This document shows, piece after piece, positions 1 through 64,000 of a stretch of 64,000 nucleotides of DNA. Position numbers and translations under genes: made by a program. Source of the DNA: Psychrobacter immobilis (GTDB taxonomy: Bacteria > Pseudomonadota > Gammaproteobacteria > Pseudomonadales > Moraxellaceae); the NCBI GenBank assembly GCA_904846145.1, contig CAJGZL010000001.1, positions 3,100,001 to 3,164,000 of the forward strand, given 5' to 3'. Position 1 is the stretch's first letter; each line of letters starts with the position of its first letter. The notes beneath the pieces are model-generated. The model did no database searches and was not told where the DNA came from. It saw only the letters and a list, made by a program, of their open reading frames with translations.

Positions 1-306
1 TCGTAATGCGACTTCTATTCTTTCTAGTGCATCCAAAGCCAGTTGTCTCAGTTTTTTATCAAACATATATAGATTTTTGACATCTTCGAAATGACTACCC
101 TCTATAAAACAATCTAGCTTATGATTGGAGTTTTGGGCATCCACTTGTCTAAACGAATATAAATAACCACTAAAGCGGTAATAACCAATGGTCTTTAGAT
201 AACCCAAAGCTTTTTGTTCGTCTTCGATAATCAGGCCGCGATTTTTTAAAAGCTCTAGTTGTTGGCTAAAACTTGTCCACTCTTTTATGGGTTTCTTGTT
301 GACCAT
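1..306 (-). CDS. Abi_2 (AbiD/AbiF-type) abortive-infection family protein, C-terminus outside window
   Basis: The reading frame starts at an ATG at 306 and runs open to the left edge, giving about 102 N-terminal residues. It reads MVNKKPIKEWTSFSQQLELL, then the stretch GYYRFSGYLYSFR and, near the edge, DKKLRQLALDALERIEVALR. The 'L..RG' start, 'YYR.SGY...FR' and 'ERIEVALR' blocks are characteristic of the Abi_2 family (AbiD/AbiF), whose members are linked to abortive phage exclusion and often lie beside restriction-modification genes. The neighbour here is a type I RM operon, which fits a defence island. The catalytic or effector mechanism of the family is not established, and the missing C-terminal half prevents a check of integrity. 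Confidence 0.75.
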   Translation of the reverse strand, partial: MVNKKPIKEWTSFSQQLELLKNRGLIIEDEQKALGYLKTIGYYRFSGYLYSFRQVDAQNSNHKLDCFIEGSHFEDVKNLYMFDKKLRQLALDALERIEVALR

Positions 307-366
307 GTTTATTCCGCTGTTTAACGCTAAAGCGTTTAAAATATAAGTGTATAAGGTAAATGTTCT

Positions 367-452
367 CTACTCAGGCGCCCGCCAGCCCCTCACATCAATC
401 TTACCCGTAACAGCAGCAGATATTAAAGCGGTGCGGCGTTCTTGCATGAGTT
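367..452. repeat. 86-bp direct repeat, copy A (hsdS 3' end)
   Basis: Positions 367-452 align without gaps to 1450-1535 in the same orientation with five substitutions. The last 34 bases, from gatattaaag to catgagtt, are identical. Similarity stops sharply on both sides. The two copies bracket about 1 kb holding two small ORFs. Confidence 0.9.
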
Positions 453-453
453 G
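367..453 (-). pseudogene. Duplicated 3' end of hsdS (relic)
   Basis: Read on the minus strand, the segment encodes [20 protein letters not shown] followed by RGWRAPE and a TAG stop at 369-367. This is the same peptide that ends the full hsdS at 1450. In frame upstream there is a TAA stop after NEAE, so the piece has no intact start or target-recognition domain. The DNA matches the end of hsdS over 86 bp with five mismatches, so it is either a second, mostly deleted hsdS or a duplication footprint. It lies between the Abi_2 gene and the unknown ORF at 494. Confidence 0.8.
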
Positions 454-493
454 GGCGGTTTATTCGGCTTCATTAAAAAACGTAATCCAAGTT

Positions 494-952
494 TTACGGC
501 TCATCACACACCTCTTTAAAGCTTTTACCAAATAACGCTTTATTCAGTTTTTGCTGATTACTAAACACTTCATCAGAGTCGGCATGATAGACCTGCTCAT
601 TGACGCAATTACCAAAGCCAAAAGTAACCAAGTTTATCTTGGCGTACTTAGTAGGGTTGCTGGCTTTTTCTTCCTGATAGCGCTTGGTAGCCAAACTGCG
701 GTAATACTTACCACCATCGTCTGTGATATCTGCTTGTTCTTGAATTTGCTCTTCAACAAACTGCTTCCATCTATTTTGCACAGCCGTTTCATTCTTTAAT
801 AACGGCTCAATATAAGTTTTACACATTTGCGGGCTTTGCTTGAGTGCCTCACTGGGATTCAGATATCCCAAAATCGTCAATTTATTTTGTTTATATTCGC
901 CGTCAATAGATTTGACCAACTCTTGCTTATAACCTTTTGCTTCAGGCACCAC
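494..952 (-). CDS. Hypothetical protein, possibly 5'-truncated
   Basis: The frame encodes 152 residues from a GTG at 952 (next residues VPEAKGYKQELVKS). The frame is open further, to 991, but no ATG or good ribosome site is visible in that extension, so the N-terminus may have been lost. The protein is hydrophilic and Lys/Glu rich with two or three Cys (QMCKTYIEP, GFGNCVNE, KEVCDEP). I do not recognise a family. It lies between the hsdS repeat copies and downstream of another small secreted ORF. The upstream ORF is in a different frame, so a broken two-domain ancestor is possible but unproven. Confidence 0.45.
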   Translation of the reverse strand: MVPEAKGYKQELVKSIDGEYKQNKLTILGYLNPSEALKQSPQMCKTYIEPLLKNETAVQNRWKQFVEEQIQEQADITDDGGKYYRSLATKRYQEEKASNPTKYAKINLVTFGFGNCVNEQVYHADSDEVFSNQQKLNKALFGKSFKEVCDEP

Positions 953-1074
953 ATCAAGTCGTTCAATATTATTCTTAACGCCAATCTCAACTTATCGTAG
1001 GCTTTTGATTTTTATAGAATTTAAAATTCTAATTGTTTTAACTGAAATTTTAAAAACTAAGTAAACCAATAACA

Positions 1075-1383
1075 TTAGAAAAATAAGTTGAGAGTGGGGT
1101 TATTCTTAACTTTTATATATTCTTCAGTAAGCTTGTCTAAGTCTTTCATCGATAACTTGTCTAGTGCATCAACATCCATCGGTGGAAAAAAGCTATCTAG
1201 ATTTGATCTGGTTAAGCTTTCTAATACTAAATGTGAATTCTTGATTTGCTTAGCAGTATATTTTTTACTATCAAAGTCACCTTTCATACTGCAAAAATCA
1301 TCTTGCCATTTATAGGTCTGTGCTTGGGCGATGGTGGTCACGGCCATTGATGCCAATAGAGCTGCTACGGTAACTGCTTTCAT
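1075..1383 (-). CDS. Small secreted hypothetical protein
   Basis: The gene encodes 102 residues from the ATG at 1383, seven bases after an AAAAGGAG ribosome site; an ATG directly before it (1386) is also possible. The N-terminus MKAVTVAALLASMAVTTIAQ is a clear Sec signal peptide with cleavage after AQA, so the mature protein of about 80 residues should be periplasmic. It has a single Cys (DDFCSMKGDF) and is rich in Lys, Asp and Leu. I recognise no family. It sits directly downstream of hsdS on the same strand, between the two 86-bp repeats, and so looks like cargo inserted at the hsdS end rather than part of the RM system. Confidence 0.6.
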   Translation of the reverse strand: MKAVTVAALLASMAVTTIAQAQTYKWQDDFCSMKGDFDSKKYTAKQIKNSHLVLESLTRSNLDSFFPPMDVDALDKLSMKDLDKLTEEYIKVKNNPTLNLFF

Positions 1384-1449
1384 CATACAACTCCTTTTAT
1401 TGATTTTCTTGTTTATCAAACGCAATATGCGCTTAATCTCTATTTACAG

Positions 1450-1535
1450 CTACTCAGGCGCCCGCCAACCCCGCACATCAATCTTACCCGTCACCGCAGC
1501 GGATATTAAAGCGGTGCGGCGTTCTTGCATGAGTT
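1450..1535. repeat. 86-bp direct repeat, copy B (3' end of intact hsdS)
   Basis: This is the coding copy of the repeat, forming the last 28 codons and stop of hsdS. See copy A at 367-452. Two direct copies flanking small ORFs could recombine and delete the intervening 1.08 kb. Confidence 0.9.
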
Positions 1536-2766
1536 CTATCGAAGTCATAGCTTTCTGTATAGCTTTATCAAAAGTGTCTTTCTGATTTTGAAGTTCTACT
1601 GCTATTTCTTTCTGTTCAGTTTTTGATGGGGGCAAAGTGATTACAATATCTAAAACGTCACTATTAGAGAGGTTAGCTTGCTTAGTACCTGAAGGCAAAG
1701 AGTACAACTGATTCAAGTAAGATTCAGACCAAAGTACATTTAACAAAAAATCCCGATCAATTTTTTCATCTGCGGGATTTAACTTTGCTACACGCTGATT
1801 GAGTAAGTATTTTCCGTCATCTTTTATTGCAACTGCAAATCCATAGTCTCGTTTTCCTAATGTACCAGTTAAGGACATTAAGATATCACCATCTTTGACT
1901 ATAAAGTCTGGAAGTGCTTCTAGCATAACTTCTGGCACAAATGTAGGTTGACGTTCTAGTGCTAATCTATTCTGATATACATTACCTATCTTTAGTATTT
2001 GCACACCTTCTTCAGTGAAAGAGTCACTACTAAATGCATAGCCACCTTGAATCGAAGAATAATATTTTAGCTTTGAAACCTCCCAATGCTCAGGCACCTC
2101 TCCCAACCACTCAACGCCCGAATCTTTCATCGGCGCATCAGGGTTTAAGCCTTTTGTCACCGCATGACTGATTACTGCTTGGCGCTTTTCTTTTAACAGT
2201 TGGATAAGGGTTTGCTGCTTTTCGATTAGGGTATCAATTTGGGCGGTTTCATAATCGAGAAAATTGGCGATTTGAGTTTGTTCATCTATAGGTATATTAG
2301 GTATTAATATGTTTTTCATTTCAGACGAATTTGTACTCCATAAATCAGCAACGATACCTTTTCCATAACGATAAAATTCTTCTTGAAATGGATAACTCCT
2401 AAGTAAATGATGTACAAACCGAGGCGAGATATCTCTAGGCTCTAAAACGATACTAATTAACGATACAGAACCATCGAACGGTGATGTACCAGACGAACCT
2501 TTTCTATCTGAACGACTATTTATAACGAAGTCATTTTTTAGAACTAATTTTCGATTATCTCCAGCATCACTTTTTGCAGCATTTTCTAATTGAGGAACAA
2601 TTCCTTTCATAGTAACTGACAGCGCTGCATAGTCTTTATCACTAACTTTTTCACGACGTTCTTTGAAAAACTGCCCCAGTCTCTTAGCTTCCCAATGGCT
2701 AGGGATACCCCCCAACCACTCAACCCCAGAATCCTTATACTCTTCATATTGCTGATACTTCGCCAT
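1450..2766 (-). CDS. hsdS: Type I restriction-modification specificity subunit HsdS
   Basis: HsdS recognises the bipartite DNA target of a type I RM complex with HsdM and HsdR. The 438-residue protein shows the usual internal duplication: each half begins with a nearly identical block (KDSGVEWLGGIPSHWEAKRL near residue 10; KDSGVEWLGEVPEHWEVSKL near 215), followed by a variable target-recognition domain and a coiled-coil spacer (QIDTLIEKQQTLIQLLKEKR in the first half). I chose the ATG at 2766 because it overlaps the hsdM stop as TGATG; a GTG at 2769 is the alternative. The gene ends RGWRAPE, and that end is duplicated at 367-452. Confidence 0.93.
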   Translation of the reverse strand: MAKYQQYEEYKDSGVEWLGGIPSHWEAKRLGQFFKERREKVSDKDYAALSVTMKGIVPQLENAAKSDAGDNRKLVLKNDFVINSRSDRKGSSGTSPFDGSVSLISIVLEPRDISPRFVHHLLRSYPFQEEFYRYGKGIVADLWSTNSSEMKNILIPNIPIDEQTQIANFLDYETAQIDTLIEKQQTLIQLLKEKRQAVISHAVTKGLNPDAPMKDSGVEWLGEVPEHWEVSKLKYYSSIQGGYAFSSDSFTEEGVQILKIGNVYQNRLALERQPTFVPEVMLEALPDFIVKDGDILMSLTGTLGKRDYGFAVAIKDDGKYLLNQRVAKLNPADEKIDRDFLLNVLWSESYLNQLYSLPSGTKQANLSNSDVLDIVITLPPSKTEQKEIAVELQNQKDTFDKAIQKAMTSIELMQERRTALISAAVTGKIDVRGWRAPE

Positions 2767-5159
2767 CACGAATGCACCTCACCCAATAACTGCATAATCT
2801 CGCTACTAACTGCATCCAAGTCTGCATCAATCTCAGCAAGCGCGCGTGGTGGCTCATACACATAGAAATGGCGGTTAAACGGTATCTCAAAGCCGACGAT
2901 GCCGATCTCTGCATCGATAGCATCTACCTTATCGGCATTGATCCACGCATCAGGCACATGCGGCTGCACTTCACGGGCAAAGTAACTTTCAATCAGATCA
3001 GTAGTCGTCACTTCAGGAGTGAGCGGTACGTTTTCATAATCACGTAGATCGCTATCTGTTTGGAACTCTACAATTTTGGTCTTGCTGGCAGGATTGGTAT
3101 ATTCAAATGCACCATAGAGCGGATTGGCAACCTTGATCACTTTTTTAATGACGGGTTCTGCCTCAGGGTTTTTCCAAGTGATCGCATCTAACATCTGTTT
3201 TTTCTCTTTAGCATCAAGATTCACATCAGCATCTTTGAACGCCTGTTTGAGCACTTTTTCAAACTCGTTGAAGTCATCGAATTGGTTTTCACCGATAGCC
3301 GCTTGTAAGGCTTTGGCTTTATTCATAATCTCAAGCTGATCCTGCCAAACTTTGGTATCGAGCACGTCTTTGACTTGCTTTTCTTTTAGCTCGGAGAAGT
3401 CAGCCTTAATCATGGCACGTGCCTCTAACGTGACCGCTGATAAATCACCATAGCTGTCAGTCGTCCAGTTATTGCCAAAGGCGTCATATAGCGCTGGCAT
3501 GACCATATCGAACGGTTTAGGCGCATAACGCAAGCTGTCGATAGCTTCATCAGATAATTGGGCAGAAAGACGTAGCGGACGCTCAATGGTGATACGGCGA
3601 TAGCCAAACTCATGGGTGGCAAATATCTTACTGGCGAAGGTTTTAGCAGCCTCACTTTTAGGATTGGCAGACTGGCGACCACGATTAGACTTTACCTCTT
3701 CAGGCTTATCTAATACACGCGCGTCCACCACTTCAAAGTCACCGAAGCTGCGAATAATGGTCTTGGCATCATCTTCACTCATCTCATTACGCTTGGAGCC
3801 GAGTGATTTACGCATCTTGCTATATAGATGACTACCGTCGATTAATTGAACTTTACCTCGACGCTCAGCGTCTTTCTTATTACTTAATATCCAGATATAG
3901 GTGGCAATGCCGGTGTTATAGAACATATCGTTTGGCAAAGCGATGATAGCTTCTAATAAGTCAGCCTCCAAGATATAGCGGCGGATCTCACTTTCACCGC
4001 TCCCCGCGCCGCCTGTGAATAGTGGCGAGCCATTGAGAATAATACCGATACGGCTGCCTTGATTATTGGTTTGATTGGTGTTTTGCGTGCTTCTGTTATC
4101 CGTCTCTTGCTCACTAGCCAGCTCGTTACTAACGATAGGACGCATCTTGCTTAGCAGATGCATTAGGAACAATAGCGAACCATCAGACACGCGCGGCAAG
4201 CCTGCCCCAAAGCGACCGTCAAAGCCTTTTTGATCGTGCTCGTCTTTGATCTCGCCTGATATCTTTTTCCAGTCTACCCCGAATGGCGGATTGGATAGCA
4301 TGTAGTCGAACTTCTCGCCTGCCAACTGATCACTGGATAAGGTATTGCCCAGCTTGATGTTATTGACCTCTTGTCCTTTGATCAGCATATCGGCTTTACA
4401 GATAGCGTAGGACTCAGGGTTTAGCTCTTGCCCGTAGGTACGCATCACCGCGTCAGGGTTTAGCTCTAGCACGTATTCCATACCCGAGGACAAAAAGCCG
4501 CCAGTGCCCGCTGTCGGATCATATATCGTGCGAATGATGCCTTCCTTGCTCAGAACACTATCATCCTCCATAAATACCAGTGACGTAGTCAAGCGGACGA
4601 TATCACGCGGGGTAAAATGCTCGCCTGCGGTCTCGTTTGAGCTTTCAGCAAAGCGGCGGATCAGCTCTTCAAATACAAAGCCCATTTCGTGATTAGAGAT
4701 AGCGTCAGGGCTAAGATCCGTAGTGGCAAACATCCGCACCACTTTATACAGTAAGTTGGCATCGGCGAGCTGCCCGACGAACTCTTCAAACTTGAAATGC
4801 TCAAATATCTCACGCGCATCTTTAGAGAAGGATTGCACGTAAGTATTTAAGTTGTCTTTTATATCGCTTTGACCCATCTTGCTCAGATCCATCGGCGAGA
4901 TATTGTAGAACGGTCGCTTGCTGGCACGTATCAAGAATTTCTCTTGTGCTTCCTCAGATAGACCCATCTCAGCGATGCGCAGGCTTTCAGTGACGACATT
5001 GGCCTTGTGCTCTTCTAACACACACTCTAGGCGGCGCAGTAAGGTAAAGGGTAAGATGATGCGACCGTATTGAGATTGCTTAAAGTCACCGCGTAACAGG
5101 TCAGCGACAGACCAGATGAAAGCCGCAGTTTGAGAGAAGTTTTTGGTCATTGGAGTCAT
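2766..5159 (-). CDS. hsdM: Type I restriction-modification DNA methyltransferase subunit HsdM
   Basis: This is the N6-adenine methyltransferase subunit of a type I RM system. The sequence shows an HsdM N-terminal helical domain ([20 protein letters not shown]), SAM-binding motif [10 protein letters not shown] near residue 215 and catalytic motif IV NPPF near residue 293. The C-terminal part extends to about 797 residues, well beyond the roughly 530 of E. coli HsdM. The ATG at 5159 is the first of two nearby ATGs (the other at 5150); a TTG at 5177 is also in frame, and none has a strong ribosome site. It overlaps hsdS by TGATG. No hsdR is seen in the window, so restriction activity depends on sequence to the left or is absent. 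Confidence 0.93.
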
Positions 5160-5508
5160 CTTTTGTTTATTGGGCAAGGATAGAATCTTTGAATTGTCTG
5201 TAAGCGATGAGGCAGTTATACATTCATTGACAAAATATCACCATCATAAGGGTATTCGATATTACTCGGCAAGTCTGAATATGAAATTCTATAAAAATAG
5301 TAGGTTTGATGGCTAGGGCGCGAGACCAATCGGCTGAGCGTCTATCATCAGCAAATCAACCGAATCAAAAACGCTGGTGATCAGGGTCTGTTGAACATCA
5401 AAAAAGCCACTATACTTTTATAGCGGCTTTTTAATCTCTAGCGATAATCTCAGTCGCATCATGCTTTGACATCATTGACTGTTTAAGACCATATAACTCA
5501 CCCTGCTA
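5160..5508. other. Intergenic region between hsdM and the CoA-transferase gene
   Basis: This 349-bp stretch carries the hsdM upstream region on its left and a hairpin terminator (5400-5432) on its right. The middle, 5290-5395, is less A/T-rich than its surroundings, but I find no convincing ORF or repeat in it. Confidence 0.5.
5400..5432 (-). terminator. Hairpin terminator after the CaiB-type gene
   Basis: The arms aaagccactata and tatagcggcttt form a 12-bp stem with one A-C mismatch and a four-base loop, flanked by A and T runs on both sides. It lies about 75 bases beyond the stop of the leftward CoA-transferase gene and could work in both directions. Confidence 0.65.
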
Positions 5509-6597
5509 TTAGCTAACCCTCTGCCAACCTGATGTCGCTTGATGGTTATCCTGATGAGCAAATAATGGATGTGCTTTTGCCTCCTCTAAGGTTAGTACAG
5601 GCGTCACGCAGACATCTGCTGCTGCAAATAGATCTTGCCAATGTGTGAGTGGTTGACTAGCAAACCTTTTAGTGACTTTGGCGGCGGCCTCTTTGCTAGC
5701 AGGCAGGTTGGGCATCACACCGCGCTGCCAATGCGCGTCTTTGAGCTCAGGCAGCTCTAACACTTCACATAACCCTTGCCAGAACTTCAGCTCTAGTGAC
5801 CCTACTGCCATGTAACGATTATCCAAAGTTTTATATAAGCGATAGCAAGGTAGCAGTCCACCCAAAAAGTCATGTTGAGGCGGTGGATTCTGTCCTGAGA
5901 AGCTCTTAACTAGCGTGCCTGTCGCCTTGGGCATAATCATGTGATTATATAAGCTATGCGTCATGCTGACTGCGACATGCCGGCCTTTACCCGTACGCTG
6001 CGCGGCAAAAACCGCTGCTAACAAGGCAATCACTGCGGTATCACTACCGCCTGCCAAGTCTGCAAACTGGACGTTGGGCATAGCTTGCTCGCCCTTAGCA
6101 GTCTTTAGCTGATCAAGTACGCCACTCATCGCCATAAAGTTGATATCGTGACCGGCTTTGTCTGCCCAGTCATGAGTCACGTCGTTGTCATCAACCATGC
6201 CATAGCCGGTAATCGAGACGATGACCAGCTTTGGGTTTATCGCATGCAAGGTTTGGGCGTCTAAACCCATACCCTTTAGCACTCCAGGACGAAAGCTATC
6301 GAGCATGACATCAGCATTCTTAAGGTACGTCTTGACTGACGCTATGCCCTTGTCATCACGAAAATCAACCTTTTCGATAGTTTTACCGTGGTTCAAGGCG
6401 TCAAACAATCCACCCAAAGCGCGAGCGGGATCACCGCCTTTGGGCTCGATTTTTATAATTTCAGCGCCCAAATCAGCAAGCAAACGCGTGGCAAAAGGCC
6501 CCGGCAGATTGCGCGTCAAATCTATGATGCGCAATCCTTGTAAGCAATCGCTCATTTGACTAATAGCTGATGGATGTAAACTATCATTATTAGCCAT
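5509..6597 (-). CDS. CaiB/BaiF-type CoA-transferase (alpha-methylacyl-CoA racemase-like)
   Basis: This family III CoA-transferase-fold protein of 362 residues either moves CoA between carboxylic acids or, in the racemase branch, epimerises 2-methylacyl-CoAs. The N-terminal block GLRIIDLTRNLPGPFATRLL followed by LGAEIIKIEPKGGDPAR is the family signature, and QFADLAGGSDTAVIALLAA near residue 180 covers the conserved Asp region. It starts inside the end of the fadB-like gene (8-bp overlap) and is the last gene of the acyl-CoA degradation operon. The context suggests a role with branched or unusual acyl-CoAs; racemase versus transferase cannot be settled from sequence alone. Confidence 0.88.
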   Translation of the reverse strand: MANNDSLHPSAISQMSDCLQGLRIIDLTRNLPGPFATRLLADLGAEIIKIEPKGGDPARALGGLFDALNHGKTIEKVDFRDDKGIASVKTYLKNADVMLDSFRPGVLKGMGLDAQTLHAINPKLVIVSITGYGMVDDNDVTHDWADKAGHDINFMAMSGVLDQLKTAKGEQAMPNVQFADLAGGSDTAVIALLAAVFAAQRTGKGRHVAVSMTHSLYNHMIMPKATGTLVKSFSGQNPPPQHDFLGGLLPCYRLYKTLDNRYMAVGSLELKFWQGLCEVLELPELKDAHWQRGVMPNLPASKEAAAKVTKRFASQPLTHWQDLFAAADVCVTPVLTLEEAKAHPLFAHQDNHQATSGWQRVS

Positions 6598-8773
6598 CTA
6601 CAAACTCCTTGCCACTTGAAGCCATCTCTACCAAGATGTTAGCTGGCTCAAAACGCTCGCCATATTGCTTGGCAAGCTGACGACTACGGGCCACAAACTG
6701 CTCGACACCCATAGCGTTAATAAACTGTAGTGTACCGCCTTGATGCGGCGCAAAACCCCAACCAAAGATAGAGCCGATATTGGTATCCGCCACTGAGCGC
6801 ACGACGTTTTCTTCAAAACACTTGGCCGACTCGTTGGCTTGAATAAACATCAAACGATCCACTAAATCCTCTTGGCTTGGCTGCTCAGCGCTTGTGGGAT
6901 ATAAGTTCACCAGCTCAGGCCATAAGTGCTTATCGCCTTTATCGGGATACTCATAAAAGCCTTTACCGTTCTTTTTACCTTCACGATTATGCTCTTTGAC
7001 GAGCGTTTTTAGAATATCGTACGACGGACGCATCACCATGGTTTTGCCTTCTGCCTCCATATCCTTTTGCTGCTGCTCGCTCACAAGCAAGGCTAAGCTT
7101 AGTGACACTTCATCTTGTAGCGCTAGTGGCGGCATAGGCATGCCGGTTTTCATACCAGCAACTTCGATACTGCGCGGATGTACGCCCTCGCCTAACATGG
7201 TGACGCCTTCTGACACATAAGTGCCGAATACGCGTGAAGTATAAAACCCGCGACTGTCGTTGACGACGATTGGGGTTTTGCCGATTTGCAATACATAATC
7301 AAAAGCTTTGGCTAAGGTGTCATCGTCGGTCTTTTCGCCCACGATAATCTCAACTAAAGGCATCTTGTCAACGGGCGAGAAGAAATGTAAACCAATAAAT
7401 TGCTGTGGACGCTTGCTCGCTTGGGCCAATCCAGTGATAGGCAAGGTTGAGGTGTTAGACGCATAAACCGCTGATTCTGGAATCACGGCTTCGGACTGCT
7501 GCGTACACTTGGCTTTGATTTCACGGTTCTCAAACACCGCTTCAATGATTAAATCGCAATCTGCTAGATCGTCATAAGAGACGGTCGGCTTGATACGATC
7601 CAGTAGCGCTTGCTTCTTGTCTTCAGTAGAGCGTTTACGACTGATGGCTTTATCTAGGAGGTTTGTAGAGTAGGCTTTGCCTTTTTCAGCACCTGCCAAT
7701 TCGGTATCGAGCAATACGACCTCTAGTCCTGCTTTGGCACTGACATAAGCAATACCTGCGCCCATCATACCTGCGCCTAAAATGCCGACCTTTTTGGTTT
7801 TATAGCGCTCAACGCCATCGGGACGAGATTGACCTTTTTTGATGCTATTGAGCTGCGTCCAAAGGGTATTGATCATATTTCTAGATTCGGAAGATAAGAC
7901 ACAAGCGGCAAAAAAGCGCGACTCAAGCTCAAGACCGGTATCGATATCGACGATGCAGCCTTCAAAGACGCTAGACATGATATGAGTGATCGCAGGATAG
8001 TTGCCGTGCGACTTTTGGTTGGCCATGGCAGGAGCAATAGAGAACACTTGCACCACTTTGGGATGCATGCTGTTACCGCCTGGGATTTTAAAGCCTTTTT
8101 TGTCCCAAGGTTGTTGTACTTTGGGATTGGCTTTTATCCACTCTTTCGCTTGCGCTAACATATCATCGTTATCAGTAGCTATCGCATCAATAAGACCGAT
8201 ATCTAAAGCCGCTTTAGCCCGTAGCTCAACCCCTTGTGTCATCAGCTCAAGCGCTTTTTGGATACCAACCAGCCTTGGCAGGCGCTGAGTACCGCCGCCA
8301 CCTGGCAATAACCCTAGCTTAACTTCTGGTAGACCCAGCTTAGTTTTTGGCGAGTCAATCGCTATACGATAGTGACAGGCTAACGCCAGCTCAAGCCCGC
8401 CACCTAATGCGGTGCCAGTCATAGCAGCGACCACAGGCTTGCCTTCGCTCTCAAGTTTACGTAGGCAGGCTTTTAAGTCTTCGACCAGATCAAAAGCCTG
8501 CTCAGCGGTTTCAATGTTAGAGAGCTGATCGATATCCGCGCCAACCACGAAGCTGTCTTTTGCTGAGGTTAAGATGAGACCTTTAGCAGACTCATCGTTA
8601 ATAAAACTGTCCGTCATAGCGGCAAAAGCTTCGGTAAAACCGTCACCGATAACGTTCATTTTTCGATCGCTTTGATCGATAGTTACCGTAACGATGTCGT
8701 CATCACGTTGCGCTGAAAAATTGGCTAGAGTATTGATAGCATCAATGCTATCTGTAGCTGTATTGGTAGTCAT
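6590..8773 (-). CDS. FadB/FadJ-type enoyl-CoA hydratase / 3-hydroxyacyl-CoA dehydrogenase
   Basis: This is the bifunctional beta-oxidation enzyme that hydrates enoyl-CoA and oxidises 3-hydroxyacyl-CoA with NAD+. The 727 residues hold an N-terminal crotonase domain (oxyanion-hole region TGTALGGGLELALACHYRIA near residue 105, then KLGLPEVKLGLLPGGGGTQR) and a Rossmann dehydrogenase domain starting at VGILGAGMMGAGIAYVSAKA near residue 330, followed by IGLHFFSPVDKMPLVEII and two C-terminal helical domains. It is in the same operon as a thiolase 56 bp upstream and the CoA-transferase that overlaps its end. This looks like a specialised paralogue beside a regulator, not necessarily the housekeeping fadBA pair. 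Confidence 0.93.
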   Translation of the reverse strand: MTTNTATDSIDAINTLANFSAQRDDDIVTVTIDQSDRKMNVIGDGFTEAFAAMTDSFINDESAKGLILTSAKDSFVVGADIDQLSNIETAEQAFDLVEDLKACLRKLESEGKPVVAAMTGTALGGGLELALACHYRIAIDSPKTKLGLPEVKLGLLPGGGGTQRLPRLVGIQKALELMTQGVELRAKAALDIGLIDAIATDNDDMLAQAKEWIKANPKVQQPWDKKGFKIPGGNSMHPKVVQVFSIAPAMANQKSHGNYPAITHIMSSVFEGCIVDIDTGLELESRFFAACVLSSESRNMINTLWTQLNSIKKGQSRPDGVERYKTKKVGILGAGMMGAGIAYVSAKAGLEVVLLDTELAGAEKGKAYSTNLLDKAISRKRSTEDKKQALLDRIKPTVSYDDLADCDLIIEAVFENREIKAKCTQQSEAVIPESAVYASNTSTLPITGLAQASKRPQQFIGLHFFSPVDKMPLVEIIVGEKTDDDTLAKAFDYVLQIGKTPIVVNDSRGFYTSRVFGTYVSEGVTMLGEGVHPRSIEVAGMKTGMPMPPLALQDEVSLSLALLVSEQQQKDMEAEGKTMVMRPSYDILKTLVKEHNREGKKNGKGFYEYPDKGDKHLWPELVNLYPTSAEQPSQEDLVDRLMFIQANESAKCFEENVVRSVADTNIGSIFGWGFAPHQGGTLQFINAMGVEQFVARSRQLAKQYGERFEPANILVEMASSGKEFVDG

Positions 8774-8828
8774 TTTTTATCCTTTAAATGATCTCTTGAT
8801 TATCACTATCTATGTGATGATTAAATTT

Positions 8829-10037
8829 TTAGACGCGCTCAATGATAGTCGCAATACCCATACCACCACCGACGCACAACGTCAGCATAGCGGTTTTGAG
8901 GTCACGGCGCTCCAGCTCATCTAAAACCGTAGTCATTAGCATAGCACCCGTAGCACCTAGCGGATGACCCATAGCAATAGCGCCACCATTGACGTTGACG
9001 ATATCAAGCGAGATACCTAAGTCATGAGCGGTGTTCATAGGAACCGCAGCAAAGGCTTCGTTGATCTCCCACAGATCAATATCAGAGGCTTTCATACCCG
9101 CTTTATCTAGCGCTTTTTGGCAAGCAGGCGTGGGACCAGTCAGCATGATGGCCGGTTCTGAACCAATAACCGAGGCCATAGTAATCTTGGCACGCGGTTT
9201 AAGGCCCGCTTTTTTGCCAGCAGCAGCACTACCAACTAGGCATATCGCCGCACCGTCAACGATACCCGATGAATTACCTGCATGATGGACGTGGTTTACT
9301 TTTTCGATAGTGGTGTATTTATCCAAGATGACGCTATTAAAACCCATCTGACCGGGCATAATAAAAGAAGGATTCAGCCCTGCTAACGTCTCAACCGTAG
9401 TATTTGGACGAATGGTTTCGTCTTTATCCAATAACAACATGCCGTTAATGTCTGTGACGGGCACAACTGATTTATCATTATAGCCCTGCTCCCAAGCGTT
9501 GGCAGCGCGGCGATGTGATTCAGTAGCGAACGCGTCAACATCGCTGCGACTAAAGCCTTTTAGCGTGGCTATAGTATCAGCGCCAACCCCTTGTGGTACA
9601 AAGGCAGTAGCCGCGTTGACTCGTGGATCCATATACCATGCACCGCCATCAGAACCCATAGGCACGCGGCTCATTGACTCAACGCCACCTGCGACGACTA
9701 AATCCTCCATGCCCGACATGACTTTGGCCGCAGCAAGATTAATAGACTCAAGACCTGAAGCACAGAATCGAGATAACGTTAAGCCTGCGGCGCTCTGTGC
9801 CCAGCCAGCATCGAGAACCGCAGTACGAGCAATGTCAGAACCCTGCTCGCCTACTGGAGTGACGCAGCCAAGGACAACGTCATCCACTAAGCTGGTATCC
9901 AAGTTATGGCGCTGCTCCATCTCTTTTAATAAACCACGCACCAACCAGATGGGCGACGCTTGGTATAAAGAACCATCCTTTTTGCCTTTACCACGTGGGG
10001 TACGGATGCTGTCATAGATATAAGCGGTCTCAGTCAT
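8829..10037 (-). CDS. Thiolase (acetyl-CoA C-acyltransferase)
   Basis: The protein cleaves 3-ketoacyl-CoA with CoA in beta-oxidation, or condenses acetyl-CoA in reverse. Its 402 residues contain the nucleophilic Cys in [14 protein letters not shown] near residue 90, the His in [19 protein letters not shown] near 355 and the second active Cys in [10 protein letters not shown] near the C-terminus. The start [19 protein letters not shown] is typical of FadA-like thiolases. It lies between the acyl-CoA dehydrogenase and the FadB-like gene, so it should perform the last step of the same pathway. Confidence 0.93.
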
Positions 10038-10080
10038 AAAAATCCCTTTAATATTTTTGATAAGTGCTAAATTATAAGAT

Positions 10081-10106
10081 ATTGAGAAGGACGTATCTTT
10101 CTCAAT
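10081..10106. promoter_or_regulatory. Perfect 8-bp inverted repeat between acd and thiolase genes
   Basis: The arms attgagaa and ttctcaat surround ten bases in the 115-bp gap between the acyl-CoA dehydrogenase stop and the thiolase start. There is no long T run, so it is more likely an mRNA-processing or partial-attenuation hairpin, or an operator, than a strong terminator. Confidence 0.35.
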
Positions 10107-10152
10107 TTATGTTTAATATTAAAAATATATAGCTCTATCTCGATTATAGAAA

Positions 10153-11304
10153 TTACATAAAGCGCGAGGCCAGCTCTTTCATAATCTCATTAGTGCCGCC
10201 GTAGATTTTTTGTACGCGAGCATCAGCATACATACGAGCGATTGGATATTCTGACATATAACCGTAACCACCGAATAGCTGTAAGCACTCATCCATAGTT
10301 TTGCACTGTTTTTCAGTTACCCAGTACTTAATGAGCGAGGCTTGCGCGGCGTCAAGCTTACCCTCTATTTGCGCCTCCACTGCTGAATCGCACAAGGCTT
10401 TTACCGCTAAGTAATCCGCTTGTACCTCAGCGAGCTTAAAGCGCGTGTTTTGGAACTTCCAAATCGGCTTGCCAAAGGCTTCACGTTGCTTGACATAATC
10501 GAGTGTCAGCTCTAAAGCCAGTTTCATAGCGCCGCAGCCACTTAGAGCAATAATCAGGCGCTCTTGTGGCAACTCTTGCATCATGTGCATAAAGCCTAGA
10601 CCTTCCATACCGCCGAGTACGTTTTTCTGTGGCACACGGACATTACTAAAGAATAGCTCTGAGGTATCTTGACCAGCAAGGCCCGTCTTTTTAAGGTTGC
10701 GACCACGTGAGAAACCTTCTAAACCATCCGTTTCAACGAGGATAAGAGAGACGCCATGAGCACCTTTGTCGCGGTCTGTCTTACAAGCTAATAGCACAAT
10801 ATTGGCATGCTGACCGTTAGTGATAAAGGTCTTTGAGCCATTGATGATGTAGTCATCGCCGTCCTTTTTGGCAAAGGTCTTAATGGCTTGTAAGTCAGAC
10901 CCTGTACCAGGTTCCGTCATCGCAATAGCGCCAACGTATTCGCCCGTTGCCATTTTAGGTAGCAATGATTTTTTCTGCTCTTCTGTGCCAAGCTTATAGA
11001 TATAGGGCGCTACAATACCTGAATGCACCATACCGCCATAACCTGCTTGGTTCGCTTGCGCTTGCGCTAATAAAATAGCAGCTTCATGACCAAAGTCGCC
11101 ACCGCCGCCGCCATATTCTTCTGGTATTGATGCACATAAAAAGCCCATCTCGCCAGCCTCTTCCCAAGCATCACGATCAATCATGCCGTTTTCACGCCAT
11201 CCTTCGTCTCTGTCTTCCCAGCTTTGGAACATTTTTAGGGCACTGTCATATACCATTTCGTGCTCTTCGGTCATCCATTTTGCTGCAAATGCGTTAATAC
11301 TCAT
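10153..11304 (-). CDS. Acyl-CoA dehydrogenase
   Basis: This FAD enzyme makes the alpha-beta double bond in acyl-CoA. The 383 residues show the signature AIAMTEPGTGSDLQAIKTFA near residue 125, the SKTFITNG block, and the C-terminal GGYGYMSEYPIARMYADARV followed by QKIYGGTNEIMKEL, whose Glu is at the usual catalytic-base position. It is the first gene of the leftward operon acd-thiolase-fadB-caiB. Its promoter region is shared with the divergent TetR gene and contains two GGTAAT/ATTACC palindromes. A truncated paralogue lies on the other side of the regulator. Confidence 0.93.
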   Translation of the reverse strand: MSINAFAAKWMTEEHEMVYDSALKMFQSWEDRDEGWRENGMIDRDAWEEAGEMGFLCASIPEEYGGGGGDFGHEAAILLAQAQANQAGYGGMVHSGIVAPYIYKLGTEEQKKSLLPKMATGEYVGAIAMTEPGTGSDLQAIKTFAKKDGDDYIINGSKTFITNGQHANIVLLACKTDRDKGAHGVSLILVETDGLEGFSRGRNLKKTGLAGQDTSELFFSNVRVPQKNVLGGMEGLGFMHMMQELPQERLIIALSGCGAMKLALELTLDYVKQREAFGKPIWKFQNTRFKLAEVQADYLAVKALCDSAVEAQIEGKLDAAQASLIKYWVTEKQCKTMDECLQLFGGYGYMSEYPIARMYADARVQKIYGGTNEIMKELASRFM

Positions 11305-11375
11305 ATTATCTATCCTTGATTTTATTTAATCCATGAAGTGCAAAAATTAAAGCTTTGTTAATGGTTACAATAAAT

Positions 11376-11391
11376 GGTAATTTATATTACC
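11376..11391. promoter_or_regulatory. Palindromic operator 1 (GGTAAT-TTAT-ATTACC)
   Basis: A perfect 6-bp inverted repeat with a 4-base spacer, 72 bp upstream of the acyl-CoA dehydrogenase start. Together with three similar sites it brackets the TetR gene and its target-like genes, so it is the probable binding site of that regulator. Confidence 0.75.
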
Positions 11392-11482
11392 CTTTTATTG
11401 GTGGTTTAAACCCATGTAAATAATAACTTATAAAACCTATACTAGATTATCAAAGTCATCATTCAATTAATTTTATAAAAAT

Positions 11483-11497
11483 GGTAATTTTATTACC
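11483..11497. promoter_or_regulatory. Palindromic operator 2 (GGTAAT-TTT-ATTACC)
   Basis: Perfect arms with a 3-base spacer, 73 bp upstream of the TetR start. Its position suggests autoregulation of the divergent TetR gene. Confidence 0.75.
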
Positions 11498-11569
11498 CTA
11501 TATAAACATAGTAGATTAAATAAATAAAGTGACTTTAATTTAAGCAAATTAATAAGGGAGCAAACGGTA

Positions 11570-12253
11570 ATGACAGTTAAAATAGTCAATCAAGAAGTGG
11601 TCTATCAAAAAACGATTCATCAAGACAACAGTACGAAGACTTCTCAACACTTAGCGCCGCTAGCAGATATGCGGCCAGCCACCTTAGATAAAATAGAAAA
11701 AGCAGTACGCCAACTGTTTGCTACCAGTGATGCCAGCGAAGTGACTATGATACAAATCGCCAGCACGGCAAACGTATCGCTGCAAACGCTCTATAAGTAT
11801 TTTGGTGATAAGCAAACGGTGCTTTATACTATTATGGATATCGTATTAGGTAGGCTGGCGACGAGGATTATGGATCATCTGCAAGGGATTGATAGTGTCA
11901 AGGATCGCTTGCGAAAAACGCTATGGGTGTGCTTAGACTTTGTGGACACTCAACCCGATGCGGTTATGGTGCTATCTACTGTCTCAGTATCACGCTTTCA
12001 CAATATTGCTATTTATGAGAATAAAGAGCTTATTGATGCGTTTTTGAGTGTGCTGGCAGATGGTCAAAATCGAGGCGTTTTGAATGATAAAGTCCCTTTG
12101 TACATACTCTTTGATGTCTTTATGGGATTTATCAATCGTCTAGGCATTATGCACATTCTGCGTAAAACCGATAGAGCTATTAACACAGATTTTGATACTT
12201 TGTTTGAGATGTTATGGCGCTCAATGGCCAAGCCTGAGATATCAACTCATTAA
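11570..12253 (+). CDS. TetR-family transcriptional regulator of the acyl-CoA operon
   Basis: The 227-residue protein has a TetR helix-turn-helix near residues 45-90 (QIASTANVSLQTLYKYFGDK), preceded by an N-terminal extension of about 40 residues that is long for the family, and a C-terminal all-helical ligand domain. The start at 11570 follows AAGGGAG by ten bases. It is divergent from the acd-thiolase-fadB-caiB operon and is surrounded by four GGTAAT-N3/4-ATTACC palindromes, so by inference it represses both flanking promoters and responds to an acyl-CoA or related ligand. The ligand is unknown. Confidence 0.9.
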   Translation: MTVKIVNQEVVYQKTIHQDNSTKTSQHLAPLADMRPATLDKIEKAVRQLFATSDASEVTMIQIASTANVSLQTLYKYFGDKQTVLYTIMDIVLGRLATRIMDHLQGIDSVKDRLRKTLWVCLDFVDTQPDAVMVLSTVSVSRFHNIAIYENKELIDAFLSVLADGQNRGVLNDKVPLYILFDVFMGFINRLGIMHILRKTDRAINTDFDTLFEMLWRSMAKPEISTH

Positions 12254-12280
12254 GTAGCTGCTTGCCTGCAAACCCTAAAA

Positions 12281-12320
12281 AGCCTTAGCTTCAGATTGAA
12301 AATGGTCTGAAACTAAGGCT
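12281..12320. terminator. Bidirectional hairpin terminator after tetR and the truncated acd
   Basis: The arms agccttagcttcaga and tctgaaactaaggct form a long stem with a single mismatch. The minus-strand side is followed by T5. It serves the convergent ends of the TetR gene and the acyl-CoA dehydrogenase fragment. Confidence 0.7.
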
Positions 12321-12425
12321 TATACCAAACTAGTTGACGCGTGGTAGGCGGCACCACTCACTATAATGAGATGAACCATATCACCTCGTAAGACTTTTGT
12401 TGCGGGGTAATATAGGTCGTTACAG

Positions 12426-12959
12426 CTAAGCCGCATTGCAAGCCACCAAAATCAAGTTGGCATGCTGACCATTAGTAATAAAGGTCTTTGAGCCATTGAT
12501 AATATAGTCGTCGCCATCTTTTACCGCATAAGTCTTTAGCGCTTGCAAATCTGAGCCTGTGCCCGGTTCTGTCATAGCGATAGCCGCGATGTATTCGCCA
12601 CTTGCCATTTTTGGTAGCCACTGTTGCTTTTGCTCTTTTGTTGCATGATGCAAAATGTAAGGCGCGACGATTCCTGAATGCACGATACCGCCAAATCCTG
12701 ACTGATTGGATTCTGCTTGAGCATAAATAATAGCGACTTCATCACGAAAATCACCGCCACCGCCGCCATACTCTTCAGGCATTGAGGCACATAAAAAACC
12801 GTTCTCTCCAGCCTCTTCCCAAGCCTCGCGATCGATCATGCCGTTTTTGCGCCACTGCTCGTCTTTTGGCTCCCAACCTTTAAACATTTTGAGCGCACTC
12901 TCATAAATCATTTTGCGCTCTTGAGTCATCCAGTCTGGCGCTAGGTTTTCGATACTCAT
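12426..12959 (-). pseudogene. Truncated acyl-CoA dehydrogenase (N-terminal half only)
   Basis: The frame encodes 177 residues closely similar to the N-terminal half of the acyl-CoA dehydrogenase at 10153. The two share, for example, AIAMTEPGTGSDLQA and DGDDYIINGSKTFITNGQHA. It stops abruptly after LILVACNAA, where the paralogue continues with the substrate-binding and catalytic C-terminal domains. The catalytic Glu and half the FAD site are therefore missing and the product should be inactive. Two GGTAAT-type palindromes lie upstream of its start, so the promoter unit was probably duplicated with the gene, or the operon once ran from both sides of the regulator. Confidence 0.88.
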
Positions 12960-13042
12960 GAGATTATTCCTTGACGATTTTGGGGAGTAATAATTAATTT
13001 GTTTTGATATTGTAGATGTCGAATAGAATATTTAGCACTTAT

Positions 13043-13058
13043 GGTAATATTTATTACC
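13043..13058. promoter_or_regulatory. Palindromic operator 3 (GGTAAT-ATTT-ATTACC)
   Basis: Perfect arms with a 4-base spacer, 84 bp upstream of the start of the truncated acyl-CoA dehydrogenase. The distance resembles that of operator 1 from the intact acd (72 bp). Confidence 0.72.
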
Positions 13059-13150
13059 GCTGTAAACCATTATCTGATACTAAATATCGTTAGAGTGTGG
13101 CAGTTATACTAAGACAATAAAAGTAGCGATGCAATCTGATTCAATACAAT

Positions 13151-13166
13151 AGTAATTAATATTACC
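13151..13166. promoter_or_regulatory. Palindromic operator 4 (AGTAAT-TAAT-ATTACC)
   Basis: This copy has one mismatch in the left arm. It lies between operator 3 and the otsB operon, so the TetR protein may also influence the rightward operon. Confidence 0.55.
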
Positions 13167-13480
13167 TTTTCTAATTTTTAAAGATACGAGGTTTTCGATA
13201 AATCACTAACACAACACTTAAGCTATAAAATTATAGGTTTAATGTTTGCTAAAAGTCATGAGGTAAGTAAAAGCAAACTAGATGTTTTTACAGTAGCGAT
13301 AAAGACGAATACTAAAAAAATATACACAACTATTGGTTTTTTTGCCATTGTATTATGGCAAACTTACTATAAGGTTTGCCTTAGTTATCAATGGTTTCTG
13401 AGCATTAATGGTTGATAAACTTCTCGTTTTTAGCCCCTTATTCAAATAGGTCCTAACCCTGTCCTATTAAAGGAAAAAGC

Positions 13481-14365
13481 ATGACCTTATCTAGCAAGTC
13501 CACGCCTATATGCTTGGCGCCTGATACGTTCGCTGAGTATCTGTCCTATCAGAATCAATACTGTTTGTTTTTGGATATCGATGGCACGCTAGCTACTTTT
13601 ACTCTTGACCCAAAAGATAGCTTCATTCCTAGTACGACTCTTAATATATTGCAACAAATACAAGGCTTAGGCGTCGATATTGCGGTTGTCACGGGCCGTA
13701 GTCTGGATAACGCAAGGACAATGCTCTTCCCTTTGGTCTTACCTATCGCCGCCACCCACGGTCTTGAGATCTTTACCAATAAGCACTCAACGGGTTAGAC
13801 AGACGATATGACTCATATCAAGCAGATAGATATCAAAAAGCTTAGCGTTATCAAACAGGCACTTATACAGGCCTGCCAGTTTTATCCTAAAGTCCGTGTA
13901 GAAGATAAACCCTACTCTATCGCCTTACATTTCCGTGAGTATCCAGCTTTAGCAGAGGTTGCGTATAGCCTGATCACTCAAGTCGCAAAACCTTACCCTA
14001 ATTGGATCATAAAATCTGGTAAATATGTTTGGGAGCTAGTGTCACAAGACGCGAATAAAGGCACGGCAATTTTGACTTTGCTACAATCAATGCAGACGGA
14101 TAAGACACTTTGTCCCATATTTATTGGTGATGACAGCACTGATGAAGCAGGATTTGAGGCGATACAGGGCGATCACAAAGCAGGTATGGGTATCAAAGTC
14201 GGTACTGAGCCGACTTCTGCACATTACTATGTAAATGACACAGATGAAGTAGTCACGCTACTTCACCGATTTTTTGATTTTTGTCAAAAGCAAGCCTCAC
14301 TACCTCGTCACTTAACAGAATCTTCTCCACTTGATTCGCCTAAATATTTAGGACCATCATTGTGA
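13481..14365 (+). pseudogene. otsB: Trehalose-6-phosphate phosphatase OtsB interrupted by an in-frame TAG
   Basis: OtsB removes phosphate from trehalose-6-phosphate. The N-terminal part has the HAD nucleophile motif FLDIDGTLATF near residue 30 and VVTGR near residue 72. A TAG at 13796-13798 follows HGLEIFTNKHSTG. The same frame then continues with TDDMTHIKQI and recognisable OtsB sequence, including KGTAILTLL and the Mg-binding FIGDDSTDEAGF. With readthrough the product would be 294 residues, a normal OtsB length. The two parts would have to be made separately (the second could start at the ATG at 13808) or by amber suppression; otherwise the gene is dead. It ends in a GTGA overlap with otsA. 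Confidence 0.85.
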
Positions 14366-15973
14366 GTCGTCTAATCGTCTTATCAAATCGGGTGAAAATG
14401 CCTGATAATGCTCAGGCGGCGGGCGGGCTTGCCGTAGCATTGGACGATATATTGGTCGGCAGTTCGGTGATTTGGATGGGCTGGAATGGCGAAGTGGTCG
14501 AAACTTTTGCTGATAATAGCAACCAGTTTAATAGCCGCAAACACAGCTTTTTTTCGCAGACCAATACACAAACTGATACACGTTCTTATAAGCAGCAAGC
14601 GCATAAAGACGTTACCTACATGACGACAGCACTTACGCGCAGGCAGTATCAGCATTTCTACTGCGGTTATGCTAATAGTGTGCTGTGGTTCATGCTACAT
14701 GAGCGCCCAGAATTAGTTAGTGAAGCTATGGATGATTATGCAGGCTATCAGGCGGTAAACTGCTTATTTGCGCGTCAATTAAGTCAAATCATTGAGCCTG
14801 ACGATGTCATTTGGGTACATGATTATCACTTTTTGAGCGTGGCGTATTATTGCCGAAAGCTAGGTATCAACAACCGTATTGGCTTTTTTTTGCACATTCC
14901 GTTTGCGCCATTAGCGTTTTGGAAAAAAATAGACAAAAGTGCTGAACTTATAACGCATCTTGCCCATTACGACGTCATTGGTATGCAAACTGTGCAAGAT
15001 AAGATCAACTGTATAGACGTCTTAAGCTACTATTTATCTAAACACTCAAACGATGTATCCATTGTTGAATGATGTAGAGTCTATAAAATCAGATAAAACC
15101 CATGTACAAGTTGATTTGGGCTACCCTACATCGCACCATTTGACCATCCACACCTACCCTATAGGCATCAATGTCGATAAAATTCAAACACAAGTAAGTC
15201 ATCTATCATCCAAAAATTTGACACACAGACCAAAAGACAGTACTACTCAGTCAGTAGCACAGCAAATCATAGCAGTCGATAGAATTGATTATTCAAAAGG
15301 TTTGTTACAGCGGTTTTGGGCATATCATAAATTTCTCAAGACATATCCTGCCTATCAACATCAGCTTGAACTACTACAAATTGCCTGTCCGAGCCGCTTG
15401 GACTTACCCGTTTACCAGCAGCTTTATACTCAGGTTAAGCAAGTCGTTGATGATATCAATCAGCAATTTGCAACTTCTAGCTGTCACACGTATCACTCAC
15501 AAAATACATCTCGTAACTGTACTTTACAACATAACTGGCAGGCGGTTCATTACAGCGAAAAAGTGCTTGATCATGAGACGCTGATGCAAGCATTTTGGCA
15601 TAGTAATGTGGGCTGGGTGAACTCGCTTAAGGACGGTATGAACCTTGTTGCCAAAGAATATATCGCCGCGCAAAATCTTGATGATCCTGGCGTGCTACTA
15701 CTCTCAAAATATGCAGGCGCCGCCGAACATATGCAAGCAGCAGTGATCATTGATCCGCATCAACCCGTAAGTATCATAGAGGGTTTAAAAACGGCCTTAA
15801 CGATGCCACTTTCGGAGCGAAAAGAGCGACATCAGACGCTACTAGCGGGCTTACGCGACTATGATATTAATGCCTGGCAACAAGACTTTTTGGCGGATCT
15901 ATATACTATTAAGTCTGATCAAGCAAAAAACACGCTACCAAGAGCTACTCATAAGTTTGATTTACAAGAGTAA
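14362..15973 (+). pseudogene. otsA: Trehalose-6-phosphate synthase OtsA with a frameshift
   Basis: OtsA makes trehalose-6-phosphate from UDP-glucose and glucose-6-phosphate. The GTG start at 14362 overlaps the otsB stop. The first 236 codons contain AGGLAVAL, the IWVHDYHFL block and GFFLHIPFAP. That frame ends at 15072. The next frame, open through 15973, continues with TIHTYPIGINVDKIQTQ, VDRIDYSKGLLQRF and KDGMNLVAKEYIAAQ, which are classic OtsA donor-site motifs. The shift lies between about 15030 and 15072 and equals one inserted or two deleted bases. Neither half alone can form the GT-B enzyme. No obvious slippery heptamer is visible there, so mutation or a sequencing error is more likely than programmed frameshifting. 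Confidence 0.87.
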
Positions 15974-15986
15974 TTTGGAGAATGTT

Positions 15987-17120
15987 ATGGCGAATATAGA
16001 AGTCCCATTACGGCAAAATACTTTATTAGAGAGTATCAAAGGCGATATAGAAAAAAGGCTAGTCGCTGATCAGCAAGTGCTAAATACGCTTAGTATCACC
16101 GATGAACGACGCTACGATATATTAGACATTTTAATTAAGTACAGTCAAAGCGTACCGCATCCTGGTAACGCCACTAGTGATGGCAATGGACAAGATGCAA
16201 GCACCCTTGAGCGTTGGCAAATCCTCGCTTATGTCGCAAGTGTTGATCTAACCCTTGCTAAATGGTTTGAATCACACTTAGATGCGCTGAGTATCTTCTA
16301 TGAAATTGGCTACGCAAAACCTGTAAAAGGCTTGCTTGCAGTTTGGGCAGCAGAGGGTCACCCTTTATCCTTTAAGCCGGACGATACTAACCAGCAAGGC
16401 CAAGTTAATGGCACTGTTAATGGCACTAAAGCTTGGTGCTCAGGGGCGCACATTGTTGATTATGGGCTGATGACTTATCGTGACAAAGACGCTCGTTCGC
16501 AATTGCTGATCGTCGATATGCAACAAGACGGTATTGCTATTGACACTAGTAGCTGGCAGGCGGTTGGTATGCAAGCTACGGATACAGCGACGATAGATTT
16601 TGATAACGTAGCCGCTGAGCAAGTTGGCGCAGCAAATGAGTATTTAGACAGAGTAGGATTTTGGCATGGCGCCGCTGGAGTTGCCGCTTGTTGGTATGGT
16701 GCGACAGTCTATCTAGCAGACTATTTAATCAAAGCTTATCAGCATAAGCCTAACGATTTTAAGGCCATGTATTTAGGTCAAGTCAGCATGATATTAGCAG
16801 CGACTCAGCAATCCTTTTATCACGTCGCGCGCTTAATCGATACGCAGCCGCAGCACAGTCATGAGTTAGCTATTCGTCAGCTCAGAGCACATACTGAGCA
16901 AGTAGCAAGGCAAGTATTGGATGCTGCCGGACAGGCACTAGGTGCAGCACCGTTTTGCGGCAATGCACATTTTGCAAGAGTGGCCGCTGACTTACCTGTA
17001 TTGATACGCCAAAGCCATGGCGCTTTTGATCTACAAAAAATTGGCGAGCTCACTGCTCAATCAGTCAGCCAGTTGAGAAATGACTCAACCCATAAGCGAG
17101 AAAACATATGGCAACTATAG
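15987..17120 (+). CDS. Acyl-CoA-dehydrogenase-like flavoprotein of an aminosugar-type cassette
   Basis: The 377-residue protein has the fold signature of acyl-CoA dehydrogenases: an N-terminal helical domain, a central beta region with KAWCSGAHIVDYGLMTY and VGMQATDTATIDFDNV, and a C-terminal helical bundle. The sequence is divergent and I cannot see the usual YEGT.EI catalytic segment, so the substrate is probably not an ordinary fatty acyl-CoA. The ATG at 15987 follows TTTGGAG; longer frames upstream lie inside otsA. It starts 13 bp after otsA and overlaps the PIG-L gene by 13 bp, so it is translationally linked to the deacetylase, methyltransferase and glycosyltransferase. Confidence 0.8.
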   Translation: MANIEVPLRQNTLLESIKGDIEKRLVADQQVLNTLSITDERRYDILDILIKYSQSVPHPGNATSDGNGQDASTLERWQILAYVASVDLTLAKWFESHLDALSIFYEIGYAKPVKGLLAVWAAEGHPLSFKPDDTNQQGQVNGTVNGTKAWCSGAHIVDYGLMTYRDKDARSQLLIVDMQQDGIAIDTSSWQAVGMQATDTATIDFDNVAAEQVGAANEYLDRVGFWHGAAGVAACWYGATVYLADYLIKAYQHKPNDFKAMYLGQVSMILAATQQSFYHVARLIDTQPQHSHELAIRQLRAHTEQVARQVLDAAGQALGAAPFCGNAHFARVAADLPVLIRQSHGAFDLQKIGELTAQSVSQLRNDSTHKRENIWQL

Positions 17121-17851
17121 CAGAGGATCAAACAGATACGGCAAATGCAAATAGTATAAAAAACCATCCTATCGTAGGTGATCGCGTAATTGAGGGCGAT
17201 GGTACCAGTCAAGACGCTTGGCAAAACTGGCCAGGACTGCATCATCTGCCGCCGCTAGATATAACAGCACATCTCCCAGCGCACAAGCGCGTATGTATCT
17301 TTGCCCCGCACCCTGATGACGAGATACTAGGCTGCGGCGGACTACTCCAGCACGTAGCCGCTAATGGCAACCCTATCCTCCTTGTACATGTCACCAATGG
17401 CACCCAAAGTCATCCAGACTCAACCCTTTATCCTCCAAAGCAGCTCAATACTATTCGCCCGCAAGAGAGCATTAACGCCTTAAAAGCGCTAGGTATTGCG
17501 CACCAAGTATCCATTATCGCTTTGGACTTGACGGATGGTAACGTATTCGCTGAGCAAGAACTATTTAATAAAAAATTAGCGACTATTATCCAGCCTAATG
17601 ATATTTTGGTGACGCCTTTTATTCACGACGGTCATCCTGATCATGAAGCGACAGGACAAGTCATTCAAGCATTTGCTAAGCGCCAACATTTAGCCTGTTA
17701 TCAAGTCCTGATTTGGGCATGGCATTGGGCGCAGCCTGACGATAGCCGAATTCCTTGGCACAGTGCACTAAGACTAGATTTGAGTGCTGAGCAGGTACAG
17801 CGTAAATCGCAAGCTATTACTTGTTTCACCAGTCAAATCACCACTGATTAG
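17108..17851 (+). CDS. PIG-L family N-acetylglucosamine-type deacetylase, conserved tail cut off by TAG
   Basis: PIG-L (LmbE-like) zinc enzymes remove N-acyl groups from GlcNAc-type substrates. The zinc motif APHPDDEILGCGG is near residue 63 and the second metal/catalytic block PFIHDGHPDHEATG near 175. Translation stops at a TAG (17849-17851) after FTSQITTD. The same frame continues 29 more codons, STGNPPILSAQTIARISQP then WEVYLHEPQS, to a TAA at 17938-17940. That tail looks like the normal C-terminus of these proteins and overlaps the methyltransferase start, as expected for the ancestral end. The metal site lies before the TAG, so the short form may still be active. Confidence 0.85.
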   Translation: MATIAEDQTDTANANSIKNHPIVGDRVIEGDGTSQDAWQNWPGLHHLPPLDITAHLPAHKRVCIFAPHPDDEILGCGGLLQHVAANGNPILLVHVTNGTQSHPDSTLYPPKQLNTIRPQESINALKALGIAHQVSIIALDLTDGNVFAEQELFNKKLATIIQPNDILVTPFIHDGHPDHEATGQVIQAFAKRQHLACYQVLIWAWHWAQPDDSRIPWHSALRLDLSAEQVQRKSQAITCFTSQITTD

Positions 17852-17924
17852 AGTACAGGCAATCCGCCTATTTTATCCGCGCAAACTATCGCTAGAATCA
17901 GCCAACCTTGGGAGGTTTATTTGC

Positions 17925-18695
17925 ATGAGCCACAATCCTAAATCTATCATAGCAACGAGTGTTGCCGACACTTTAGTCAATAGCGATAACAGTTTAAGCG
18001 CTTCTAAGGATTGCTCTCAATCTGACGCGTATTCAGAGACGTATTTTGAGGTATTGTATACTGACAACAGCGACCCTTGGCAGTACCAGACGCGCTGGTA
18101 TGAAAAGCGCAAACGAGACATGTGCCTTGCGGTATTGCCACAAGCAAAGTATACCAATGCCATAGAATTGGGCTGCGGTAATGGCGTATTTAGTGAGCTG
18201 CTTGCACGTCGTTGTCAGTCGCTTTTAAGCCTAGATGGTAATGCCAAAGCGGTTCAACTTGCCAGACAGCGTTTAAGAGACTTGTCTGGGGTCAAGGTGT
18301 TACAAGGTATCATTCCTAGCGCGCTATTCACTCTAGAAAACGATGCTTTGTCAGACAATGCGCCCACTTATCATCCCCCCTTTGATGCAATCATTATCAG
18401 TGAAATTTTATACTATTTATCGCCAGCTGATATCGATAGCGTTATTAAATGGATAAAGCAAAACCTAGCTACAGGCGGTACTTTACTATGCTGTCATTGG
18501 CGCTATGTTATCGAGGGTTTTACTATGACGGGCGAGACCGTGCATCAACGCTTACAGCAAGCGTTTGATGCATCGACCCATCAAGCAGAACACTTAGCCT
18601 TTGAGCATCAAAGTCAAATCATAGATCGTGATTTTTTGTTAGATGTTTGGCAGTATTCCGATCAGTCGGTCGCCATGCAAGAAAACTTAATATGA
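17925..18695 (+). CDS. NodS-like SAM-dependent methyltransferase
   Basis: The 256-residue protein has the NodS family signature DPWQYQTRWYEKRKRDM followed by the SAM motif I NAIELGCGNGVFSELLARR and motif-IV-like IIISEILYYL. NodS N-methylates the free amino group of deacetylated chitooligosaccharides in rhizobia. The ATG at 17925 sits inside the ancestral end of the PIG-L gene, and the stop overlaps the glycosyltransferase start as ATGA. The context (deacetylase before, glycosyltransferase after) supports N-methylation of a deacetylated sugar, but the real substrate is unknown. Confidence 0.87.
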   Translation: MSHNPKSIIATSVADTLVNSDNSLSASKDCSQSDAYSETYFEVLYTDNSDPWQYQTRWYEKRKRDMCLAVLPQAKYTNAIELGCGNGVFSELLARRCQSLLSLDGNAKAVQLARQRLRDLSGVKVLQGIIPSALFTLENDALSDNAPTYHPPFDAIIISEILYYLSPADIDSVIKWIKQNLATGGTLLCCHWRYVIEGFTMTGETVHQRLQQAFDASTHQAEHLAFEHQSQIIDRDFLLDVWQYSDQSVAMQENLI

Positions 18696-19423
18696 TTAAT
18701 AATAATCAGCACCATCATAAAGCGGATGTTAATAATAACAAGATGGATATAAAAATCGCTATCGTCATTCCTGCGCATAACGAAGCGGCGACTATCAGCG
18801 ACTGCTTAAACGCAGTGCAAAACTCGATCGAGCAATTAGCTGCAGCCATCGATACATATATAGTAGTCGTGCTCGATAGCTGTACGGATGCTACGCGCGC
18901 GATAGTCGAAAATGCTGGCGCTGACTATATAAGCTGCGATTATCACTGCGTAGGGCAAGTGCGGGACTTAGGTATTCGCCATGCGATCACGCAAGGGTTC
19001 ACTTGGATTGCTTGTACCGACGCCGATTCAGTAGTGACTATAGATTGGCTGGTGCAGCAAATTGCACATATCAACCACAAACCGACTGATATGATCTGCG
19101 GGGTAGTGAGTGTCGATAGCTGGGCACACCTAACGCCGCAAACGCGCAGTGAGTATATGGCCCATTATCAAGACAAAATGAATCACCGTCATATTCATGG
19201 TGCAAACTTAAGCTTTAGTAGTCAGGCGTATAACGAGGTCGGTGGTTTTGCATCTGTTAAATGCCATGAGGATGTGGATTTGGTCAAAAAGTTCGAGTCC
19301 AAAGGTTACGCTATTACTTGGAGTAATCGTGTCCGCGTCACTACCAGTAGCCGCTTGCAAGCGCGAGCAAGTGAAGGGTTTGCTGCATTTTTAGCTAATA
19401 TAGAAAACGGTCATAAAAAGTAG
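18692..19423 (+). CDS. Family 2 glycosyltransferase
   Basis: This GT-A type nucleotide-sugar transferase has 243 residues. It shows the start AIVIPAHNEAATISDCLNAV near residue 20, VVLDSCTDATRAIV, the DxD-like ACTDADSVV and the acceptor-side CHEDVDLVKKFESKG. No membrane segment is evident, so it is probably cytoplasmic. The ATG at 18692 overlaps the methyltransferase stop; another ATG at 18743 directly precedes the catalytic domain. It is the last gene of the operon beginning with otsBA. The four downstream genes together suggest transfer, deacetylation and methylation of an aminosugar. Confidence 0.87.
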   Translation: MINNNQHHHKADVNNNKMDIKIAIVIPAHNEAATISDCLNAVQNSIEQLAAAIDTYIVVVLDSCTDATRAIVENAGADYISCDYHCVGQVRDLGIRHAITQGFTWIACTDADSVVTIDWLVQQIAHINHKPTDMICGVVSVDSWAHLTPQTRSEYMAHYQDKMNHRHIHGANLSFSSQAYNEVGGFASVKCHEDVDLVKKFESKGYAITWSNRVRVTTSSRLQARASEGFAAFLANIENGHKK

Positions 19424-19553
19424 TTATGTTAATAATACGCTTTCACCTGTCTACTATAACTATGTTTTAGTGTGTACCTATCCCATGTCCTTTATTGTCT
19501 CAATGCTTAATCAAAAACTCACCTTTTCTAAACTCTAAGCTTGCGCCTATCGG

Positions 19554-19875
19554 ATGACTAAGGCAGGTCATGACGTGGGTTTTGATTTCAACTTTACTAA
19601 GGATAGTCGCACTTATCATACTTTTGATATGCATCAGCTTCTGCACTGGGCCAATCTACAAGGACGCATGCATGAGTTAAAGCAAGCGTTGTTCGCCGCT
19701 CACTTTACTCATGCTAGAGAAGTCTCAAGCCAAGACGTTTTAGCAAAGTAAGTGTCAGCAAGAGATTCAAAGTGTACCTTCTGTTATTTTTAATCAACAA
19801 CACCTGGTCAGCGGCGCTCAAGGGGTCGAGAAATTCAAGAACATCTTGCAGCAGTTAGCAGATTTGCCAAGATAA
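19554..19875 (+). pseudogene. Relic of a DsbA-family (FrnE-like) oxidoreductase
   Basis: The segment from 19554 encodes AGHDVGFDFNFTKDSRTYHT then FDMHQLLHWANLQGRMHELK, which matches the middle of FrnE/HCCA-isomerase-like DsbA proteins. After a TAA at 19749-19751 and a short gap, another piece encodes SVPSVIFNQQHLVSGAQGVE up to a TAA at 19873-19875, the family's cis-Pro (VP.VIF) and C-terminal part. The thioredoxin-like N-terminus with CXXC and the region between the two pieces are missing. The relic follows the glycosyltransferase and has no visible start signal. Confidence 0.8.
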
Positions 19876-19920
19876 AGCACTAGTCAACAATAAGAATAAA
19901 GGACAAAGCACAGCAATCAA

Positions 19921-19950
19921 AAGGGCGACTTATAATATTAAGTCGCCCTT
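19921..19950. terminator. Hairpin terminator between the FrnE relic and tetR
   Basis: The perfect 12-bp arms aagggcgactta and taagtcgccctt enclose six bases. It separates the rightward operon from the convergent TetR gene and can act in both directions. Confidence 0.7.
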
Positions 19951-20027
19951 CTAGCTTTTATCGATATATCTTTTAATATTTATGGTTCTAGCTAGATACT
20001 GACAAAGCGCACTTATCAAGACTACCC

Positions 20028-20636
20028 TTAGTGAACAGACTCGTCATTACGTAAGCTCTCTATCGATGATGCCATATCTTCTGCCAGCTCGTGTACCGCT
20101 TGGCTTTTAACATCACGCTGAGCAAAGGCACGCAAACCCATAACCTCTGCCTGTAATCGACGCGCCAGCCTAGTCGCATCAAGCGTGTCATCCATCTCGC
20201 CTAACCGCTGCGCCTCGGCGAAACACTCACCAAAACGTACCTCCATGCCCGCTAGTAATTTCTCGACCTTATCTAACGCTAGTTGTTCGCGCGCGCCAAG
20301 CTCAAGTAAGCTTTTGACCAGCATACAAGCTCGACTAGGCAAATCTTTATCACGAATACCGCCAAGCTGACGCATAAAAGCGGCTAATCCCATCAATGGC
20401 GACTCATGATTGGCCAGTATACGTTCAAGTTCCGTTAGGGAGGACTGCGCATAATACTCTAGCGCTTCTTGAAACAAGCCATCTTTACTACCGAATGCGG
20501 CGTAAATGCTACCAGGACGCATATCGAGCGCTTGTTCGATATCTTTTAGGGATGTGGCATGAAAGCCTTTGTGCCAGAACAGGGCTATAGCGCGTTCTAG
20601 CGCCTCGTGACGATTGTATAAAGTGGTTCGTGACAT
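20028..20636 (-). CDS. TetR-family transcriptional regulator
   Basis: The 202-residue repressor has an N-terminal helix-turn-helix (HATSLKDIEQALDMRPGSIY, then AAFGSKDGLFQEAL) of the AcrR/TetR type and a C-terminal helical ligand domain. It is divergent from the haloacid dehalogenase gene. Two tandem 16-bp palindromes (20697-20735) lie in the shared region, 60-100 bp upstream of its start, and are the likely operators for autoregulation and control of the dehalogenase. The ligand cannot be inferred. Confidence 0.9.
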   Translation of the reverse strand: MSRTTLYNRHEALERAIALFWHKGFHATSLKDIEQALDMRPGSIYAAFGSKDGLFQEALEYYAQSSLTELERILANHESPLMGLAAFMRQLGGIRDKDLPSRACMLVKSLLELGAREQLALDKVEKLLAGMEVRFGECFAEAQRLGEMDDTLDATRLARRLQAEVMGLRAFAQRDVKSQAVHELAEDMASSIESLRNDESVH

Positions 20637-20696
20637 AGTAAATCCTGAAGCTTGGAGCTGCGACCACAGATAATGCGGTAAGCACAGCGGTATAAT

Positions 20697-20735
20697 TTGA
20701 GTGATTACTCAATTTTATCTTGAATGATTGCTCAA
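20697..20735. promoter_or_regulatory. Two tandem 16-bp TetR-type operators
   Basis: Site 1 (20697-20712) is TTGAGT-GATT-ACTCAA, a perfect inverted repeat. Site 2 (20720-20735) is TTGAAT-GATT-GCTCAA, identical except for two compensating-position changes. They are spaced 23 bp centre to centre, about two helical turns, as in cooperative dimer binding. Confidence 0.75.
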
Positions 20736-20826
20736 GTCCAGTTAAAGTAAGACCAATTGTCGATCATAATTGTATTTTCTATATAATTTTGCTTAGGCTA
20801 TTTAAGATAAATTAAAAGGTTTTTAT

Positions 20827-21521
20827 ATGCCCTCTACCCCATCACCCTCTATCATCGTATTTGACGTTAATGAAACTCTGCTCGATATCGAAACGCTTGC
20901 GCCTTTGTTCGCTCGTCTATTCGGTGATAAGCGCGTACTAAGAGAATGGTTCGCGCAATTGGTGCTCTATTCGCAAACCATTACTTTATCAGGACTTTAT
21001 ACGTCCTTTGGTGAGCTTGGTGTTGGTGCATTACAGATGACGGCTGATATTCATAGCGTTACTTTAACGAATGATGATATTGACGAGTTTAAGCAGCTTA
21101 TGAGCGAGATGCCCGCTCATCCTGATGCAGTGCCCGCATTAACTAGATTACGTGATGCTGGCTTAGATTGGTGACCTTGACCAACTCAGCGAGCAGCGTT
21201 TCTCCTACGCCACTTGAAAAAGCAGGATTGGGTGAGTTCTTTGAGCGCTCGTTTAGCGTTGAGGCAGTCGCAAAGTTCAAACCTGCGCCCGAGACATACC
21301 AGATGGTCGCTAAAGAGCTGGCTGTTGAAATGTCAGATTTGTGCTTAGTGGCTTGTCATCTTTGGGATGCGATTGGCGCGCAAGCGGCTGGCTATCAAGG
21401 CGCGTTCCTCAAACGTCCTTATAACGCCATGTTGCCCGCATCCAACGTACCAACACCAGACTTTATGGCCTCAGATCTGGTTACGCTGAGTGATCAGATT
21501 ATTGACAAGTATCAAAACTAA
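20827..21521 (+). pseudogene. L-2-haloacid-dehalogenase-type HAD hydrolase, frameshifted
   Basis: The first part has the nucleophile motif IIVFDVNETLLDIETLAPLF and the cap region FAQLVLYSQTITLSG. The frame ends at 21174 after RLRDAGLDW. The -1 frame then continues directly with LVTLTNSASSVSPTPLEKAG and the C-terminal FKPAPETYQMVAKE and LVACHLWDAIGAQAAGY. One deleted base near 21160 (ancestral reading DAGL(R)LVTLTNS) explains it. Intact, it would be a type II haloacid dehalogenase-like enzyme of about 230 residues. It sits divergently from a TetR gene with clear operators, so regulation outlived the enzyme. Confidence 0.85.
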
Positions 21522-21643
21522 TAGGGACTTATGGCAAATTTATTCGCTAAAAACACTCGTTATTTTACCAAGCGTTAAAACTTAATTTAATCATTAGGTC
21601 TTTAATGTAAATCACTTCAACACAAACTTCAAAGGATAAAACT

Positions 21644-22183
21644 ATGCAATCAAATAACCCTCAAAAACTTAAGGCTGGCAGTCAATTTCCTGACATACAA
21701 GTACAAATGCTTGGCGGCGAAATGACAACCTTAGGCAAACCTGAAAATGGCCATAATTGGAAATTGGTAGTGGTTTATCGCGGTAAGCATTGCCCGATCT
21801 GTACTAAATACCTCAATCAGTTAGAAACCGTAAAAGGATCATTTGCTGATGCAGGCGTGGATATCCTAGCTATATCAGGCGATAGCAAACAGCAGTTGCA
21901 AGAGCATTTAGAAGAGCTTGAGGATATCAACTTCCCGATGGCATATGGCTTGACCGTTGAGCAGATGAATGAGCTTGGGCTATATATCTCTGATCCGCGC
22001 TCAGAAAAAGAGACCGATCATCCTTTTGCAGAGCCTGGAGTATTCGTGATTAACGCTAAAGGCGAGATTCAAATCATTGATATCTCAAACGCTCCATTTG
22101 CTAGACCTGAACTTGAAGCCCTAGCTAATGGCTTGTCTTTTATTCGAGAAAATGATTATCCTATTCGTGGTACGCATATCTAA
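21644..22183 (+). CDS. Peroxiredoxin-like AhpC/TSA-family protein
   Basis: The 179-residue thioredoxin-fold protein has the redox motif VVVYRGKHCPICTKYLNQLE near residue 50, LAISGDSKQQLQEHLE, and a C-terminal PFAEPGVFVINAKGEIQIID. The CPIC motif resembles a thiol-oxidoreductase site more than the standard PxxxTxxC of peroxiredoxins, so the partner and peroxide activity are uncertain. It lacks a signal peptide and should be cytoplasmic. A ribosome site AAAGGAT precedes the ATG. A long hairpin terminator follows. Confidence 0.82.
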   Translation: MQSNNPQKLKAGSQFPDIQVQMLGGEMTTLGKPENGHNWKLVVVYRGKHCPICTKYLNQLETVKGSFADAGVDILAISGDSKQQLQEHLEELEDINFPMAYGLTVEQMNELGLYISDPRSEKETDHPFAEPGVFVINAKGEIQIIDISNAPFARPELEALANGLSFIRENDYPIRGTHI

Positions 22184-22244
22184 GCTTAACTTTTAAATAA
22201 TTATAGAAATTGAGAATAATAAGCTCAATAACTCAACGTTTGCT

Positions 22245-22295
22245 AGAACCAGCTACTGAAGTCATTCGTTAAACTTGATTTCGGTAGCTGGTTCT
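22245..22295 (+). terminator. Long hairpin after the peroxiredoxin-like gene
   Basis: The arms agaaccagctactgaagtca and tgatttcggtagctggttct pair over about 20 bp with G-U pairs around an 11-base loop. The T tract is poor, so termination may be partial, with some readthrough into the GST gene. Confidence 0.6.
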
Positions 22296-22355
22296 ACAGT
22301 ATTGATATTTAATTACCTTTACTACTGTCAAAATAATAATGTTATGGGAACCACT

Positions 22356-23036
22356 ATGCTTAAGTTTTATTTTCATCAGACGCCAAATCCAATGAAGGTT
22401 GCGCTATTTTTAAAAGAAACTGGTCTACCCTATGAGCTCATTGCTGTTGATACTATGAAAGGTGAACAGCATACGCCAGAATATCTAACTATTAATCCAA
22501 ATGCTAAAACACCAGCTATTGTTGACGATGGTAAGCGCGTTTTTGATTCAACCGCTATCTTAATGTATCTCTCTGAGAAAACTGGAAAGTTAGCAGGGAA
22601 ACCTGAAGATCGCGGTGAGATGTTGTCGTGGTTAATGTTTATAGCGACAGGCTTAGGACCATTTTCTGGTCAGTCGGTACATTTTAGACATAAAGGGCCT
22701 GAAAAAGTGCCGTACGCGATCAACCGTTATCTGCGAGAGGCGCAGCGTCACTATGAGGTTTTAGAAAAACACATGGCAGGTCGCGATTATCTGGTTGGCG
22801 ATGAGTACTCGATTGCCGATATATCTGCGTGGGGCTGGATCGACAAAGCCGCTTTTGTCTTAGGTAATGACGGATTAGAGCATTATCCCAATTTAAAACG
22901 TTGGTTTATGAGTATTAATGAGCGTTCTGCTGTACAAGAAGCACGAGAGATTGCGCAAGATATCGAATTCAAAACTGACTTTGATGACGTCGCTGCTCGC
23001 GCGCTGTTTCCACAAAATTTTGATAAAAAAGCTTAG
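22356..23036 (+). CDS. Glutathione S-transferase
   Basis: The 226-residue GST has an N-terminal thioredoxin-fold domain (MLKFYFHQTPNPMKVALFLK, with NPNAKTPAIVDDGKRVFDST supplying the cis-Pro and the glutathione-binding Asp-Ser region) and a C-terminal helical domain with the N-capping block DYLVGDEYSIADISAWGW. It resembles the Ure2p/YghU-like bacterial GSTs. The ATG at 22356 follows a GGGA site; longer in-frame starts add an unrelated N-terminus. Stop codon is TAG. Substrate unknown. Confidence 0.9.
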   Translation: MLKFYFHQTPNPMKVALFLKETGLPYELIAVDTMKGEQHTPEYLTINPNAKTPAIVDDGKRVFDSTAILMYLSEKTGKLAGKPEDRGEMLSWLMFIATGLGPFSGQSVHFRHKGPEKVPYAINRYLREAQRHYEVLEKHMAGRDYLVGDEYSIADISAWGWIDKAAFVLGNDGLEHYPNLKRWFMSINERSAVQEAREIAQDIEFKTDFDDVAARALFPQNFDKKA

Positions 23037-23042
23037 TAGCAT

Positions 23043-23290
23043 TTAGCAATGAGCAATTATTAAAAACAGCAATGCAGTCGCTAGTACCTGACGCTGTTGT
23101 CCTTGCGCGTCCAATAAGATAGCAGTCTTTGGCACTAGCGAAGATAAGGCTTTGATGCCTGTGCGGGCACGATCAGCCGCTTCTTCGGCCTCTCCAATAA
23201 CAAGAGCACCGATAGCCGCGACGGACATTAGCATCTCAATTGAAAAAGGCGATCTCGTTAACTTTATAGTTTTAGATAACAGAAACTCTA
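23043..23290 (-). pseudogene. Relic of a heavy-metal P-type ATPase (ZntA/CadA-like)
   Basis: The minus strand encodes RSPFSIEMLMSVAAIGALVI then GEAEEAADRARTGIKALSSL and VPKTAILLDAQGQQR. These blocks match the region around the second membrane pair of Zn/Cd/Pb ATPases (FSIE.LM..AA.GA...G...EAA and SRAR.GI.AL..L.P). A segment between EEAA and DRAR is deleted and everything after about 60 residues is gone, including the CPC, DKTG and HMA parts. It is divergent from the intact CadR-like regulator, exactly where the regulated pump is expected. Confidence 0.85.
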
Positions 23291-23303
23291 TTTGAGTAGA
23301 CAA
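23273..23303 (-). promoter_or_regulatory. MerR-type promoter with 19-bp spacer facing the ATPase relic
   Basis: On the minus strand a TTGTCT (-35) and TATCTA (-10) are separated by 19 bases, the over-long spacer that MerR-family activators correct. The dyad ACTC-AAATA-GAGT lies in the spacer. It points at the relic ATPase and overlaps the regulator's 5' region. Confidence 0.5.
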
Positions 23304-23305
23304 AC

Positions 23306-23719
23306 ATGCTAATAAAAATTGGCGAGCTTGCCACACGCACAGGTGCAACGGTCGAAACCATTCGCTATTATGAAAAAGAGAAATTGTTACCAGAGCCTGC
23401 GCGTAGCCAAGGTAATTATCGGTTATATCGTGAAGCGCATATTGAACGTCTACAATTTATCTTACATTGTCGGACGCTCGATATGACTTTGGATGAAGTA
23501 CGAACGCTACTTCAGTACTGGGACAAACCTGAGGAGAACTGCGATGAGGTCAATGTGCTACTCGATGAGCATATTGAAGCGGTCAAAATACGTATGGAGG
23601 AGTCGGCGCAATTAAAACAGCATCTACTGGTGTTACGACAAAAATGTGCAAGTGCAGCTCCAGCTAAATTATGCGGGATACTGAATGCACTTGCTGATAA
23701 TTCTTGTCATCACAGTTGA
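23306..23719 (+). CDS. cadR: MerR-family heavy-metal regulator (CadR/PbrR-like)
   Basis: The 137-residue regulator starts MLIKIGELATRTGATVETIR with the RYYEKEKLLPEPARSQGNYR winged-helix signature, a dimerisation helix, and metal-ligand candidates in the usual places: a Cys in EENCDEV near residue 78, then KCASAAPAKLC and the C-terminal Cys/His-rich end SCHHS. This pattern fits the Cd/Pb/Zn branch. Its pump partner next door is a relic, so it now either acts in trans, controls only itself or is on its way out. The metal assignment is by pattern, not proof. Confidence 0.85.
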   Translation: MLIKIGELATRTGATVETIRYYEKEKLLPEPARSQGNYRLYREAHIERLQFILHCRTLDMTLDEVRTLLQYWDKPEENCDEVNVLLDEHIEAVKIRMEESAQLKQHLLVLRQKCASAAPAKLCGILNALADNSCHHS

Positions 23720-23768
23720 TAGCATATCAACTGTGACGCAGCTTTGGTGCAAATAGGTGCCTGCTAAA

Positions 23769-25079
23769 TTAAATGCTGGTTAACATCGGCAACCAAAACA
23801 CCAAAGCTAATAGCGTGACGAATAGTACAGGTGGCGTAATCAACAAGCCAACCTTCATATACTGACCCCAACTGATTTTATAGTCTTTTTCTGCCAGTAC
23901 ATGTAGCCATAACAAGGTTGCCAAGCTACCTATTGGGGTGAATTTTGGCCCTAAATCATTGCCAATGACATTGGCATAAATCATCAACTCACGCGTAGCC
24001 GCTGGTACTTGGGCACTATCAATAGCAAGTGCACCGATCAGGGTTGATGGCATATTGTTCATGACTGAGGCGACAATAGCGGATAAAAAGCCAGTCCCTA
24101 GTGTAGCAACAACATTGCCTTGCTGTCCGAGCCAATTAAGCACTTGCGCCCCGTAAGCGGTCAATCCAGCATTACCTAAGCCATAAACTACCAAATACAT
24201 CCCGATTGAAAACAACACGATCTGCCAAGGTGCTTTGCGCAAAACATCAGTCACAGACAACTTGGTATCACGGCCGCCTTGCCACCAGCGACCTGCAATG
24301 GCCATCAGTACTAGCGCTGCAATACCTGTCACCACTGAAATCACCAGTCCTAATGACTCAGTAGCAAAATAAGCGATAAGTAACAAGGTCAATAGTGGAA
24401 AGGCCGCTTTAAAAACCAAAGGATCTTTAATAGCGGATTTTGGCAAACTTAGGTTATCTATCTCGTAATGCTTGGGAATATGGCGTGCGTAGGCGACCCA
24501 TAATACTAATAATGTCGCGATAACTGACACGATATTCACGGGCACCATCACCAAAGCATAGCGACCGAAACTAATATCAAAATAATTAGCGCTAACGATA
24601 TTGACGAGGTTGGAGGTCACTAAAGGTAGGCTTGCGGTATCGGCAATAAAGCCCGTCGCAATAATAAAGGCCAAGGCCGATTTGGGTGCAAAATCAAGGC
24701 GCAGTAGAATGGCGATCACAATAGGCGTGAGCAATAACGCCGCCCCGTCATTAGCAAAAAAGGCGGCAATGAATGCGCCTAAAATAACAATCATCGGAAA
24801 TAGCCGTCGACCTTGACCCTTGCCCAATCTAGCGACGTGTAGCGCGGCCCAACCAAAAAACCCTGCCTCATCTAATATCAAAGAGATGATAATCAGCGCG
24901 ACAAAGGTAAAAGTAGCATCCCAAACAATATCCCAGACGACAGCTACATCGGATAATTGCACCACGCCGAACAATAGCGCCACTAAAGCACCGCCCATCG
25001 CACTCCAACCGATGCCCAGTCCTTTTGGCTGCCATATTACTAAAGTCAAAGTGACAATAAAAATTGCTAATGCAAGCAT
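23769..25079 (-). CDS. arsB: Arsenite efflux permease ArsB
   Basis: ArsB exports arsenite (and antimonite) across the inner membrane. The 436-residue protein has about a dozen hydrophobic segments. Characteristic ArsB blocks are GIGWSAMGGALVALLFGVVQ, the FFANDGAALLLTPIVIAILL motif and GNDLGPKFTPIGSLATLLWL near residue 380. It is the last gene of the leftward arsR-arsC/H-arsB operon, 68 bp after the fusion gene. Length and composition are normal for ArsB. Confidence 0.93.
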   Translation of the reverse strand: MLALAIFIVTLTLVIWQPKGLGIGWSAMGGALVALLFGVVQLSDVAVVWDIVWDATFTFVALIIISLILDEAGFFGWAALHVARLGKGQGRRLFPMIVILGAFIAAFFANDGAALLLTPIVIAILLRLDFAPKSALAFIIATGFIADTASLPLVTSNLVNIVSANYFDISFGRYALVMVPVNIVSVIATLLVLWVAYARHIPKHYEIDNLSLPKSAIKDPLVFKAAFPLLTLLLIAYFATESLGLVISVVTGIAALVLMAIAGRWWQGGRDTKLSVTDVLRKAPWQIVLFSIGMYLVVYGLGNAGLTAYGAQVLNWLGQQGNVVATLGTGFLSAIVASVMNNMPSTLIGALAIDSAQVPAATRELMIYANVIGNDLGPKFTPIGSLATLLWLHVLAEKDYKISWGQYMKVGLLITPPVLFVTLLALVFWLPMLTSI

Positions 25080-25147
25080 AAAGGTGCCTTAATAAAGCAA
25101 GGATATTAAAAAGTATCAAAAATTGTAACGTTCAATACACTCTCGGG

Positions 25148-26281
25148 TTAAATCGATTTCTGATTGACGCGTTGTGACAGCTCCTCTGCACTCTCCACAC
25201 GCTCTGAATAGCGATCGGTTAGATAGGCCGAGCGTCCACGAGTAAGCCATGTAAATTTAACCAGCTCCTCACAGACATCGACAATCCGCTGATATAAAGG
25301 CGAGCTCAGCATACGATCATTATCATCAAACTCTAAAAAAGCTTTGGGAATAGACGACTGATTGGGCATGGTAATCATGCGCATCCAGCGCCCCAAGATA
25401 CGCAGCTGATTGACGGTATTAAAGCTTTGACTGCCACCACTAACTTGCATTATTGCTAAGGTCTTGCCTTGTGTCGGACGGATGCCACCTAGTGATAGTG
25501 GAATCCAATCTATCTGCGCTTTCATAATGCTAGTGATACTGCCATGACGTTCAGGGCTGACCCATAGCATGCCCTCAGACCACGCGGCTAGCTCACGCAG
25601 TTCTTGCACTTTTGGGTGATCGGCATCGGTACTATCAGGCAGGGGTAGACCTGTCGGATCAAAGGTTCGTACCTCACAACCATACCAGCGTAGTATGCGA
25701 CTGGCCTCTTCGCTTGCCAATTTAGAAAACGAGCGTGTGCGCAGAGAGCCGTATAACACTAATATCTTTGGTGGATGACGGGGATCAGTTGCACTGATCA
25801 GAGCGTTAATGTCGATCGGTTGTAGCTCGGCGGCCTCTATATTGGGTAGCTCATGTCGATCAATAGAATCTTGCAATGCGTCCCCTTTAGCAGAGTAAAG
25901 CACTTCGCCATCTTCTTTGATAAAGTGGCTCACTGGGTTATCTAATAACTCAAACACTCGCTCTGAAGGTCGGCACAGTGCAGCGCCTTTAGAGGTGACT
26001 ACAATAGGACGATTGATCAAAATAGGATGCGCCATCATGGCATCAATAAGCTGATCATCGGATAATTCTGCATCATCCGGCCCCAAAGCAACCATTTCCT
26101 TTTGCCGTAATAGTTCACGCGCAGATATATTCATCACTGCTAATAAATCAAGCAAATACTCACGGGTAGGCGGTGTTTTGAGGTATTCAATAACGTTGGG
26201 CATCTCGCCTGATGCTTTCATAATGGCTAAGGTATTGCGAGAGGTACCACAGTTAGGATTGTGAAAAATAATGGGTGTCAT
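25148..26281 (-). CDS. ArsC-ArsH fusion: glutaredoxin-type arsenate reductase joined to ArsH flavoprotein
   Basis: Residues 1 to about 140 are an ArsC of the glutaredoxin-coupled type: [20 protein letters not shown] with the catalytic Cys, [20 protein letters not shown] with the conserved Arg residues, and [15 protein letters not shown]. After a short linker, residues about 165-377 are ArsH, an NADPH:FMN oxidoreductase: [40 protein letters not shown] and [16 protein letters not shown]. Both domains keep their key residues, so the protein may couple As(V) reduction with organoarsenical oxidation or redox support. It is the second gene of the operon, between arsR and arsB. Confidence 0.93.
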
Positions 26282-26349
26282 AACGACCTTTTATGCTGTT
26301 AGCAAATTATAGAGTTAGAAGCGTTTGTATTATCAAAAATAATAATAGC

Positions 26350-26718
26350 TTAACCACTAGGCTCAGCGGATGTATCGGATGTGTCAATGTCACAGGCACT
26401 CAAGCTGTCCACAAGCGAGCTACATAGCTCTGGGTGACCGCTACAGCAGTCTTTTAATAAGAACTGAATGACCTCTTCCATATGTGTGAGGGAAGCCCGA
26501 TAGATAATCTGACGGCTTTGTCGTTGTGAGGTTACCCATTCTGCCCGCGCAAGCACAGCTAAGTGCGCTGACATTGTGTTATGCGGCACATCAAGCGCGC
26601 GTGCGATATCACCAGCAGGCATACCATCAGGCTCATGACTGACCAGCAGACGAAAAGCTTTTAATCGAGTGTCTTGAGAGAGCGCAGCAAAGCTGGCAGT
26701 AGCATTTATTATTTCCAT
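26350..26718 (-). CDS. arsR: ArsR-family arsenic-responsive repressor
   Basis: This 122-residue winged-helix repressor of the ars operon has the helix-turn-helix GMPAGDIARALDVPHNTMSA then HLAVLARAEWV, and a Cys cluster KDCCSGHPELC at residues near 90-100 instead of the E. coli type ELCVCDL site in the DNA-binding helix. The C-terminal As(III) site resembles that of Acidithiobacillus- or Corynebacterium-type ArsRs, which have separately evolved Cys sites. Its start codon lies inside a 36-nt palindrome, which argues for strong autorepression. Confidence 0.92.
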   Translation of the reverse strand: MEIINATASFAALSQDTRLKAFRLLVSHEPDGMPAGDIARALDVPHNTMSAHLAVLARAEWVTSQRQSRQIIYRASLTHMEEVIQFLLKDCCSGHPELCSSLVDSLSACDIDTSDTSAEPSG

Positions 26719-26746
26719 ATGTCCAATAATATAGACATATGGAAAT
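26711..26746. promoter_or_regulatory. ArsR operator: 13-bp perfect inverted repeat overlapping the arsR start
   Basis: The arms atttccatatgtc and gacatatggaaat are separated by ten bases. The arsR ATG is within the first arm (26718-26716), so repressor binding would block transcription or the transcript start directly. Confidence 0.8.
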
Positions 26747-26919
26747 AAATCAAGAGTTTTTATGGGTTATATCATTCTCTGCCAAAAAAAATGGTGGCAC
26801 GGGGTCACCTAGCTTACAGGGGCAATCTTAGCCAGCTCAGCATAAATTTGTGCATTCAAGCTGAACTAGCTGATAAGCCATACAAGCTGACGGATGGTGG
26901 CATGCCCTCATAGGTTAGC

Positions 26920-26986
26920 GTTTTTTATACTTTTAACGTTTTATACTTTTAACGTTTCATACTTCTAAAACTTTATACCTCTAAAG
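26920..26986. repeat. Four imperfect 16-18-bp tandem repeats
   Basis: Units of the type gttttatacttttaac occur at 26920, 26938, 26954 and 26971. The last unit covers the stop codon of the biotinyl-like gene that ends at 26973. The A/T-rich array sits in the convergence zone past the end of the 5-oxoproline operon. Confidence 0.7.
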
Positions 26987-27395
26987 TAAAGATAGGCTGA
27001 CCATACTCTACGTTCTGTCCTTCTTTAACTAAGATATCACTGATGATCCCGTGTTTATCACTGACGACAGGTAACAGTCGGGTCAGCTCATCAATAAAGC
27101 AAACGGTTTGACCTTTTTCAATACGATCACCTTTGTTAACTAAAGGATCAGTAGTAGCATCTTCACTTAGGTAGACTTGACCGACATGAGTAGCAGATAC
27201 TTGCAAACTCTTATTGACACTATCTTTGCTCTTATCAGTAGGGGCTGTTGCTACTGTCTCGATGGGACTGTTACTACCCCGTTGATCTACTCTATTGACC
27301 ACCGTAATAGACTGCCCATTATTGGTAATGGTTACTTTATGCAACTGACTACTCTCGACCAGTCCAACGACACGTGCCACTTGTTCTATATCCAT
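26973..27395 (-). CDS. Biotin-carboxyl-carrier-like protein lacking the biotin lysine
   Basis: The 140-residue protein aligns end to end with AccB-type carriers: an N-terminal MDIEQVARVVGLVESSQLHK, a linker, and a barrel-sandwich domain HVGQVYLSEDATTDPLVNKG to NVEYGQPIFTLEV. Where carriers have EAMKMM, this protein has DELTRLLPV, so it has no Lys to biotinylate. A canonical carrier with EAMKMM is encoded at the start of the same operon. It is the last gene, 22 bp after the NRAMP-type transporter. By inference it is a structural or regulatory partner of a biotin-dependent complex or holds another cofactor; its role is unknown. Confidence 0.8.
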   Translation of the reverse strand: MDIEQVARVVGLVESSQLHKVTITNNGQSITVVNRVDQRGSNSPIETVATAPTDKSKDSVNKSLQVSATHVGQVYLSEDATTDPLVNKGDRIEKGQTVCFIDELTRLLPVVSDKHGIISDILVKEGQNVEYGQPIFTLEV

Positions 27396-27417
27396 AACAG
27401 ACTCCTTGATTTGTCTT

Positions 27418-28611
27418 TTAGCTCATTCCAAGATATTGCATAATAGTCATTACGCTTAATATAGTCATTGATACAGCAATGACCCAACCAAGCACGGCAA
27501 TCCAGATCGGATGCTTATAATTACCAACGATATTTTTTCTATAAGCGGCAATAAGAATAATGACCATAGCGATAGGCAGCACCAAGCCATTTAACGTACC
27601 AACCAAGACTAATACTTGAGCGGGCTTGCCAATAGTGGCAAATACTAATGTCGAAATAATGATAAAACCAATAATAAAATAGCGCTTATGTCTTTCGATA
27701 AATGGATGAAAGTTGGTCATAAAAGAGACAGAGGTGTAAGCTGCGCCAATGACAGAAGTTACAGAAGCGGCCCAAATTACAATACCAAAAATAACTTTAC
27801 CAGTATTGCCCAAGATGTACTGAAAAGGTGACATGGCTGGGTTCGCAGGATCCAATGAAACACCTTGAGAAACCACGCCTAAAACAGCAAGGAATAAGAA
27901 TACGCGAATAACAGAGGCCACTAAAATACCCGTTACTGAACTTCTAGTAACGTCCGCTAGGTTTTCTTCACCACTCACGCCAGCTTCTAGCAAGCGATGC
28001 GCGCCAGAGAAAGTGATATAACCGCCGACGGTACCGCCAACTAAAGTGACGATAGCGACGGCATCAATCTTGTCTGGCATGATAGTTTTAGTGACGGCCT
28101 CTGCTAGCGGCGGATCGGATTTGAATACCACATAAATGATCAATACAATGAGAATAAAGCCCATTAATTGCGCGAACTTGTCCATCATAGGCCCTGTTTC
28201 TCGGCCTAAGAATATAGCGACAGCAATCACCCCACTGATCAGTGCACCAGTGATCGGCGAGATATTGAACATCGACTGCATACCAAGCCCAGCGCCACCG
28301 ATATTACCGATATTAAAAGCCAGTCCCCCTGCGATAATCAGGAAAGCTAGCAAATAACCAACCCCTGGAAAGACTAAGTTAGCGATTTCCTGCGCACGCT
28401 TTTTGGATACTGCAACTATTCGCCAAACGTTAAGCTGTACTCCAATATCCATAATAATAGATATAAGGATGACAAAACCGAAACTGGCCATTAAACTTTC
28501 GGTAAAAGTAGCCGTTTGGGTCAAAAACCCTGGCCCTACTGCTGAGGTCGCCATCAAAAAAGCGGCACCCAAAATAGCAGTATTGTGTTTTTTTAAGGTA
28601 CTCATATACAT
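27418..28611 (-). CDS. NRAMP-fold transporter (YcsG-like) without canonical metal motifs
   Basis: The 397-residue protein has about eleven membrane segments and belongs to the NRAMP superfamily branch that includes B. subtilis YcsG. The first segment reads MATSAVGPGFLTQTATFTES, without the DPGN metal ligands of true Mn/Fe NRAMPs, and the sixth-helix region GGTVGGYITFSGAHRL has no MPH motif. Its place between pxpA and a biotinyl-like gene in a 5-oxoproline operon suggests uptake of an organic substrate such as 5-oxoproline, or of a non-transition-metal ion. This is inference. Confidence 0.82.
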   Translation of the reverse strand: MYMSTLKKHNTAILGAAFLMATSAVGPGFLTQTATFTESLMASFGFVILISIIMDIGVQLNVWRIVAVSKKRAQEIANLVFPGVGYLLAFLIIAGGLAFNIGNIGGAGLGMQSMFNISPITGALISGVIAVAIFLGRETGPMMDKFAQLMGFILIVLIIYVVFKSDPPLAEAVTKTIMPDKIDAVAIVTLVGGTVGGYITFSGAHRLLEAGVSGEENLADVTRSSVTGILVASVIRVFLFLAVLGVVSQGVSLDPANPAMSPFQYILGNTGKVIFGIVIWAASVTSVIGAAYTSVSFMTNFHPFIERHKRYFIIGFIIISTLVFATIGKPAQVLVLVGTLNGLVLPIAMVIILIAAYRKNIVGNYKHPIWIAVLGWVIAVSMTILSVMTIMQYLGMS

Positions 28612-28658
28612 CCTTGTTTTATACAGAGTAGGTGGTTCAAACTATTTTTAAGCTGATG

Positions 28659-29420
28659 TTAAGCCGATATCTCAATACCTTGAAGCTCTAGTTGCTTCTT
28701 TATCTCCTGCGCAAATAAAATGGCATGTTCACCATCACCATGTAAACAGATGCTTTGTGCCTCTACTGGCACCGTCGCGCCACATATACTAGTGACTTCT
28801 CCTTCGTTAAGCATTTGCAATACATGCTTAACGGCCTCGTCAGTATCGGTTATTACCGCGTTGTCTTTGCTGCGAGAGACTAGTGAGCCATCTTTTTCAT
28901 AGTTTCTATCGGCAAATACTTCTGATATCACCTCTAAGCCATGATTTTTGGCTGATTTGACCAGATAGCCCCCTGATAGGCCCATTACTTTTAAAGTGGG
29001 ATCAAAACGCTTTATTTCACTGACCAAGATATCTGATAGCTTCTCATCGCTGGCGGCTTGGTTATACAAAGCACCGTGCGGTTTTACATATTCTAAAGGC
29101 ACTCCAACCAAGTCACAGAGCGCTTTTGTCGCGCCCAACTGATAAGCCATCAAGGCTCGATACTCACCTTCGTCTAAGGATTGATTGCTGCGACCGAAGT
29201 TCTCTCTATCATTTAGTCCAGGGTGCGCGCCTACTCTGACATTGTTTTGTTTCGCCAATTGCAAGGTAGCTAACATCTCAGCATAAGAGCCTGCATGAAG
29301 ACCGCAGCAGACATTAGCCGAGCTGACTATGGTCAAGAGCTTGTCATCTTGGCCGCAGCCTTCGGCGACGTCGGCGTTCAAGTCAACGCTATCGACGGTT
29401 TTTGATGAATCAATTTTCAT
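28659..29420 (-). CDS. pxpA: 5-oxoprolinase subunit PxpA (LamB/YcsF family)
   Basis: PxpA works with PxpB and PxpC to open 5-oxoproline to glutamate with ATP. The 253-residue protein has the family start DLNADVAEGCGQDDKLLTIV, the metal-site-like SSANVCCGLHAGSYAEM and VGAHPGLNDRENFGR, and SICLHGDGEHAILFAQEI at the C-terminus. I chose the ATG at 29420, which overlaps the pxpC stop by 11 bp and gives a normal length; a longer frame to 29471 adds an unsupported extension. Confidence 0.92.
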   Translation of the reverse strand: MKIDSSKTVDSVDLNADVAEGCGQDDKLLTIVSSANVCCGLHAGSYAEMLATLQLAKQNNVRVGAHPGLNDRENFGRSNQSLDEGEYRALMAYQLGATKALCDLVGVPLEYVKPHGALYNQAASDEKLSDILVSEIKRFDPTLKVMGLSGGYLVKSAKNHGLEVISEVFADRNYEKDGSLVSRSKDNAVITDTDEAVKHVLQMLNEGEVTSICGATVPVEAQSICLHGDGEHAILFAQEIKKQLELQGIEISA

Positions 29421-30333
29421 GGGCGTACTCCTTGATTTGCTCGATATAATAATGTCGGTTTTGCTGTTCATATAATGCCTGCTCTACGGTTACCATGGTA
29501 AATTGACAGGTTTTACCAAATCTAATTTGCGCCATGAGCCCTATATCTGCATCAATCACCGTGGCGATTTTAGGATAGCCGCCTGTGGTTTGAGCATCAG
29601 CCATCAGCACAATCGGCTGACCTTGCGGCGGCACTTGAATCATACCGATATCGACGCCGTGCGAGCTCATCTGCGCCGATTCAATAAATTCAAGTGCGCT
29701 ACCATTCAAGCGATAGCCCATACGGTTGCTGCTACTTTGTAGTTGCCATTGTTGCGACTCAAACGCCGCTTTTGAGTCAGAGGTAAAGTATTCGTACTCA
29801 CTATTTTTTATCACTCTGACAGTCTGAGTGGGCGCAAGCCTTGCCACCCCTATGACAGGTAAGTTTGAGGCGGCTCTAATCATTAAGATGTCATCTGCCT
29901 TAAGGTATCTACCCTCAAAGCCACCGAACCCCGCTTTTAGGTTGGTACTAGTAGACTGCAGGACAGGCTCGATATCAAAGCCGCCATGCACACACAGATA
30001 GGTATACATCCCTTGTAATGGGCGTATGAGTTTGAGGGTTTGCCCTGCCTGCGCATTGATACGCCAGTAGCAAGCAATACGCTTGTCATCTAAATAGGCC
30101 TCGTATAGCGCACCAGTTAGACAAAAACTGACCGCCTCTTCAAACTCTATGATTAACTCACCCATAGCGATCTCAATAGCAGGCTCGTTAAGATCGTTTT
30201 TCATCAAAGCATTGCCTGCTTGCAATGACCAGCTATCCATGACGCCATTTCTACCTACCCCCATACTTCGATAGCCAAATCGTCCTGAGTCTTGGATACT
30301 AGCAAGCGCATTCGTGGTTAAAATCTTCATCAA
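29410..30333 (-). CDS. pxpC: 5-oxoprolinase subunit PxpC (KipA family)
   Basis: The 307-residue subunit has the KipA/urea-amidolyase-type carboxyltransferase-like fold. Characteristic blocks are ALASIQDSGRFGYRSMGVGR, GVMDSWSLQAGNALMKNDLN, and in the C-terminal half MSSHGVDIGMIQVPPQGQPI with ADAQTTGGYPKIATVID. It overlaps pxpA and follows pxpB by 73 bp. In B. subtilis the homologue KipA was first described with KipI in sporulation control; here the context is metabolic. Confidence 0.92.
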   Translation of the reverse strand: MMKILTTNALASIQDSGRFGYRSMGVGRNGVMDSWSLQAGNALMKNDLNEPAIEIAMGELIIEFEEAVSFCLTGALYEAYLDDKRIACYWRINAQAGQTLKLIRPLQGMYTYLCVHGGFDIEPVLQSTSTNLKAGFGGFEGRYLKADDILMIRAASNLPVIGVARLAPTQTVRVIKNSEYEYFTSDSKAAFESQQWQLQSSSNRMGYRLNGSALEFIESAQMSSHGVDIGMIQVPPQGQPIVLMADAQTTGGYPKIATVIDADIGLMAQIRFGKTCQFTMVTVEQALYEQQNRHYYIEQIKEYAHEN

Positions 30334-30406
30334 TGCTACCTTTTTATATTTTTATACATTTCTTTTATTGATATTTTTATTCATGTAGCCATTACTTATA
30401 GTGATA

Positions 30407-31060
30407 TCAGTCATGAATATCGATAGCTCTAAACTGTAAGGTATCGCCTGCGCTGAGCAAGGTAGGAGACGCTTGGTCTAAATCAAACAAAGCAGTATCA
30501 GTCTGCCCTAATAGCTGCCAGCCCCCTGGAGACTCAAAGGGATAGACGCCTGTCTGTTCACCGCCGATGCCGACTGAGCCTGCGGGTACTTGCGTTCTTG
30601 GGATAGCATGCCTTGGAAAATATAAAGATTCGGATAAGCCACCAAGATAAGGAAATCCAGGTTGAAAACCAATGAAATAGACGGTATAAGTCGCTTCGGT
30701 ATGCAGATTCACCACAGCCTCAACCGAGAGGCCTAGTTCAGTGGCCATAGACTTTAGATCAGGACCATATTGACCGCCATAGTGCACTGGAATCTCAATA
30801 TGATTGCCATTGATTACCTTTGATGGGATATCATCAAGCTGCGCGGATAGCTTATCTTTAAAGCTCTGTAGCTCGCTCCATGCTAGCGGCGCTATAAATA
30901 CACTGAGCGTACTCATCCCAATCACCACTTCTATCACTTCTGGCAGCTGTTGGATGCTATCTGCCAACGCCCAGCACTGTTGCTGTTTGTCTAAAGTGAT
31001 AGGTTTAGGAAAGAACAAAACCAAGTTGGTCTCACTGCATAGTTGCCACTGTAAATCCAT
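30407..31060 (-). CDS. pxpB: 5-oxoprolinase subunit PxpB (KipI family)
   Basis: The 217-residue subunit has cyclophilin-like KipI features: VVNLHTEATYTVYFIGFQPG followed by FPYLGGLSESLYFPRHAIPR and PAGSVGIGGEQTGVYPFESP. The ATG at 31060 is preceded by GGAG at a spacing of nine bases and gives nearly the same length as the E. coli protein; in-frame ATGs at 31078 and 31075 lack such a site. It lies between the biotin carboxylase and pxpC genes of the operon. Confidence 0.92.
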   Translation of the reverse strand: MDLQWQLCSETNLVLFFPKPITLDKQQQCWALADSIQQLPEVIEVVIGMSTLSVFIAPLAWSELQSFKDKLSAQLDDIPSKVINGNHIEIPVHYGGQYGPDLKSMATELGLSVEAVVNLHTEATYTVYFIGFQPGFPYLGGLSESLYFPRHAIPRTQVPAGSVGIGGEQTGVYPFESPGGWQLLGQTDTALFDLDQASPTLLSAGDTLQFRAIDIHD

Positions 31061-31151
31061 TAGCGTGCGCTCCATCATCTTTGTTTTACATTATCTTGGT
31101 TATACACTATCTTGGTTGTATATATTTTCGTTATACATTGCCACTCAAGCT

Positions 31152-32498
31152 TTAGATATTGTCCGTTATCCATTCCGCTAGATAATGAATACTCATTTGA
31201 CCTTTACAAAACCCTGCATCTTTGAATAGGCGCTCATGAAGACTGATATTAGTATCAATTCCTGTAATTTGCGTCTCTGACAATGCCGCTTGCATCTTTT
31301 TTATCGCTTGCTCTCTTGAAGCATCATGCACGCATATTTTGGCAATTAGGCTATCGTAAGAAGGTGGCACGACATAATTGGACTCAACATGACTGTCCAC
31401 TCGGACGCCAAGCCCTGCTGGCATATGACAGTAGTCTATACGTCCCGCATTTGGCAAAAAGGTATTAGGGTTTTCAGCATTAATGCGGCATTCAAAAGCG
31501 TGTCCAGTGATAATAATATCGCTTTGCTCATGGGCTAGCGGTAGCCCTGCGGCGACTCGTATTTGTTCTTGAACGATATCTACCCCTGTGACCATCTCAG
31601 TAATAGTATGCTCAACCTGAATCCGAGTATTCATCTCGATGAAGAAGAACTCCCCATTTTCATATAAAAATTCAAACGTGCCAGCCCCTCTATACTGCAT
31701 TTGCTGGCAGGCAGTCGCACAAGCCTGACCTATCTGTTGTCTTTGCTCATCGGTAATACCTGGCGCTGGTGCTTCCTCGATGACTTTTTGATGGCGGCGC
31801 TGCATAGAGCAATCGCGCTCACCCAAGTAGATAGCATTGCCATGAGTATCAGATAAGACTTGTATCTCAACATGTCGAGGCAATTGCAAATACTTTTCAA
31901 GATAAACGACATCACTACCAAAGTTGGCTTTAGCTTCGGTTTGGGTCATAGAAATGGCGGTCGATAGATCGTCCTGTTTGTCGACAACACGCATACCGCG
32001 ACCACCGCCACCGCTAGTCGCTTTAATAATGACAGGATAGCCGACGTCATTTGCAATCTTGATCACTTGATCCGCATCAGTCGGCAAAGCACCTTCGGAG
32101 CCAGGAACACAGGGCACGCCCGCTTGCATCATTTGCTTCTTGGCCTCGACCTTGTCTCCCATCTCTCTTATATTGTCGGCTGTTGGGCCAATAAATATCA
32201 GACCCGACTGTTCGATTAAAGCCGCAAAGTCTGCATTTTCGGATAAAAACCCGTAGCCTGGATGAATAGCCTCAGCGCCTGTCATTTTTGCCGCGGAGAC
32301 AAGCGCTCTTTGATTGAGGTAGCTATGTGTGGCATTAGCAGGGCCAATGCATATTTTCTCATCGGCTAAGCGCACTGGTAACGAGTCTTTATCTGCTTCT
32401 GAGTAGGCAATGACGGATTGAATACCTAGCTGTTTACAAGCTCGGATAACCCGCAGAGCAATCTCACCACGATTGGCAATTAAGATTTTTGAGAACAT
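31152..32498 (-). CDS. Biotin carboxylase (AccC-like) of the 5-oxoproline operon
   Basis: Biotin carboxylases use ATP and bicarbonate to carboxylate biotin on a carrier protein. The 448-residue protein begins [20 protein letters not shown] and shows the ATP-grasp loop [14 protein letters not shown] near residue 160, [14 protein letters not shown] and the catalytic [18 protein letters not shown] near 290. It is a full-length, apparently active paralogue, next to its carrier and the PxpABC genes and not with accB/accC of fatty-acid synthesis. The acceptor of the carboxyl group is not identified in this operon. Confidence 0.9.
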
Positions 32499-32551
32499 AT
32501 CAGTTTCCCTAAGCTGGTCTTTTTAAAGAATATAGTATTGGCTATTTGGCT

Positions 32552-33043
32552 CTATTGCGGCTCTATAACAAATAAAGGCTGCCCATACTCCACGACATCC
32601 CCTTCATCAACCAAAGCCTCTTTGATAGTACAAGCCACGTCTGCTTTTACCTCATGCATCATTTTCATCGCCTCAATAATACACAGCGTCTGCCCTGCTT
32701 CAACCTGATCGCCAACGCTGACAAACTCATCAGCACTAGGCTCTGAGCGTCGATAAAAAGTGCCGAGCATAGGGGCTGATACTTGATTGCTTTGATTGTT
32801 TTGGTCTTCGGCAGGCGGGGTTTCATCAGTGCTGTTAGCGCCTACATTGACATCGTCGCTAGTCTCTAGATGCTGTCCGCTACTATGACTGGTATGATTA
32901 GCCGTTTGGTGATCGCTGCCACTGCTATTAGACTGACAAATGACAGTAATACGCGCATCGCCATCCGTGACCTCTAACGAGTGTATATCAGAGCGCTCCG
33001 CTAGCTTTATGAGCTTTTCTAGATCAGTGAAATTAATATCCAT
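32552..33043 (-). CDS. Biotin carboxyl carrier protein (AccB-like)
   Basis: The 163-residue carrier has the AccB N-terminus (MDINFTDLEKLIKLAERSDI), a Ser/Asp/Asn-rich linker around residues 38-85 and the biotinyl domain APMLGTFYRR to VVEYGQPLFVIEPQ. The biotin site is intact: CIIEAMKMMHEVKAD, with the modified Lys between the two Met. It is 53 bp upstream of the biotin carboxylase gene, so the two form a carboxylation pair. Its paralogue without the Lys lies at the far end of the operon. Confidence 0.92.
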   Translation of the reverse strand: MDINFTDLEKLIKLAERSDIHSLEVTDGDARITVICQSNSSGSDHQTANHTSHSSGQHLETSDDVNVGANSTDETPPAEDQNNQSNQVSAPMLGTFYRRSEPSADEFVSVGDQVEAGQTLCIIEAMKMMHEVKADVACTIKEALVDEGDVVEYGQPLFVIEPQ

Positions 33044-33158
33044 ATTATTAGCTATTCCATTAGAGTAAAAAGGGATTCATTACTTTATTTAAGGGTCAAC
33101 ATAACAAGAAGTATTACAATATTCAACCGTGGCATACCCCTATATTTTCAACTAAAAA

Positions 33159-33950
33159 CTATAGGACAGCCAAGTCTTCATCTTTGGGATCACAGATGAA
33201 CATATACCCTGGTGAATGAGTGATCATAAGCTCAGGCTTGCTGGTCATAGCTATACTTTGCGGGGTGACACCACAGGCCCAAAAAACAGGCACTTCACCC
33301 TCTTTTATTATCGATGAGTCACCGAAATCAGGCAGATTTATATCTTTTATCCCTATTAGGCTAGGATCTCCTATATGGATAGGTGCGCCATGTACTTGAG
33401 GGAACCTAGACGTTGCTTGTACGGCTCGGGTCACCATCTGATACGGTATTGGTCTCATACTGACCACCATTTTTCCATGGAATTTTCCAGCAGGCTCTGT
33501 TTCTATATTGGTCACGTACATAGGTACATTGTGATTGTCTTCGATATGCCTTATGGGAATTGACGCATTTAGCATGGCAGTTTCAAAGGAGAAGCTACAG
33601 CCTAAGAGAAAGCCGACCAAATCGTCTCTCCAATAGTCGGTTAGATCAGATACTTCATCTGTTAATTCACCATATTTATATATTCTATATTTTGGTACAT
33701 CAGATCTTAAATCGGCACCTTTCGCCATGAGCTTAGGTTCTGCGCTACCGACATCTGTGACATCTAAAACAGGACAAGGTTTAGGGTTTCTTTGTGCAAA
33801 CAACAAAAAATCATAGGCTAAATCTTTCGGAACGATAACTAAGTTTGCCTGTATATGACCTTTGCACATACCAGAAGTAGATTTATTAATTTTATTATTG
33901 CTGATTAATTGCCTGACCTCTTTGGGACTCATGTTTGCCAAATCTAGCAT
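33159..33950 (-). CDS. YcsI-type DUF1445 protein (D-glutamate cyclase-like, putative hydro-lyase)
   Basis: The 263-residue protein matches the DUF1445/YcsI family: the start MSPKEVRQLISNNKINKSTS, CKGHIQANLVIVPKDLAYDF, LVGFLLGCSFSFETAML and the C-terminal PVFWACGVTPQSIAMTSKPE and MITHSPGYMFICD. A vertebrate homologous domain converts D-glutamate to 5-oxo-D-proline, which would feed the oxoprolinase encoded downstream; that link is established for the homologue, inferred here. It is the first gene of the operon. No dedicated regulator adjoins it. Confidence 0.87.
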   Translation of the reverse strand: MLDLANMSPKEVRQLISNNKINKSTSGMCKGHIQANLVIVPKDLAYDFLLFAQRNPKPCPVLDVTDVGSAEPKLMAKGADLRSDVPKYRIYKYGELTDEVSDLTDYWRDDLVGFLLGCSFSFETAMLNASIPIRHIEDNHNVPMYVTNIETEPAGKFHGKMVVSMRPIPYQMVTRAVQATSRFPQVHGAPIHIGDPSLIGIKDINLPDFGDSSIIKEGEVPVFWACGVTPQSIAMTSKPELMITHSPGYMFICDPKDEDLAVL

Positions 33951-34138
33951 TGTCGATACCTCTTCTGCTATTTTACGAAAAATAGTCTATCAATTACTCT
34001 TATCATATAGCGATAATTTGCTTAGAGAAAACTTAAATTGAGTGCTTTTGTTACTTGATAGCCAAATGTAGATTTTGATAGATAATACAAAGTTAGTAAC
34101 ATCGCTTGAGGCTAGCAATAAAGAAAAAGTAATCACGA

Positions 34139-34621
34139 CTATATCTCGCAATTTGCCATATCTTTTATTCGGTCAGGAGTAGGTAGATGTTCGGCAAGAG
34201 GTTTGGGAAGCGACAAAAGCTCATTATAAAAATCAGACAGCGCTTCATCATCTTTAATAATTTCATTTTGTACCAAATACTTAGTGGCATAGCAATCTGC
34301 AGTCGACTCGTTCTCCTCAACGACGGTATCAAAAATAAAGTGTCCACATGTATGAGCGAACCACCACTGTGCAACATTACTTGAATATTGACTTAATATA
34401 TCGGAGTTCACTGAAATATATGGCATCCCAAGAAAATATCTCGTAGACAAACCAACGTCATTAAATCCAGTATCTGTGAATATTGATGCTTTTACATTTT
34501 CAGGTGTCGTGCAACTCATTTGTAAACCTCTGATATCGACCTGATTTGTTGCTGCGTGCGCTACTGTCATCTGTGAATACAGTAAAGCAGTCATAGCCAA
34601 AATAAATGTCATCCGTCTCAT
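34139..34621 (-). CDS. Secreted M48-like protein with altered zinc motif
   Basis: The 160-residue protein starts with a Sec signal peptide (MRRMTFILAMTALLYSQMTV, cleavage after AHA). The mature part has WWFAHTCGHFIFDTV and, about 20 residues on, ESTADCYATKYL. This resembles the HEXXH...E.ADCYA layout of M48-like metalloproteases, but the catalytic Glu is Thr (HTCGH). Both zinc-binding His and the downstream Glu/Asp remain, so it may bind zinc without normal hydrolysis. It starts inside the stop of the WG-repeat gene, a translationally coupled pair. Family assignment is tentative. Confidence 0.6.
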   Translation of the reverse strand: MRRMTFILAMTALLYSQMTVAHAATNQVDIRGLQMSCTTPENVKASIFTDTGFNDVGLSTRYFLGMPYISVNSDILSQYSSNVAQWWFAHTCGHFIFDTVVEENESTADCYATKYLVQNEIIKDDEALSDFYNELLSLPKPLAEHLPTPDRIKDMANCEI

Positions 34622-35466
34622 ATATACTCTCCCTTTTTATTAATAGTGATCCAAATATTGTCTTTTTTTACTTTTGCGACACCGCCTGAAAAAGAAGAAG
34701 CTTGTTCAAAAACTATTGGTATAACGATTTTTCCCTGTTGATTGATAAAACCGTATCTACCTTCATAGCTAACACGCGCCAGCTCCTCTGAAAAAATAAC
34801 GGCACTATCATACTTTGGCGGTACAACCTCTTGACCTTGCTGATTTAAAAAGCCGTATTTATCGTTCTGCTTAACCATTACCAAACCTTCTAAAAAGGGC
34901 AAATCAATGAGATCGTATTGTATAGGTGCAACAAGCTCCCCTTTTTTATTGATAAGTCCTTGCTTAGCTTCGGCTTCTACTAGAGCTAAGCCATTCAAAA
35001 AAATCTCTGCGTAAGAAAAAGGATTCAGGTTATAGTACTTATCGACATCTAAAACTTCTGCTCCTGTCTTATCAATAAATATGTATCGTCCATCTTTTCT
35101 GACTCGTGCCAAGCCATCAGAGAATCTACTTGGTCGGTCGTAATCAAATGAAATGACGACATTCCCATGTGTATCTATAAATCCTGATTTGCCCTTTTTT
35201 TCGACACTCGCCAGCCCTTCTGAAAATGCCCCAACCTCATCATATATAGCAGGCACTACAATATCGCCCTGACTATTTATAAAACCATATTTACCCTCTT
35301 TTTCAACTTTAACTAAATTCTCAAAAAAATAAAGACCTTCAGTTTCCTGAAGATCTACTGTTGGTGCATAATTATGAGAGATTTCTGAGGCACTAGCTTG
35401 AGAAGCACTTATCAAGATTGATAATGTGATGACACTGGGACTTATAAGCCAAGTTAATTTGCTCAT
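34618..35466 (-). CDS. Secreted WG-repeat protein
   Basis: The 282-residue protein has an N-terminal signal peptide ending near SQASAS and about seven WG-type beta repeats of around 32 residues, each of the form 'V.K.GKYGFIN..G..V.P..YD....FSEGLA' (for example KEGKYGFINSQGDIVVPAIY, KKGKSGFIDTHGNVVISFDY and YEGRYGFINQQGKIVIPIVF). Such repeats form extracellular or periplasmic binding scaffolds of mostly unknown partner. It overlaps the downstream M48-like gene by four bases. Confidence 0.85.
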   Translation of the reverse strand: MSKLTWLISPSVITLSILISASQASASEISHNYAPTVDLQETEGLYFFENLVKVEKEGKYGFINSQGDIVVPAIYDEVGAFSEGLASVEKKGKSGFIDTHGNVVISFDYDRPSRFSDGLARVRKDGRYIFIDKTGAEVLDVDKYYNLNPFSYAEIFLNGLALVEAEAKQGLINKKGELVAPIQYDLIDLPFLEGLVMVKQNDKYGFLNQQGQEVVPPKYDSAVIFSEELARVSYEGRYGFINQQGKIVIPIVFEQASSFSGGVAKVKKDNIWITINKKGEYI

Positions 35467-35678
35467 GCTGAATGTCCTTGTTCCAATATGATCTCCGTTA
35501 AATATTATATTGACTCAAACAAATAAACATCGCAAGTATAAATCCACTTTTAAGAATACTTGCAATGCTTCTTATAAAAAATTATATTTAAGTAATGCCA
35601 TATTTATCGTACTGCTTTGCATAATAATCAAAAAATAGTTTTTTTATACCTCTAATACTCACATTAAGGATACTGACA

Positions 35679-36686
35679 ATGACACACTCATGGACAAAAA
35701 CGGTTAACTGTAGTATCCCATTGTTGTTATCTTTAGCTTTAGTCGTTCCAGCAATGGCCGATAGCAACCTCTCGCAAACACAAACATCAGCGAACCAAGG
35801 TGACCCTAGCGCTCAATATAATCTCGGCCTTAAATACTATTCAGGCGAGGGTGTGAGTCAGAGTTATAATAAAGCGTTTGAATGGTATCAAAAATCCGCC
35901 ATGCAAAACTATTCCGATGCTCAATATAACTTAGGTCACATGTATGAAAATGGCAAAGGTACTTCTAGAGATCTAAGTAAAGCGCTAAGCTGGTACAAGA
36001 AATCAGCGTTACAAGGTGATACTGATGCACAAAATCAGATAGGCTTGATTTACTCTAAAACCTCCTATCAAGATTGGGATAAAGCAATGGATTGGTATCT
36101 AAAAGCTGCGAATCAAAACCATGCAGAGGCACAGTCTAATGTGGGAAAGCTGTACTACTATGGGTTTGGGGTGCCAAAGAACAAAGACGAAGCCTTTGAT
36201 TGGTTCAAAAAATCAGCGGATCAAGGGAATCAACAAGCGCAAACTAAAGTTGATGATATCTCTAATTTTAGACTCTCTATGAAGTCTATCGACGATAAGT
36301 TAAATAAAAGCCGTAACTATTTAATAGATCAAGGATACTCTAATTATAGTAGCAATAGTATAGTCGGAAGCTTGAGCGACTCTTCTTCGAAAATCGAAAA
36401 TATGTCTATTTTATCTAACGGAACTTACGCTCTTATCGCGGCTTGCGCTATGGATTGTAGTAAAATAAATTTATACGTCTATGATCGTGATGGCAACTTA
36501 TTATCTAAGGCTATTGACGATGAAAATAATTCAATTGTTCAGTTCGAAGCGACCTATACTGGCGATTACGATATCAAGGTAGATTTTGATTGCAAGGCTG
36601 AATCTTGTTCATATGAGATTCGAGGTTACGAGCCTATGAGTGACGCTGAAATTATGTATAGTTGTATAGTTTGTGATTTTTTATAA
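35679..36686 (+). CDS. Secreted Sel1-repeat (TPR-like) protein
   Basis: The 335-residue protein has a signal peptide (IPLLLSLALVVPAMA) and four to five Sel1-like repeats between residues 40 and 190, such as AQYNLGLKYYSGEGVSQSYN, AQYNLGHMYENGKGTSRDLS and SNVGKLYYYGFGVPKNKDEA. The C-terminal 110 residues form a separate beta-rich domain with four Cys (AACAMDCSKINLYVYDRDGN, KVDFDCKAESCSYEI) that resembles a small PPC-like secreted domain. Sel1 proteins act as adaptors; the partner is unknown. It is divergent from the WG-repeat gene. Confidence 0.85.
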   Translation: MTHSWTKTVNCSIPLLLSLALVVPAMADSNLSQTQTSANQGDPSAQYNLGLKYYSGEGVSQSYNKAFEWYQKSAMQNYSDAQYNLGHMYENGKGTSRDLSKALSWYKKSALQGDTDAQNQIGLIYSKTSYQDWDKAMDWYLKAANQNHAEAQSNVGKLYYYGFGVPKNKDEAFDWFKKSADQGNQQAQTKVDDISNFRLSMKSIDDKLNKSRNYLIDQGYSNYSSNSIVGSLSDSSSKIENMSILSNGTYALIAACAMDCSKINLYVYDRDGNLLSKAIDDENNSIVQFEATYTGDYDIKVDFDCKAESCSYEIRGYEPMSDAEIMYSCIVCDFL

Positions 36687-37029
36687 AATATAGGGCTAAA
36701 CACTCAAACATCAAGCATGCCGTGATGGGCAATGGGAGAGCTCAGATTGCTAAATATAGCTTACTCTAAAAGGACGCTATCAAGCGATGATGTACCCTAA
36801 TCCGATAACACCCTCCTATTCAAACGCTTTCCCCTCACCAACCTCCTCATGAGTGACGCCGTCGCGAATATGATAGATACGCTCAAAAACGGTTGTTTGA
36901 GCATGATGATCGATTAAGTATGATGCCCAACTCAGTGTAACGGTCATCCAATTTTGGGACAATTTGAGGGTAATATTATGAAACGACTTTTCAGTAATTT
37001 GCCTTATCTACTACGCCCAGAGGATGGTT
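36687..37029. other. Intergenic stretch with an unassigned minus-strand relic
   Basis: The region mostly lacks ORFs. On the minus strand, about 36900-36815, a 30-codon open segment (HHAQTTVFERIYHIRDGVTH, then EEVGEGKAFE and a stop) looks protein-like but has no start in frame. I cannot assign it to a family. Confidence 0.35.
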
Positions 37030-37326
37030 CATCCCACACTAGCGCTGACAAACACGATAACAGTAACAGTAACAGTAATAATAGTAACGACCAATCTTAT
37101 CGATGTAATACAAGGCCACGCACCCAGTCAAAAATTCAATGGCTATACTTTATGTCCACTGCTCATAAAAGAAGGTAAAGCGATGCTGGTTGAGTTCAAT
37201 TATGACAATAACCTAACTCCTAGCGTACCTTTAGTAGACCCTCTAAAAAAAAGCTACTTTGCTCGGTTTTTAGAAGAGATGATGCTAAAGCCTGCGTATA
37301 TGACGGTCGCTAAAGGTCGGATCTAG
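37030..37326 (+). pseudogene. Relic of a sulfide:quinone oxidoreductase (C-terminal end)
   Basis: The best-preserved part, about 37120-37326, encodes KFNGYTLCPLLIKEGKAMLV followed by EFNYDNNLTPSVPLVDP and MMLKPAYMTVAKGRI. This matches the C-terminus of type II sulfide:quinone oxidoreductases (conserved Cys in the CPL block, AEF.Y, K...R). All FAD-binding parts are missing, and the upstream portion is degenerate with an (aacagt)n tract near 37061-37080. The neighbouring gene encodes a persulfide-dioxygenase-like enzyme, the usual partner of SQR. Confidence 0.72.
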
Positions 37327-37380
37327 CATTATATGCAGAGCTGACTTCATTTGACAATTGATGACACACCTTAGACCACC

Positions 37381-38130
37381 TTAACCTTGAGGGCTTTGCG
37401 TCATCTGGCGACAGTAGCCGGCCAAGTTATCTGGCAAGTCGTCTGGGCAGACACCGCATTGCTGATTACCGGGTACGGCGTGGTCGATGAATTTTGGATA
37501 CGGCAGGTTCAAATTATTCATGATGTCCCTGAACGCCTCAATAGATATGTCCCCACCGAGCCGTGGATTGCGTTTTTTCTCTTGAGCGATTGAGGAGACA
37601 AAGCGCTCTTTGTAATCATGCGCGGGATAGACTAAGGTCTCATCGGGTAAAGCAAACAGCTTGTTGCGCACAGAATCATACAAGGCATCAGCATCACCGT
37701 TCTGAAAGTCAGTGCGACCGCAACCCTCAATTAACAAAGCATCACCTGTAAATAACCTCTCATTAAAGAGATAAGCAAAATGTCCAGCAGTGTGCCCTGG
37801 CGTATGTAAAGGGTCTAGGGTAATACCAGCAACCTTGAAGGGTATGCCCTCCTCCAAACCAATATCGGCGCACTCTAACCGATCATAGGCAGGCGCTGCG
37901 ATCTGACTACCAACAGCACGCTTCATCTCTAATGCTGCGGTGATATGATCGGCATGAATATGGGTATCTACAGTGTATGCTAGTTTTAACCCCAGCTTAT
38001 GCAATTCGGCCAAATCCCGATCCATGGTTGCAATAACCGGATCAATAAGAATCGCCTCGCCTGTGTCCTCATCCCCTATTAGATAAGTATAAGTACTTGA
38101 GAGGGGCTCGTACAATTGCCGAAAAATCAT
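37381..38130 (-). CDS. MBL-fold persulfide dioxygenase (ETHE1/Blh-like)
   Basis: The 249-residue metallo-beta-lactamase-fold protein has the metal motif TVDTHIHADHITAALEMKRA (HxHxDH) near residue 58, LHTPGHTAGHFAYL near 110, FTGDALLIEGCGRTDFQNGD with the third ligand Asp, and VYPAHDYKERFVSS. The GCGRTDFQ.G block is typical of ETHE1-type persulfide dioxygenases that oxidise glutathione persulfide in the cytoplasm. A 23-nt AT-rich palindrome lies 27 bp upstream, and an SQR relic lies downstream on the opposite strand, so sulfide detoxification by this locus is now incomplete. Confidence 0.9.
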   Translation of the reverse strand: MIFRQLYEPLSSTYTYLIGDEDTGEAILIDPVIATMDRDLAELHKLGLKLAYTVDTHIHADHITAALEMKRAVGSQIAAPAYDRLECADIGLEEGIPFKVAGITLDPLHTPGHTAGHFAYLFNERLFTGDALLIEGCGRTDFQNGDADALYDSVRNKLFALPDETLVYPAHDYKERFVSSIAQEKKRNPRLGGDISIEAFRDIMNNLNLPYPKFIDHAVPGNQQCGVCPDDLPDNLAGYCRQMTQSPQG

Positions 38131-38156
38131 AACTATTCCTTATTGAATTTAGGTTC

Positions 38157-38179
38157 TAATATATAGTATCTATATATTA
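38157..38179. promoter_or_regulatory. 23-nt perfect palindrome upstream of the persulfide dioxygenase
   Basis: The arms taatatatag and ctatatatta are separated by tat. The size, AT-richness and position before a Blh/ETHE1 gene fit an operator of a BigR/SqrR-type ArsR-family repressor, although no such regulator is encoded next to it. Confidence 0.7.
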
Positions 38180-38304
38180 TTTTATAGTATAGTATTTTTA
38201 TATAATTCTACATAGCAGGTACTTTATGTTGACCTAATTGCACGAAGTCGTATAAAGCTTATTGAACATCTACCTGAGGGCACTATTGATAGCTAAAAAA
38301 TCAT

Positions 38305-39306
38305 CTAAAGTAGCAAGGGGAATTGATAAATCCTTGCATATATCAAAGTACTCATCAGCACCCCAACTACACTGAACCAGACTAAATATATCTGCGCGTT
38401 TGACCAAGGTATTTGCCAGTTGATTTTGTTTTTAGTCGTGAGCCACTCCATTACACTGATAGCCACTGTCAGCCATAATGTGCCAACTAAATAGCCGCCT
38501 AATACATCGCTTAAATAATGCTCATTGAGCACTATTCGACTCAACCCTATTAGTACCGTCACTAAAATAGTCATCATAACGATACGCACTTGAACGGCAA
38601 AGCGCTCAGTAAAGCGAATAGCGATATACGCTAAAAACCCATATAGGGCAACGGTGACGGTCGCATGTCCACTTGGGAAAGAATAGGTACTCTCAAGCAA
38701 TAAAATATCTATGGGACGCGCGCGCTGAAAGATCATTTTAGTTACAAAGGTAAATATCGTGCTACCGATCACGGCTATGAGTAGGCCTATGATGATATAG
38801 CGCTGACGTATAAACCAGCATATAATAGCCGTCAGTAGCATCACTAAGATAGTAATCGGTGTAGAGGCTAAGCTGGTGATCGCAATAAAAACATCGATGA
38901 CCCCAGCTTCACTGAGCAAACTCATCTGCTGTGAGACTAAGTGATCGAGCGCCACTATAGAGTCGGAGGTAACGACATCTTCGACCAGCCCCACGAACAC
39001 AGCTGCTATATAGATCATCAGTAACGATAAAATAGTCAGCGGCAAGCCATGAAAGTGCTGAGCATGTAGCCGTCGCCAAAAAAACTGATAGAGCTTTGGC
39101 TGGCTATTTTTTAGGTGAGTGAGTCGCTTATCTACACCAAAATACTGCTCAAACTTGTGCCAGTATCGCTTGATTAGCATAAAGGCGCTTTTGCCATAGC
39201 GAATGACGACGTACTGCAATCCCCATAAAATTACGATGACTATTAATAGCAGCACACTTAGTACCAATAGCGGCTGATGAGTTTGCAGTAAAGTTATCAC
39301 ACCCAA
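38305..39306 (-). CDS. PAP2-superfamily membrane phosphatase
   Basis: The 333-residue integral membrane protein has about six or seven hydrophobic segments and the three PAP2 phosphatase motifs: KMIFQRARP near residue 190, YSFPSGHATVTV near 208 and SRIVLNEHYLSDVLGGYLVG near 255. Such enzymes remove phosphate from lipid phosphates (phosphatidic acid, phosphatidylglycerol phosphate or undecaprenyl pyrophosphate). The roughly 110-residue N-terminal part before the catalytic region is longer than in PgpB-like proteins. It starts 3 bp after the aspA stop, so it is probably cotranscribed. Confidence 0.88.
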   Translation of the reverse strand: MGVITLLQTHQPLLVLSVLLLIVIVILWGLQYVVIRYGKSAFMLIKRYWHKFEQYFGVDKRLTHLKNSQPKLYQFFWRRLHAQHFHGLPLTILSLLMIYIAAVFVGLVEDVVTSDSIVALDHLVSQQMSLLSEAGVIDVFIAITSLASTPITILVMLLTAIICWFIRQRYIIIGLLIAVIGSTIFTFVTKMIFQRARPIDILLLESTYSFPSGHATVTVALYGFLAYIAIRFTERFAVQVRIVMMTILVTVLIGLSRIVLNEHYLSDVLGGYLVGTLWLTVAISVMEWLTTKNKINWQIPWSNAQIYLVWFSVVGVLMSTLIYARIYQFPLLL

Positions 39307-39309
39307 CCT

Positions 39310-40734
39310 TTATAAGTTTGTGGTCATAGCGCTAGGAGATAAAATCGCGGCGAGCTGCTCATCGCTTAGCAGCTGCTCGCGTCTGACCAATTCTGCCACA
39401 CCAAGACCACTGTGCAGTGCTATGCCTGCGATACGGCTGGCATTGTCATAACCGATATGAGGCACTAGAGCGGTGACAATACCGATACTCCTCTCGACGT
39501 ATTGGGCACAGTGATCCTCATTCGCGGTAATACCCTGAATACATAGCTTATCGAGCATACGTATGGACTTCTCGAGCATCCGCGAGTTATTGAGTAAATT
39601 ATAGACAATTAAAGGCTCCATAGCGTTAAGCTGTAGTTGCCCTGCTTCTGCCGCCATAGTCACCGACATATCCGTGCCCATTATCTGAAAAGCCGTCTGA
39701 TTCATCGCCTCAGGAATGACTGGATTTACCTTGCCTGGCATAATAGAGGAGCCTGGCTGTACTGCTGGTAGATTTATCTCATTGAGACCCGTACGCGGGC
39801 CGCTTGAGAGCAGACGCAAGTCATTGCTGAGCTTGGACAGCTTAATGGCTAAGCGTTTGAGCGTCCCTGAAAAGGTCACAAAGTCACCCATATCAGAGCT
39901 GGCGGCCATTAGATTCTCAGCCAAGCGTATAGGCAAACCACTAACGACAGCTAACTCCTTTATCACTAGATCTGCATAGCGACTGGGCGCATTGATGCCT
40001 GTACCAATAGCCGTACCACTCAAATTTACCTCACATAGCTGCTGACAGGTATGTTCAATACGATCCGTCTCACCGCCCAAATCACTAGCAAAAGCATGGA
40101 ACTCTTGACCTAATGTCATCGGCACTGCATCTTGCATTTGGGTGCGCCCCATTTTAAGGATCTCACTGAACTCTTGACCCTTAGCTTCTAAACTACGCTG
40201 TAATTGGCTAACCGCTTGTTTTAGGGCACGCGCTGAGAATATAATCGCTATACGCGCGGCACTAGGATAGACATCATTAGTCGATTGTGAGCAATTGACA
40301 TCATTATTAGGATGCAAATGACGGTACTCACCGTATTTATAGCCCATCTTAACAAGACCAAGATTAGCAATGACTTCATTGGCATTCATATTGGTCGAAG
40401 TGCCAGCACCGCCTTGAATAAGATCAACTATAAAATGCTCATGATGTGCGCCCTCAATCAGCTCTAAACAAGCATCAGTGATAGCATCAGCTTTATCATC
40501 ACTCAGTATGTCGAGCTGATGATTCGCTTTAGCGGCCGCGTATTTCACCATAGCTAAGGCGCGTACTAGCTCTGAAAAATGACTGATAGGCGTGCCTGTG
40601 ATATCGAAGTTTTGTGCTGCGCGCTGAGTTTGGATGCCGTATAAAGCACTGGCAGGAACGGACTGCTGACCTAGCGAGTCCTCCTCTACGCGAGTAGATG
40701 GGTCATGGTTCGCAAGTTTTTCTATGGTTGTCAT
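39310..40734 (-). CDS. aspA: Aspartate ammonia-lyase
   Basis: AspA deaminates L-aspartate to fumarate. The 474-residue protein shows the aspartase/fumarase superfamily features: VPASALYGIQTQRAAQNFDI near the N-terminus, NVNCSQSTNDVYPSAARIA near residue 145, and the flexible loop signature GSSIMPGKVNPVIPEAMNQ near 320 with the catalytic Ser. Length and the SIMPGKVNP loop are shared with class II fumarase, so fumarase is the alternative; the N-terminal sequence is closer to AspA. Confidence 0.85.
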   Translation of the reverse strand: MTTIEKLANHDPSTRVEEDSLGQQSVPASALYGIQTQRAAQNFDITGTPISHFSELVRALAMVKYAAAKANHQLDILSDDKADAITDACLELIEGAHHEHFIVDLIQGGAGTSTNMNANEVIANLGLVKMGYKYGEYRHLHPNNDVNCSQSTNDVYPSAARIAIIFSARALKQAVSQLQRSLEAKGQEFSEILKMGRTQMQDAVPMTLGQEFHAFASDLGGETDRIEHTCQQLCEVNLSGTAIGTGINAPSRYADLVIKELAVVSGLPIRLAENLMAASSDMGDFVTFSGTLKRLAIKLSKLSNDLRLLSSGPRTGLNEINLPAVQPGSSIMPGKVNPVIPEAMNQTAFQIMGTDMSVTMAAEAGQLQLNAMEPLIVYNLLNNSRMLEKSIRMLDKLCIQGITANEDHCAQYVERSIGIVTALVPHIGYDNASRIAGIALHSGLGVAELVRREQLLSDEQLAAILSPSAMTTNL

Positions 40735-40787
40735 AGCTGTGAGCCTAGTTATAATTTTTATTAACGCTAAAGTTGCAGTGTAATCTC

Positions 40788-43700
40788 TTAACCCACCTTA
40801 TCCCACATCTTACTAAGACGCTTAGGCGATACTGCCATACGCGTTTTCATCGGCTGGGCAAATAGCTGGATTCGATATTCCTCTACCATCCAACGATAGT
40901 CACTAATCGCGCTATCACTAGCACGATTGCCCAATCGCTCCATATGCAAATCAAGCGCATAGACCCCGTCAAGATCAGCCTCCAAGTTGTGCTCAAGGCG
41001 CTCAAGACGCAATTCTAACGCTTCTAGGTAACGGGGATACTGCTGCCAATGACTATAATCCATACGGTAAACAAAATCTGCCAAATGCAAATCTGCTAAC
41101 TGATCTTCGATATCGTCGATAGATTCAGCAAAGATTTCTCGATCAAGCATCAGTAGACTTTGACGAATACGCTGCCAGCGAGTGTAGACACTTTTGAGAG
41201 TTTTGATAACATCTTGACCGATAAGTAAGAAGTTACTGATGACGACTTTTTCTGTTTGTTGGTACTCTTCAACCGTAAAGGGCAACTCTTCGCTCAACCC
41301 AATAGCGATACTATCAGCACTCTCAGGCAAATCACTACTGTGATCGAATAAGACATAATGCTCCTCAAGCGTCGCATCTACTGCCGCATCAATGATGATG
41401 GTTTTGAGCTTTTCCATATCGCCGAGTGGCGCAAAAGCCAGTTTGAATGTTTTATCAATTTGACTGGTGAGCTGCTTTTTCTTCGCGCCAAGCTTAGCTT
41501 TAATCAAAGTCAGCACACCAATGCGATGAGCTTGCAGCGCAGCATTGACATCCGTATATTGATGAATAGAAACGGCCTCACCTGATGCGTCCGCAACGAG
41601 CGCTGAGAACTGCTTCATGACCACGCCTGCACTATGCCGATTTTTGCTAAAAGCGAAGTGCTCAGGGAACTCAGTGTGCGCCCCTTGCTGCTCAGTAATC
41701 GCTTGACTGGTCTCAGAAGCATGACGAATCTGTAGCGTTTGTAGATCACGACCTTTTTCGATCACGCGGTTTTTATCATCGACTACTGATATTTGTGGCT
41801 GCAAGTAACGATCAATCGATGAGGGACTGAACTTATCAGGTGTCACTGACATAATGCCGCGACGGTTCAATGCATGACACAGCTGCTTAAGCAGGCCTTG
41901 CTCGCCTTGCGGTTGTAATTCATCAAATAAGCTATCAGCCATATCTGGAATAGGTACAATTTGGCGACGGATATCTTTGGGTAGTGACTTGAGCAGTTGC
42001 AGTACTAGCTCATAGCGCCAACCAGGCACGCCCCATAACAGCTCAATCGCATCCAACTGTGGTAGCGCTGCTAATGGCACACGAATAGTCACCCCATCAT
42101 CGTCACTTGAGGGATCAAAGATATAACGCAGTGGCAGCTTAAGATCGCCTAATTGCCAAACTTCTGGGAAGTCGCCTGTGGTTGGTGCTTGGCTATTGAG
42201 GACGTCATCATCAGTAAAGAACAGATACTGCATATCGCTCTTTTCCATCTCCGCGCGCCAGTCCTCAAAAGACTTACGACTGGCAACATGCTCGGGTATT
42301 TTATGATCATAGAACTGATACAGCGTCTCTTCATCAACCAACAAATCACGACGGCGCAGCTTATCCTCAATACGCTCAACATGAGCAATTTTGTCCATAT
42401 TGTGCTGCAGAAACGGCGCTTGGCGACCGAGATTTCCTGTCACTAAGCCATCACGGATAAAGATCTCACGCGACTCGACGAGATTGACTTGTTCATAGTT
42501 GGTTAGCTGCTTAGGGATAATAATCAGCCCAAATAGGCTAATCTGGGCATAAGCTTTGACTCGTCCTGTTTTCTTTGACCAATGTGGCTCAAAGTAATGA
42601 TATTTAAGTAAGTCGCCTGCCGCTGAAATAATCCATTCAGGCTCAATTTTGGCAACGGTACGCATAAAGACTTGTGAGGTTTCCACCACTTCAAATGCCA
42701 TAACCCAAGGTGGTATCTGCTTAAATACGGTACTCGCTGGAAATATTTTGGCTTTTTGCTGGCGTGCAGCCAAGTATTCGCCACGACTCTCGGTCTTATG
42801 AGCGATAGTAGAGAGCAGACCTGTCATTAAGGCGCGATGCAAATTGGCGTATTTGACCGCTTTTATTTCTTCATCATCGACACCAGTAGGATCGCTACCA
42901 TTAGCTAATGCTTTTGAGCTATTTTTACTGTTTTTAGTATTGTTGTTATTACTGCTACTAGTGCCATTACCTTTGATATCATTGACATCAGTCAGCTTTA
43001 GATCCGTAACCATCTGTACCAGTTGACGATGGGTTTGATTCCATTCCCGTACCCGCGGAAAGCTCAGATAATTCTTTTTGGTAAACTGCTTACGCTGATT
43101 GCCAGAGAGCTTATTGCCATTCTCATCGCTTTCAAACAACGCCTTCCACAGGGTTAAATAAAATAGAAAATCTGAGTCGTCTTGCCGAAATTCAGCGTGT
43201 TTTTGATCGGCTTGTTGGCGCTTATTAGCAGGGCGCTCACGCGGATCTTGTACCGCAAGGGCAGCAACCACGATGAGCATCTCACGAATACAGTCAAAGT
43301 CGCTACCAGCAACGAGCATACGTGCCAGTCTTGGATCGATAGGCATCCGCGCCATCTTTTGACCCGTAGCGGTGAGACGCAGATGATCTAAGCCTTGACG
43401 TTTGGACTTATTATTTGTATTGCTAACGGCTTTATCATTTTTAGCAGTGATTGCGCCTAACTCATCCAGTAGCTTATGACCGTCAGTAACTAAACGACTA
43501 TCAGGCGGCTCAATAAACTCAAAATCATCGACACTGCCTAGGCGCAGGTTTGCCATCTGCAAAATAACCGAAGCTAAGTTAGTACGTAGAATCTCAGGCT
43601 CAGTAAATTCAGGACGACCCTTGAAGTCCTCTTCACTATAGAGACGAATACAAACGCCTGGCGCGACACGACCACAGCGACCCTTACGTTGGTTGGCTGC

Positions 43701-45041
43701 CGCTTGTGATATCGCTTCAATCGGCAAACGCTGAACGCGTGAGCGATAGGAATAACGCGATATCCGCGCAAACCCTAAATCAATCACATAACGAATACCG
43801 GGGACGGTCAGTGCAGTTTCGGCAACGTTGGTCGCAATGACGATACGGCGACCACGGCCTGAGGGCTGGAAGATACGCTGCTGCTCTTCATAAGTCTGAC
43901 GGGCAAATAATGGCAGCACTTCGGTATGTTTGGGGCCATGACGCTCAAGCACCTCTTGCGTCTCGCGAATCTCCGCTTCGGTCGCGGCAAATATCAAGAT
44001 ATCGGCTTGATCGGCGTGACCTTTACTCTGCGCGTCATGAAAGCATTCTTCTACTGCGGCAACGACAGCGCGCGGTAGATTCTCTTCAAAGTCATCATAG
44101 CTATCATCATCAGAGCTGGTTACTGGCTCATCAGTGAGCGGACGATAGCGCACTTCGACTGGAAAGCTACGGCCTTCGACATTGAAAATTGGCGCAGGAA
44201 CTTTACGTTTTTGCTTAGCATCATAACGGCTAAAATACTCACTAAAGCGCTTCGTATCGAGCGTTGCTGAGGTAATAATAACTTTTAGATCAGGACGTTT
44301 AGGAAGTAATTTCTTCAGGTAACCCATAATAAAGTCAATATTTAGACTGCGCTCGTGTGCCTCATCGATAATAATAGTGTCGTATTTACTCAAAAACCGA
44401 TCATGACCCAATTCAGCGAGTAAAATACCATCGGTCATCAGCTTGACGACAGACTGAGCAGTACCTTCTTCGTTGAAGCGAATTTTAAAACTAACGGTAT
44501 TACCAAGATTTTCACCGAGCTCTTCAGCGATACGGTTTGAGACACTACGCGCAGCCAGACGACGCGGCTGGGTATGTCCTATCTGTCCTCTTATACCACG
44601 ACCTGCCAGCATTGCCAGCTTTGGTAATTGGGTGGTCTTACCTGAACCTGTCTCACCTGCGACGATAATCACTTGATTATCAATAATCGCTTGAATCAAG
44701 TCTTCTGCGCGTTGGCTGACAGGCAAATCAAGGTTTAGTTTCGTGGGTAAGTCTTGGGGAATGCTATCAATACGCGCTTGCACCGTCTGCTGTGAGCGGT
44801 TTTTTATTTTGTCGTATTGGGCACGCTTCTTCGCCAGCTCTTTTTCGGCTTTATCGCTATTTGATTGTTTGCTAGAAACAATAGCACGCGCCAGCTCACG
44901 CTCCAAACGGCTGAGATAATAGCTATCTTTAGCAAGTACAGGAATCTCTGCCAAATTATTTATATCAGTATTCGTATTTATTGTCTTATTGCTATGATTT
45001 AAGTTTGCAGGTTCTTGGATATTCTCGGAAACGTTAGGCAT
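40788..45041 (-). CDS. hrpA: ATP-dependent RNA helicase HrpA
   Basis: This DEAH-box helicase of 1417 residues is linked in E. coli to mRNA processing and rescue of stalled ribosomes. Motifs: Walker A IIVAGETGSGKTTQLPKLAM near residue 130, DEAH in IIIDEAHERSLNIDFIMGYL near 226, TSATLDTKRFSEYF, and the motif VI AAANQRKGRCGRVAPGVCIR near 445, then the OB-fold region and the large C-terminal HrpA-specific domain. An Asn/Ser-rich insertion near residues 700-720 (SSSNNNNTKNSKNSSKAL) is a low-complexity addition not present in E. coli. The length is slightly above the E. coli protein. Confidence 0.95.
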   Translation of the reverse strand: MPNVSENIQEPANLNHSNKTINTNTDINNLAEIPVLAKDSYYLSRLERELARAIVSSKQSNSDKAEKELAKKRAQYDKIKNRSQQTVQARIDSIPQDLPTKLNLDLPVSQRAEDLIQAIIDNQVIIVAGETGSGKTTQLPKLAMLAGRGIRGQIGHTQPRRLAARSVSNRIAEELGENLGNTVSFKIRFNEEGTAQSVVKLMTDGILLAELGHDRFLSKYDTIIIDEAHERSLNIDFIMGYLKKLLPKRPDLKVIITSATLDTKRFSEYFSRYDAKQKRKVPAPIFNVEGRSFPVEVRYRPLTDEPVTSSDDDSYDDFEENLPRAVVAAVEECFHDAQSKGHADQADILIFAATEAEIRETQEVLERHGPKHTEVLPLFARQTYEEQQRIFQPSGRGRRIVIATNVAETALTVPGIRYVIDLGFARISRYSYRSRVQRLPIEAISQAAANQRKGRCGRVAPGVCIRLYSEEDFKGRPEFTEPEILRTNLASVILQMANLRLGSVDDFEFIEPPDSRLVTDGHKLLDELGAITAKNDKAVSNTNNKSKRQGLDHLRLTATGQKMARMPIDPRLARMLVAGSDFDCIREMLIVVAALAVQDPRERPANKRQQADQKHAEFRQDDSDFLFYLTLWKALFESDENGNKLSGNQRKQFTKKNYLSFPRVREWNQTHRQLVQMVTDLKLTDVNDIKGNGTSSSNNNNTKNSKNSSKALANGSDPTGVDDEEIKAVKYANLHRALMTGLLSTIAHKTESRGEYLAARQQKAKIFPASTVFKQIPPWVMAFEVVETSQVFMRTVAKIEPEWIISAAGDLLKYHYFEPHWSKKTGRVKAYAQISLFGLIIIPKQLTNYEQVNLVESREIFIRDGLVTGNLGRQAPFLQHNMDKIAHVERIEDKLRRRDLLVDEETLYQFYDHKIPEHVASRKSFEDWRAEMEKSDMQYLFFTDDDVLNSQAPTTGDFPEVWQLGDLKLPLRYIFDPSSDDDGVTIRVPLAALPQLDAIELLWGVPGWRYELVLQLLKSLPKDIRRQIVPIPDMADSLFDELQPQGEQGLLKQLCHALNRRGIMSVTPDKFSPSSIDRYLQPQISVVDDKNRVIEKGRDLQTLQIRHASETSQAITEQQGAHTEFPEHFAFSKNRHSAGVVMKQFSALVADASGEAVSIHQYTDVNAALQAHRIGVLTLIKAKLGAKKKQLTSQIDKTFKLAFAPLGDMEKLKTIIIDAAVDATLEEHYVLFDHSSDLPESADSIAIGLSEELPFTVEEYQQTEKVVISNFLLIGQDVIKTLKSVYTRWQRIRQSLLMLDREIFAESIDDIEDQLADLHLADFVYRMDYSHWQQYPRYLEALELRLERLEHNLEADLDGVYALDLHMERLGNRASDSAISDYRWMVEEYRIQLFAQPMKTRMAVSPKRLSKMWDKVG

Positions 45042-45117
45042 ATTTACTTAGGCTATTTATTATTGGTAAGTGCTTTGATTATGGGGATATTTCGACTGTG
45101 ATTCAAGAAGGGTTTGT

Positions 45118-45435
45118 TTAATTACTGCTGGTATGAATAACCTGCTGCTTCTGTGAAGCTGACTCAAAAAAGCTTCGTATTTTTTGTAGGGGCACTCTAG
45201 GAAACGGTAGATGCAGCGAGAGTATTAAGATCTCAAACGCTACCATTTCATCAACTAAGGCGCGAGCCATGTCAGGCTTAATCTGTGGATTATCATAAAG
45301 CGTATCAATCAGCCCTGTTAATTGTGGGAACTTAGGATTGTTATGAACCTGATAAAGAGTAGGTACTAAGTCATCAGGAATTTGGCAGCGTGTTTTGCGA
45401 AACATGCCATCTTTGTAATACATATTAAGAGCCAT
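45118..45435 (-). CDS. Hypothetical protein
   Basis: The 105-residue protein MALNMYYKDGMFRKTRCQIP... has no signal peptide or membrane segment. It is mostly helical by composition, with LTGLIDTLYDNPQIKPDMAR and LVDEMVAFEILILSLHLPFP as the most protein-like blocks. I do not recognise the family. It lies upstream of hrpA on the same strand, 76 bp before it, so it may be cotranscribed. Confidence 0.65.
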   Translation of the reverse strand: MALNMYYKDGMFRKTRCQIPDDLVPTLYQVHNNPKFPQLTGLIDTLYDNPQIKPDMARALVDEMVAFEILILSLHLPFPRVPLQKIRSFFESASQKQQVIHTSSN

Positions 45436-45568
45436 ATTATTATCACTTCTTTAATTTCAGATAACCAGTATTGGTCTCGTTTTCTCATTGAGAATACCAC
45501 AGCTCAAAGACAAGTCCATCAATAATAGTTTCTATATAAAACTTATTGAACATCTTAAGCTCTGTAAC

Positions 45569-46606
45569 TTATTTAGTATCAATTAAGAATTGTTGAACTA
45601 CTGCAACGGTTGCCAATGAGTCTTCTTCGTGTGGCACATGGCCTAAGTTGTCAAATATCTGCAACTGACTATTAGCTATATCTCGATGAAAGAACTCAGC
45701 ATTCTCAACGGGAATAAGCTCATCTTTCGCGCCCCACATAATCAATGTCGGCAATGCTAATTGCTTAATTTGCTCTCTATCCTCTATATTATCAAAGTCA
45801 TTTAAACGAGCTGATAACGCGCCACGGTTACCAGTACGCAGAGATAAATCATAGTAGCGATCGATGAGCGCATCATCGACTTTACTATCATCAGCATAGA
45901 CACTTAAAATACTTTTTTTGACGACACTTCTAGGAAGAATACGACCTAAGATAGGTCTTAGAGCTGGATAGGTTGCCAGTTTAAAACCAAGAGGAATGCT
46001 TTTTGGGGTCGCAGGATAACCAACGGCATCGACCAATATCAGCTTATCTATTCGCTCAGGATACAGTGCGGCGGTTCGCCAAGCTATTTTGCCCCCTAAT
46101 GAGTTGCCCGCTAAAATAACGCTATCTAAATTTAACTTATCAAGAACTTCGATAACAAAAGAAGCATAATTGGCGCTCGTATATCGAGTCGAGCTATCAG
46201 TATAAGGGCCCGTTAAGCCAAAACCTGGCAAATCCATACTAACTACACAATAGTCATCGCTAAGCGCTTCTGTCCAGCCCTCCCAAGTATGTAAGCTCGC
46301 TGAAGTACCATGCAGTAAAACAATCGTTTTTGGCTGTTCTGTATTAACCGCATTACTTTTCGAAGCACTATCACGATAGCTAGCACATTTATTAGCGCGT
46401 ACTACATGTGCTTGCATGCCTTGAATGGTTATAAATTCGCTATTAGGCAGTTGCCATTGTTTTAGCTCGGCAACGCTACGATCCGGTGCCCAGTAGATTA
46501 TGACAGGTACAATAAGTAAAAGACTTGTGCCGACAGCCGTTAGCAATACAATTTTGGCTAAACGTTTTTTCATTGTTGCAACACTCAATAATTTAAATAA
46601 GTTCAA
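45569..46606 (-). CDS. Membrane-anchored alpha/beta hydrolase
   Basis: The 345-residue protein has an N-terminal membrane anchor (IVLLTAVGTSLLLIVPVIIY) and an alpha/beta-hydrolase domain. It shows the oxyanion region TIVLLHGTSASLHTWEGW, the nucleophile elbow VILAGNSLGGKIAWRTA, the acid TLIMWGAKDELIPV and the base His in IFDNLGHVPHEEDS. An ATG at 46573 just before KKRLAKIV is an alternative start. Substrate unknown; an ester or lipid hydrolase facing the periplasm is the most probable role. Confidence 0.88.
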   Translation of the reverse strand: MNLFKLLSVATMKKRLAKIVLLTAVGTSLLLIVPVIIYWAPDRSVAELKQWQLPNSEFITIQGMQAHVVRANKCASYRDSASKSNAVNTEQPKTIVLLHGTSASLHTWEGWTEALSDDYCVVSMDLPGFGLTGPYTDSSTRYTSANYASFVIEVLDKLNLDSVILAGNSLGGKIAWRTAALYPERIDKLILVDAVGYPATPKSIPLGFKLATYPALRPILGRILPRSVVKKSILSVYADDSKVDDALIDRYYDLSLRTGNRGALSARLNDFDNIEDREQIKQLALPTLIMWGAKDELIPVENAEFFHRDIANSQLQIFDNLGHVPHEEDSLATVAVVQQFLIDTK

Positions 46607-46707
46607 TCAGTTGTAGATGATACTAGATAAAAAAGATAAATATTAGCGTATTGCGTGACTGCTATGAATTTTTATTACTATGTCTGCGCTGACTATATCC
46701 ATAATAT

Positions 46708-46767
46708 AAAAAAGCCAGCGCCTATTTCCCTAAGTACAAAACTTAGTAAATAGACCCTGGCTTTTTT
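46708..46767 (-). terminator. Strong bidirectional terminator after guaD
   Basis: The outer arms aaaaaagccag and ctggctttttt, with inner helices ctattt/aaatag and ctaagt/acttag, make an extended hairpin with T6 on both strands. It closes the leftward xdhABC-guaD operon. Confidence 0.8.
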
Positions 46768-46803
46768 GTAGGAATAGATTCAAATCAATCTACAGTTTGA
46801 TTT

Positions 46804-48207
46804 TTAAGCGGCCTTTTTATAACGACTCACTCCAGCGATAATCGTTTCATCAATTACCCGATCATCACCTAGCATCATTAGTACAAATAACTGCTCTTCC
46901 AAGGTTTTGGTCTGACTCATACGCCGCTCAAGTAATGCCGTTCCCGCTAAATCAATCACTACAAAGTCGGCTTCTTTATTCGGCATAAAATTACCGATTT
47001 TGTCATCTAATACCAGTGACTGCGCGTTGCCTAAAGTGATCTGATACAGACCTTGATGCGCAGACAATGGATTGTTCTGTAGTTGCTGAACTTTGTATGT
47101 CTCTGATAAAGTGGTTAGCATCGAAAGACTAGTTCCCGCACCTACGTCAGTGGCGATACTGACACCGGTATAGCTTAAGGTATTGGATAAATCAAACAGT
47201 CCACTGCCTAAAAAAAGATTAGACGTTGGACAGTGCGCAATCTGCGTCTCAGTTGCCCGAAGTATCTCATACTCCTGTCTTTCAAGATAAATACCATGCG
47301 CCAGCGTGGTATAGCGTCCTAATAAGCCCATATTGGCATACACATCAAGGTAGCCTTTATGGTTGGGATACAGCTCTTTTACAAACGCCACCTCATCACG
47401 ATTTTCGGCTAGATGGGTTTGCAGATAGACATCGTCATAACTGGCGTACAGCTCGCCTGTCATTTGTAGCTGTTTTGGCGTCGAGGTGATCGCAAAACGT
47501 GGTGTTATGGCCACATGCTGACGACCGCGCTTATGCCATTTATCGATGATATTTTGGCTATCACGGATGCCTTGTTCGGTTGGCACGCAGAGATGCTCAG
47601 GCGCATTGGTGTCCATCAGCACATTACCTGTAATCATGCGCGTGTTCAGGCGCTCGCTCTCAGTAAAAAATGCCTCAACTGATTCAGGGTGGCTAGTGGC
47701 AAATACCATAGCGCTCGTTGTACCATTAGTAAATAGCTGGTTGAAGAAGAACTTTGCAGCATCATGTGCCACTTTTAAATCACCAAAATTAGCTTCGGTT
47801 ACAAAGGTGTAGTTATTAAGCCAATCCAATAATTGCTCACCATAAGAGGCGATCATATCGACTTGTGGATAATGCACATGGGTATCGATAAAGCCTGGCA
47901 TGATAAGCTTGTGCTTGCAGTCATGAATTTTTACTGGCTGTTGCCCCTCTTGATTATGAGCATGATCAGCTGACATAGCTTCTCTACTACCATAGTCTAT
48001 AACGAGACCTGTGGCATCATCGACGACTAATGCGCCGTCTGCAATATATTCAGGATAAACGGTTATGCCTTTAATCACTGGATTTAATGCGGTGCTTTTA
48101 TCTACAGATGATGTTTTTTGTGCTCCATTTTCTAAATGCGTTCGTTGAGTCAAATCATCTTCAGTAAGATAGTGCAAAAGTTGTGCTTGATAGATATGAA
48201 TAGTCAT
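46804..48207 (-). CDS. guaD: Guanine deaminase
   Basis: GuaD converts guanine to xanthine, which XDH then oxidises. The 467-residue amidohydrolase has the metal motif LIMPGFIDTHVHYPQVDMIA near residue 95, LQTHLAENRDEVAFVKELYP near 260, TTLAHGIYLERQEYEILRA with the next His, and the Asp in VSIATDVGAGTSLSMLTTL. It has a somewhat longer N-terminus than E. coli GuaD. It follows xdhC by 186 bp and is the last gene of the purine oxidation cluster. Confidence 0.93.
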   Translation of the reverse strand: MTIHIYQAQLLHYLTEDDLTQRTHLENGAQKTSSVDKSTALNPVIKGITVYPEYIADGALVVDDATGLVIDYGSREAMSADHAHNQEGQQPVKIHDCKHKLIMPGFIDTHVHYPQVDMIASYGEQLLDWLNNYTFVTEANFGDLKVAHDAAKFFFNQLFTNGTTSAMVFATSHPESVEAFFTESERLNTRMITGNVLMDTNAPEHLCVPTEQGIRDSQNIIDKWHKRGRQHVAITPRFAITSTPKQLQMTGELYASYDDVYLQTHLAENRDEVAFVKELYPNHKGYLDVYANMGLLGRYTTLAHGIYLERQEYEILRATETQIAHCPTSNLFLGSGLFDLSNTLSYTGVSIATDVGAGTSLSMLTTLSETYKVQQLQNNPLSAHQGLYQITLGNAQSLVLDDKIGNFMPNKEADFVVIDLAGTALLERRMSQTKTLEEQLFVLMMLGDDRVIDETIIAGVSRYKKAA

Positions 48208-48393
48208 AAGAACATCTCACTTTAATAAGTAAAAATAAGGTTGTTAATAGTCGTCTAATAAGTGATTAAAACCTTGAAACAGCATCGTTCGGCGTAATGC
48301 GGACACAAAGCTGCTAAATGTAGCCGATAAATGATTCTGGCTAACGGTTTTGGCAATACTTTTTTTAAAGTAAAATCTGATACAAATTTAAAG

Positions 48394-49419
48394 TTAAGAG
48401 TTATGGTACTGCTGCAAAATTTGTGCGGCGATAGAAACCGCTACCGCCATGGGCTCTTTACCACCGAGCGTCAAGCCAATAGGCATGGTAATCTGATTCA
48501 CCAGCTGCTCATCGTAACCGCGCTGAAGCAGGCGATCTTGAAAACGCTTGGCTTTAGTCGCCGAGCTAATACAGCCAATATAAGGCATAGCGATTTTTGT
48601 GTAGTCCGTATCTTTGTTAGCAGCATCAACACTAAGCGCTATATAGCTGTCTAGCGCTTCCCGTACTAGATCAAAGTCAAGACTATGATCATGGGTCATC
48701 ACTAAAATAAAGCGCTGTCCTTGCTTTTTGATAAACGGTCTAACAAAATCGATAGGTTCCTCATCAATGCGCACTCGAACATGCGCAGGCAGATGATAAG
48801 AGTGCTGACTAGTTTTGCCTTTATCATCCTCTGACAAATAGCGCTCAAACATCTCAGGGCGACTATCAATCCAGTCCACTTGACAAGGTAATTCTGCTAA
48901 CACCGTCATCAAAGCTGAAGCCACATGTCCTGCACCGAATACTAAAATAGACAAAGGCGGCGTCACGTTAAAGCACTCAAACATAACGGTGACGCTACCT
49001 CCGCAACACTGCGCCAGCTTAGCACCGAGCGGATAATGCTTAGTATAGACGGCATCACGTCGTATCAATTTGGCCTTTTCAGACTTATCTTCTGCTGATC
49101 GTTTCGAGTTTGTCGCCACCTGAGTATCGATTTCACCCTTGAGCAATTGCCGTGCTGTATTTATCACATCATGCTCAAGGCCACCACCGCCAAGCGTGTC
49201 ACATATCGTATCTGGCGTCACGATCATCTTAGCTTGTAGCGCGCGCGGCGCTGAGCCATTGACCGCAACGACGGTCGCCAGTACATGCTGGATGCCTTGC
49301 TGCTGATACTGTGCTAAGCCGTCATACCAGCGTTTAGGTGCTTGAGAAGTTGACGCAGCTTGTATAGGCTCTAATGATAAATCACTCACTGTGAGCAGGA
49401 CCTCGACCGACAGATACAT
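48394..49419 (-). CDS. xdhC: Xanthine dehydrogenase accessory protein XdhC
   Basis: XdhC binds and delivers sulfurated molybdenum cofactor to XdhB. The 341-residue protein (from the upstream ATG) has HVLATVVAVNGSAPRALQAK near residue 45 and the Rossmann-like SILVFGAGHVASALMTVLAE then QVDWIDSRPEMF. The start is uncertain: the ATG at 49419 lacks a clear ribosome site, and a GTG at 49389 overlaps the xdhB stop as GTGAGTGA and gives 331 residues. An Asn/Lys-rich insertion separates the two domains. Overlap with xdhB supports coupled synthesis. Confidence 0.9.
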   Translation of the reverse strand: MYLSVEVLLTVSDLSLEPIQAASTSQAPKRWYDGLAQYQQQGIQHVLATVVAVNGSAPRALQAKMIVTPDTICDTLGGGGLEHDVINTARQLLKGEIDTQVATNSKRSAEDKSEKAKLIRRDAVYTKHYPLGAKLAQCCGGSVTVMFECFNVTPPLSILVFGAGHVASALMTVLAELPCQVDWIDSRPEMFERYLSEDDKGKTSQHSYHLPAHVRVRIDEEPIDFVRPFIKKQGQRFILVMTHDHSLDFDLVREALDSYIALSVDAANKDTDYTKIAMPYIGCISSATKAKRFQDRLLQRGYDEQLVNQITMPIGLTLGGKEPMAVAVSIAAQILQQYHNS

Positions 49420-51964
49420 TAGGGTTTTTTATGTGCTCAGGCTGATCATCATGTAGCTGACCTTCAACCTTTGGCGTATCAATGTTTTCGCTATGCGACA
49501 CCTCTAGCGGCTCAACCTTATCGTCATCAAGGCCGTCAACTGCACTAGTGCAAACCTGATTATGCTTTAAGCTCTCGATCGCATCAGTATTGATATCGGT
49601 TGCAATCTCCCACGCCTCGCCTTGCAGACGCATAACGGCCTTTAGCACGGCCTCTGGCGTAGCAGGCATTGTCAGCTCAGGATTTTTCTTATAATCTGCC
49701 ATACTGGCAACTGCATTATTGATAGCGCACCAGACACTAGCGGCTAACATAAACGGCGGCTCGCCCACTGCTTTGGAGTTATAAATAGTCTGCTCTTCGT
49801 TTTTGCGATCGAATAGCTTGACGTTCCAGTGCTTAGGCAGATCATGAGCGGTAGGTATTTTATAGTTAGCCGCAGCGTTCGAGGCCAGCTTGCCTTTGTC
49901 ATCCCAAATAAGCTCTTCAGTCGTAAGCCAGCCCATACCTTGTACAAAGCCGCCTTCAATCTGACCAATATCAATAGCAGGATTAATCGACTGGCCAACA
50001 TCATGCAAGATGTCACAGCGCAGTACCTTGTATTCACCGGTCAAGGTATCAATCTCAACCTCAGAACACGACGCTCCCAAGGCATAATAGAAGAACGGGC
50101 GACCCCAAGCTTTTGAGCGATCATAGAAGATCTTTGGCGTTTTATAGTAGCCAGTCGACGATAGACTGACCCGATGTTGATAAGCTAATAGCACTAAATC
50201 AGCAAAGGTGAGTACTTCTTTATCAGCGATATGCACGTGATTATTTTCAAAGGTAATATCATCGCCTGCGACCTCAAAATGCTCAGCAGCAAATTCAACC
50301 AAACGCTCTTTAATAGTAATACAAGCATTTTGCGCCGCTTTACCATTGATATCGGTACCTGATGAAGCTGCCGTTGGTGAGGTGTTTGGCACTTTATCTG
50401 TACGCGTGGCGGTGGCCTTTACCGTGTCCAAATCAACATCGAATTCGTTAGCGACAATCTGGGCAATCTTGATATACAGACCCTGCCCCATTTCGGTACC
50501 GCCATGATTGATCTGAATCGTACCATCAGTATAGATATGTACTAATGCACCAGCTTGGTTGAGATGCTGTACGGTAAATGAGATACCGAATTTGACAGGT
50601 GTAAGCGCCAGTCCTCGACGCTTATCACTATCTTCAGCTTCTGCTTTTTTATTGAACGCTATAACGTTTTCGCGTCGCTCTTTATAGTCACAGTCATCGG
50701 CTAAGGTATTTATGATAGTCGCTAAATCAAAGTGCTCAATCGGTTGCCCATAATGGGTACTTTGACCGTTTTGATAAAGGTTACTCATCCGTACTTCTAG
50801 CGGATCTTTACCTAGCGTATAAGCGATGTGATCCATCATATACTCAGCAGTGAGCAATCCTTGTGGACCACCAAAGCCGCGATAGGCGGTGTTCGATACG
50901 GTATTTGTAAAGCAGCGATGGCCTGCGATTTTAGCGGCTGGATAAAAATAGCCGTTGTCGCAATGGAACATAGCACGATCGACGATAGCATCAGATAGAT
51001 CAGGTGAGTAGCCACACAGCCCAGACAACTGCATATCGACCCCGAGTATTTGACCAGCATCATTGACACCGACGTCATAGCGGTTGGCGAACTCGTGACG
51101 TTTACCTGTCACTACCATGTCATCTTGACGATCGAGACGCATACTCACAGGCACGTTTTGGCGCTTGGCGACGATGCCGCAAATACAAGCCCATGCGGCT
51201 GCTTGCGTCTCTTTACCACCAAAGCCGCCACCCATTCGACGTACAATGGTAGTCACTGCATGAAATGGTAAATCCACTACTTCAGCGACCAGCTGTTGTA
51301 CTTCACTAGGATGCTGAGACGAGGTATAGACCTCTAGCCCGCCATCATCACACGGCACAACATAAGACACTTGACCTTCAAGATAGAAATGCTCTTGACC
51401 CAGCATGTGGTTATAGCCCTGAATGCGAGTAGGCGCACTCGCAAGTTCAGTTTGCGCATCACCGCGCTGCATAAAGTGACTAGGACGCACGAACTTCTCT
51501 TGCTCGAGTGCCTGCTCAATGGTTAGAACGGCAGGTAGCGGCTCATACTCTACTACTGCTTTTAGCGTTGCTTTTTTGGCAGCGCGATGGCTAGTGGCTA
51601 CCACTGCAAACATGGTTTGACCGACATATTCTGCAACTTTATCGACCATCAACGGATCACCGTCGAATACAGGACCGATATCGGTCTTGGCAGGCAAGTC
51701 TGCAAAAGTAATCACATCGACTACCCCATCAGCTGATCTCACCGCGCTAAGATCCATGTTCAGCACACGAGCATGCGCATGAGCGCTCTTGCCAATAGCC
51801 AAATGCAGAGTATCTTGTGGTTTTAGCATATCGTCTACATAAGTAGCGGTGCCCATAACATGGCTGATGGCGCTATCATGCTTAGCGCCTGTGCCAATTT
51901 TGCTTTTTGGTGGACGCTCGCGTCGAATACTGTAGCTGTCAAAAAGGGATGAATGATGGCTCAT
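49382..51964 (-). CDS. xdhB: Xanthine dehydrogenase molybdenum-binding subunit XdhB
   Basis: This large subunit of 860 residues carries the molybdopterin catalytic site that hydroxylates hypoxanthine and xanthine. Signature blocks are RRMGGGFGGKETQAAAWACI near residue 245, AYRGFGGPQGLLTAEYMMDH near 365 and, in the C-terminal part, the Moco-binding GTEMGQGLYIKIAQIVANEF and GEPPFMLAASVWCAINNAVA with the catalytic Glu region. The last 70 residues (after MRLQGEAWEIATDI) form an Asp/Glu-rich tail that seems to be an addition to the usual end. It is 142 bp downstream of xdhA. Confidence 0.94.
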   Translation of the reverse strand: MSHHSSLFDSYSIRRERPPKSKIGTGAKHDSAISHVMGTATYVDDMLKPQDTLHLAIGKSAHAHARVLNMDLSAVRSADGVVDVITFADLPAKTDIGPVFDGDPLMVDKVAEYVGQTMFAVVATSHRAAKKATLKAVVEYEPLPAVLTIEQALEQEKFVRPSHFMQRGDAQTELASAPTRIQGYNHMLGQEHFYLEGQVSYVVPCDDGGLEVYTSSQHPSEVQQLVAEVVDLPFHAVTTIVRRMGGGFGGKETQAAAWACICGIVAKRQNVPVSMRLDRQDDMVVTGKRHEFANRYDVGVNDAGQILGVDMQLSGLCGYSPDLSDAIVDRAMFHCDNGYFYPAAKIAGHRCFTNTVSNTAYRGFGGPQGLLTAEYMMDHIAYTLGKDPLEVRMSNLYQNGQSTHYGQPIEHFDLATIINTLADDCDYKERRENVIAFNKKAEAEDSDKRRGLALTPVKFGISFTVQHLNQAGALVHIYTDGTIQINHGGTEMGQGLYIKIAQIVANEFDVDLDTVKATATRTDKVPNTSPTAASSGTDINGKAAQNACITIKERLVEFAAEHFEVAGDDITFENNHVHIADKEVLTFADLVLLAYQHRVSLSSTGYYKTPKIFYDRSKAWGRPFFYYALGASCSEVEIDTLTGEYKVLRCDILHDVGQSINPAIDIGQIEGGFVQGMGWLTTEELIWDDKGKLASNAAANYKIPTAHDLPKHWNVKLFDRKNEEQTIYNSKAVGEPPFMLAASVWCAINNAVASMADYKKNPELTMPATPEAVLKAVMRLQGEAWEIATDINTDAIESLKHNQVCTSAVDGLDDDKVEPLEVSHSENIDTPKVEGQLHDDQPEHIKNPNVSVGRGPAHSE

Positions 51965-52106
51965 AATAGTTCTCTTTTTATCTGTTGTTGCCTGTAGTCA
52001 GCGTCTATATTAATGACGAATCAAGGCAAAAATAGCTTTGGTAAAATGCAGTTAAGTAGTCTTGAAAATTTGATAAACTCTATTTTCTAAGCCCAACGAC
52101 ATCTCG

Positions 52107-53750
52107 CTAAGCACCCTCAGTTTGAGCGCCCTTTATTAGCTGTTTACCACACTTAATTAATAAACGCTGCACCACATGCAAGCGATACTCACGGCTGGCA
52201 CGTACATCAGTCATAGGTGAGACATCTAGTGGTAATGCCTTTGCTGCTTGCTCAAAGCTAGCTATTGTGAACGGCTGGCCGATAAGCGCTTGCTGACAAT
52301 TCTCAACCAATAAAGGCACTGCTGCCATACCGCCTAGCCCGATCTTTACGTCATCAATAGTCGTGCTATCAGCTGACAAATCCAAGCGCACAGCCACTAA
52401 GCAGGCTGAGATATCATCCTCGAAGCGCTTGCTTATTTTATGAATAAATAGATGCTGATTGTCTTGCATAAGCGGAATGTGAATAGCTACGACATAACTA
52501 CCTGCACGTAGCTTCGTCTTTTTATAGTCTAAAAAGAACTCAGATAAAGGCAAGGTTTCATCGACGAAGGGTTGATCGCTATTGTCAATTTCATCATTAT
52601 TGACATCACAATGACGTATGTGAATACTCGCGTCCAATGCCAGTAGAATCGGCGGCAGATCGCCAATCGGTGATGCATTAGCGACGTTACCACCGATAGT
52701 GCCCATGTTGCGAATCTGCGGCGAGGCAATACGCTCAAATAAATCAGCGAATTCTGGGAAATACTGCTCTAACGCTGGTAGCATGCCTTTGTAGCTCATA
52801 CCTGCACCAAATATCAGTGTTTGAGCAGCCACTTGTGTTGTTGCACTATTAGACTGGCTATCAGCATCCACTACTGACCAAGACTTCAACGACTCGATAG
52901 CAGCTAGCTGAATAATGACATCATGATCTATTAAGTTTTGGGTGACGCTTAAGCCTAAATCAGTACCACCCGCCCAAATAGTCGCTTTAGGATAGGCAGC
53001 TAATAGCTGATCAAGCTCGTCGGTCGATTGAGGAATGAATAATTGACGCGCGCCTTCAATAAGCGCTGGTGCGATGGCTTGGTTATTATCATTAGTATTT
53101 GCCGAAGCATCATTGCTCTTAGACGTTGCCATAGCATCTGTCGCTAGCGTCACGGCTAAGTCTTTGGCACTGACCTGATCCTCTGCTCGCTTTTGTGCGA
53201 TCTTTTGCATCGACAAGCCAGCTTCTATAATAGGTCGGTAACCCGTACAGCGGCATAGATTACCTGCTATCGAAGCGACAATCTCATCGTAGCTTAGTTC
53301 ATTAACGCTTAGCTCATCAGTCTTGGTATCTTGCATACGCTTATTCTCATAAACGCTAGCTAATGACATGATAAACCCTGGCGTACAAAACCCGCACTGC
53401 GAGCCGTGACAATCGACCATAGCTTGCTGAGCGGGATGCAGTAAGGCACGTTCGGGATGGTTTTCTGGGTTGTCCGCTAGGTAAGCTGCGGTCATTATAT
53501 GATGATTATCCATCAGCGACAGTAAGGTGATACAAGCGTTGAGGGTATAAAAAGGAGCGCTATCGACAGGGGTCTCTGCGCTGGCAGGTAAGCGCTGCGC
53601 CATCACAGTACAAGCACCGCAGTCACCGCTACCACAGCCTTCTTTAGTGTCCATCTGACGCGCGTGCAGACGTAGATACTCAAGTACCGTAGTGTTGGGG
53701 TTAAGCTGGCTTATCTCGTGAGGTTGTCCGTTTAAATAAAAAGTAATCAT
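52107..53750 (-). CDS. xdhA: Xanthine dehydrogenase iron-sulfur/FAD subunit XdhA
   Basis: The 547-residue subunit has two N-terminal [2Fe-2S] domains (TKEGCGSGDCGACTVMAQRL near residue 40; SQCGFCTPGFIMSLA near 118; IAGNLCRCTGYRPIIEAG near 150), a linker of about 60 residues rich in Ala/Asn, and an FAD domain (KATIWAGGTDLGLSVTQNL, then MGTIGGNVANASPIGDLPPI). It begins the xdhABC-guaD unit. Two inverted repeats lie upstream (53771-53791, 53942-53961). Confidence 0.94.
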   Translation of the reverse strand: MITFYLNGQPHEISQLNPNTTVLEYLRLHARQMDTKEGCGSGDCGACTVMAQRLPASAETPVDSAPFYTLNACITLLSLMDNHHIMTAAYLADNPENHPERALLHPAQQAMVDCHGSQCGFCTPGFIMSLASVYENKRMQDTKTDELSVNELSYDEIVASIAGNLCRCTGYRPIIEAGLSMQKIAQKRAEDQVSAKDLAVTLATDAMATSKSNDASANTNDNNQAIAPALIEGARQLFIPQSTDELDQLLAAYPKATIWAGGTDLGLSVTQNLIDHDVIIQLAAIESLKSWSVVDADSQSNSATTQVAAQTLIFGAGMSYKGMLPALEQYFPEFADLFERIASPQIRNMGTIGGNVANASPIGDLPPILLALDASIHIRHCDVNNDEIDNSDQPFVDETLPLSEFFLDYKKTKLRAGSYVVAIHIPLMQDNQHLFIHKISKRFEDDISACLVAVRLDLSADSTTIDDVKIGLGGMAAVPLLVENCQQALIGQPFTIASFEQAAKALPLDVSPMTDVRASREYRLHVVQRLLIKCGKQLIKGAQTEGA

Positions 53751-53770
53751 AGCAATACTCGGCTGTTCAG

Positions 53771-53791
53771 ATTAATGGGGTCATCATTAAT
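53771..53791. promoter_or_regulatory. Inverted repeat directly upstream of xdhA
   Basis: The arms attaatg and cattaat are separated by seven bases, 21 bp before the xdhA start codon. The position fits an operator for purine-responsive control. Confidence 0.4.
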
Positions 53792-53941
53792 GTCAGCTAG
53801 TGTGAGTATTTATTGATATTTCAGTACTAAATGCTAGTAGCTGATTTTTGGAGGGTAGCTTGATGGTATGTAGTGCGCCTAACTAAAATTCTAGTAACAA
53901 GGCTTCTAGCTATCCGTTCAATAAATCCCGCACATGACTAG

Positions 53942-53961
53942 TTATATCTAAATAGATATAA
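53942..53961. promoter_or_regulatory. 20-nt perfect palindrome upstream of xdhA
   Basis: The arms ttatatct and agatataa are separated by aaat, about 190 bp upstream of xdhA. It is AT-rich, so chance similarity cannot be excluded. Confidence 0.35.
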
Positions 53962-54293
53962 ATAATGATATTCAATAGGGTTACTTTACAGTCCTGTTTC
54001 CTTCAATTCGAAGGTAGTAGAACTTTGATAGCTAAAGGCGGAGGTCGTCCACTATATAGTATTCATAAGATTTTAGATAAGATAAGAGACATCTCAAAGA
54101 TATCCTTATCAGAGGAGACAGGTAATATTTATAGCATTTCATTTTAAATGAGTCAATTATTTTTGCACAAATCAAAGGGTTAATTTTAATAAAATATTAT
54201 TTTATATGCTTAAAATGACTTTAGCTTTTCATTTATGTTTAGATAATATAGTCAGAGAAAAGTGATATCGATAACATTACGTATTACTGGCAT

Positions 54294-54349
54294 AAAAAAA
54301 CCAACGCCTAATTATTAAGAATTCTGAAATCCTTATAACTGAGCGCTGG
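54294..54349 (-). terminator. Rho-independent terminator of the putA operon
   Basis: On the minus strand the arms ccagcgctcagttat and attaggcgttgg (with G-U pairs) form a hairpin followed by T7. It lies 60 bp beyond the stop of the C-terminal-domain cistron. Confidence 0.75.
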
Positions 54350-54408
54350 CCTTAATTTATCTTATAATGAATACTGTTCAAAGGATAAAAACGAATGAAT
54401 ATCTAACC

Positions 54409-55098
54409 TTAAGTACCCAACTCAAGCAAAGTAGCATTGCCACCGATGGCCGTTGTGTTGATCGTTCTGACCCGCTCAGTGACAAACCGATAGAGATAAT
54501 CAGGTGTCAGCATATCTGCTAAACCGTCCATGTCAGTGACTGCGATAACTTGCGTTAAGATACCGTCTGAATTAGCAAGCTCTTGGCTAACAGCCTGTAC
54601 CTCGCTGGCGCTACCTGCTACCGCAACTTGTGCTAAACGCTCCATATGCAGCAAAGTGACTAGCTGTGAGTCATTAGCGATGCTGATAACGTCTTCACTA
54701 ATACCCGCCTCATAAAGCACTTTTACCGCCTCAATACACATCTCATCTTGGCTTGGACAATGAAGTATTACCTCATTACCTGTCAGCAAAGCGGCGATAA
54801 GTTGTCCTAATACTGCCATAGCTTTGGCTGATTCTTCTCCGATAATCATCGTTTTGCCACGAGCGGTCACATATAGCTCATTAGACTCACCCGTTGCACC
54901 CGTCATGTGATGTACTTGATCCATCTTAGGAGCAAGCCTTAGCAGATGAGTGAACAAAGTACGGGCTTTTTTGGTGTCGCCTGTCAGCAGTGCCAACTTA
55001 GCAACAGCAGCTTCTAAATAAGTGGCGCGATTGGTAGCACCAAGTAGTCGCCAAGCTTCACAAACTTGGCCATGATCTTTTTTGAATTCAATTGCCAT
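54409..55098 (-). CDS. Separate C-terminal domain of PutA (ALDH-superfamily-like CTD)
   Basis: The 229-residue protein matches the C-terminal domain that in long PutA proteins follows the P5C dehydrogenase domain: HMTGATGESNELYVTARGKT, AKAMAVLGQLIAALLTGNEV and the conserved terminal INTTAIGGNATLLELG. In full-length PutA this domain caps the substrate-channelling cavity. Here it is a separate cistron: it has its own strong ribosome site (AAAGGAG, nine bases before the ATG), starts 13 bp after the putA stop and is in a different frame. It probably associates with PutA to rebuild the long form. Confidence 0.87.
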   Translation of the reverse strand: MAIEFKKDHGQVCEAWRLLGATNRATYLEAAVAKLALLTGDTKKARTLFTHLLRLAPKMDQVHHMTGATGESNELYVTARGKTMIIGEESAKAMAVLGQLIAALLTGNEVILHCPSQDEMCIEAVKVLYEAGISEDVISIANDSQLVTLLHMERLAQVAVAGSASEVQAVSQELANSDGILTQVIAVTDMDGLADMLTPDYLYRFVTERVRTINTTAIGGNATLLELGT

Positions 55099-55111
55099 TT
55101 TGCTAGCTCCT

Positions 55112-58100
55112 TTATGCCTGCTCTGTAGACGTTGATGATTGAGTGTGCTCAGTAGCGCTGGTAACGGCCTGCTCAGATACCATTTGTTCAGATACCGTTT
55201 GTTCAGATACTAGTTGCATCAGACGCGCCACATAATGTGGACCACCCGCTTTGGGGCCAGTACCTGATAAACCACAACCGCCAAACGGCTGTACATTGAC
55301 CACCGCACCGATCTGATTACGATTGACATAAGTATTACCGACAACAGCGCGGCGCTCGATATGTTCAGTGACATTCTCAATGCGGCTATGAATACCTAAA
55401 GTCAAACCAAAGCCTGTCGCATTAATAGCATCGATAAGCTTATCTAAATCACGTGCTTTGTAACGCAATACATGCAATATCGGTCCAAAGTGCTCACCAC
55501 CGATCACATCGATACTATTGACCTCAATAGCGGTCGGCAGCACAAAAGTAGCCTTATCTTGGCTAACCACTGAGCTGGCACTCATCGGTGTTTGTCCCAA
55601 TATCTTTGCAGTAACTTCTCGCTCCATGCGCTCAATATGTGCCTCTAACCCTCGCTTAGCATCCGCGTCAATCACCGGACCAACATCAGTTGATAAATGG
55701 GTTGGATTACCGACGACTAGCTCTGCCATGTGACCTTGCAATAGCTCAATGAGCTCATCAGCGACCTCTTCTTGCACACACAAGATACGACAAGCGGAGC
55801 AGCGTTGACCTGCTGAGCCGAATGCTGATAATACGGCATCTCTAATTACTTGCTCAGGTAGCGCCGTTGAATCAGCGATCTTCGCATTTTGACCACCTGT
55901 TTCTGCTATAAAGACAGGCAGCTCGCCATTGGCTTGCGCATGACTATTCAAGCTTTGGTTGATGCGCTGAGCGGTTTGGGTTGAGCCTGTAAAGATAACG
56001 CCCGCCAGATTGTCCGCTTTAGTCAATGCCGCGCCTACCTCGCCCGCTCCCGTGACAAATTGTAGTGCAGTGGCTGGCACGCCTGCTTGATACATAAGCT
56101 GCGCACCAAAATGCGCAATCAGGCTGGTCTGCTCAGCAGGCTTAGCAACGACAGTATTACCAGCAGCAAGCGCTGCAACGATTTGACCCGTATATATTGC
56201 TAATGGAAAGTTCCAGGGGCTAATACAAACAAAAGTACCGCGCGCCTTATAAACTTGACGCATTAATTTACCAGATAGATTGGTAATCTCAGTCACTTGA
56301 TCACCTAAGCGCTCAGCTTCATCAGCATAAAAGCGACAGAAATCAACTGCTTCTTTGATTTCATCGATACTGTCTTGGGTGGTTTTACCCGCTTCAGCCT
56401 GACATAGAGCCATAAACTCAGCGTAATTCTCTTCAAACAAATCAGCGGTTTTACGCAGTATCTCAGCGCGTCTACTAGCTGGTACTGCTTGCCACTGGTC
56501 TTGACCTGCTACCGCAGCGTCAATAGCTTGACGCGCCAGATCCGCATTAGCATAGTGCACTTCGCCTACAGCTACTTCATGGTTCCAAGGCGCGCGGATA
56601 CTATTGTTCTCAAGCTTATGCTGCTCGCCATTACTCTCGTAACTACTGATAGCCTGTCCATCGATAATAGGCGTGGCTGACCACGTCTTTTGCAATTGCT
56701 CATCGATAGCGGCTTTGAATGGCGTCCACTGCGAATCAATAAAGATATTGGGTCCAAAGCTGGCACGACGATCGCCATAGATATCCAGCGGCAGCGGAAT
56801 ATCTGGATTATGCAAACTTGTATTGGTAAGCAATTTGTCGTACGGATGTACTACTAATTTATCGATAGGATAAGACTTATCTAACAGCTGATGAACAAAT
56901 GAGCTGTTCGCACCATTCTCAAGTAAACGTCTGACTAAATAAGGCAGCAAGTCTTTATGGGCACCGACAGGAGCATAAATACGCACTGGGATATTATAGG
57001 CGTGTAAGATATGGTCATATAGTGCATCGCCCATGCCATGCAAACGCTGGAACTCAAAATCGCGATGCGCGCTCATCGTCATAACAGTCGCTAAAGTATG
57101 CGCGTTATGAGTGGCGAACTGTGGCCAAATAAGACCACGTAGATGCTCTGATAACAAAAAGCGAGCGCATGCCAAATAAGCGGTATCTGTACCCTCTTTA
57201 CGTGTCCATACTGGATAGCCTGACAGACCACGCTGCTGAGCAAGCTTGATCTCGGTATCCCAATAAGCACCCTTAACCAGACGTATAGGGATGCGATCAC
57301 CAACATCACTAGATAAGCTAGCAAGCCATGCAAATATAGCAATGGCACGCTTTGAGTAGCCTTGGACAACGATACCTAACCCATCCCAACCTGCGGTTAA
57401 CGGATCACGATATAGCGATTCAAATAATTTTAAGGAAATCTCCAAGCGATCTGCTTCCTCAGCATCGACGCTCAGATCAACATTGACCTCTCGTGCCGCT
57501 TCAATCAGTAGCATACAGCGCTGACGCAATAGACCCATCACTTGCGCTTCTTGAGTCGCCTCATAGCGTGGATGCAGTGCTGATAACTTAATAGAAACCG
57601 AAGGCTTAGGCATACCCTCTTTGACTTTGACATTAGCAGTCGCTTTTATCGCATGCAGATAATCATTGAAATATTTTTCGGCATCATGATTGGTGATTGC
57701 CGCCTCACCCAACATGTCAAATGAGTAGGTATAGCCTTTATCGCGATACACTTTACTGTTTTTATTGGCATCCTCAATGGTCTCACCCAATACGAACTGA
57801 TGACCCATAATACGCATGGCTTTTTGCATTGCCGCCCGAATCATTGGCTCACCCATCTTTTTGGTCATCCGATCCAAGAACCCAGCCGCTGTCGTACCGT
57901 TGTCGATACTGACCACGCGACCTGTCATCATCAGACCCCATGTTGACGCATTAACCACCATTCCGTTGTCGTCTTTGAGATGCTTTTTCCAGTCCGCCAC
58001 GCTCATTTTGTCGCGAATAAGCGCATCAGCCGTGTAGTTATCTGGTACACGAATCAAAGCTTCGGCCAAACTCATCAGCAAGATACCCTCTTGAGTATCT

Positions 58101-58387
58101 AGGCTATACTCTAAGAGTAGTGAGTCGACCATTTTGATCGCTTTGCCGTCATTACGCACATACTCAACCAATTTGCGTGTTTGCTCGGCTGAGGCTTCTC
58201 GCTCCTCATCACTAGGTTTTGCTAGTGGCAGCAGCTTAGATAACCAACGCTCCTCATCGACACTATACAGAGGCGAGATACGCGCATACAACTCAGCCGT
58301 TGGTAGAGTGATATACTCAGGCTCAAGCATGGCCGCTGGGCTAAATAAAATAGGCTCTTTTGGGGTAAACTTATCTACTGGGTTCAT
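55112..58387 (-). CDS. putA: Bifunctional proline dehydrogenase / L-glutamate-gamma-semialdehyde dehydrogenase PutA
   Basis: PutA oxidises proline to P5C (FAD domain) and then to glutamate (NAD+ domain). The 1091-residue protein lacks an obvious N-terminal ribbon-helix-helix DNA-binding domain. The proline dehydrogenase barrel has PSVSIKLSALHPRYEATQEA near residue 265 and RLVKGAYWDTEIKLAQQRGL near 370. The ALDH domain has FVCISPWNFPLAIYTGQIVA near 720, the Glu in FIAETGGQNAKI near 828 and the Cys in GSAGQRCSACRILCVQ near 865. It ends with three SEQ-containing repeats instead of the C-terminal domain, which is encoded by the next cistron. Confidence 0.95.
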   Translation of the reverse strand: MNPVDKFTPKEPILFSPAAMLEPEYITLPTAELYARISPLYSVDEERWLSKLLPLAKPSDEEREASAEQTRKLVEYVRNDGKAIKMVDSLLLEYSLDTQEGILLMSLAEALIRVPDNYTADALIRDKMSVADWKKHLKDDNGMVVNASTWGLMMTGRVVSIDNGTTAAGFLDRMTKKMGEPMIRAAMQKAMRIMGHQFVLGETIEDANKNSKVYRDKGYTYSFDMLGEAAITNHDAEKYFNDYLHAIKATANVKVKEGMPKPSVSIKLSALHPRYEATQEAQVMGLLRQRCMLLIEAAREVNVDLSVDAEEADRLEISLKLFESLYRDPLTAGWDGLGIVVQGYSKRAIAIFAWLASLSSDVGDRIPIRLVKGAYWDTEIKLAQQRGLSGYPVWTRKEGTDTAYLACARFLLSEHLRGLIWPQFATHNAHTLATVMTMSAHRDFEFQRLHGMGDALYDHILHAYNIPVRIYAPVGAHKDLLPYLVRRLLENGANSSFVHQLLDKSYPIDKLVVHPYDKLLTNTSLHNPDIPLPLDIYGDRRASFGPNIFIDSQWTPFKAAIDEQLQKTWSATPIIDGQAISSYESNGEQHKLENNSIRAPWNHEVAVGEVHYANADLARQAIDAAVAGQDQWQAVPASRRAEILRKTADLFEENYAEFMALCQAEAGKTTQDSIDEIKEAVDFCRFYADEAERLGDQVTEITNLSGKLMRQVYKARGTFVCISPWNFPLAIYTGQIVAALAAGNTVVAKPAEQTSLIAHFGAQLMYQAGVPATALQFVTGAGEVGAALTKADNLAGVIFTGSTQTAQRINQSLNSHAQANGELPVFIAETGGQNAKIADSTALPEQVIRDAVLSAFGSAGQRCSACRILCVQEEVADELIELLQGHMAELVVGNPTHLSTDVGPVIDADAKRGLEAHIERMEREVTAKILGQTPMSASSVVSQDKATFVLPTAIEVNSIDVIGGEHFGPILHVLRYKARDLDKLIDAINATGFGLTLGIHSRIENVTEHIERRAVVGNTYVNRNQIGAVVNVQPFGGCGLSGTGPKAGGPHYVARLMQLVSEQTVSEQMVSEQAVTSATEHTQSSTSTEQA
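55171..55215. repeat. Three tandem 15-bp repeats in the putA tail
   Basis: The units gctcagataccattt, gttcagataccgttt and gttcagatactagtt encode three near copies of the pentapeptide VSEQx at the PutA C-terminus. The repeat number could vary by slippage. Confidence 0.8.
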
Positions 58388-58923
58388 ACCAACTCCATAA
58401 CTATCGTTTAAAGATCATAATAAATAGCGCTGATAGATTTTTTAGCATAAGTCTTATATGCCAATTGACTAAAAAACCTATCGCTAAATAGGTGTCAAAA
58501 CCTGTTAATTAAAATCAGGTCAGCAAAAATCTAGTAAGTAAAAATCAGACAGCGTTATCACAAAACGAGCATCCAGCCAAAGCTGGAGACGGTTAAGTAG
58601 GTCGTCGAGTGTTATACGGGCTACATTAACAATACAAAGGCAACTATAAAATTAAGCGGCATTAGTGCCTTCTTCTTGTTTGTAGTGAAAGGAGTGCGAT
58701 TATAAGTTGTGGCTTATCGTAATTGCTTGTCCTAATACTGCTTTGACAAGTTAGCCCTATAATCTTTATGGATTCACTGTAAGAAAAACCTCTACGGCGT
58801 TGATTGAGGTGATGCGCTTAACCTGAACATAATATCATGAAAAAAGCACTCAAACCAACGCTAAAAACTATTTAAATAGATAAATTTATAACTTTAAAAA
58901 CAACTAGATAGCGCCAATAAAAC

Positions 58924-58939
58924 CTGACCACTTGGTCAG
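58924..58939. promoter_or_regulatory. Palindrome CTGACCA-CT-TGGTCAG
   Basis: A perfect 7-bp inverted repeat with a two-base centre, of the size and symmetry bound by TetR/AcrR-type dimers. It is more than 500 bp upstream of putA and no regulator adjoins it, so its target is unclear. Confidence 0.45.
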
Positions 58940-59087
58940 TTTAATCGAATTATTTTAGGCTTATCAATAATTTTTTAAAGAATAAAGTTGTTATCACCTT
59001 TATAAAAGAATTATGTTCATGCTTGTGCATTCAAAACGTTAGAGTCATCAATATCTTACTTTGTTCTTATCCATTAAATTTTATCTA

Positions 59088-59122
59088 AAAAACCTCTCTA
59101 TCATGACGATAAAGAGGTTTTT
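59088..59122 (-). terminator. Terminator after the purine permease gene
   Basis: The perfect 10-bp arms aaaaacctct and agaggttttt with a 15-base loop and T runs on both strands lie 38 bp beyond the permease stop. Confidence 0.8.
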
Positions 59123-59159
59123 AAAACTGCTATTAGTATAAGTGCTTACAGTTTAAGAA

Positions 59160-60455
59160 TTAGACAAATATAATTTTCGCTAGCAATACGAGGGTAAGTA
59201 GTAACACTGGAATACCAATTTCAGAAAATTTGCCTGTGAATGCTTTTACTGCAGTAAAGGTAATAAACCCTAGAGCAATACCATCGGCAATAGAGTAAGT
59301 TAGTGGTGTAAATAGCAAGACTACAACGACTGGCGCCGCCTCCGTCAAGTCAAACCAATCGACCTCTTTTAGAGTAGCCAGCATAAGCACGGCAACATAA
59401 AAGATCGCGCCGCCAGTAGCATAAGCGGGAATCATACCAGCAAGCGGAGCGAAGAACATACTTAGCAGAAATAATACACCGACAGTTACCGCCACTAGAC
59501 CCGTACGACCCCCTGCAGCAATACCTGATACACTTTCAACAAAACTGGTCGTTGATGAAGTACCTAAGAGCGTCCCTGCTACCGTCGCTGTTGAATCTGC
59601 TAGTAAGGCTTTACCCATATTAGGTATTTTACCATCTTCCTTGACTAGACCTGCCTGCTTAGTCGTTGCAATCAAAGTACCTGCGGTATCAAATAAATCA
59701 ACGAATAAAAAAGCAAAGATAACACTGATCATACCAACATCAAACGCACCAGCAATATCAAGTTGCATGAGTGTTGGCGCGATAGATGGAGGCGTAGATA
59801 TAAATCCTGTAAACTGGGTATTACCAGTAAGCAAGCTAATCAAAGCCACTAATAAAATACCGATAGTCACCGCGCCTGGCACTTTTTTATAAGATAGACC
59901 AACAATAACGATAAAGCCTAAAGCGGCCATTGCGGGACCAAAGGTGGTCATATCACCTAAGCCTACTAAGGTGGCATCATTATTGACGATCACCCCTGAG
60001 GTCTGTAGTGCAATAAACGCTAAAAAAGCACCAATACCAGCGACTACCCCTTGCTTTAAAGAGTTGGGAATAGAGTTGATAATCACTTCACGAATTTTAA
60101 ACAGGCTTAACAGTATGAAGATACAACCCGACAAAAACACCGCACCGAGCGCGATTTGCCAAGTATAGCCCATGCCCAGCACTACACCATAGGTAAAAAA
60201 GGCGTTAAGACCCATACCAGGTGCTAGTGCTACTGGCAGGCGGGCATAAAGCCCCATAATAAAACAGCCGATTGCTGCAGCTAGACAAGTGGCTACAAAC
60301 ACCGCGCCTTTATCCATACCAGCGTCTGCTAATACGTTAGGGTTGACAAAAATGATGTAAGCCATCGTCAAAAACGTGGTTACACCTGCGAGAATCTCTG
60401 TCTTGATGGTGGTGTTATCACCGTTGATTCCAAAATATCTCTCAATAGTATTCAT
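59160..60455 (-). CDS. NCS2-family purine permease (AzgA/GhxP-like guanine/hypoxanthine transporter)
   Basis: The 431-residue permease has 12-14 hydrophobic segments. It shows the AzgA-branch features MNTIERYFGINGDNTTIKTE, ILAGVTTFLTMAYIIFVNPN, ALAPGMGLNAFFTYGVVLGM and FLFVDLFDTAGTLIATTKQA. This branch imports guanine, hypoxanthine or adenine by proton symport. The ATG at 60455 follows a GGGAAG site at about eight bases; a TTG five codons earlier is less likely. It lies near guaD/xdh, so it may supply purine for oxidation. A structured leader lies about 250-370 bases upstream. Confidence 0.9.
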   Translation of the reverse strand: MNTIERYFGINGDNTTIKTEILAGVTTFLTMAYIIFVNPNVLADAGMDKGAVFVATCLAAAIGCFIMGLYARLPVALAPGMGLNAFFTYGVVLGMGYTWQIALGAVFLSGCIFILLSLFKIREVIINSIPNSLKQGVVAGIGAFLAFIALQTSGVIVNNDATLVGLGDMTTFGPAMAALGFIVIVGLSYKKVPGAVTIGILLVALISLLTGNTQFTGFISTPPSIAPTLMQLDIAGAFDVGMISVIFAFLFVDLFDTAGTLIATTKQAGLVKEDGKIPNMGKALLADSTATVAGTLLGTSSTTSFVESVSGIAAGGRTGLVAVTVGVLFLLSMFFAPLAGMIPAYATGGAIFYVAVLMLATLKEVDWFDLTEAAPVVVVLLFTPLTYSIADGIALGFITFTAVKAFTGKFSEIGIPVLLLTLVLLAKIIFV

Positions 60456-61231
60456 AGTATAGCTTCCCAATTGCGTTCATTAAGTACCGCTTCCAATTTG
60501 CGTTCCAAACAGGTCAGTTATCAGTTAATAAACTAAAAACACCATAAGCACCAAAAAAGCATTTATAGCTCAATAGTATTTGTTAGGACATATTTGATTG
60601 TTTGATCATGTCGTTGACACATGATCCTGTATAGAATGGTTTTTAAGCGGTACGAGAAGAAGCTTATCTAGTTTAGTCATTCTAAGGGGTTAAGATTACT
60701 TGCTAGCATCGTTAGGAGTCTCGCCCCCACGTTTATAAAACCCCGACACTATGGTAACCCTACCCTTTGTTGCACAATGTTCGTTGCAAAACAATAGCAA
60801 TTAGCATTCCTATTGTTTTGCCTTTATTCTAAATTTTAGCTTTAATAAAAGTGTAGCTATGAGCAGTATTTATACTGACTCTCAAACATACCCTATTAAA
60901 TTAACGCCTCATAATTTTACTTTACACAAATAGCTGTTTCATAAATGCTACTGATAGACATATTGCGTAAGTTAAAATTACAATTTGACCTGCAAGACAA
61001 ACCTTATTATATTTTTTGGAGCTTGTCATCTTTTATTTGACGACTAGATAGCATATTGTCTAAATAACATATTAATAATGACCTTTTAGACATTTAGAAG
61101 TACACTAACGGTTTAAAACAGGCTACATAGCTGCTGTGAAAACAGTCGTCAACCACTTATTTTAAAATTTTAGGTTTACTTGATGTAGAGCTGTCACTTT
61201 ACGTTACTTCTATTCACTGCGAGTCCATTGT
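60456..61231. other. Divergent intergenic region between the purine permease and tolQ
   Basis: This 776-bp stretch holds the long 5' leader of the permease with structured elements at 60700-60821 and, on the right, the AT-rich upstream region of tolQ. No ORF is convincing. Confidence 0.55.
60708..60821 (-). promoter_or_regulatory. Structured leader of the purine permease; candidate riboswitch
   Basis: Read on the minus strand, a perfect 12-bp hairpin (arms gcaaaacaatag / ctattgttttgc, 60786-60821) is followed by a G-rich block at about 60770-60708, where ggttaccatagtgtcgggg, gttttataaac and ggcgagactcctaac can form two nested short helices (GUAGG/CCUAAC and GUGUCG/CGAGAC). The block stands out from the AT-rich surroundings as if under constraint. 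Position before a purine permease suggests ligand sensing, perhaps related to the xanthine-responsive NMT1 class, but I cannot confirm the class. Confidence 0.35.
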
Positions 61232-61978
61232 ATGCCCGAATCCTTAAATATCATTGATCTCATCACCCAAGCCAGTTTATTGGTGCAGATCGTTATGGCG
61301 CTATTATTATTAGCGTCACTACTGAGCTGGGTCATTATTTTTCGTTTGAGCTCGCGTTTAGGCACAGCTAGAAGCTTTGATCAGCAATTTGAGACTTGGT
61401 TTTGGTCAGGTGAAGATTTAGCCAAGCTGTATCAAGGCATTCAAGGATCGCCTGATCGCCAAGGGCTTGAGCAAATATTCTATGTAGGGTTTTCTGAATA
61501 TCTGCGCATGCATAAAAAACGTCAGCCAAAAGATGACATCATCGATGGCGTTGAGCGTAAATTGCGCGTAGGTCTGGGTCGTCAACAGCAACAGCTAGAA
61601 TCAGGTATTGCCACGCTTGCCAGCATAGGATCGGTTGCCCCTTATATCGGTCTGTTCGGTACGGTATGGGGTATTATGAATGCGTTTTTGGGCTTGTCAC
61701 AAACCGAGCAAGCCACCCTTGCCTCAGTAGCACCTGGTATCGCTGAGGCGCTGATCGCTACCGCTATGGGTCTGTTCGCCGCTATTCCTGCGGTGCTCGC
61801 CTATAATCACTTTACCAATAAATCTAGCCGGCTATATGAGTCGCGAGCGCTGTTCTGCGATGAGATGACAGGAATGCTACAACGTGAGACTAGCACTGAG
61901 AGTCAAACGATCCTACCGAGAACACAGATTGCTAAAGGGTCTCAAAACACTCAAAGTATTCAGGGCTCTGGACTATGA
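61232..61978 (+). CDS. tolQ: TolQ, proton-channel subunit of the Tol-Pal system
   Basis: TolQ and TolR form the inner-membrane motor of the Tol-Pal envelope system. The 248-residue protein has an N-terminal membrane segment (VQIVMALLLLASLLSWVIIF), a cytoplasmic loop and two further membrane segments including GLFGTVWGIMNAFLGLSQ and GIAEALIATAMGLFAAIPAV, the MotA/TolQ/ExbB signature. It overlaps tolR by four bases. No ybgC is immediately upstream. Confidence 0.94.
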   Translation: MPESLNIIDLITQASLLVQIVMALLLLASLLSWVIIFRLSSRLGTARSFDQQFETWFWSGEDLAKLYQGIQGSPDRQGLEQIFYVGFSEYLRMHKKRQPKDDIIDGVERKLRVGLGRQQQQLESGIATLASIGSVAPYIGLFGTVWGIMNAFLGLSQTEQATLASVAPGIAEALIATAMGLFAAIPAVLAYNHFTNKSSRLYESRALFCDEMTGMLQRETSTESQTILPRTQIAKGSQNTQSIQGSGL

Positions 61979-62433
61979 AGCCAAGTCCTTATAGCCGCAA
62001 AAAGTCTGAGCTCAATGCCGATATGAATGTCGTACCTTATATTGATGTCATGTTAGTGCTACTGGTCATCTTTATGGTAACGGCGCCTATGCTGACGACT
62101 GGTGTCGATGTTGATCTACCTAAAGAGCAGACCACTAGTATGAGCCAAAACCAGCTACCTGTTATTATCTCATTGACCAGTAATGGCGAGATCTTTATCA
62201 GCTACGAGAATAATATGGACATGCCTGTCAGTGAGCCTGAGCTGATCGATACTTTAAGTAATCTACAAGCCCAAAGTAGCGCCGAAAACGGGCAACCTGT
62301 TCAAATTATGATTAATGCTGATCAGAATAACCAATACGGCGCTATCATGGCTTTAATGGCGAACTTGCAACAAGCAGGTATCCAAAAGGTAGGATTATTA
62401 ACGGGTGCGCCTCTACCTACGCCTGCACTATAA
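61975..62433 (+). CDS. tolR: TolR
   Basis: The 152-residue ExbD/TolR protein has the short cytoplasmic start followed by one membrane helix with the essential Asp: NVVPYIDVMLVLLVIFMVTA. The periplasmic domain ends in VQIMINADQNNQYGAIMALM. It completes the motor with TolQ, from which it is translated by an ATGA overlap. Confidence 0.94.
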   Translation: MKPSPYSRKKSELNADMNVVPYIDVMLVLLVIFMVTAPMLTTGVDVDLPKEQTTSMSQNQLPVIISLTSNGEIFISYENNMDMPVSEPELIDTLSNLQAQSSAENGQPVQIMINADQNNQYGAIMALMANLQQAGIQKVGLLTGAPLPTPAL

Positions 62434-62526
62434 TGGCTGTTAATTAATAAGCAGTTATAAAGTTACAAAATCAAATAGTTATTTGCCAGATAAAAGTAGA
62501 TCGTCAAATTCTTAGGTCTTTATATT

Positions 62527-63507
62527 ATGAACAATGCCCCTGCCGTCTATGTACCGACTCAGCCTGAAGGCGATGGGCTCACAATGCCTACGCTGCTAAG
62601 TTTGCTGGCGCATGGTATTATACTTGGGGTACTTATTTATACTTATCAGACGCCAACACTTGAGATTGCAGGTAGTATTGAGACCACGATGGTAACGCCA
62701 GGTGAGCTTGCTGAGATTCAAGGGCAAATACTTGCCAATCGAGCCGCATCGGCCGAGCAAGCCGCTAGTGCGAGTAGTAGTGCTGCAGCCCAAATGCAAA
62801 TGAGTGAGTCTGATAGTAGTGATATGTCAGATCAAAGCACCGCTCAGGCAAGCTCGCAACAAGAGCCTGTGTTTACGCGTTCTGATGAGCCCGCCAGCCG
62901 CCCGATGCTGATGAGTGAAGAGCAACACCAAAAACGTCTTGAACAAATGGCAGAATATAATCGTAACATGGCAGAAGCAGCAGCGGCTTTGGATGGCACG
63001 CAAGCACTTGATGAATTCCAGCAACAGCAAAGAGATGAGCGTATCGAAGAGCAAAAAGAACTTAGGGAATTTCGTGCCAAAGCTAATAATCAGCCTAGAG
63101 TGAATAAACCCACTCGTGGCGATCGCAATATCAATATTGATCTGGGCGGCTCAAGTAACGCAGGCAAAAATTTTGATTTGGCAGACGGTCAGGCTACAGT
63201 ATCTGGTGGTAGCTCATCTGCTACTAGAGATGGCGGCTCAACACGCTCTACAGGTGACTTTAAGAGTGGTATTGCTGATAAGATTCAAAGAAATCTTAAA
63301 GCGCCCGTTCAAACACAAGGCATAACTGCTAGAATTACGCTGCAGTTAGATGCACGAGGTAACGTATTGTCTGCTAAAGCTAGCGGATCAAACTCAGATG
63401 TCAATAAAGCAGCAGAAAAAGCAGCTTACGATGCTAGCCCATTGCCAATTGATCTAGACAATGCCAAAGCTTTCGCAAGTTTAGTAATTAATGTGACAGT
63501 TACCTAG
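62527..63507 (+). CDS. tolA: TolA
   Basis: The 326-residue energy transducer has a short cytoplasmic tail, one membrane helix (LLSLLAHGIILGVLIYTYQT), a long central segment rich in Ala, Ser, Glu and Gln that forms the extended helix, and a C-terminal TonB-like domain (GIADKIQRNLKAPVQTQGIT, then ARITLQLDARGNVLSAKASG) that contacts Pal and TolB. A Ser/Gly-rich stretch at residues 205-240 separates the two. It is 93 bp after tolR. Stop codon is TAG. Confidence 0.92.
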   Translation: MNNAPAVYVPTQPEGDGLTMPTLLSLLAHGIILGVLIYTYQTPTLEIAGSIETTMVTPGELAEIQGQILANRAASAEQAASASSSAAAQMQMSESDSSDMSDQSTAQASSQQEPVFTRSDEPASRPMLMSEEQHQKRLEQMAEYNRNMAEAAAALDGTQALDEFQQQQRDERIEEQKELREFRAKANNQPRVNKPTRGDRNINIDLGGSSNAGKNFDLADGQATVSGGSSSATRDGGSTRSTGDFKSGIADKIQRNLKAPVQTQGITARITLQLDARGNVLSAKASGSNSDVNKAAEKAAYDASPLPIDLDNAKAFASLVINVTVT

Positions 63508-63649
63508 TTTTGAGAGTATTAAATCTAGATAAAGTATTATCATGTTCTGCTATCTCAGTAGTGCTTTATGAAGTTATTGCAAAGCTTAAAGCTAGCTTTT
63601 GTTATTGAGTCGCTATAATAATTACATTTTTGAATTAGGGTATTAACTT

Positions 63650-64000
63650 ATGAAATTGGCTACGTCATCTATTCTCGGTATAGTATCAAGTACATTTTTG
63701 CTAACATCATTACTCGTAATACCTAATTACACTGCTAATGCTGCACCAATGGAAATTGATGTAACCGTGGTTGCTCCAAGACAACAAAACCAAGTCGCTT
63801 TTGTACCGTTTGCTGGCGATACCACTATGTCATCAATTATTCTGAATGACTTAGGTCGGACAGAGTTGAAAGTGACCAGCACAGGGTTACCACAGCAGCC
63901 ACGTAGCAGCGGTGAGCTGGCAGGCACGCTACCTGTTTGGCAGAACACAGGTATCCCTTATTTAGTGGTCGGTAGTACGCGTAGCGATCGTGGCAAGGTC
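63650..64000 (+). CDS. tolB: TolB (N-terminal part; continues outside window)
   Basis: The frame starts at the ATG at 63650 and is open to the right edge. The N-terminus is a signal peptide (LGIVSSTFLLTSLLVIPNYT, Ala-rich cleavage region NAAPM), followed by the N-terminal domain blocks VAFVPFAGDTTMSSIILNDL, LPVWQNTGIPYLVVGS. TolB is the periplasmic beta-propeller partner of Pal; its propeller lies beyond the window. Gene order tolQRAB confirms the call. Confidence 0.88.
   Translation, partial: MKLATSSILGIVSSTFLLTSLLVIPNYTANAAPMEIDVTVVAPRQQNQVAFVPFAGDTTMSSIILNDLGRTELKVTSTGLPQQPRSSGELAGTLPVWQNTGIPYLVVGSTRSDRGKV

Follow-up and report, generated by a model that had tools for sequence, protein, structure and literature searches.

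What does a compact four-gene set in this Psychrobacter strain make, and how far does its likeness to the enzymes of Nod-factor modification go? The set is present as the initial annotation had claimed, with genes for an acyl-CoA dehydrogenase (ACAD)-fold flavoprotein, a PIG-L deacetylase, a NodS-like methyltransferase (MT) and a GT2 glycosyltransferase, all on the plus strand of the window, by which we mean the whole 64-kb stretch of DNA analysed (Table 1). The trehalose genes otsB and otsA sit upstream of this cassette, and both are broken. The overlaps described earlier held at 13 bp between the flavoprotein and PIG-L genes and at 4 bp between the MT and GT2 genes, while the one between the ancestral PIG-L end and the MT was recounted at 17 bp instead of 16. 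Early termination of PIG-L means that a 73-bp gap now separates it from the MT. At curated Pfam cut-offs the domain set first proposed was recovered for PF02585, PF05401 and PF00535; PF02771 was absent and the flavoprotein matched PF02770 only. A defence system was also considered and rejected: three of the four proteins had no PADLOC match (E 0.001), and the MT matched the mad2 model (58 bits), probably via a methyltransferase domain.

Table 1 Cassette genes and upstream trehalose genes, in window coordinates
Feature	Position	Strand	Description
otsB (trehalose-6-phosphate phosphatase), interrupted	13481-14365	+	both pieces match PF02358
otsA (trehalose-6-phosphate synthase), broken	14362-15973	+	pieces 14362-15072 and 15053-15973 match PF00982
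ACAD-fold flavoprotein of a distinct cassette family	15987-17120	+	377 aa; PF02770
PIG-L deacetylase	17108-17851	+	PF02585, 94.1 bits; HPDD + H motif; stopped by TAG
NodS-like SAM-dependent methyltransferase (MT)	17925-18695	+	256 aa; PF05401, 46.7 bits
GT2 glycosyltransferase, GT-A fold	18692-19423	+	243 aa; PF00535, 66.3 bits

Three genes of the operon carry lesions. An in-frame TAG (13796-13798) interrupts otsB, with the same reading frame on either side; otsA is frameshifted near 15050-15072, the single 552-aa ORF of a congener matching the window DNA in two frames; and a TAG at 17849-17851 cuts the last 30 residues from PIG-L, the relic of which stays open in frame to 17941. The lost C-terminal tail is partly conserved in relatives, so the protein is not full-length in this genome. 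No tRNA that might suppress the TAG codons was found, the scan of the 64-kb window returning no tRNA. Because PIG-L, otsA and otsB are all interrupted, the operon is probably decaying, and the pathway being lost, in the window's strain. Sequencing or assembly errors in an intact operon are a possible but doubtful explanation of the same lesions: they are known from a single assembly, and the DNA past the PIG-L stop still encodes the conserved tail in frame, but only one of the three is a frameshift, the other two being in-frame stops, long open frames occur elsewhere in the window (1417, 1091, 860 and 803 aa) and more broken genes lie close to the operon (12426-12959 and 20827-21521).

The arrangement is widely conserved beyond this strain. 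Named genomes were scanned with one MT pattern, and the best 80 of 150 confirmed matches were analysed as loci, with a cassette-gene threshold of E 1e-3 for these 80 named loci, for 30 MT loci and for the plasmid, Rubrobacter and Cupriavidus loci; further synteny searches used E 1e-12 and E 1e-5. A flavoprotein gene adjoined the MT homologue in every one of the best 80 of 150 loci (80/80), and the four genes were all grouped on the same strand in 68 of the 80, representing 17 named genera. The predominant order in this set was ACAD-PIGL-MT-GT2 (57/80), with GT2-ACAD-PIGL-MT in 11/80. Four-gene loci span Pseudomonadota, Actinomycetota and Myxococcota, which bears out the expectation of the initial annotation that the genes would be co-located in several phyla, and the four proteins have correlated matrices of pairwise distances (r 0.915-0.941, 68 loci), showing that they are co-inherited. 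PIG-L was missed by the PIG-L profile in 12 of the best 80 of 150 loci; the profile is not fully sensitive, since it also missed an annotated Cupriavidus PIG-L. The Rubrobacter locus has no PIG-L match, and there a PF01522 sugar deacetylase adjoins the flavoprotein, MT and GT2 genes, while the annotations of Rhizobium and Sulfitobacter join a GT2, a NodS-like MT and a polysaccharide deacetylase in a single fused protein. Plasmids of Acinetobacter carry the cassette, and those of Deinococcus and Nostoc a three-gene core. All four genes are also present in one genome of the scan from the laboratory species Acinetobacter baylyi, and in A. baumannii X4-300 the set lies together with BOF and BLUF genes. 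One printed mention of the gene set was found in the open-access literature, a passage of PMC6240043 that places a glycosyltransferase, a methyltransferase, an LmbE-like protein and an acyl-CoA dehydrogenase/oxidase beside blsA in A. baumannii; the text of the BLUF paper PMC3554667 contains none of the terms acyl-CoA, glycosyl, methyltransferase or LmbE. We found no study of the cassette's product or function in the open-access literature.

Within the genus, an MT match was obtained in 12 of 24 congeners, every one of which has the four genes in the window's order, an arrangement beyond chance. otsBA lies upstream of the cassette in 11 of these 12, and among 25 genus genomes, the window's own included, an OtsA-family protein (threshold E 1e-20) was found in 12/13 with the cassette and 0/12 without it. 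This linkage may reflect one or few shared losses. In Comamonas the order is otsA-ACAD-PIGL-MT-GT2-otsB, with the trehalose genes flanking the cassette. These observations uphold the link to trehalose genes drawn in the initial annotation.

Evidence for a wider stress context is more mixed. Ku-LigD genes lie immediately upstream of the cassette in Pseudomonas rhizoryzae, and in the best 80 of 150 loci Ku and LigD occur together in eight, every one Pseudomonas, catalase occurs in 13 and 51 have no stress marker whatever (threshold E 1e-8, as for the 30 MT loci below). Using a marker list picked post hoc from neighbours at plasmid loci seen earlier, we found markers at 8/30 MT loci compared with 1/20 control stretches (Fisher p 0.067), or at 7/28 when only MT loci with an ACAD were counted (Fisher p 0.116 against the same 1/20), a weak enrichment. 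An EcfG-type promoter motif was found upstream of 3/14 alphaproteobacterial loci, two of the three from Rhodobacterales, against 0.5 expected, which is not decisive as a sign of stress control.

We next consider what each protein resembles. The MT passed the Pfam NodS model PF05401 (46.7 bits, gathering cut-off 24) and failed the NCBIfam NodS equivalog (59 bits, cut-off 300). When its profile was compared with solved structures, 4isc scored highest, followed by NodS 3ofj at 107.8 bits, and the next characterised family after NodS was the phosphoethanolamine methyltransferases at 55 bits. In a tree of 59 rows, which included three of the 12 congener MTs and left out nine, four NodS proteins formed a separate clade (support 100/100) apart from the cassette MTs, to which they are 24-32% identical, with the root unsure. 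NodS is drawn nested among the cassette MTs in this tree, a placement we rejected because the outgroup branch measures 9.95 changes per column and the root therefore carries no meaning. A true NodS or nod cluster was ruled out by the NCBIfam score and the tree. The earlier designation of the MT as NodS-like is nonetheless sound, in that NodS is its nearest relative among characterised enzymes with solved structures, though the MT is not NodS itself.

PIG-L retains the features of a deacetylase of its family, as first annotated: it passed PF02585 (94.1 bits, gathering cut-off 28.2), and the residues of its metal motif, H68-D70-D71 and H176/H179, are conserved in at least 90% of the rows of an alignment of 21 of the 68 PIG-L proteins plus the two window pieces. 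According to a passage of PMC4101496, LmbE-like enzymes share an HXDD + H motif and are mostly GlcNAc deacetylases. Among NCBIfam models BshB1 scored highest (54.6 bits, cut-off 182.5), followed by BshB2 (43.8, cut-off 195.25) and MshB (16.9, cut-off 224.35). In the GT2, residues D110/D112 and E193-D194 are invariant across a profile of 23 GT2 proteins and the window's own, and the AF2 model (pLDDT 91.1) matched GT-A enzymes, the protein consisting of the GT-A domain alone. Fucosyl-, rhamnosyl- and UDP-GlcNAc-using enzymes all matched near Z 21-24; because enzymes with differing donors score alike, the sugar donor is not separable by fold.

The flavoprotein departs most from the initial annotation, which had suggested that it could act on an acyl group. 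PF02770 was the only Pfam domain over its cut-off (35.9 bits), leaving the set of ACAD N, middle and C domains incomplete, whereas the three all exceed their cut-offs in one of the window's generic ACADs. A profile built from 47 proteins (46 of the 80 cassette ACADs and the window's) scored cassette flavoproteins at 87 bits or more and two other matching ORFs of the loci at 17 and 23, a gap that ruled out a generic ACAD gene of beta-oxidation; two generic ACADs scored -2 to 5 bits against flavoprotein profiles. Judged by its sequence, the cassette flavoprotein is a family separate from generic ACADs. The ACAD fold nevertheless spans the whole protein, its AF2 model (pLDDT 90.8) aligning with solved ACAD-fold proteins at Z 29.7-31.5 over 321-338 residues, and CoA dehydrogenases and monooxygenases tied as the best aligned, the latter at about 15% identity. 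By profile, the best solved match was TdsC (46 bits; DszC/TdsC about 40-46), ahead of isobutyryl-CoA dehydrogenase 1rx0 (31 bits) and of 3m9v, 4kcf, 4zxv and 3mxl (about 24 bits), the first two of which we take to be KijD3; the NCBIfam DszC model was failed (24.7 bits, cut-off 850). A G-x-K-x-x-CSG motif is common to the flavoprotein, TdsC and DszC, where the window's generic ACAD has ITNG. We had expected conservation of DszC His92, presumably an active-site residue, but this was refuted by a nearly invariant Lys92 in that column. In a MAFFT comparison that left out DszC-like rows L212 and L214, the column of MCAD Glu376, which we take to be the catalytic glutamate site, holds Ser343 in the flavoprotein and Gly in the single generic ACAD compared, the base being able to occupy another position in such enzymes. 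In the same alignment the invariant His344 lies two residues past the LHDP His column of the DszC-like rows; a passage of PMC11134501 describes His391 as an active-site residue of DszC. With generic ACADs at -2 to 5 bits and DszC-type monooxygenases as the best solved profile matches, the proposed role on an acyl group was not supported, although the tied fold search does not decide between the two.

With about even confidence, and from sequence and predicted structure, we propose that the cassette may encode a cytosolic four-enzyme route to a small, N-methylated, oxidised amino-sugar conjugate belonging to a stress or dormancy programme. The GT2 would transfer an N-acetylhexosamine, probably GlcNAc, to an acceptor for which trehalose is one candidate; PIG-L would take off the acetyl group; the NodS-like MT would methylate the freed amine with SAM as donor; and the flavoprotein would oxidise the product, for which the chemistry of a DszC-type flavin monooxygenase is likelier than that of an acyl-CoA dehydrogenase. 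In some lineages the conjugate would be produced alongside trehalose, catalase or DNA end-joining. We infer each reaction, the reaction order, the substrate, the location and the role of the pathway. In a more specific version, which we regard as decidedly improbable, the product would represent a new class of general stress metabolites. An amino sugar, perhaps conjugated to trehalose, would be deacetylated and N-methylated, after which the flavoprotein, as an ACAD-fold flavin monooxygenase, would N-oxygenate it, giving a hydroxylamine or nitrone able to scavenge radicals or to bind metal. On this view the methylation of Nod factors by NodS would have branched off, as a specialised form, from an older amino-sugar chemistry.

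Other products and targets would also account for parts of the data. The MT could act on something other than a sugar amine (O-methylation, a phospho-base or a protein), the genes being joined by regulation and not by one pathway; the match to phosphoethanolamine methyltransferases (55 bits, class I MT) and the low identity to NodS fit this, but NodS scores twice the bits of that next family, gene set and order are fixed across genera, and annotated GT/MT/deacetylase fusion proteins exist, making it unlikely. We judge quite unlikely the glycolipid suggested in the initial annotation, in which the GT2 and PIG-L would assemble a head group containing an amino sugar, with the flavoprotein desaturating or oxidising an acyl chain on it. 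GPI-type PIG-L enzymes do use lipid-linked GlcNAc as substrate, and the ACAD fold runs across the entire flavoprotein, to which isovaleryl- and short-chain acyl-CoA dehydrogenases align at Z about 30; yet the flavoprotein lies outside the generic ACAD family, its top profile matches are TdsC/DszC, and the available gene tables of the loci (incomplete for plasmids) list no acyltransferase between cassette genes. The pairing of a glycosyltransferase with a PIG-L protein further recalls low-molecular-weight thiols or redox buffers such as bacillithiol or mycothiol, as do the BshB1 match and the catalase genes in 13 of the best 80 of 150 loci. This reading appears highly improbable, given that PIG-L falls far under the BshB1 cut-off, that the cassette enzyme is a GT2 whereas MshA and BshA are GT4, and that no cysteine ligase was seen in the loci's incomplete gene tables. 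A compact set conserved across several phyla, found on Acinetobacter plasmids and, in some lineages, next to trehalose, catalase or DNA end-joining genes, points to a small molecule that these bacteria have in common and that serves their survival; NodS-type methyltransferases would thereby gain a role outside symbiosis.

The cassette thus combines likenesses to several known systems. The neighbourhood of blsA holds the same gene set, and the passage describing it (PMC6240043) gives neither function nor wider conservation. The flavoprotein resembles DszC/TdsC and the nitrososynthases (3mxl, DnmZ 4zxv and, for KijD3, 3m9v and 4kcf), which are flavin monooxygenases, in having the ACAD fold while being no close kin of the CoA dehydrogenases; it differs from DszC at Lys92 and in its low identity in fold alignments. 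PIG-L shares family and HXDD + H metal motif with the LmbE-like deacetylases BshB and MshB but scores well short of the equivalog thresholds set for BshB1, BshB2 and MshB. NodS (3ofj/3ofk) is the characterised structure nearest to the MT profile and has the DPW and E-x-G-C motifs in common with it, although the cassette MT stands outside the NodS clade and far below the NCBIfam NodS cut-off. With glycosyltransferase, N-deacetylase and NodS-like N-methyltransferase, the set resembles the NodC, NodB and NodS steps of Nod-factor modification, and this logic, advanced in the initial annotation, is partly supported, by the MT, the PIG-L motif, the Rubrobacter deacetylase and the GT/MT/deacetylase fusions. 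A literal Nod-factor pathway is unsupported, because the deacetylase and glycosyltransferase differ in kind from NodB and NodC: NodB belongs to the polysaccharide-deacetylase family, whereas nearly all cassette loci seen use PIG-L, and the 243-aa GT2 with its GT-A fold is no NodC chitin synthase. The cassette further differs in adding an ACAD-fold flavoprotein and in an MT that is not of the NodS clade. Methylation of an amine by the cassette would require earlier deacetylation, as for Nod factors, in which, according to a passage of PMC5080398, N-methylation comes after deacetylation.

The four-gene cassette proposed in the initial annotation, encoding an acyl-CoA-dehydrogenase-fold (ACAD) flavoprotein, a PIG-L deacetylase, a NodS-like methyltransferase (MT) and a GT2 glycosyltransferase, was present as observed, and the synteny check set there was borne out across phyla. 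In the best 80 of 150 confirmed loci from a pattern scan of named genomes, ACAD adjoined MT in 80/80, PIG-L was found in 68/80 and GT2 on the same strand in 72/80 (on the opposite strand within the locus in the remaining eight), with all four together in 68/80, spanning 17 named genera. The order was ACAD-PIG-L-MT-GT2 in 57 of these 80 and GT2-ACAD-PIG-L-MT in 11. The 80 loci came from Pseudomonadota (Acinetobacter, Pseudomonas, Halomonas, Salinicola, Xanthomonas, Luteimonas, Stenotrophomonas, Paraburkholderia, Cupriavidus, Polaromonas, Janthinobacterium) and other genera, from Actinomycetota (Cryobacterium, Cellulomonas, Glaciihabitans) and, in Myxococcota, from one Polyangiaceae MAG. The PIG-L profile gave no match in 12/80 loci, all Burkholderiales by name, and is not fully sensitive, having missed an annotated opposite-strand PIG-L of Cupriavidus basilensis. 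Pairwise distances of the four proteins correlated (r 0.915-0.941, 68 loci), as joint inheritance would give. Among 398 sampled Pseudomonadota genomes, 31 carried an MT match (E 1e-12); the 29 outside the genus supplied 30 MT loci, with ACAD within 5 kb on the same strand in 28, PIG-L in 23, GT2 on either strand in 22 and all together in 20. A literature search found no published function for the cassette.

The cassette also occurred in plasmid records of Deinococcus, Nostoc, Kitasatospora, Rubrobacter and Alphaproteobacteria such as Sulfitobacter and Bradyrhizobium. GT2 lay on the other strand in the Nostoc locus and had no match in the Deinococcus plasmid loci, and a helicase gene separated PIG-L from MT in Deinococcus radiodurans. 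Acinetobacter accounted for 19 of the 46 plasmid records matching one cassette MT, three of the 19 being chromosome-sized; in one Acinetobacter plasmid (L085) the cassette was flanked by transposase genes and a trehalose-6-phosphate synthase gene.

Within the genus, 12/24 other genomes had an MT match, every one with the full four-gene set and 11/12 with otsB and otsA upstream. The OtsA family was found in 12 of 25 genus genomes, our own included, all 12 carrying the cassette. The cassette ACAD was present in 13/25, and otsA in none of the 12 genomes lacking it, one of which reaches only 83% completeness (Fisher p 2.7e-6 for the otsA-cassette association, uncorrected for shared descent). From this co-occurrence, cassette and trehalose synthesis would seem to have been gained or lost largely as a single unit.

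In this strain otsB and otsA lie upstream of the cassette in the same direction, and three of the genes are broken. In-frame TAG codons interrupt otsB and PIG-L, the latter losing 30 residues, and otsA carries a frameshift. The DNA past the PIG-L stop still encodes the tail that relatives keep, so this lesion is either recent or an assembly error. Further broken genes lie close by, including an ACAD paralogue in which no C-terminal domain was matched, yet very long open frames run through other genes in the window, which speaks for decay that would be confined to the operon neighbourhood.

Coordinates of the cassette, its surroundings and comparison loci
Record	Position	Strand	Feature	Remark
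Contig C1	3100001-3164000		window	genome 3.25 Mb
Window	15987-19423	+	ACAD-fold flavoprotein, PIG-L, NodS-like MT, GT2	four genes, tightly packed
Window	17925-18695		MT	matches PADLOC model mad2, 58 bits, over MT residues 48-215
Window	10153-11304		generic acyl-CoA dehydrogenase	intact
Window	12426-12959	-	truncated ACAD, 177 aa	paralogue of generic acyl-CoA dehydrogenase
Window	~19555-19875	+	fragment resembling DsbA/FrnE-type oxidoreductase end	frame not intact (by eye)
Window	20827-21521	+	HAD hydrolase split over two frames	near the probably decaying operon
L086, L098 (Deinococcus)	2190-4529; 4445-6817		ACAD fused to ~400 N-terminal residues	glycosidase-like by eye
L093 (A. baumannii), L178 (Polyangiaceae MAG)	11036-11506; 9593-10063		BLUF blue-light sensor genes	near cassette
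L092 (Rubrobacter plasmid)	6951-11602		polysaccharide deacetylase, ACAD, MT, pyridine-nucleotide oxidoreductase, GT2	consecutive genes; arsenic genes farther downstream
L101, L102 (MT-homologue loci)	7426-10428; 7375-10455		single proteins	annotated glycosyltransferase/class I methyltransferase/polysaccharide deacetylase

We also examined twelve stress markers as cassette neighbours. At least one was found in 29 of the best 80 of 150 loci and none in 51; these 80 included catalase in 13, Ku with LigD in eight (Pseudomonas only), and otsBA near the cassette at five Acinetobacter loci and one Rhizobacter locus. Ku and LigD lie immediately upstream in Pseudomonas rhizoryzae, and a single run in Comamonas has otsA at one end of the cassette and otsB at the other. 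In Acinetobacter baumannii the cassette adjoins a BOF gene and a BLUF photoreceptor gene, a neighbourhood stated for another strain in PMC6240043. The Pseudomonadota sample had otsBA near 2/30 loci and a marker in 8/30 MT loci versus 1/20 control stretches, one from each of 20 of the genomes that supplied these loci (p 0.067; 7/28 with ACAD, p 0.116). Because the markers were chosen after neighbours of other loci had been seen, this enrichment is suggestive only.

The flavoprotein model, of good quality (pLDDT 90.8), showed a full ACAD fold, and in fold comparison dehydrogenases tied with monooxygenases. TdsC and DszC ranked top in both profile search and Foldseek, with isobutyryl-CoA dehydrogenase (31 bits) and nitrososynthases (~24 bits) among the lower profile matches. 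Cassette ACADs scored at least 87 bits against cassette flavoprotein profiles; two generic ACADs reached just -2 to 5 bits. DszC and the cassette flavoprotein share G-x-K-x-x-CSG, the generic ACAD of the window reading ITNG there, although the position of DszC His92 is Lys in the cassette protein. We infer that a flavin monooxygenase is more likely than a dehydrogenase. In one of the two Deinococcus records, the part fused to the ACAD gave a weak GH53 match (E 0.012).

The Nod-like logic of the initial annotation held in outline for deacetylation and N-methylation; its idea of a flavoprotein acting on an acyl group did not. The cassette PIG-L keeps the HPDD and second His motif that PMC4101496 gives for LmbE-like (PIG-L) enzymes, which are for the most part GlcNAc deacetylases, and PMC5080398 states that in rhizobia deacetylation must precede N-methylation, an order with which PIG-L chemistry followed by NodS-type chemistry would fit. 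GT2 has a GT-A fold with motifs D110/D112 and E193-D194, and its sugar donor was not distinguishable from fold comparison. The Rubrobacter indicoceani locus has a polysaccharide deacetylase of PF01522, the superfamily to which NodB belongs, next to ACAD, MT and GT2, and PIG-L had no match in it. On plasmids of Rhizobium, Sulfitobacter, Sinorhizobium and Mesorhizobium, one long protein includes a NodS-like MT domain and is annotated, in two of the four records, as glycosyltransferase/methyltransferase/polysaccharide deacetylase; no cassette ACAD was found in these four loci. The MT domain of the L101 and L102 fusions neighbours NodS in the tree (support 85/89).

Against structures, the MT profile placed 4isc first (243.5 bits), then NodS (107.8) and the next characterised family (55). 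The 4isc entry, presumably from Pseudomonas syringae and named merely "methyltransferase", is evidently a member of the cassette MT family. The window MT passed the Pfam NodS cut-off but missed that of NCBIfam, and was 24-32% identical to four true NodS proteins, which formed a clade of their own apart from the cassette MTs.
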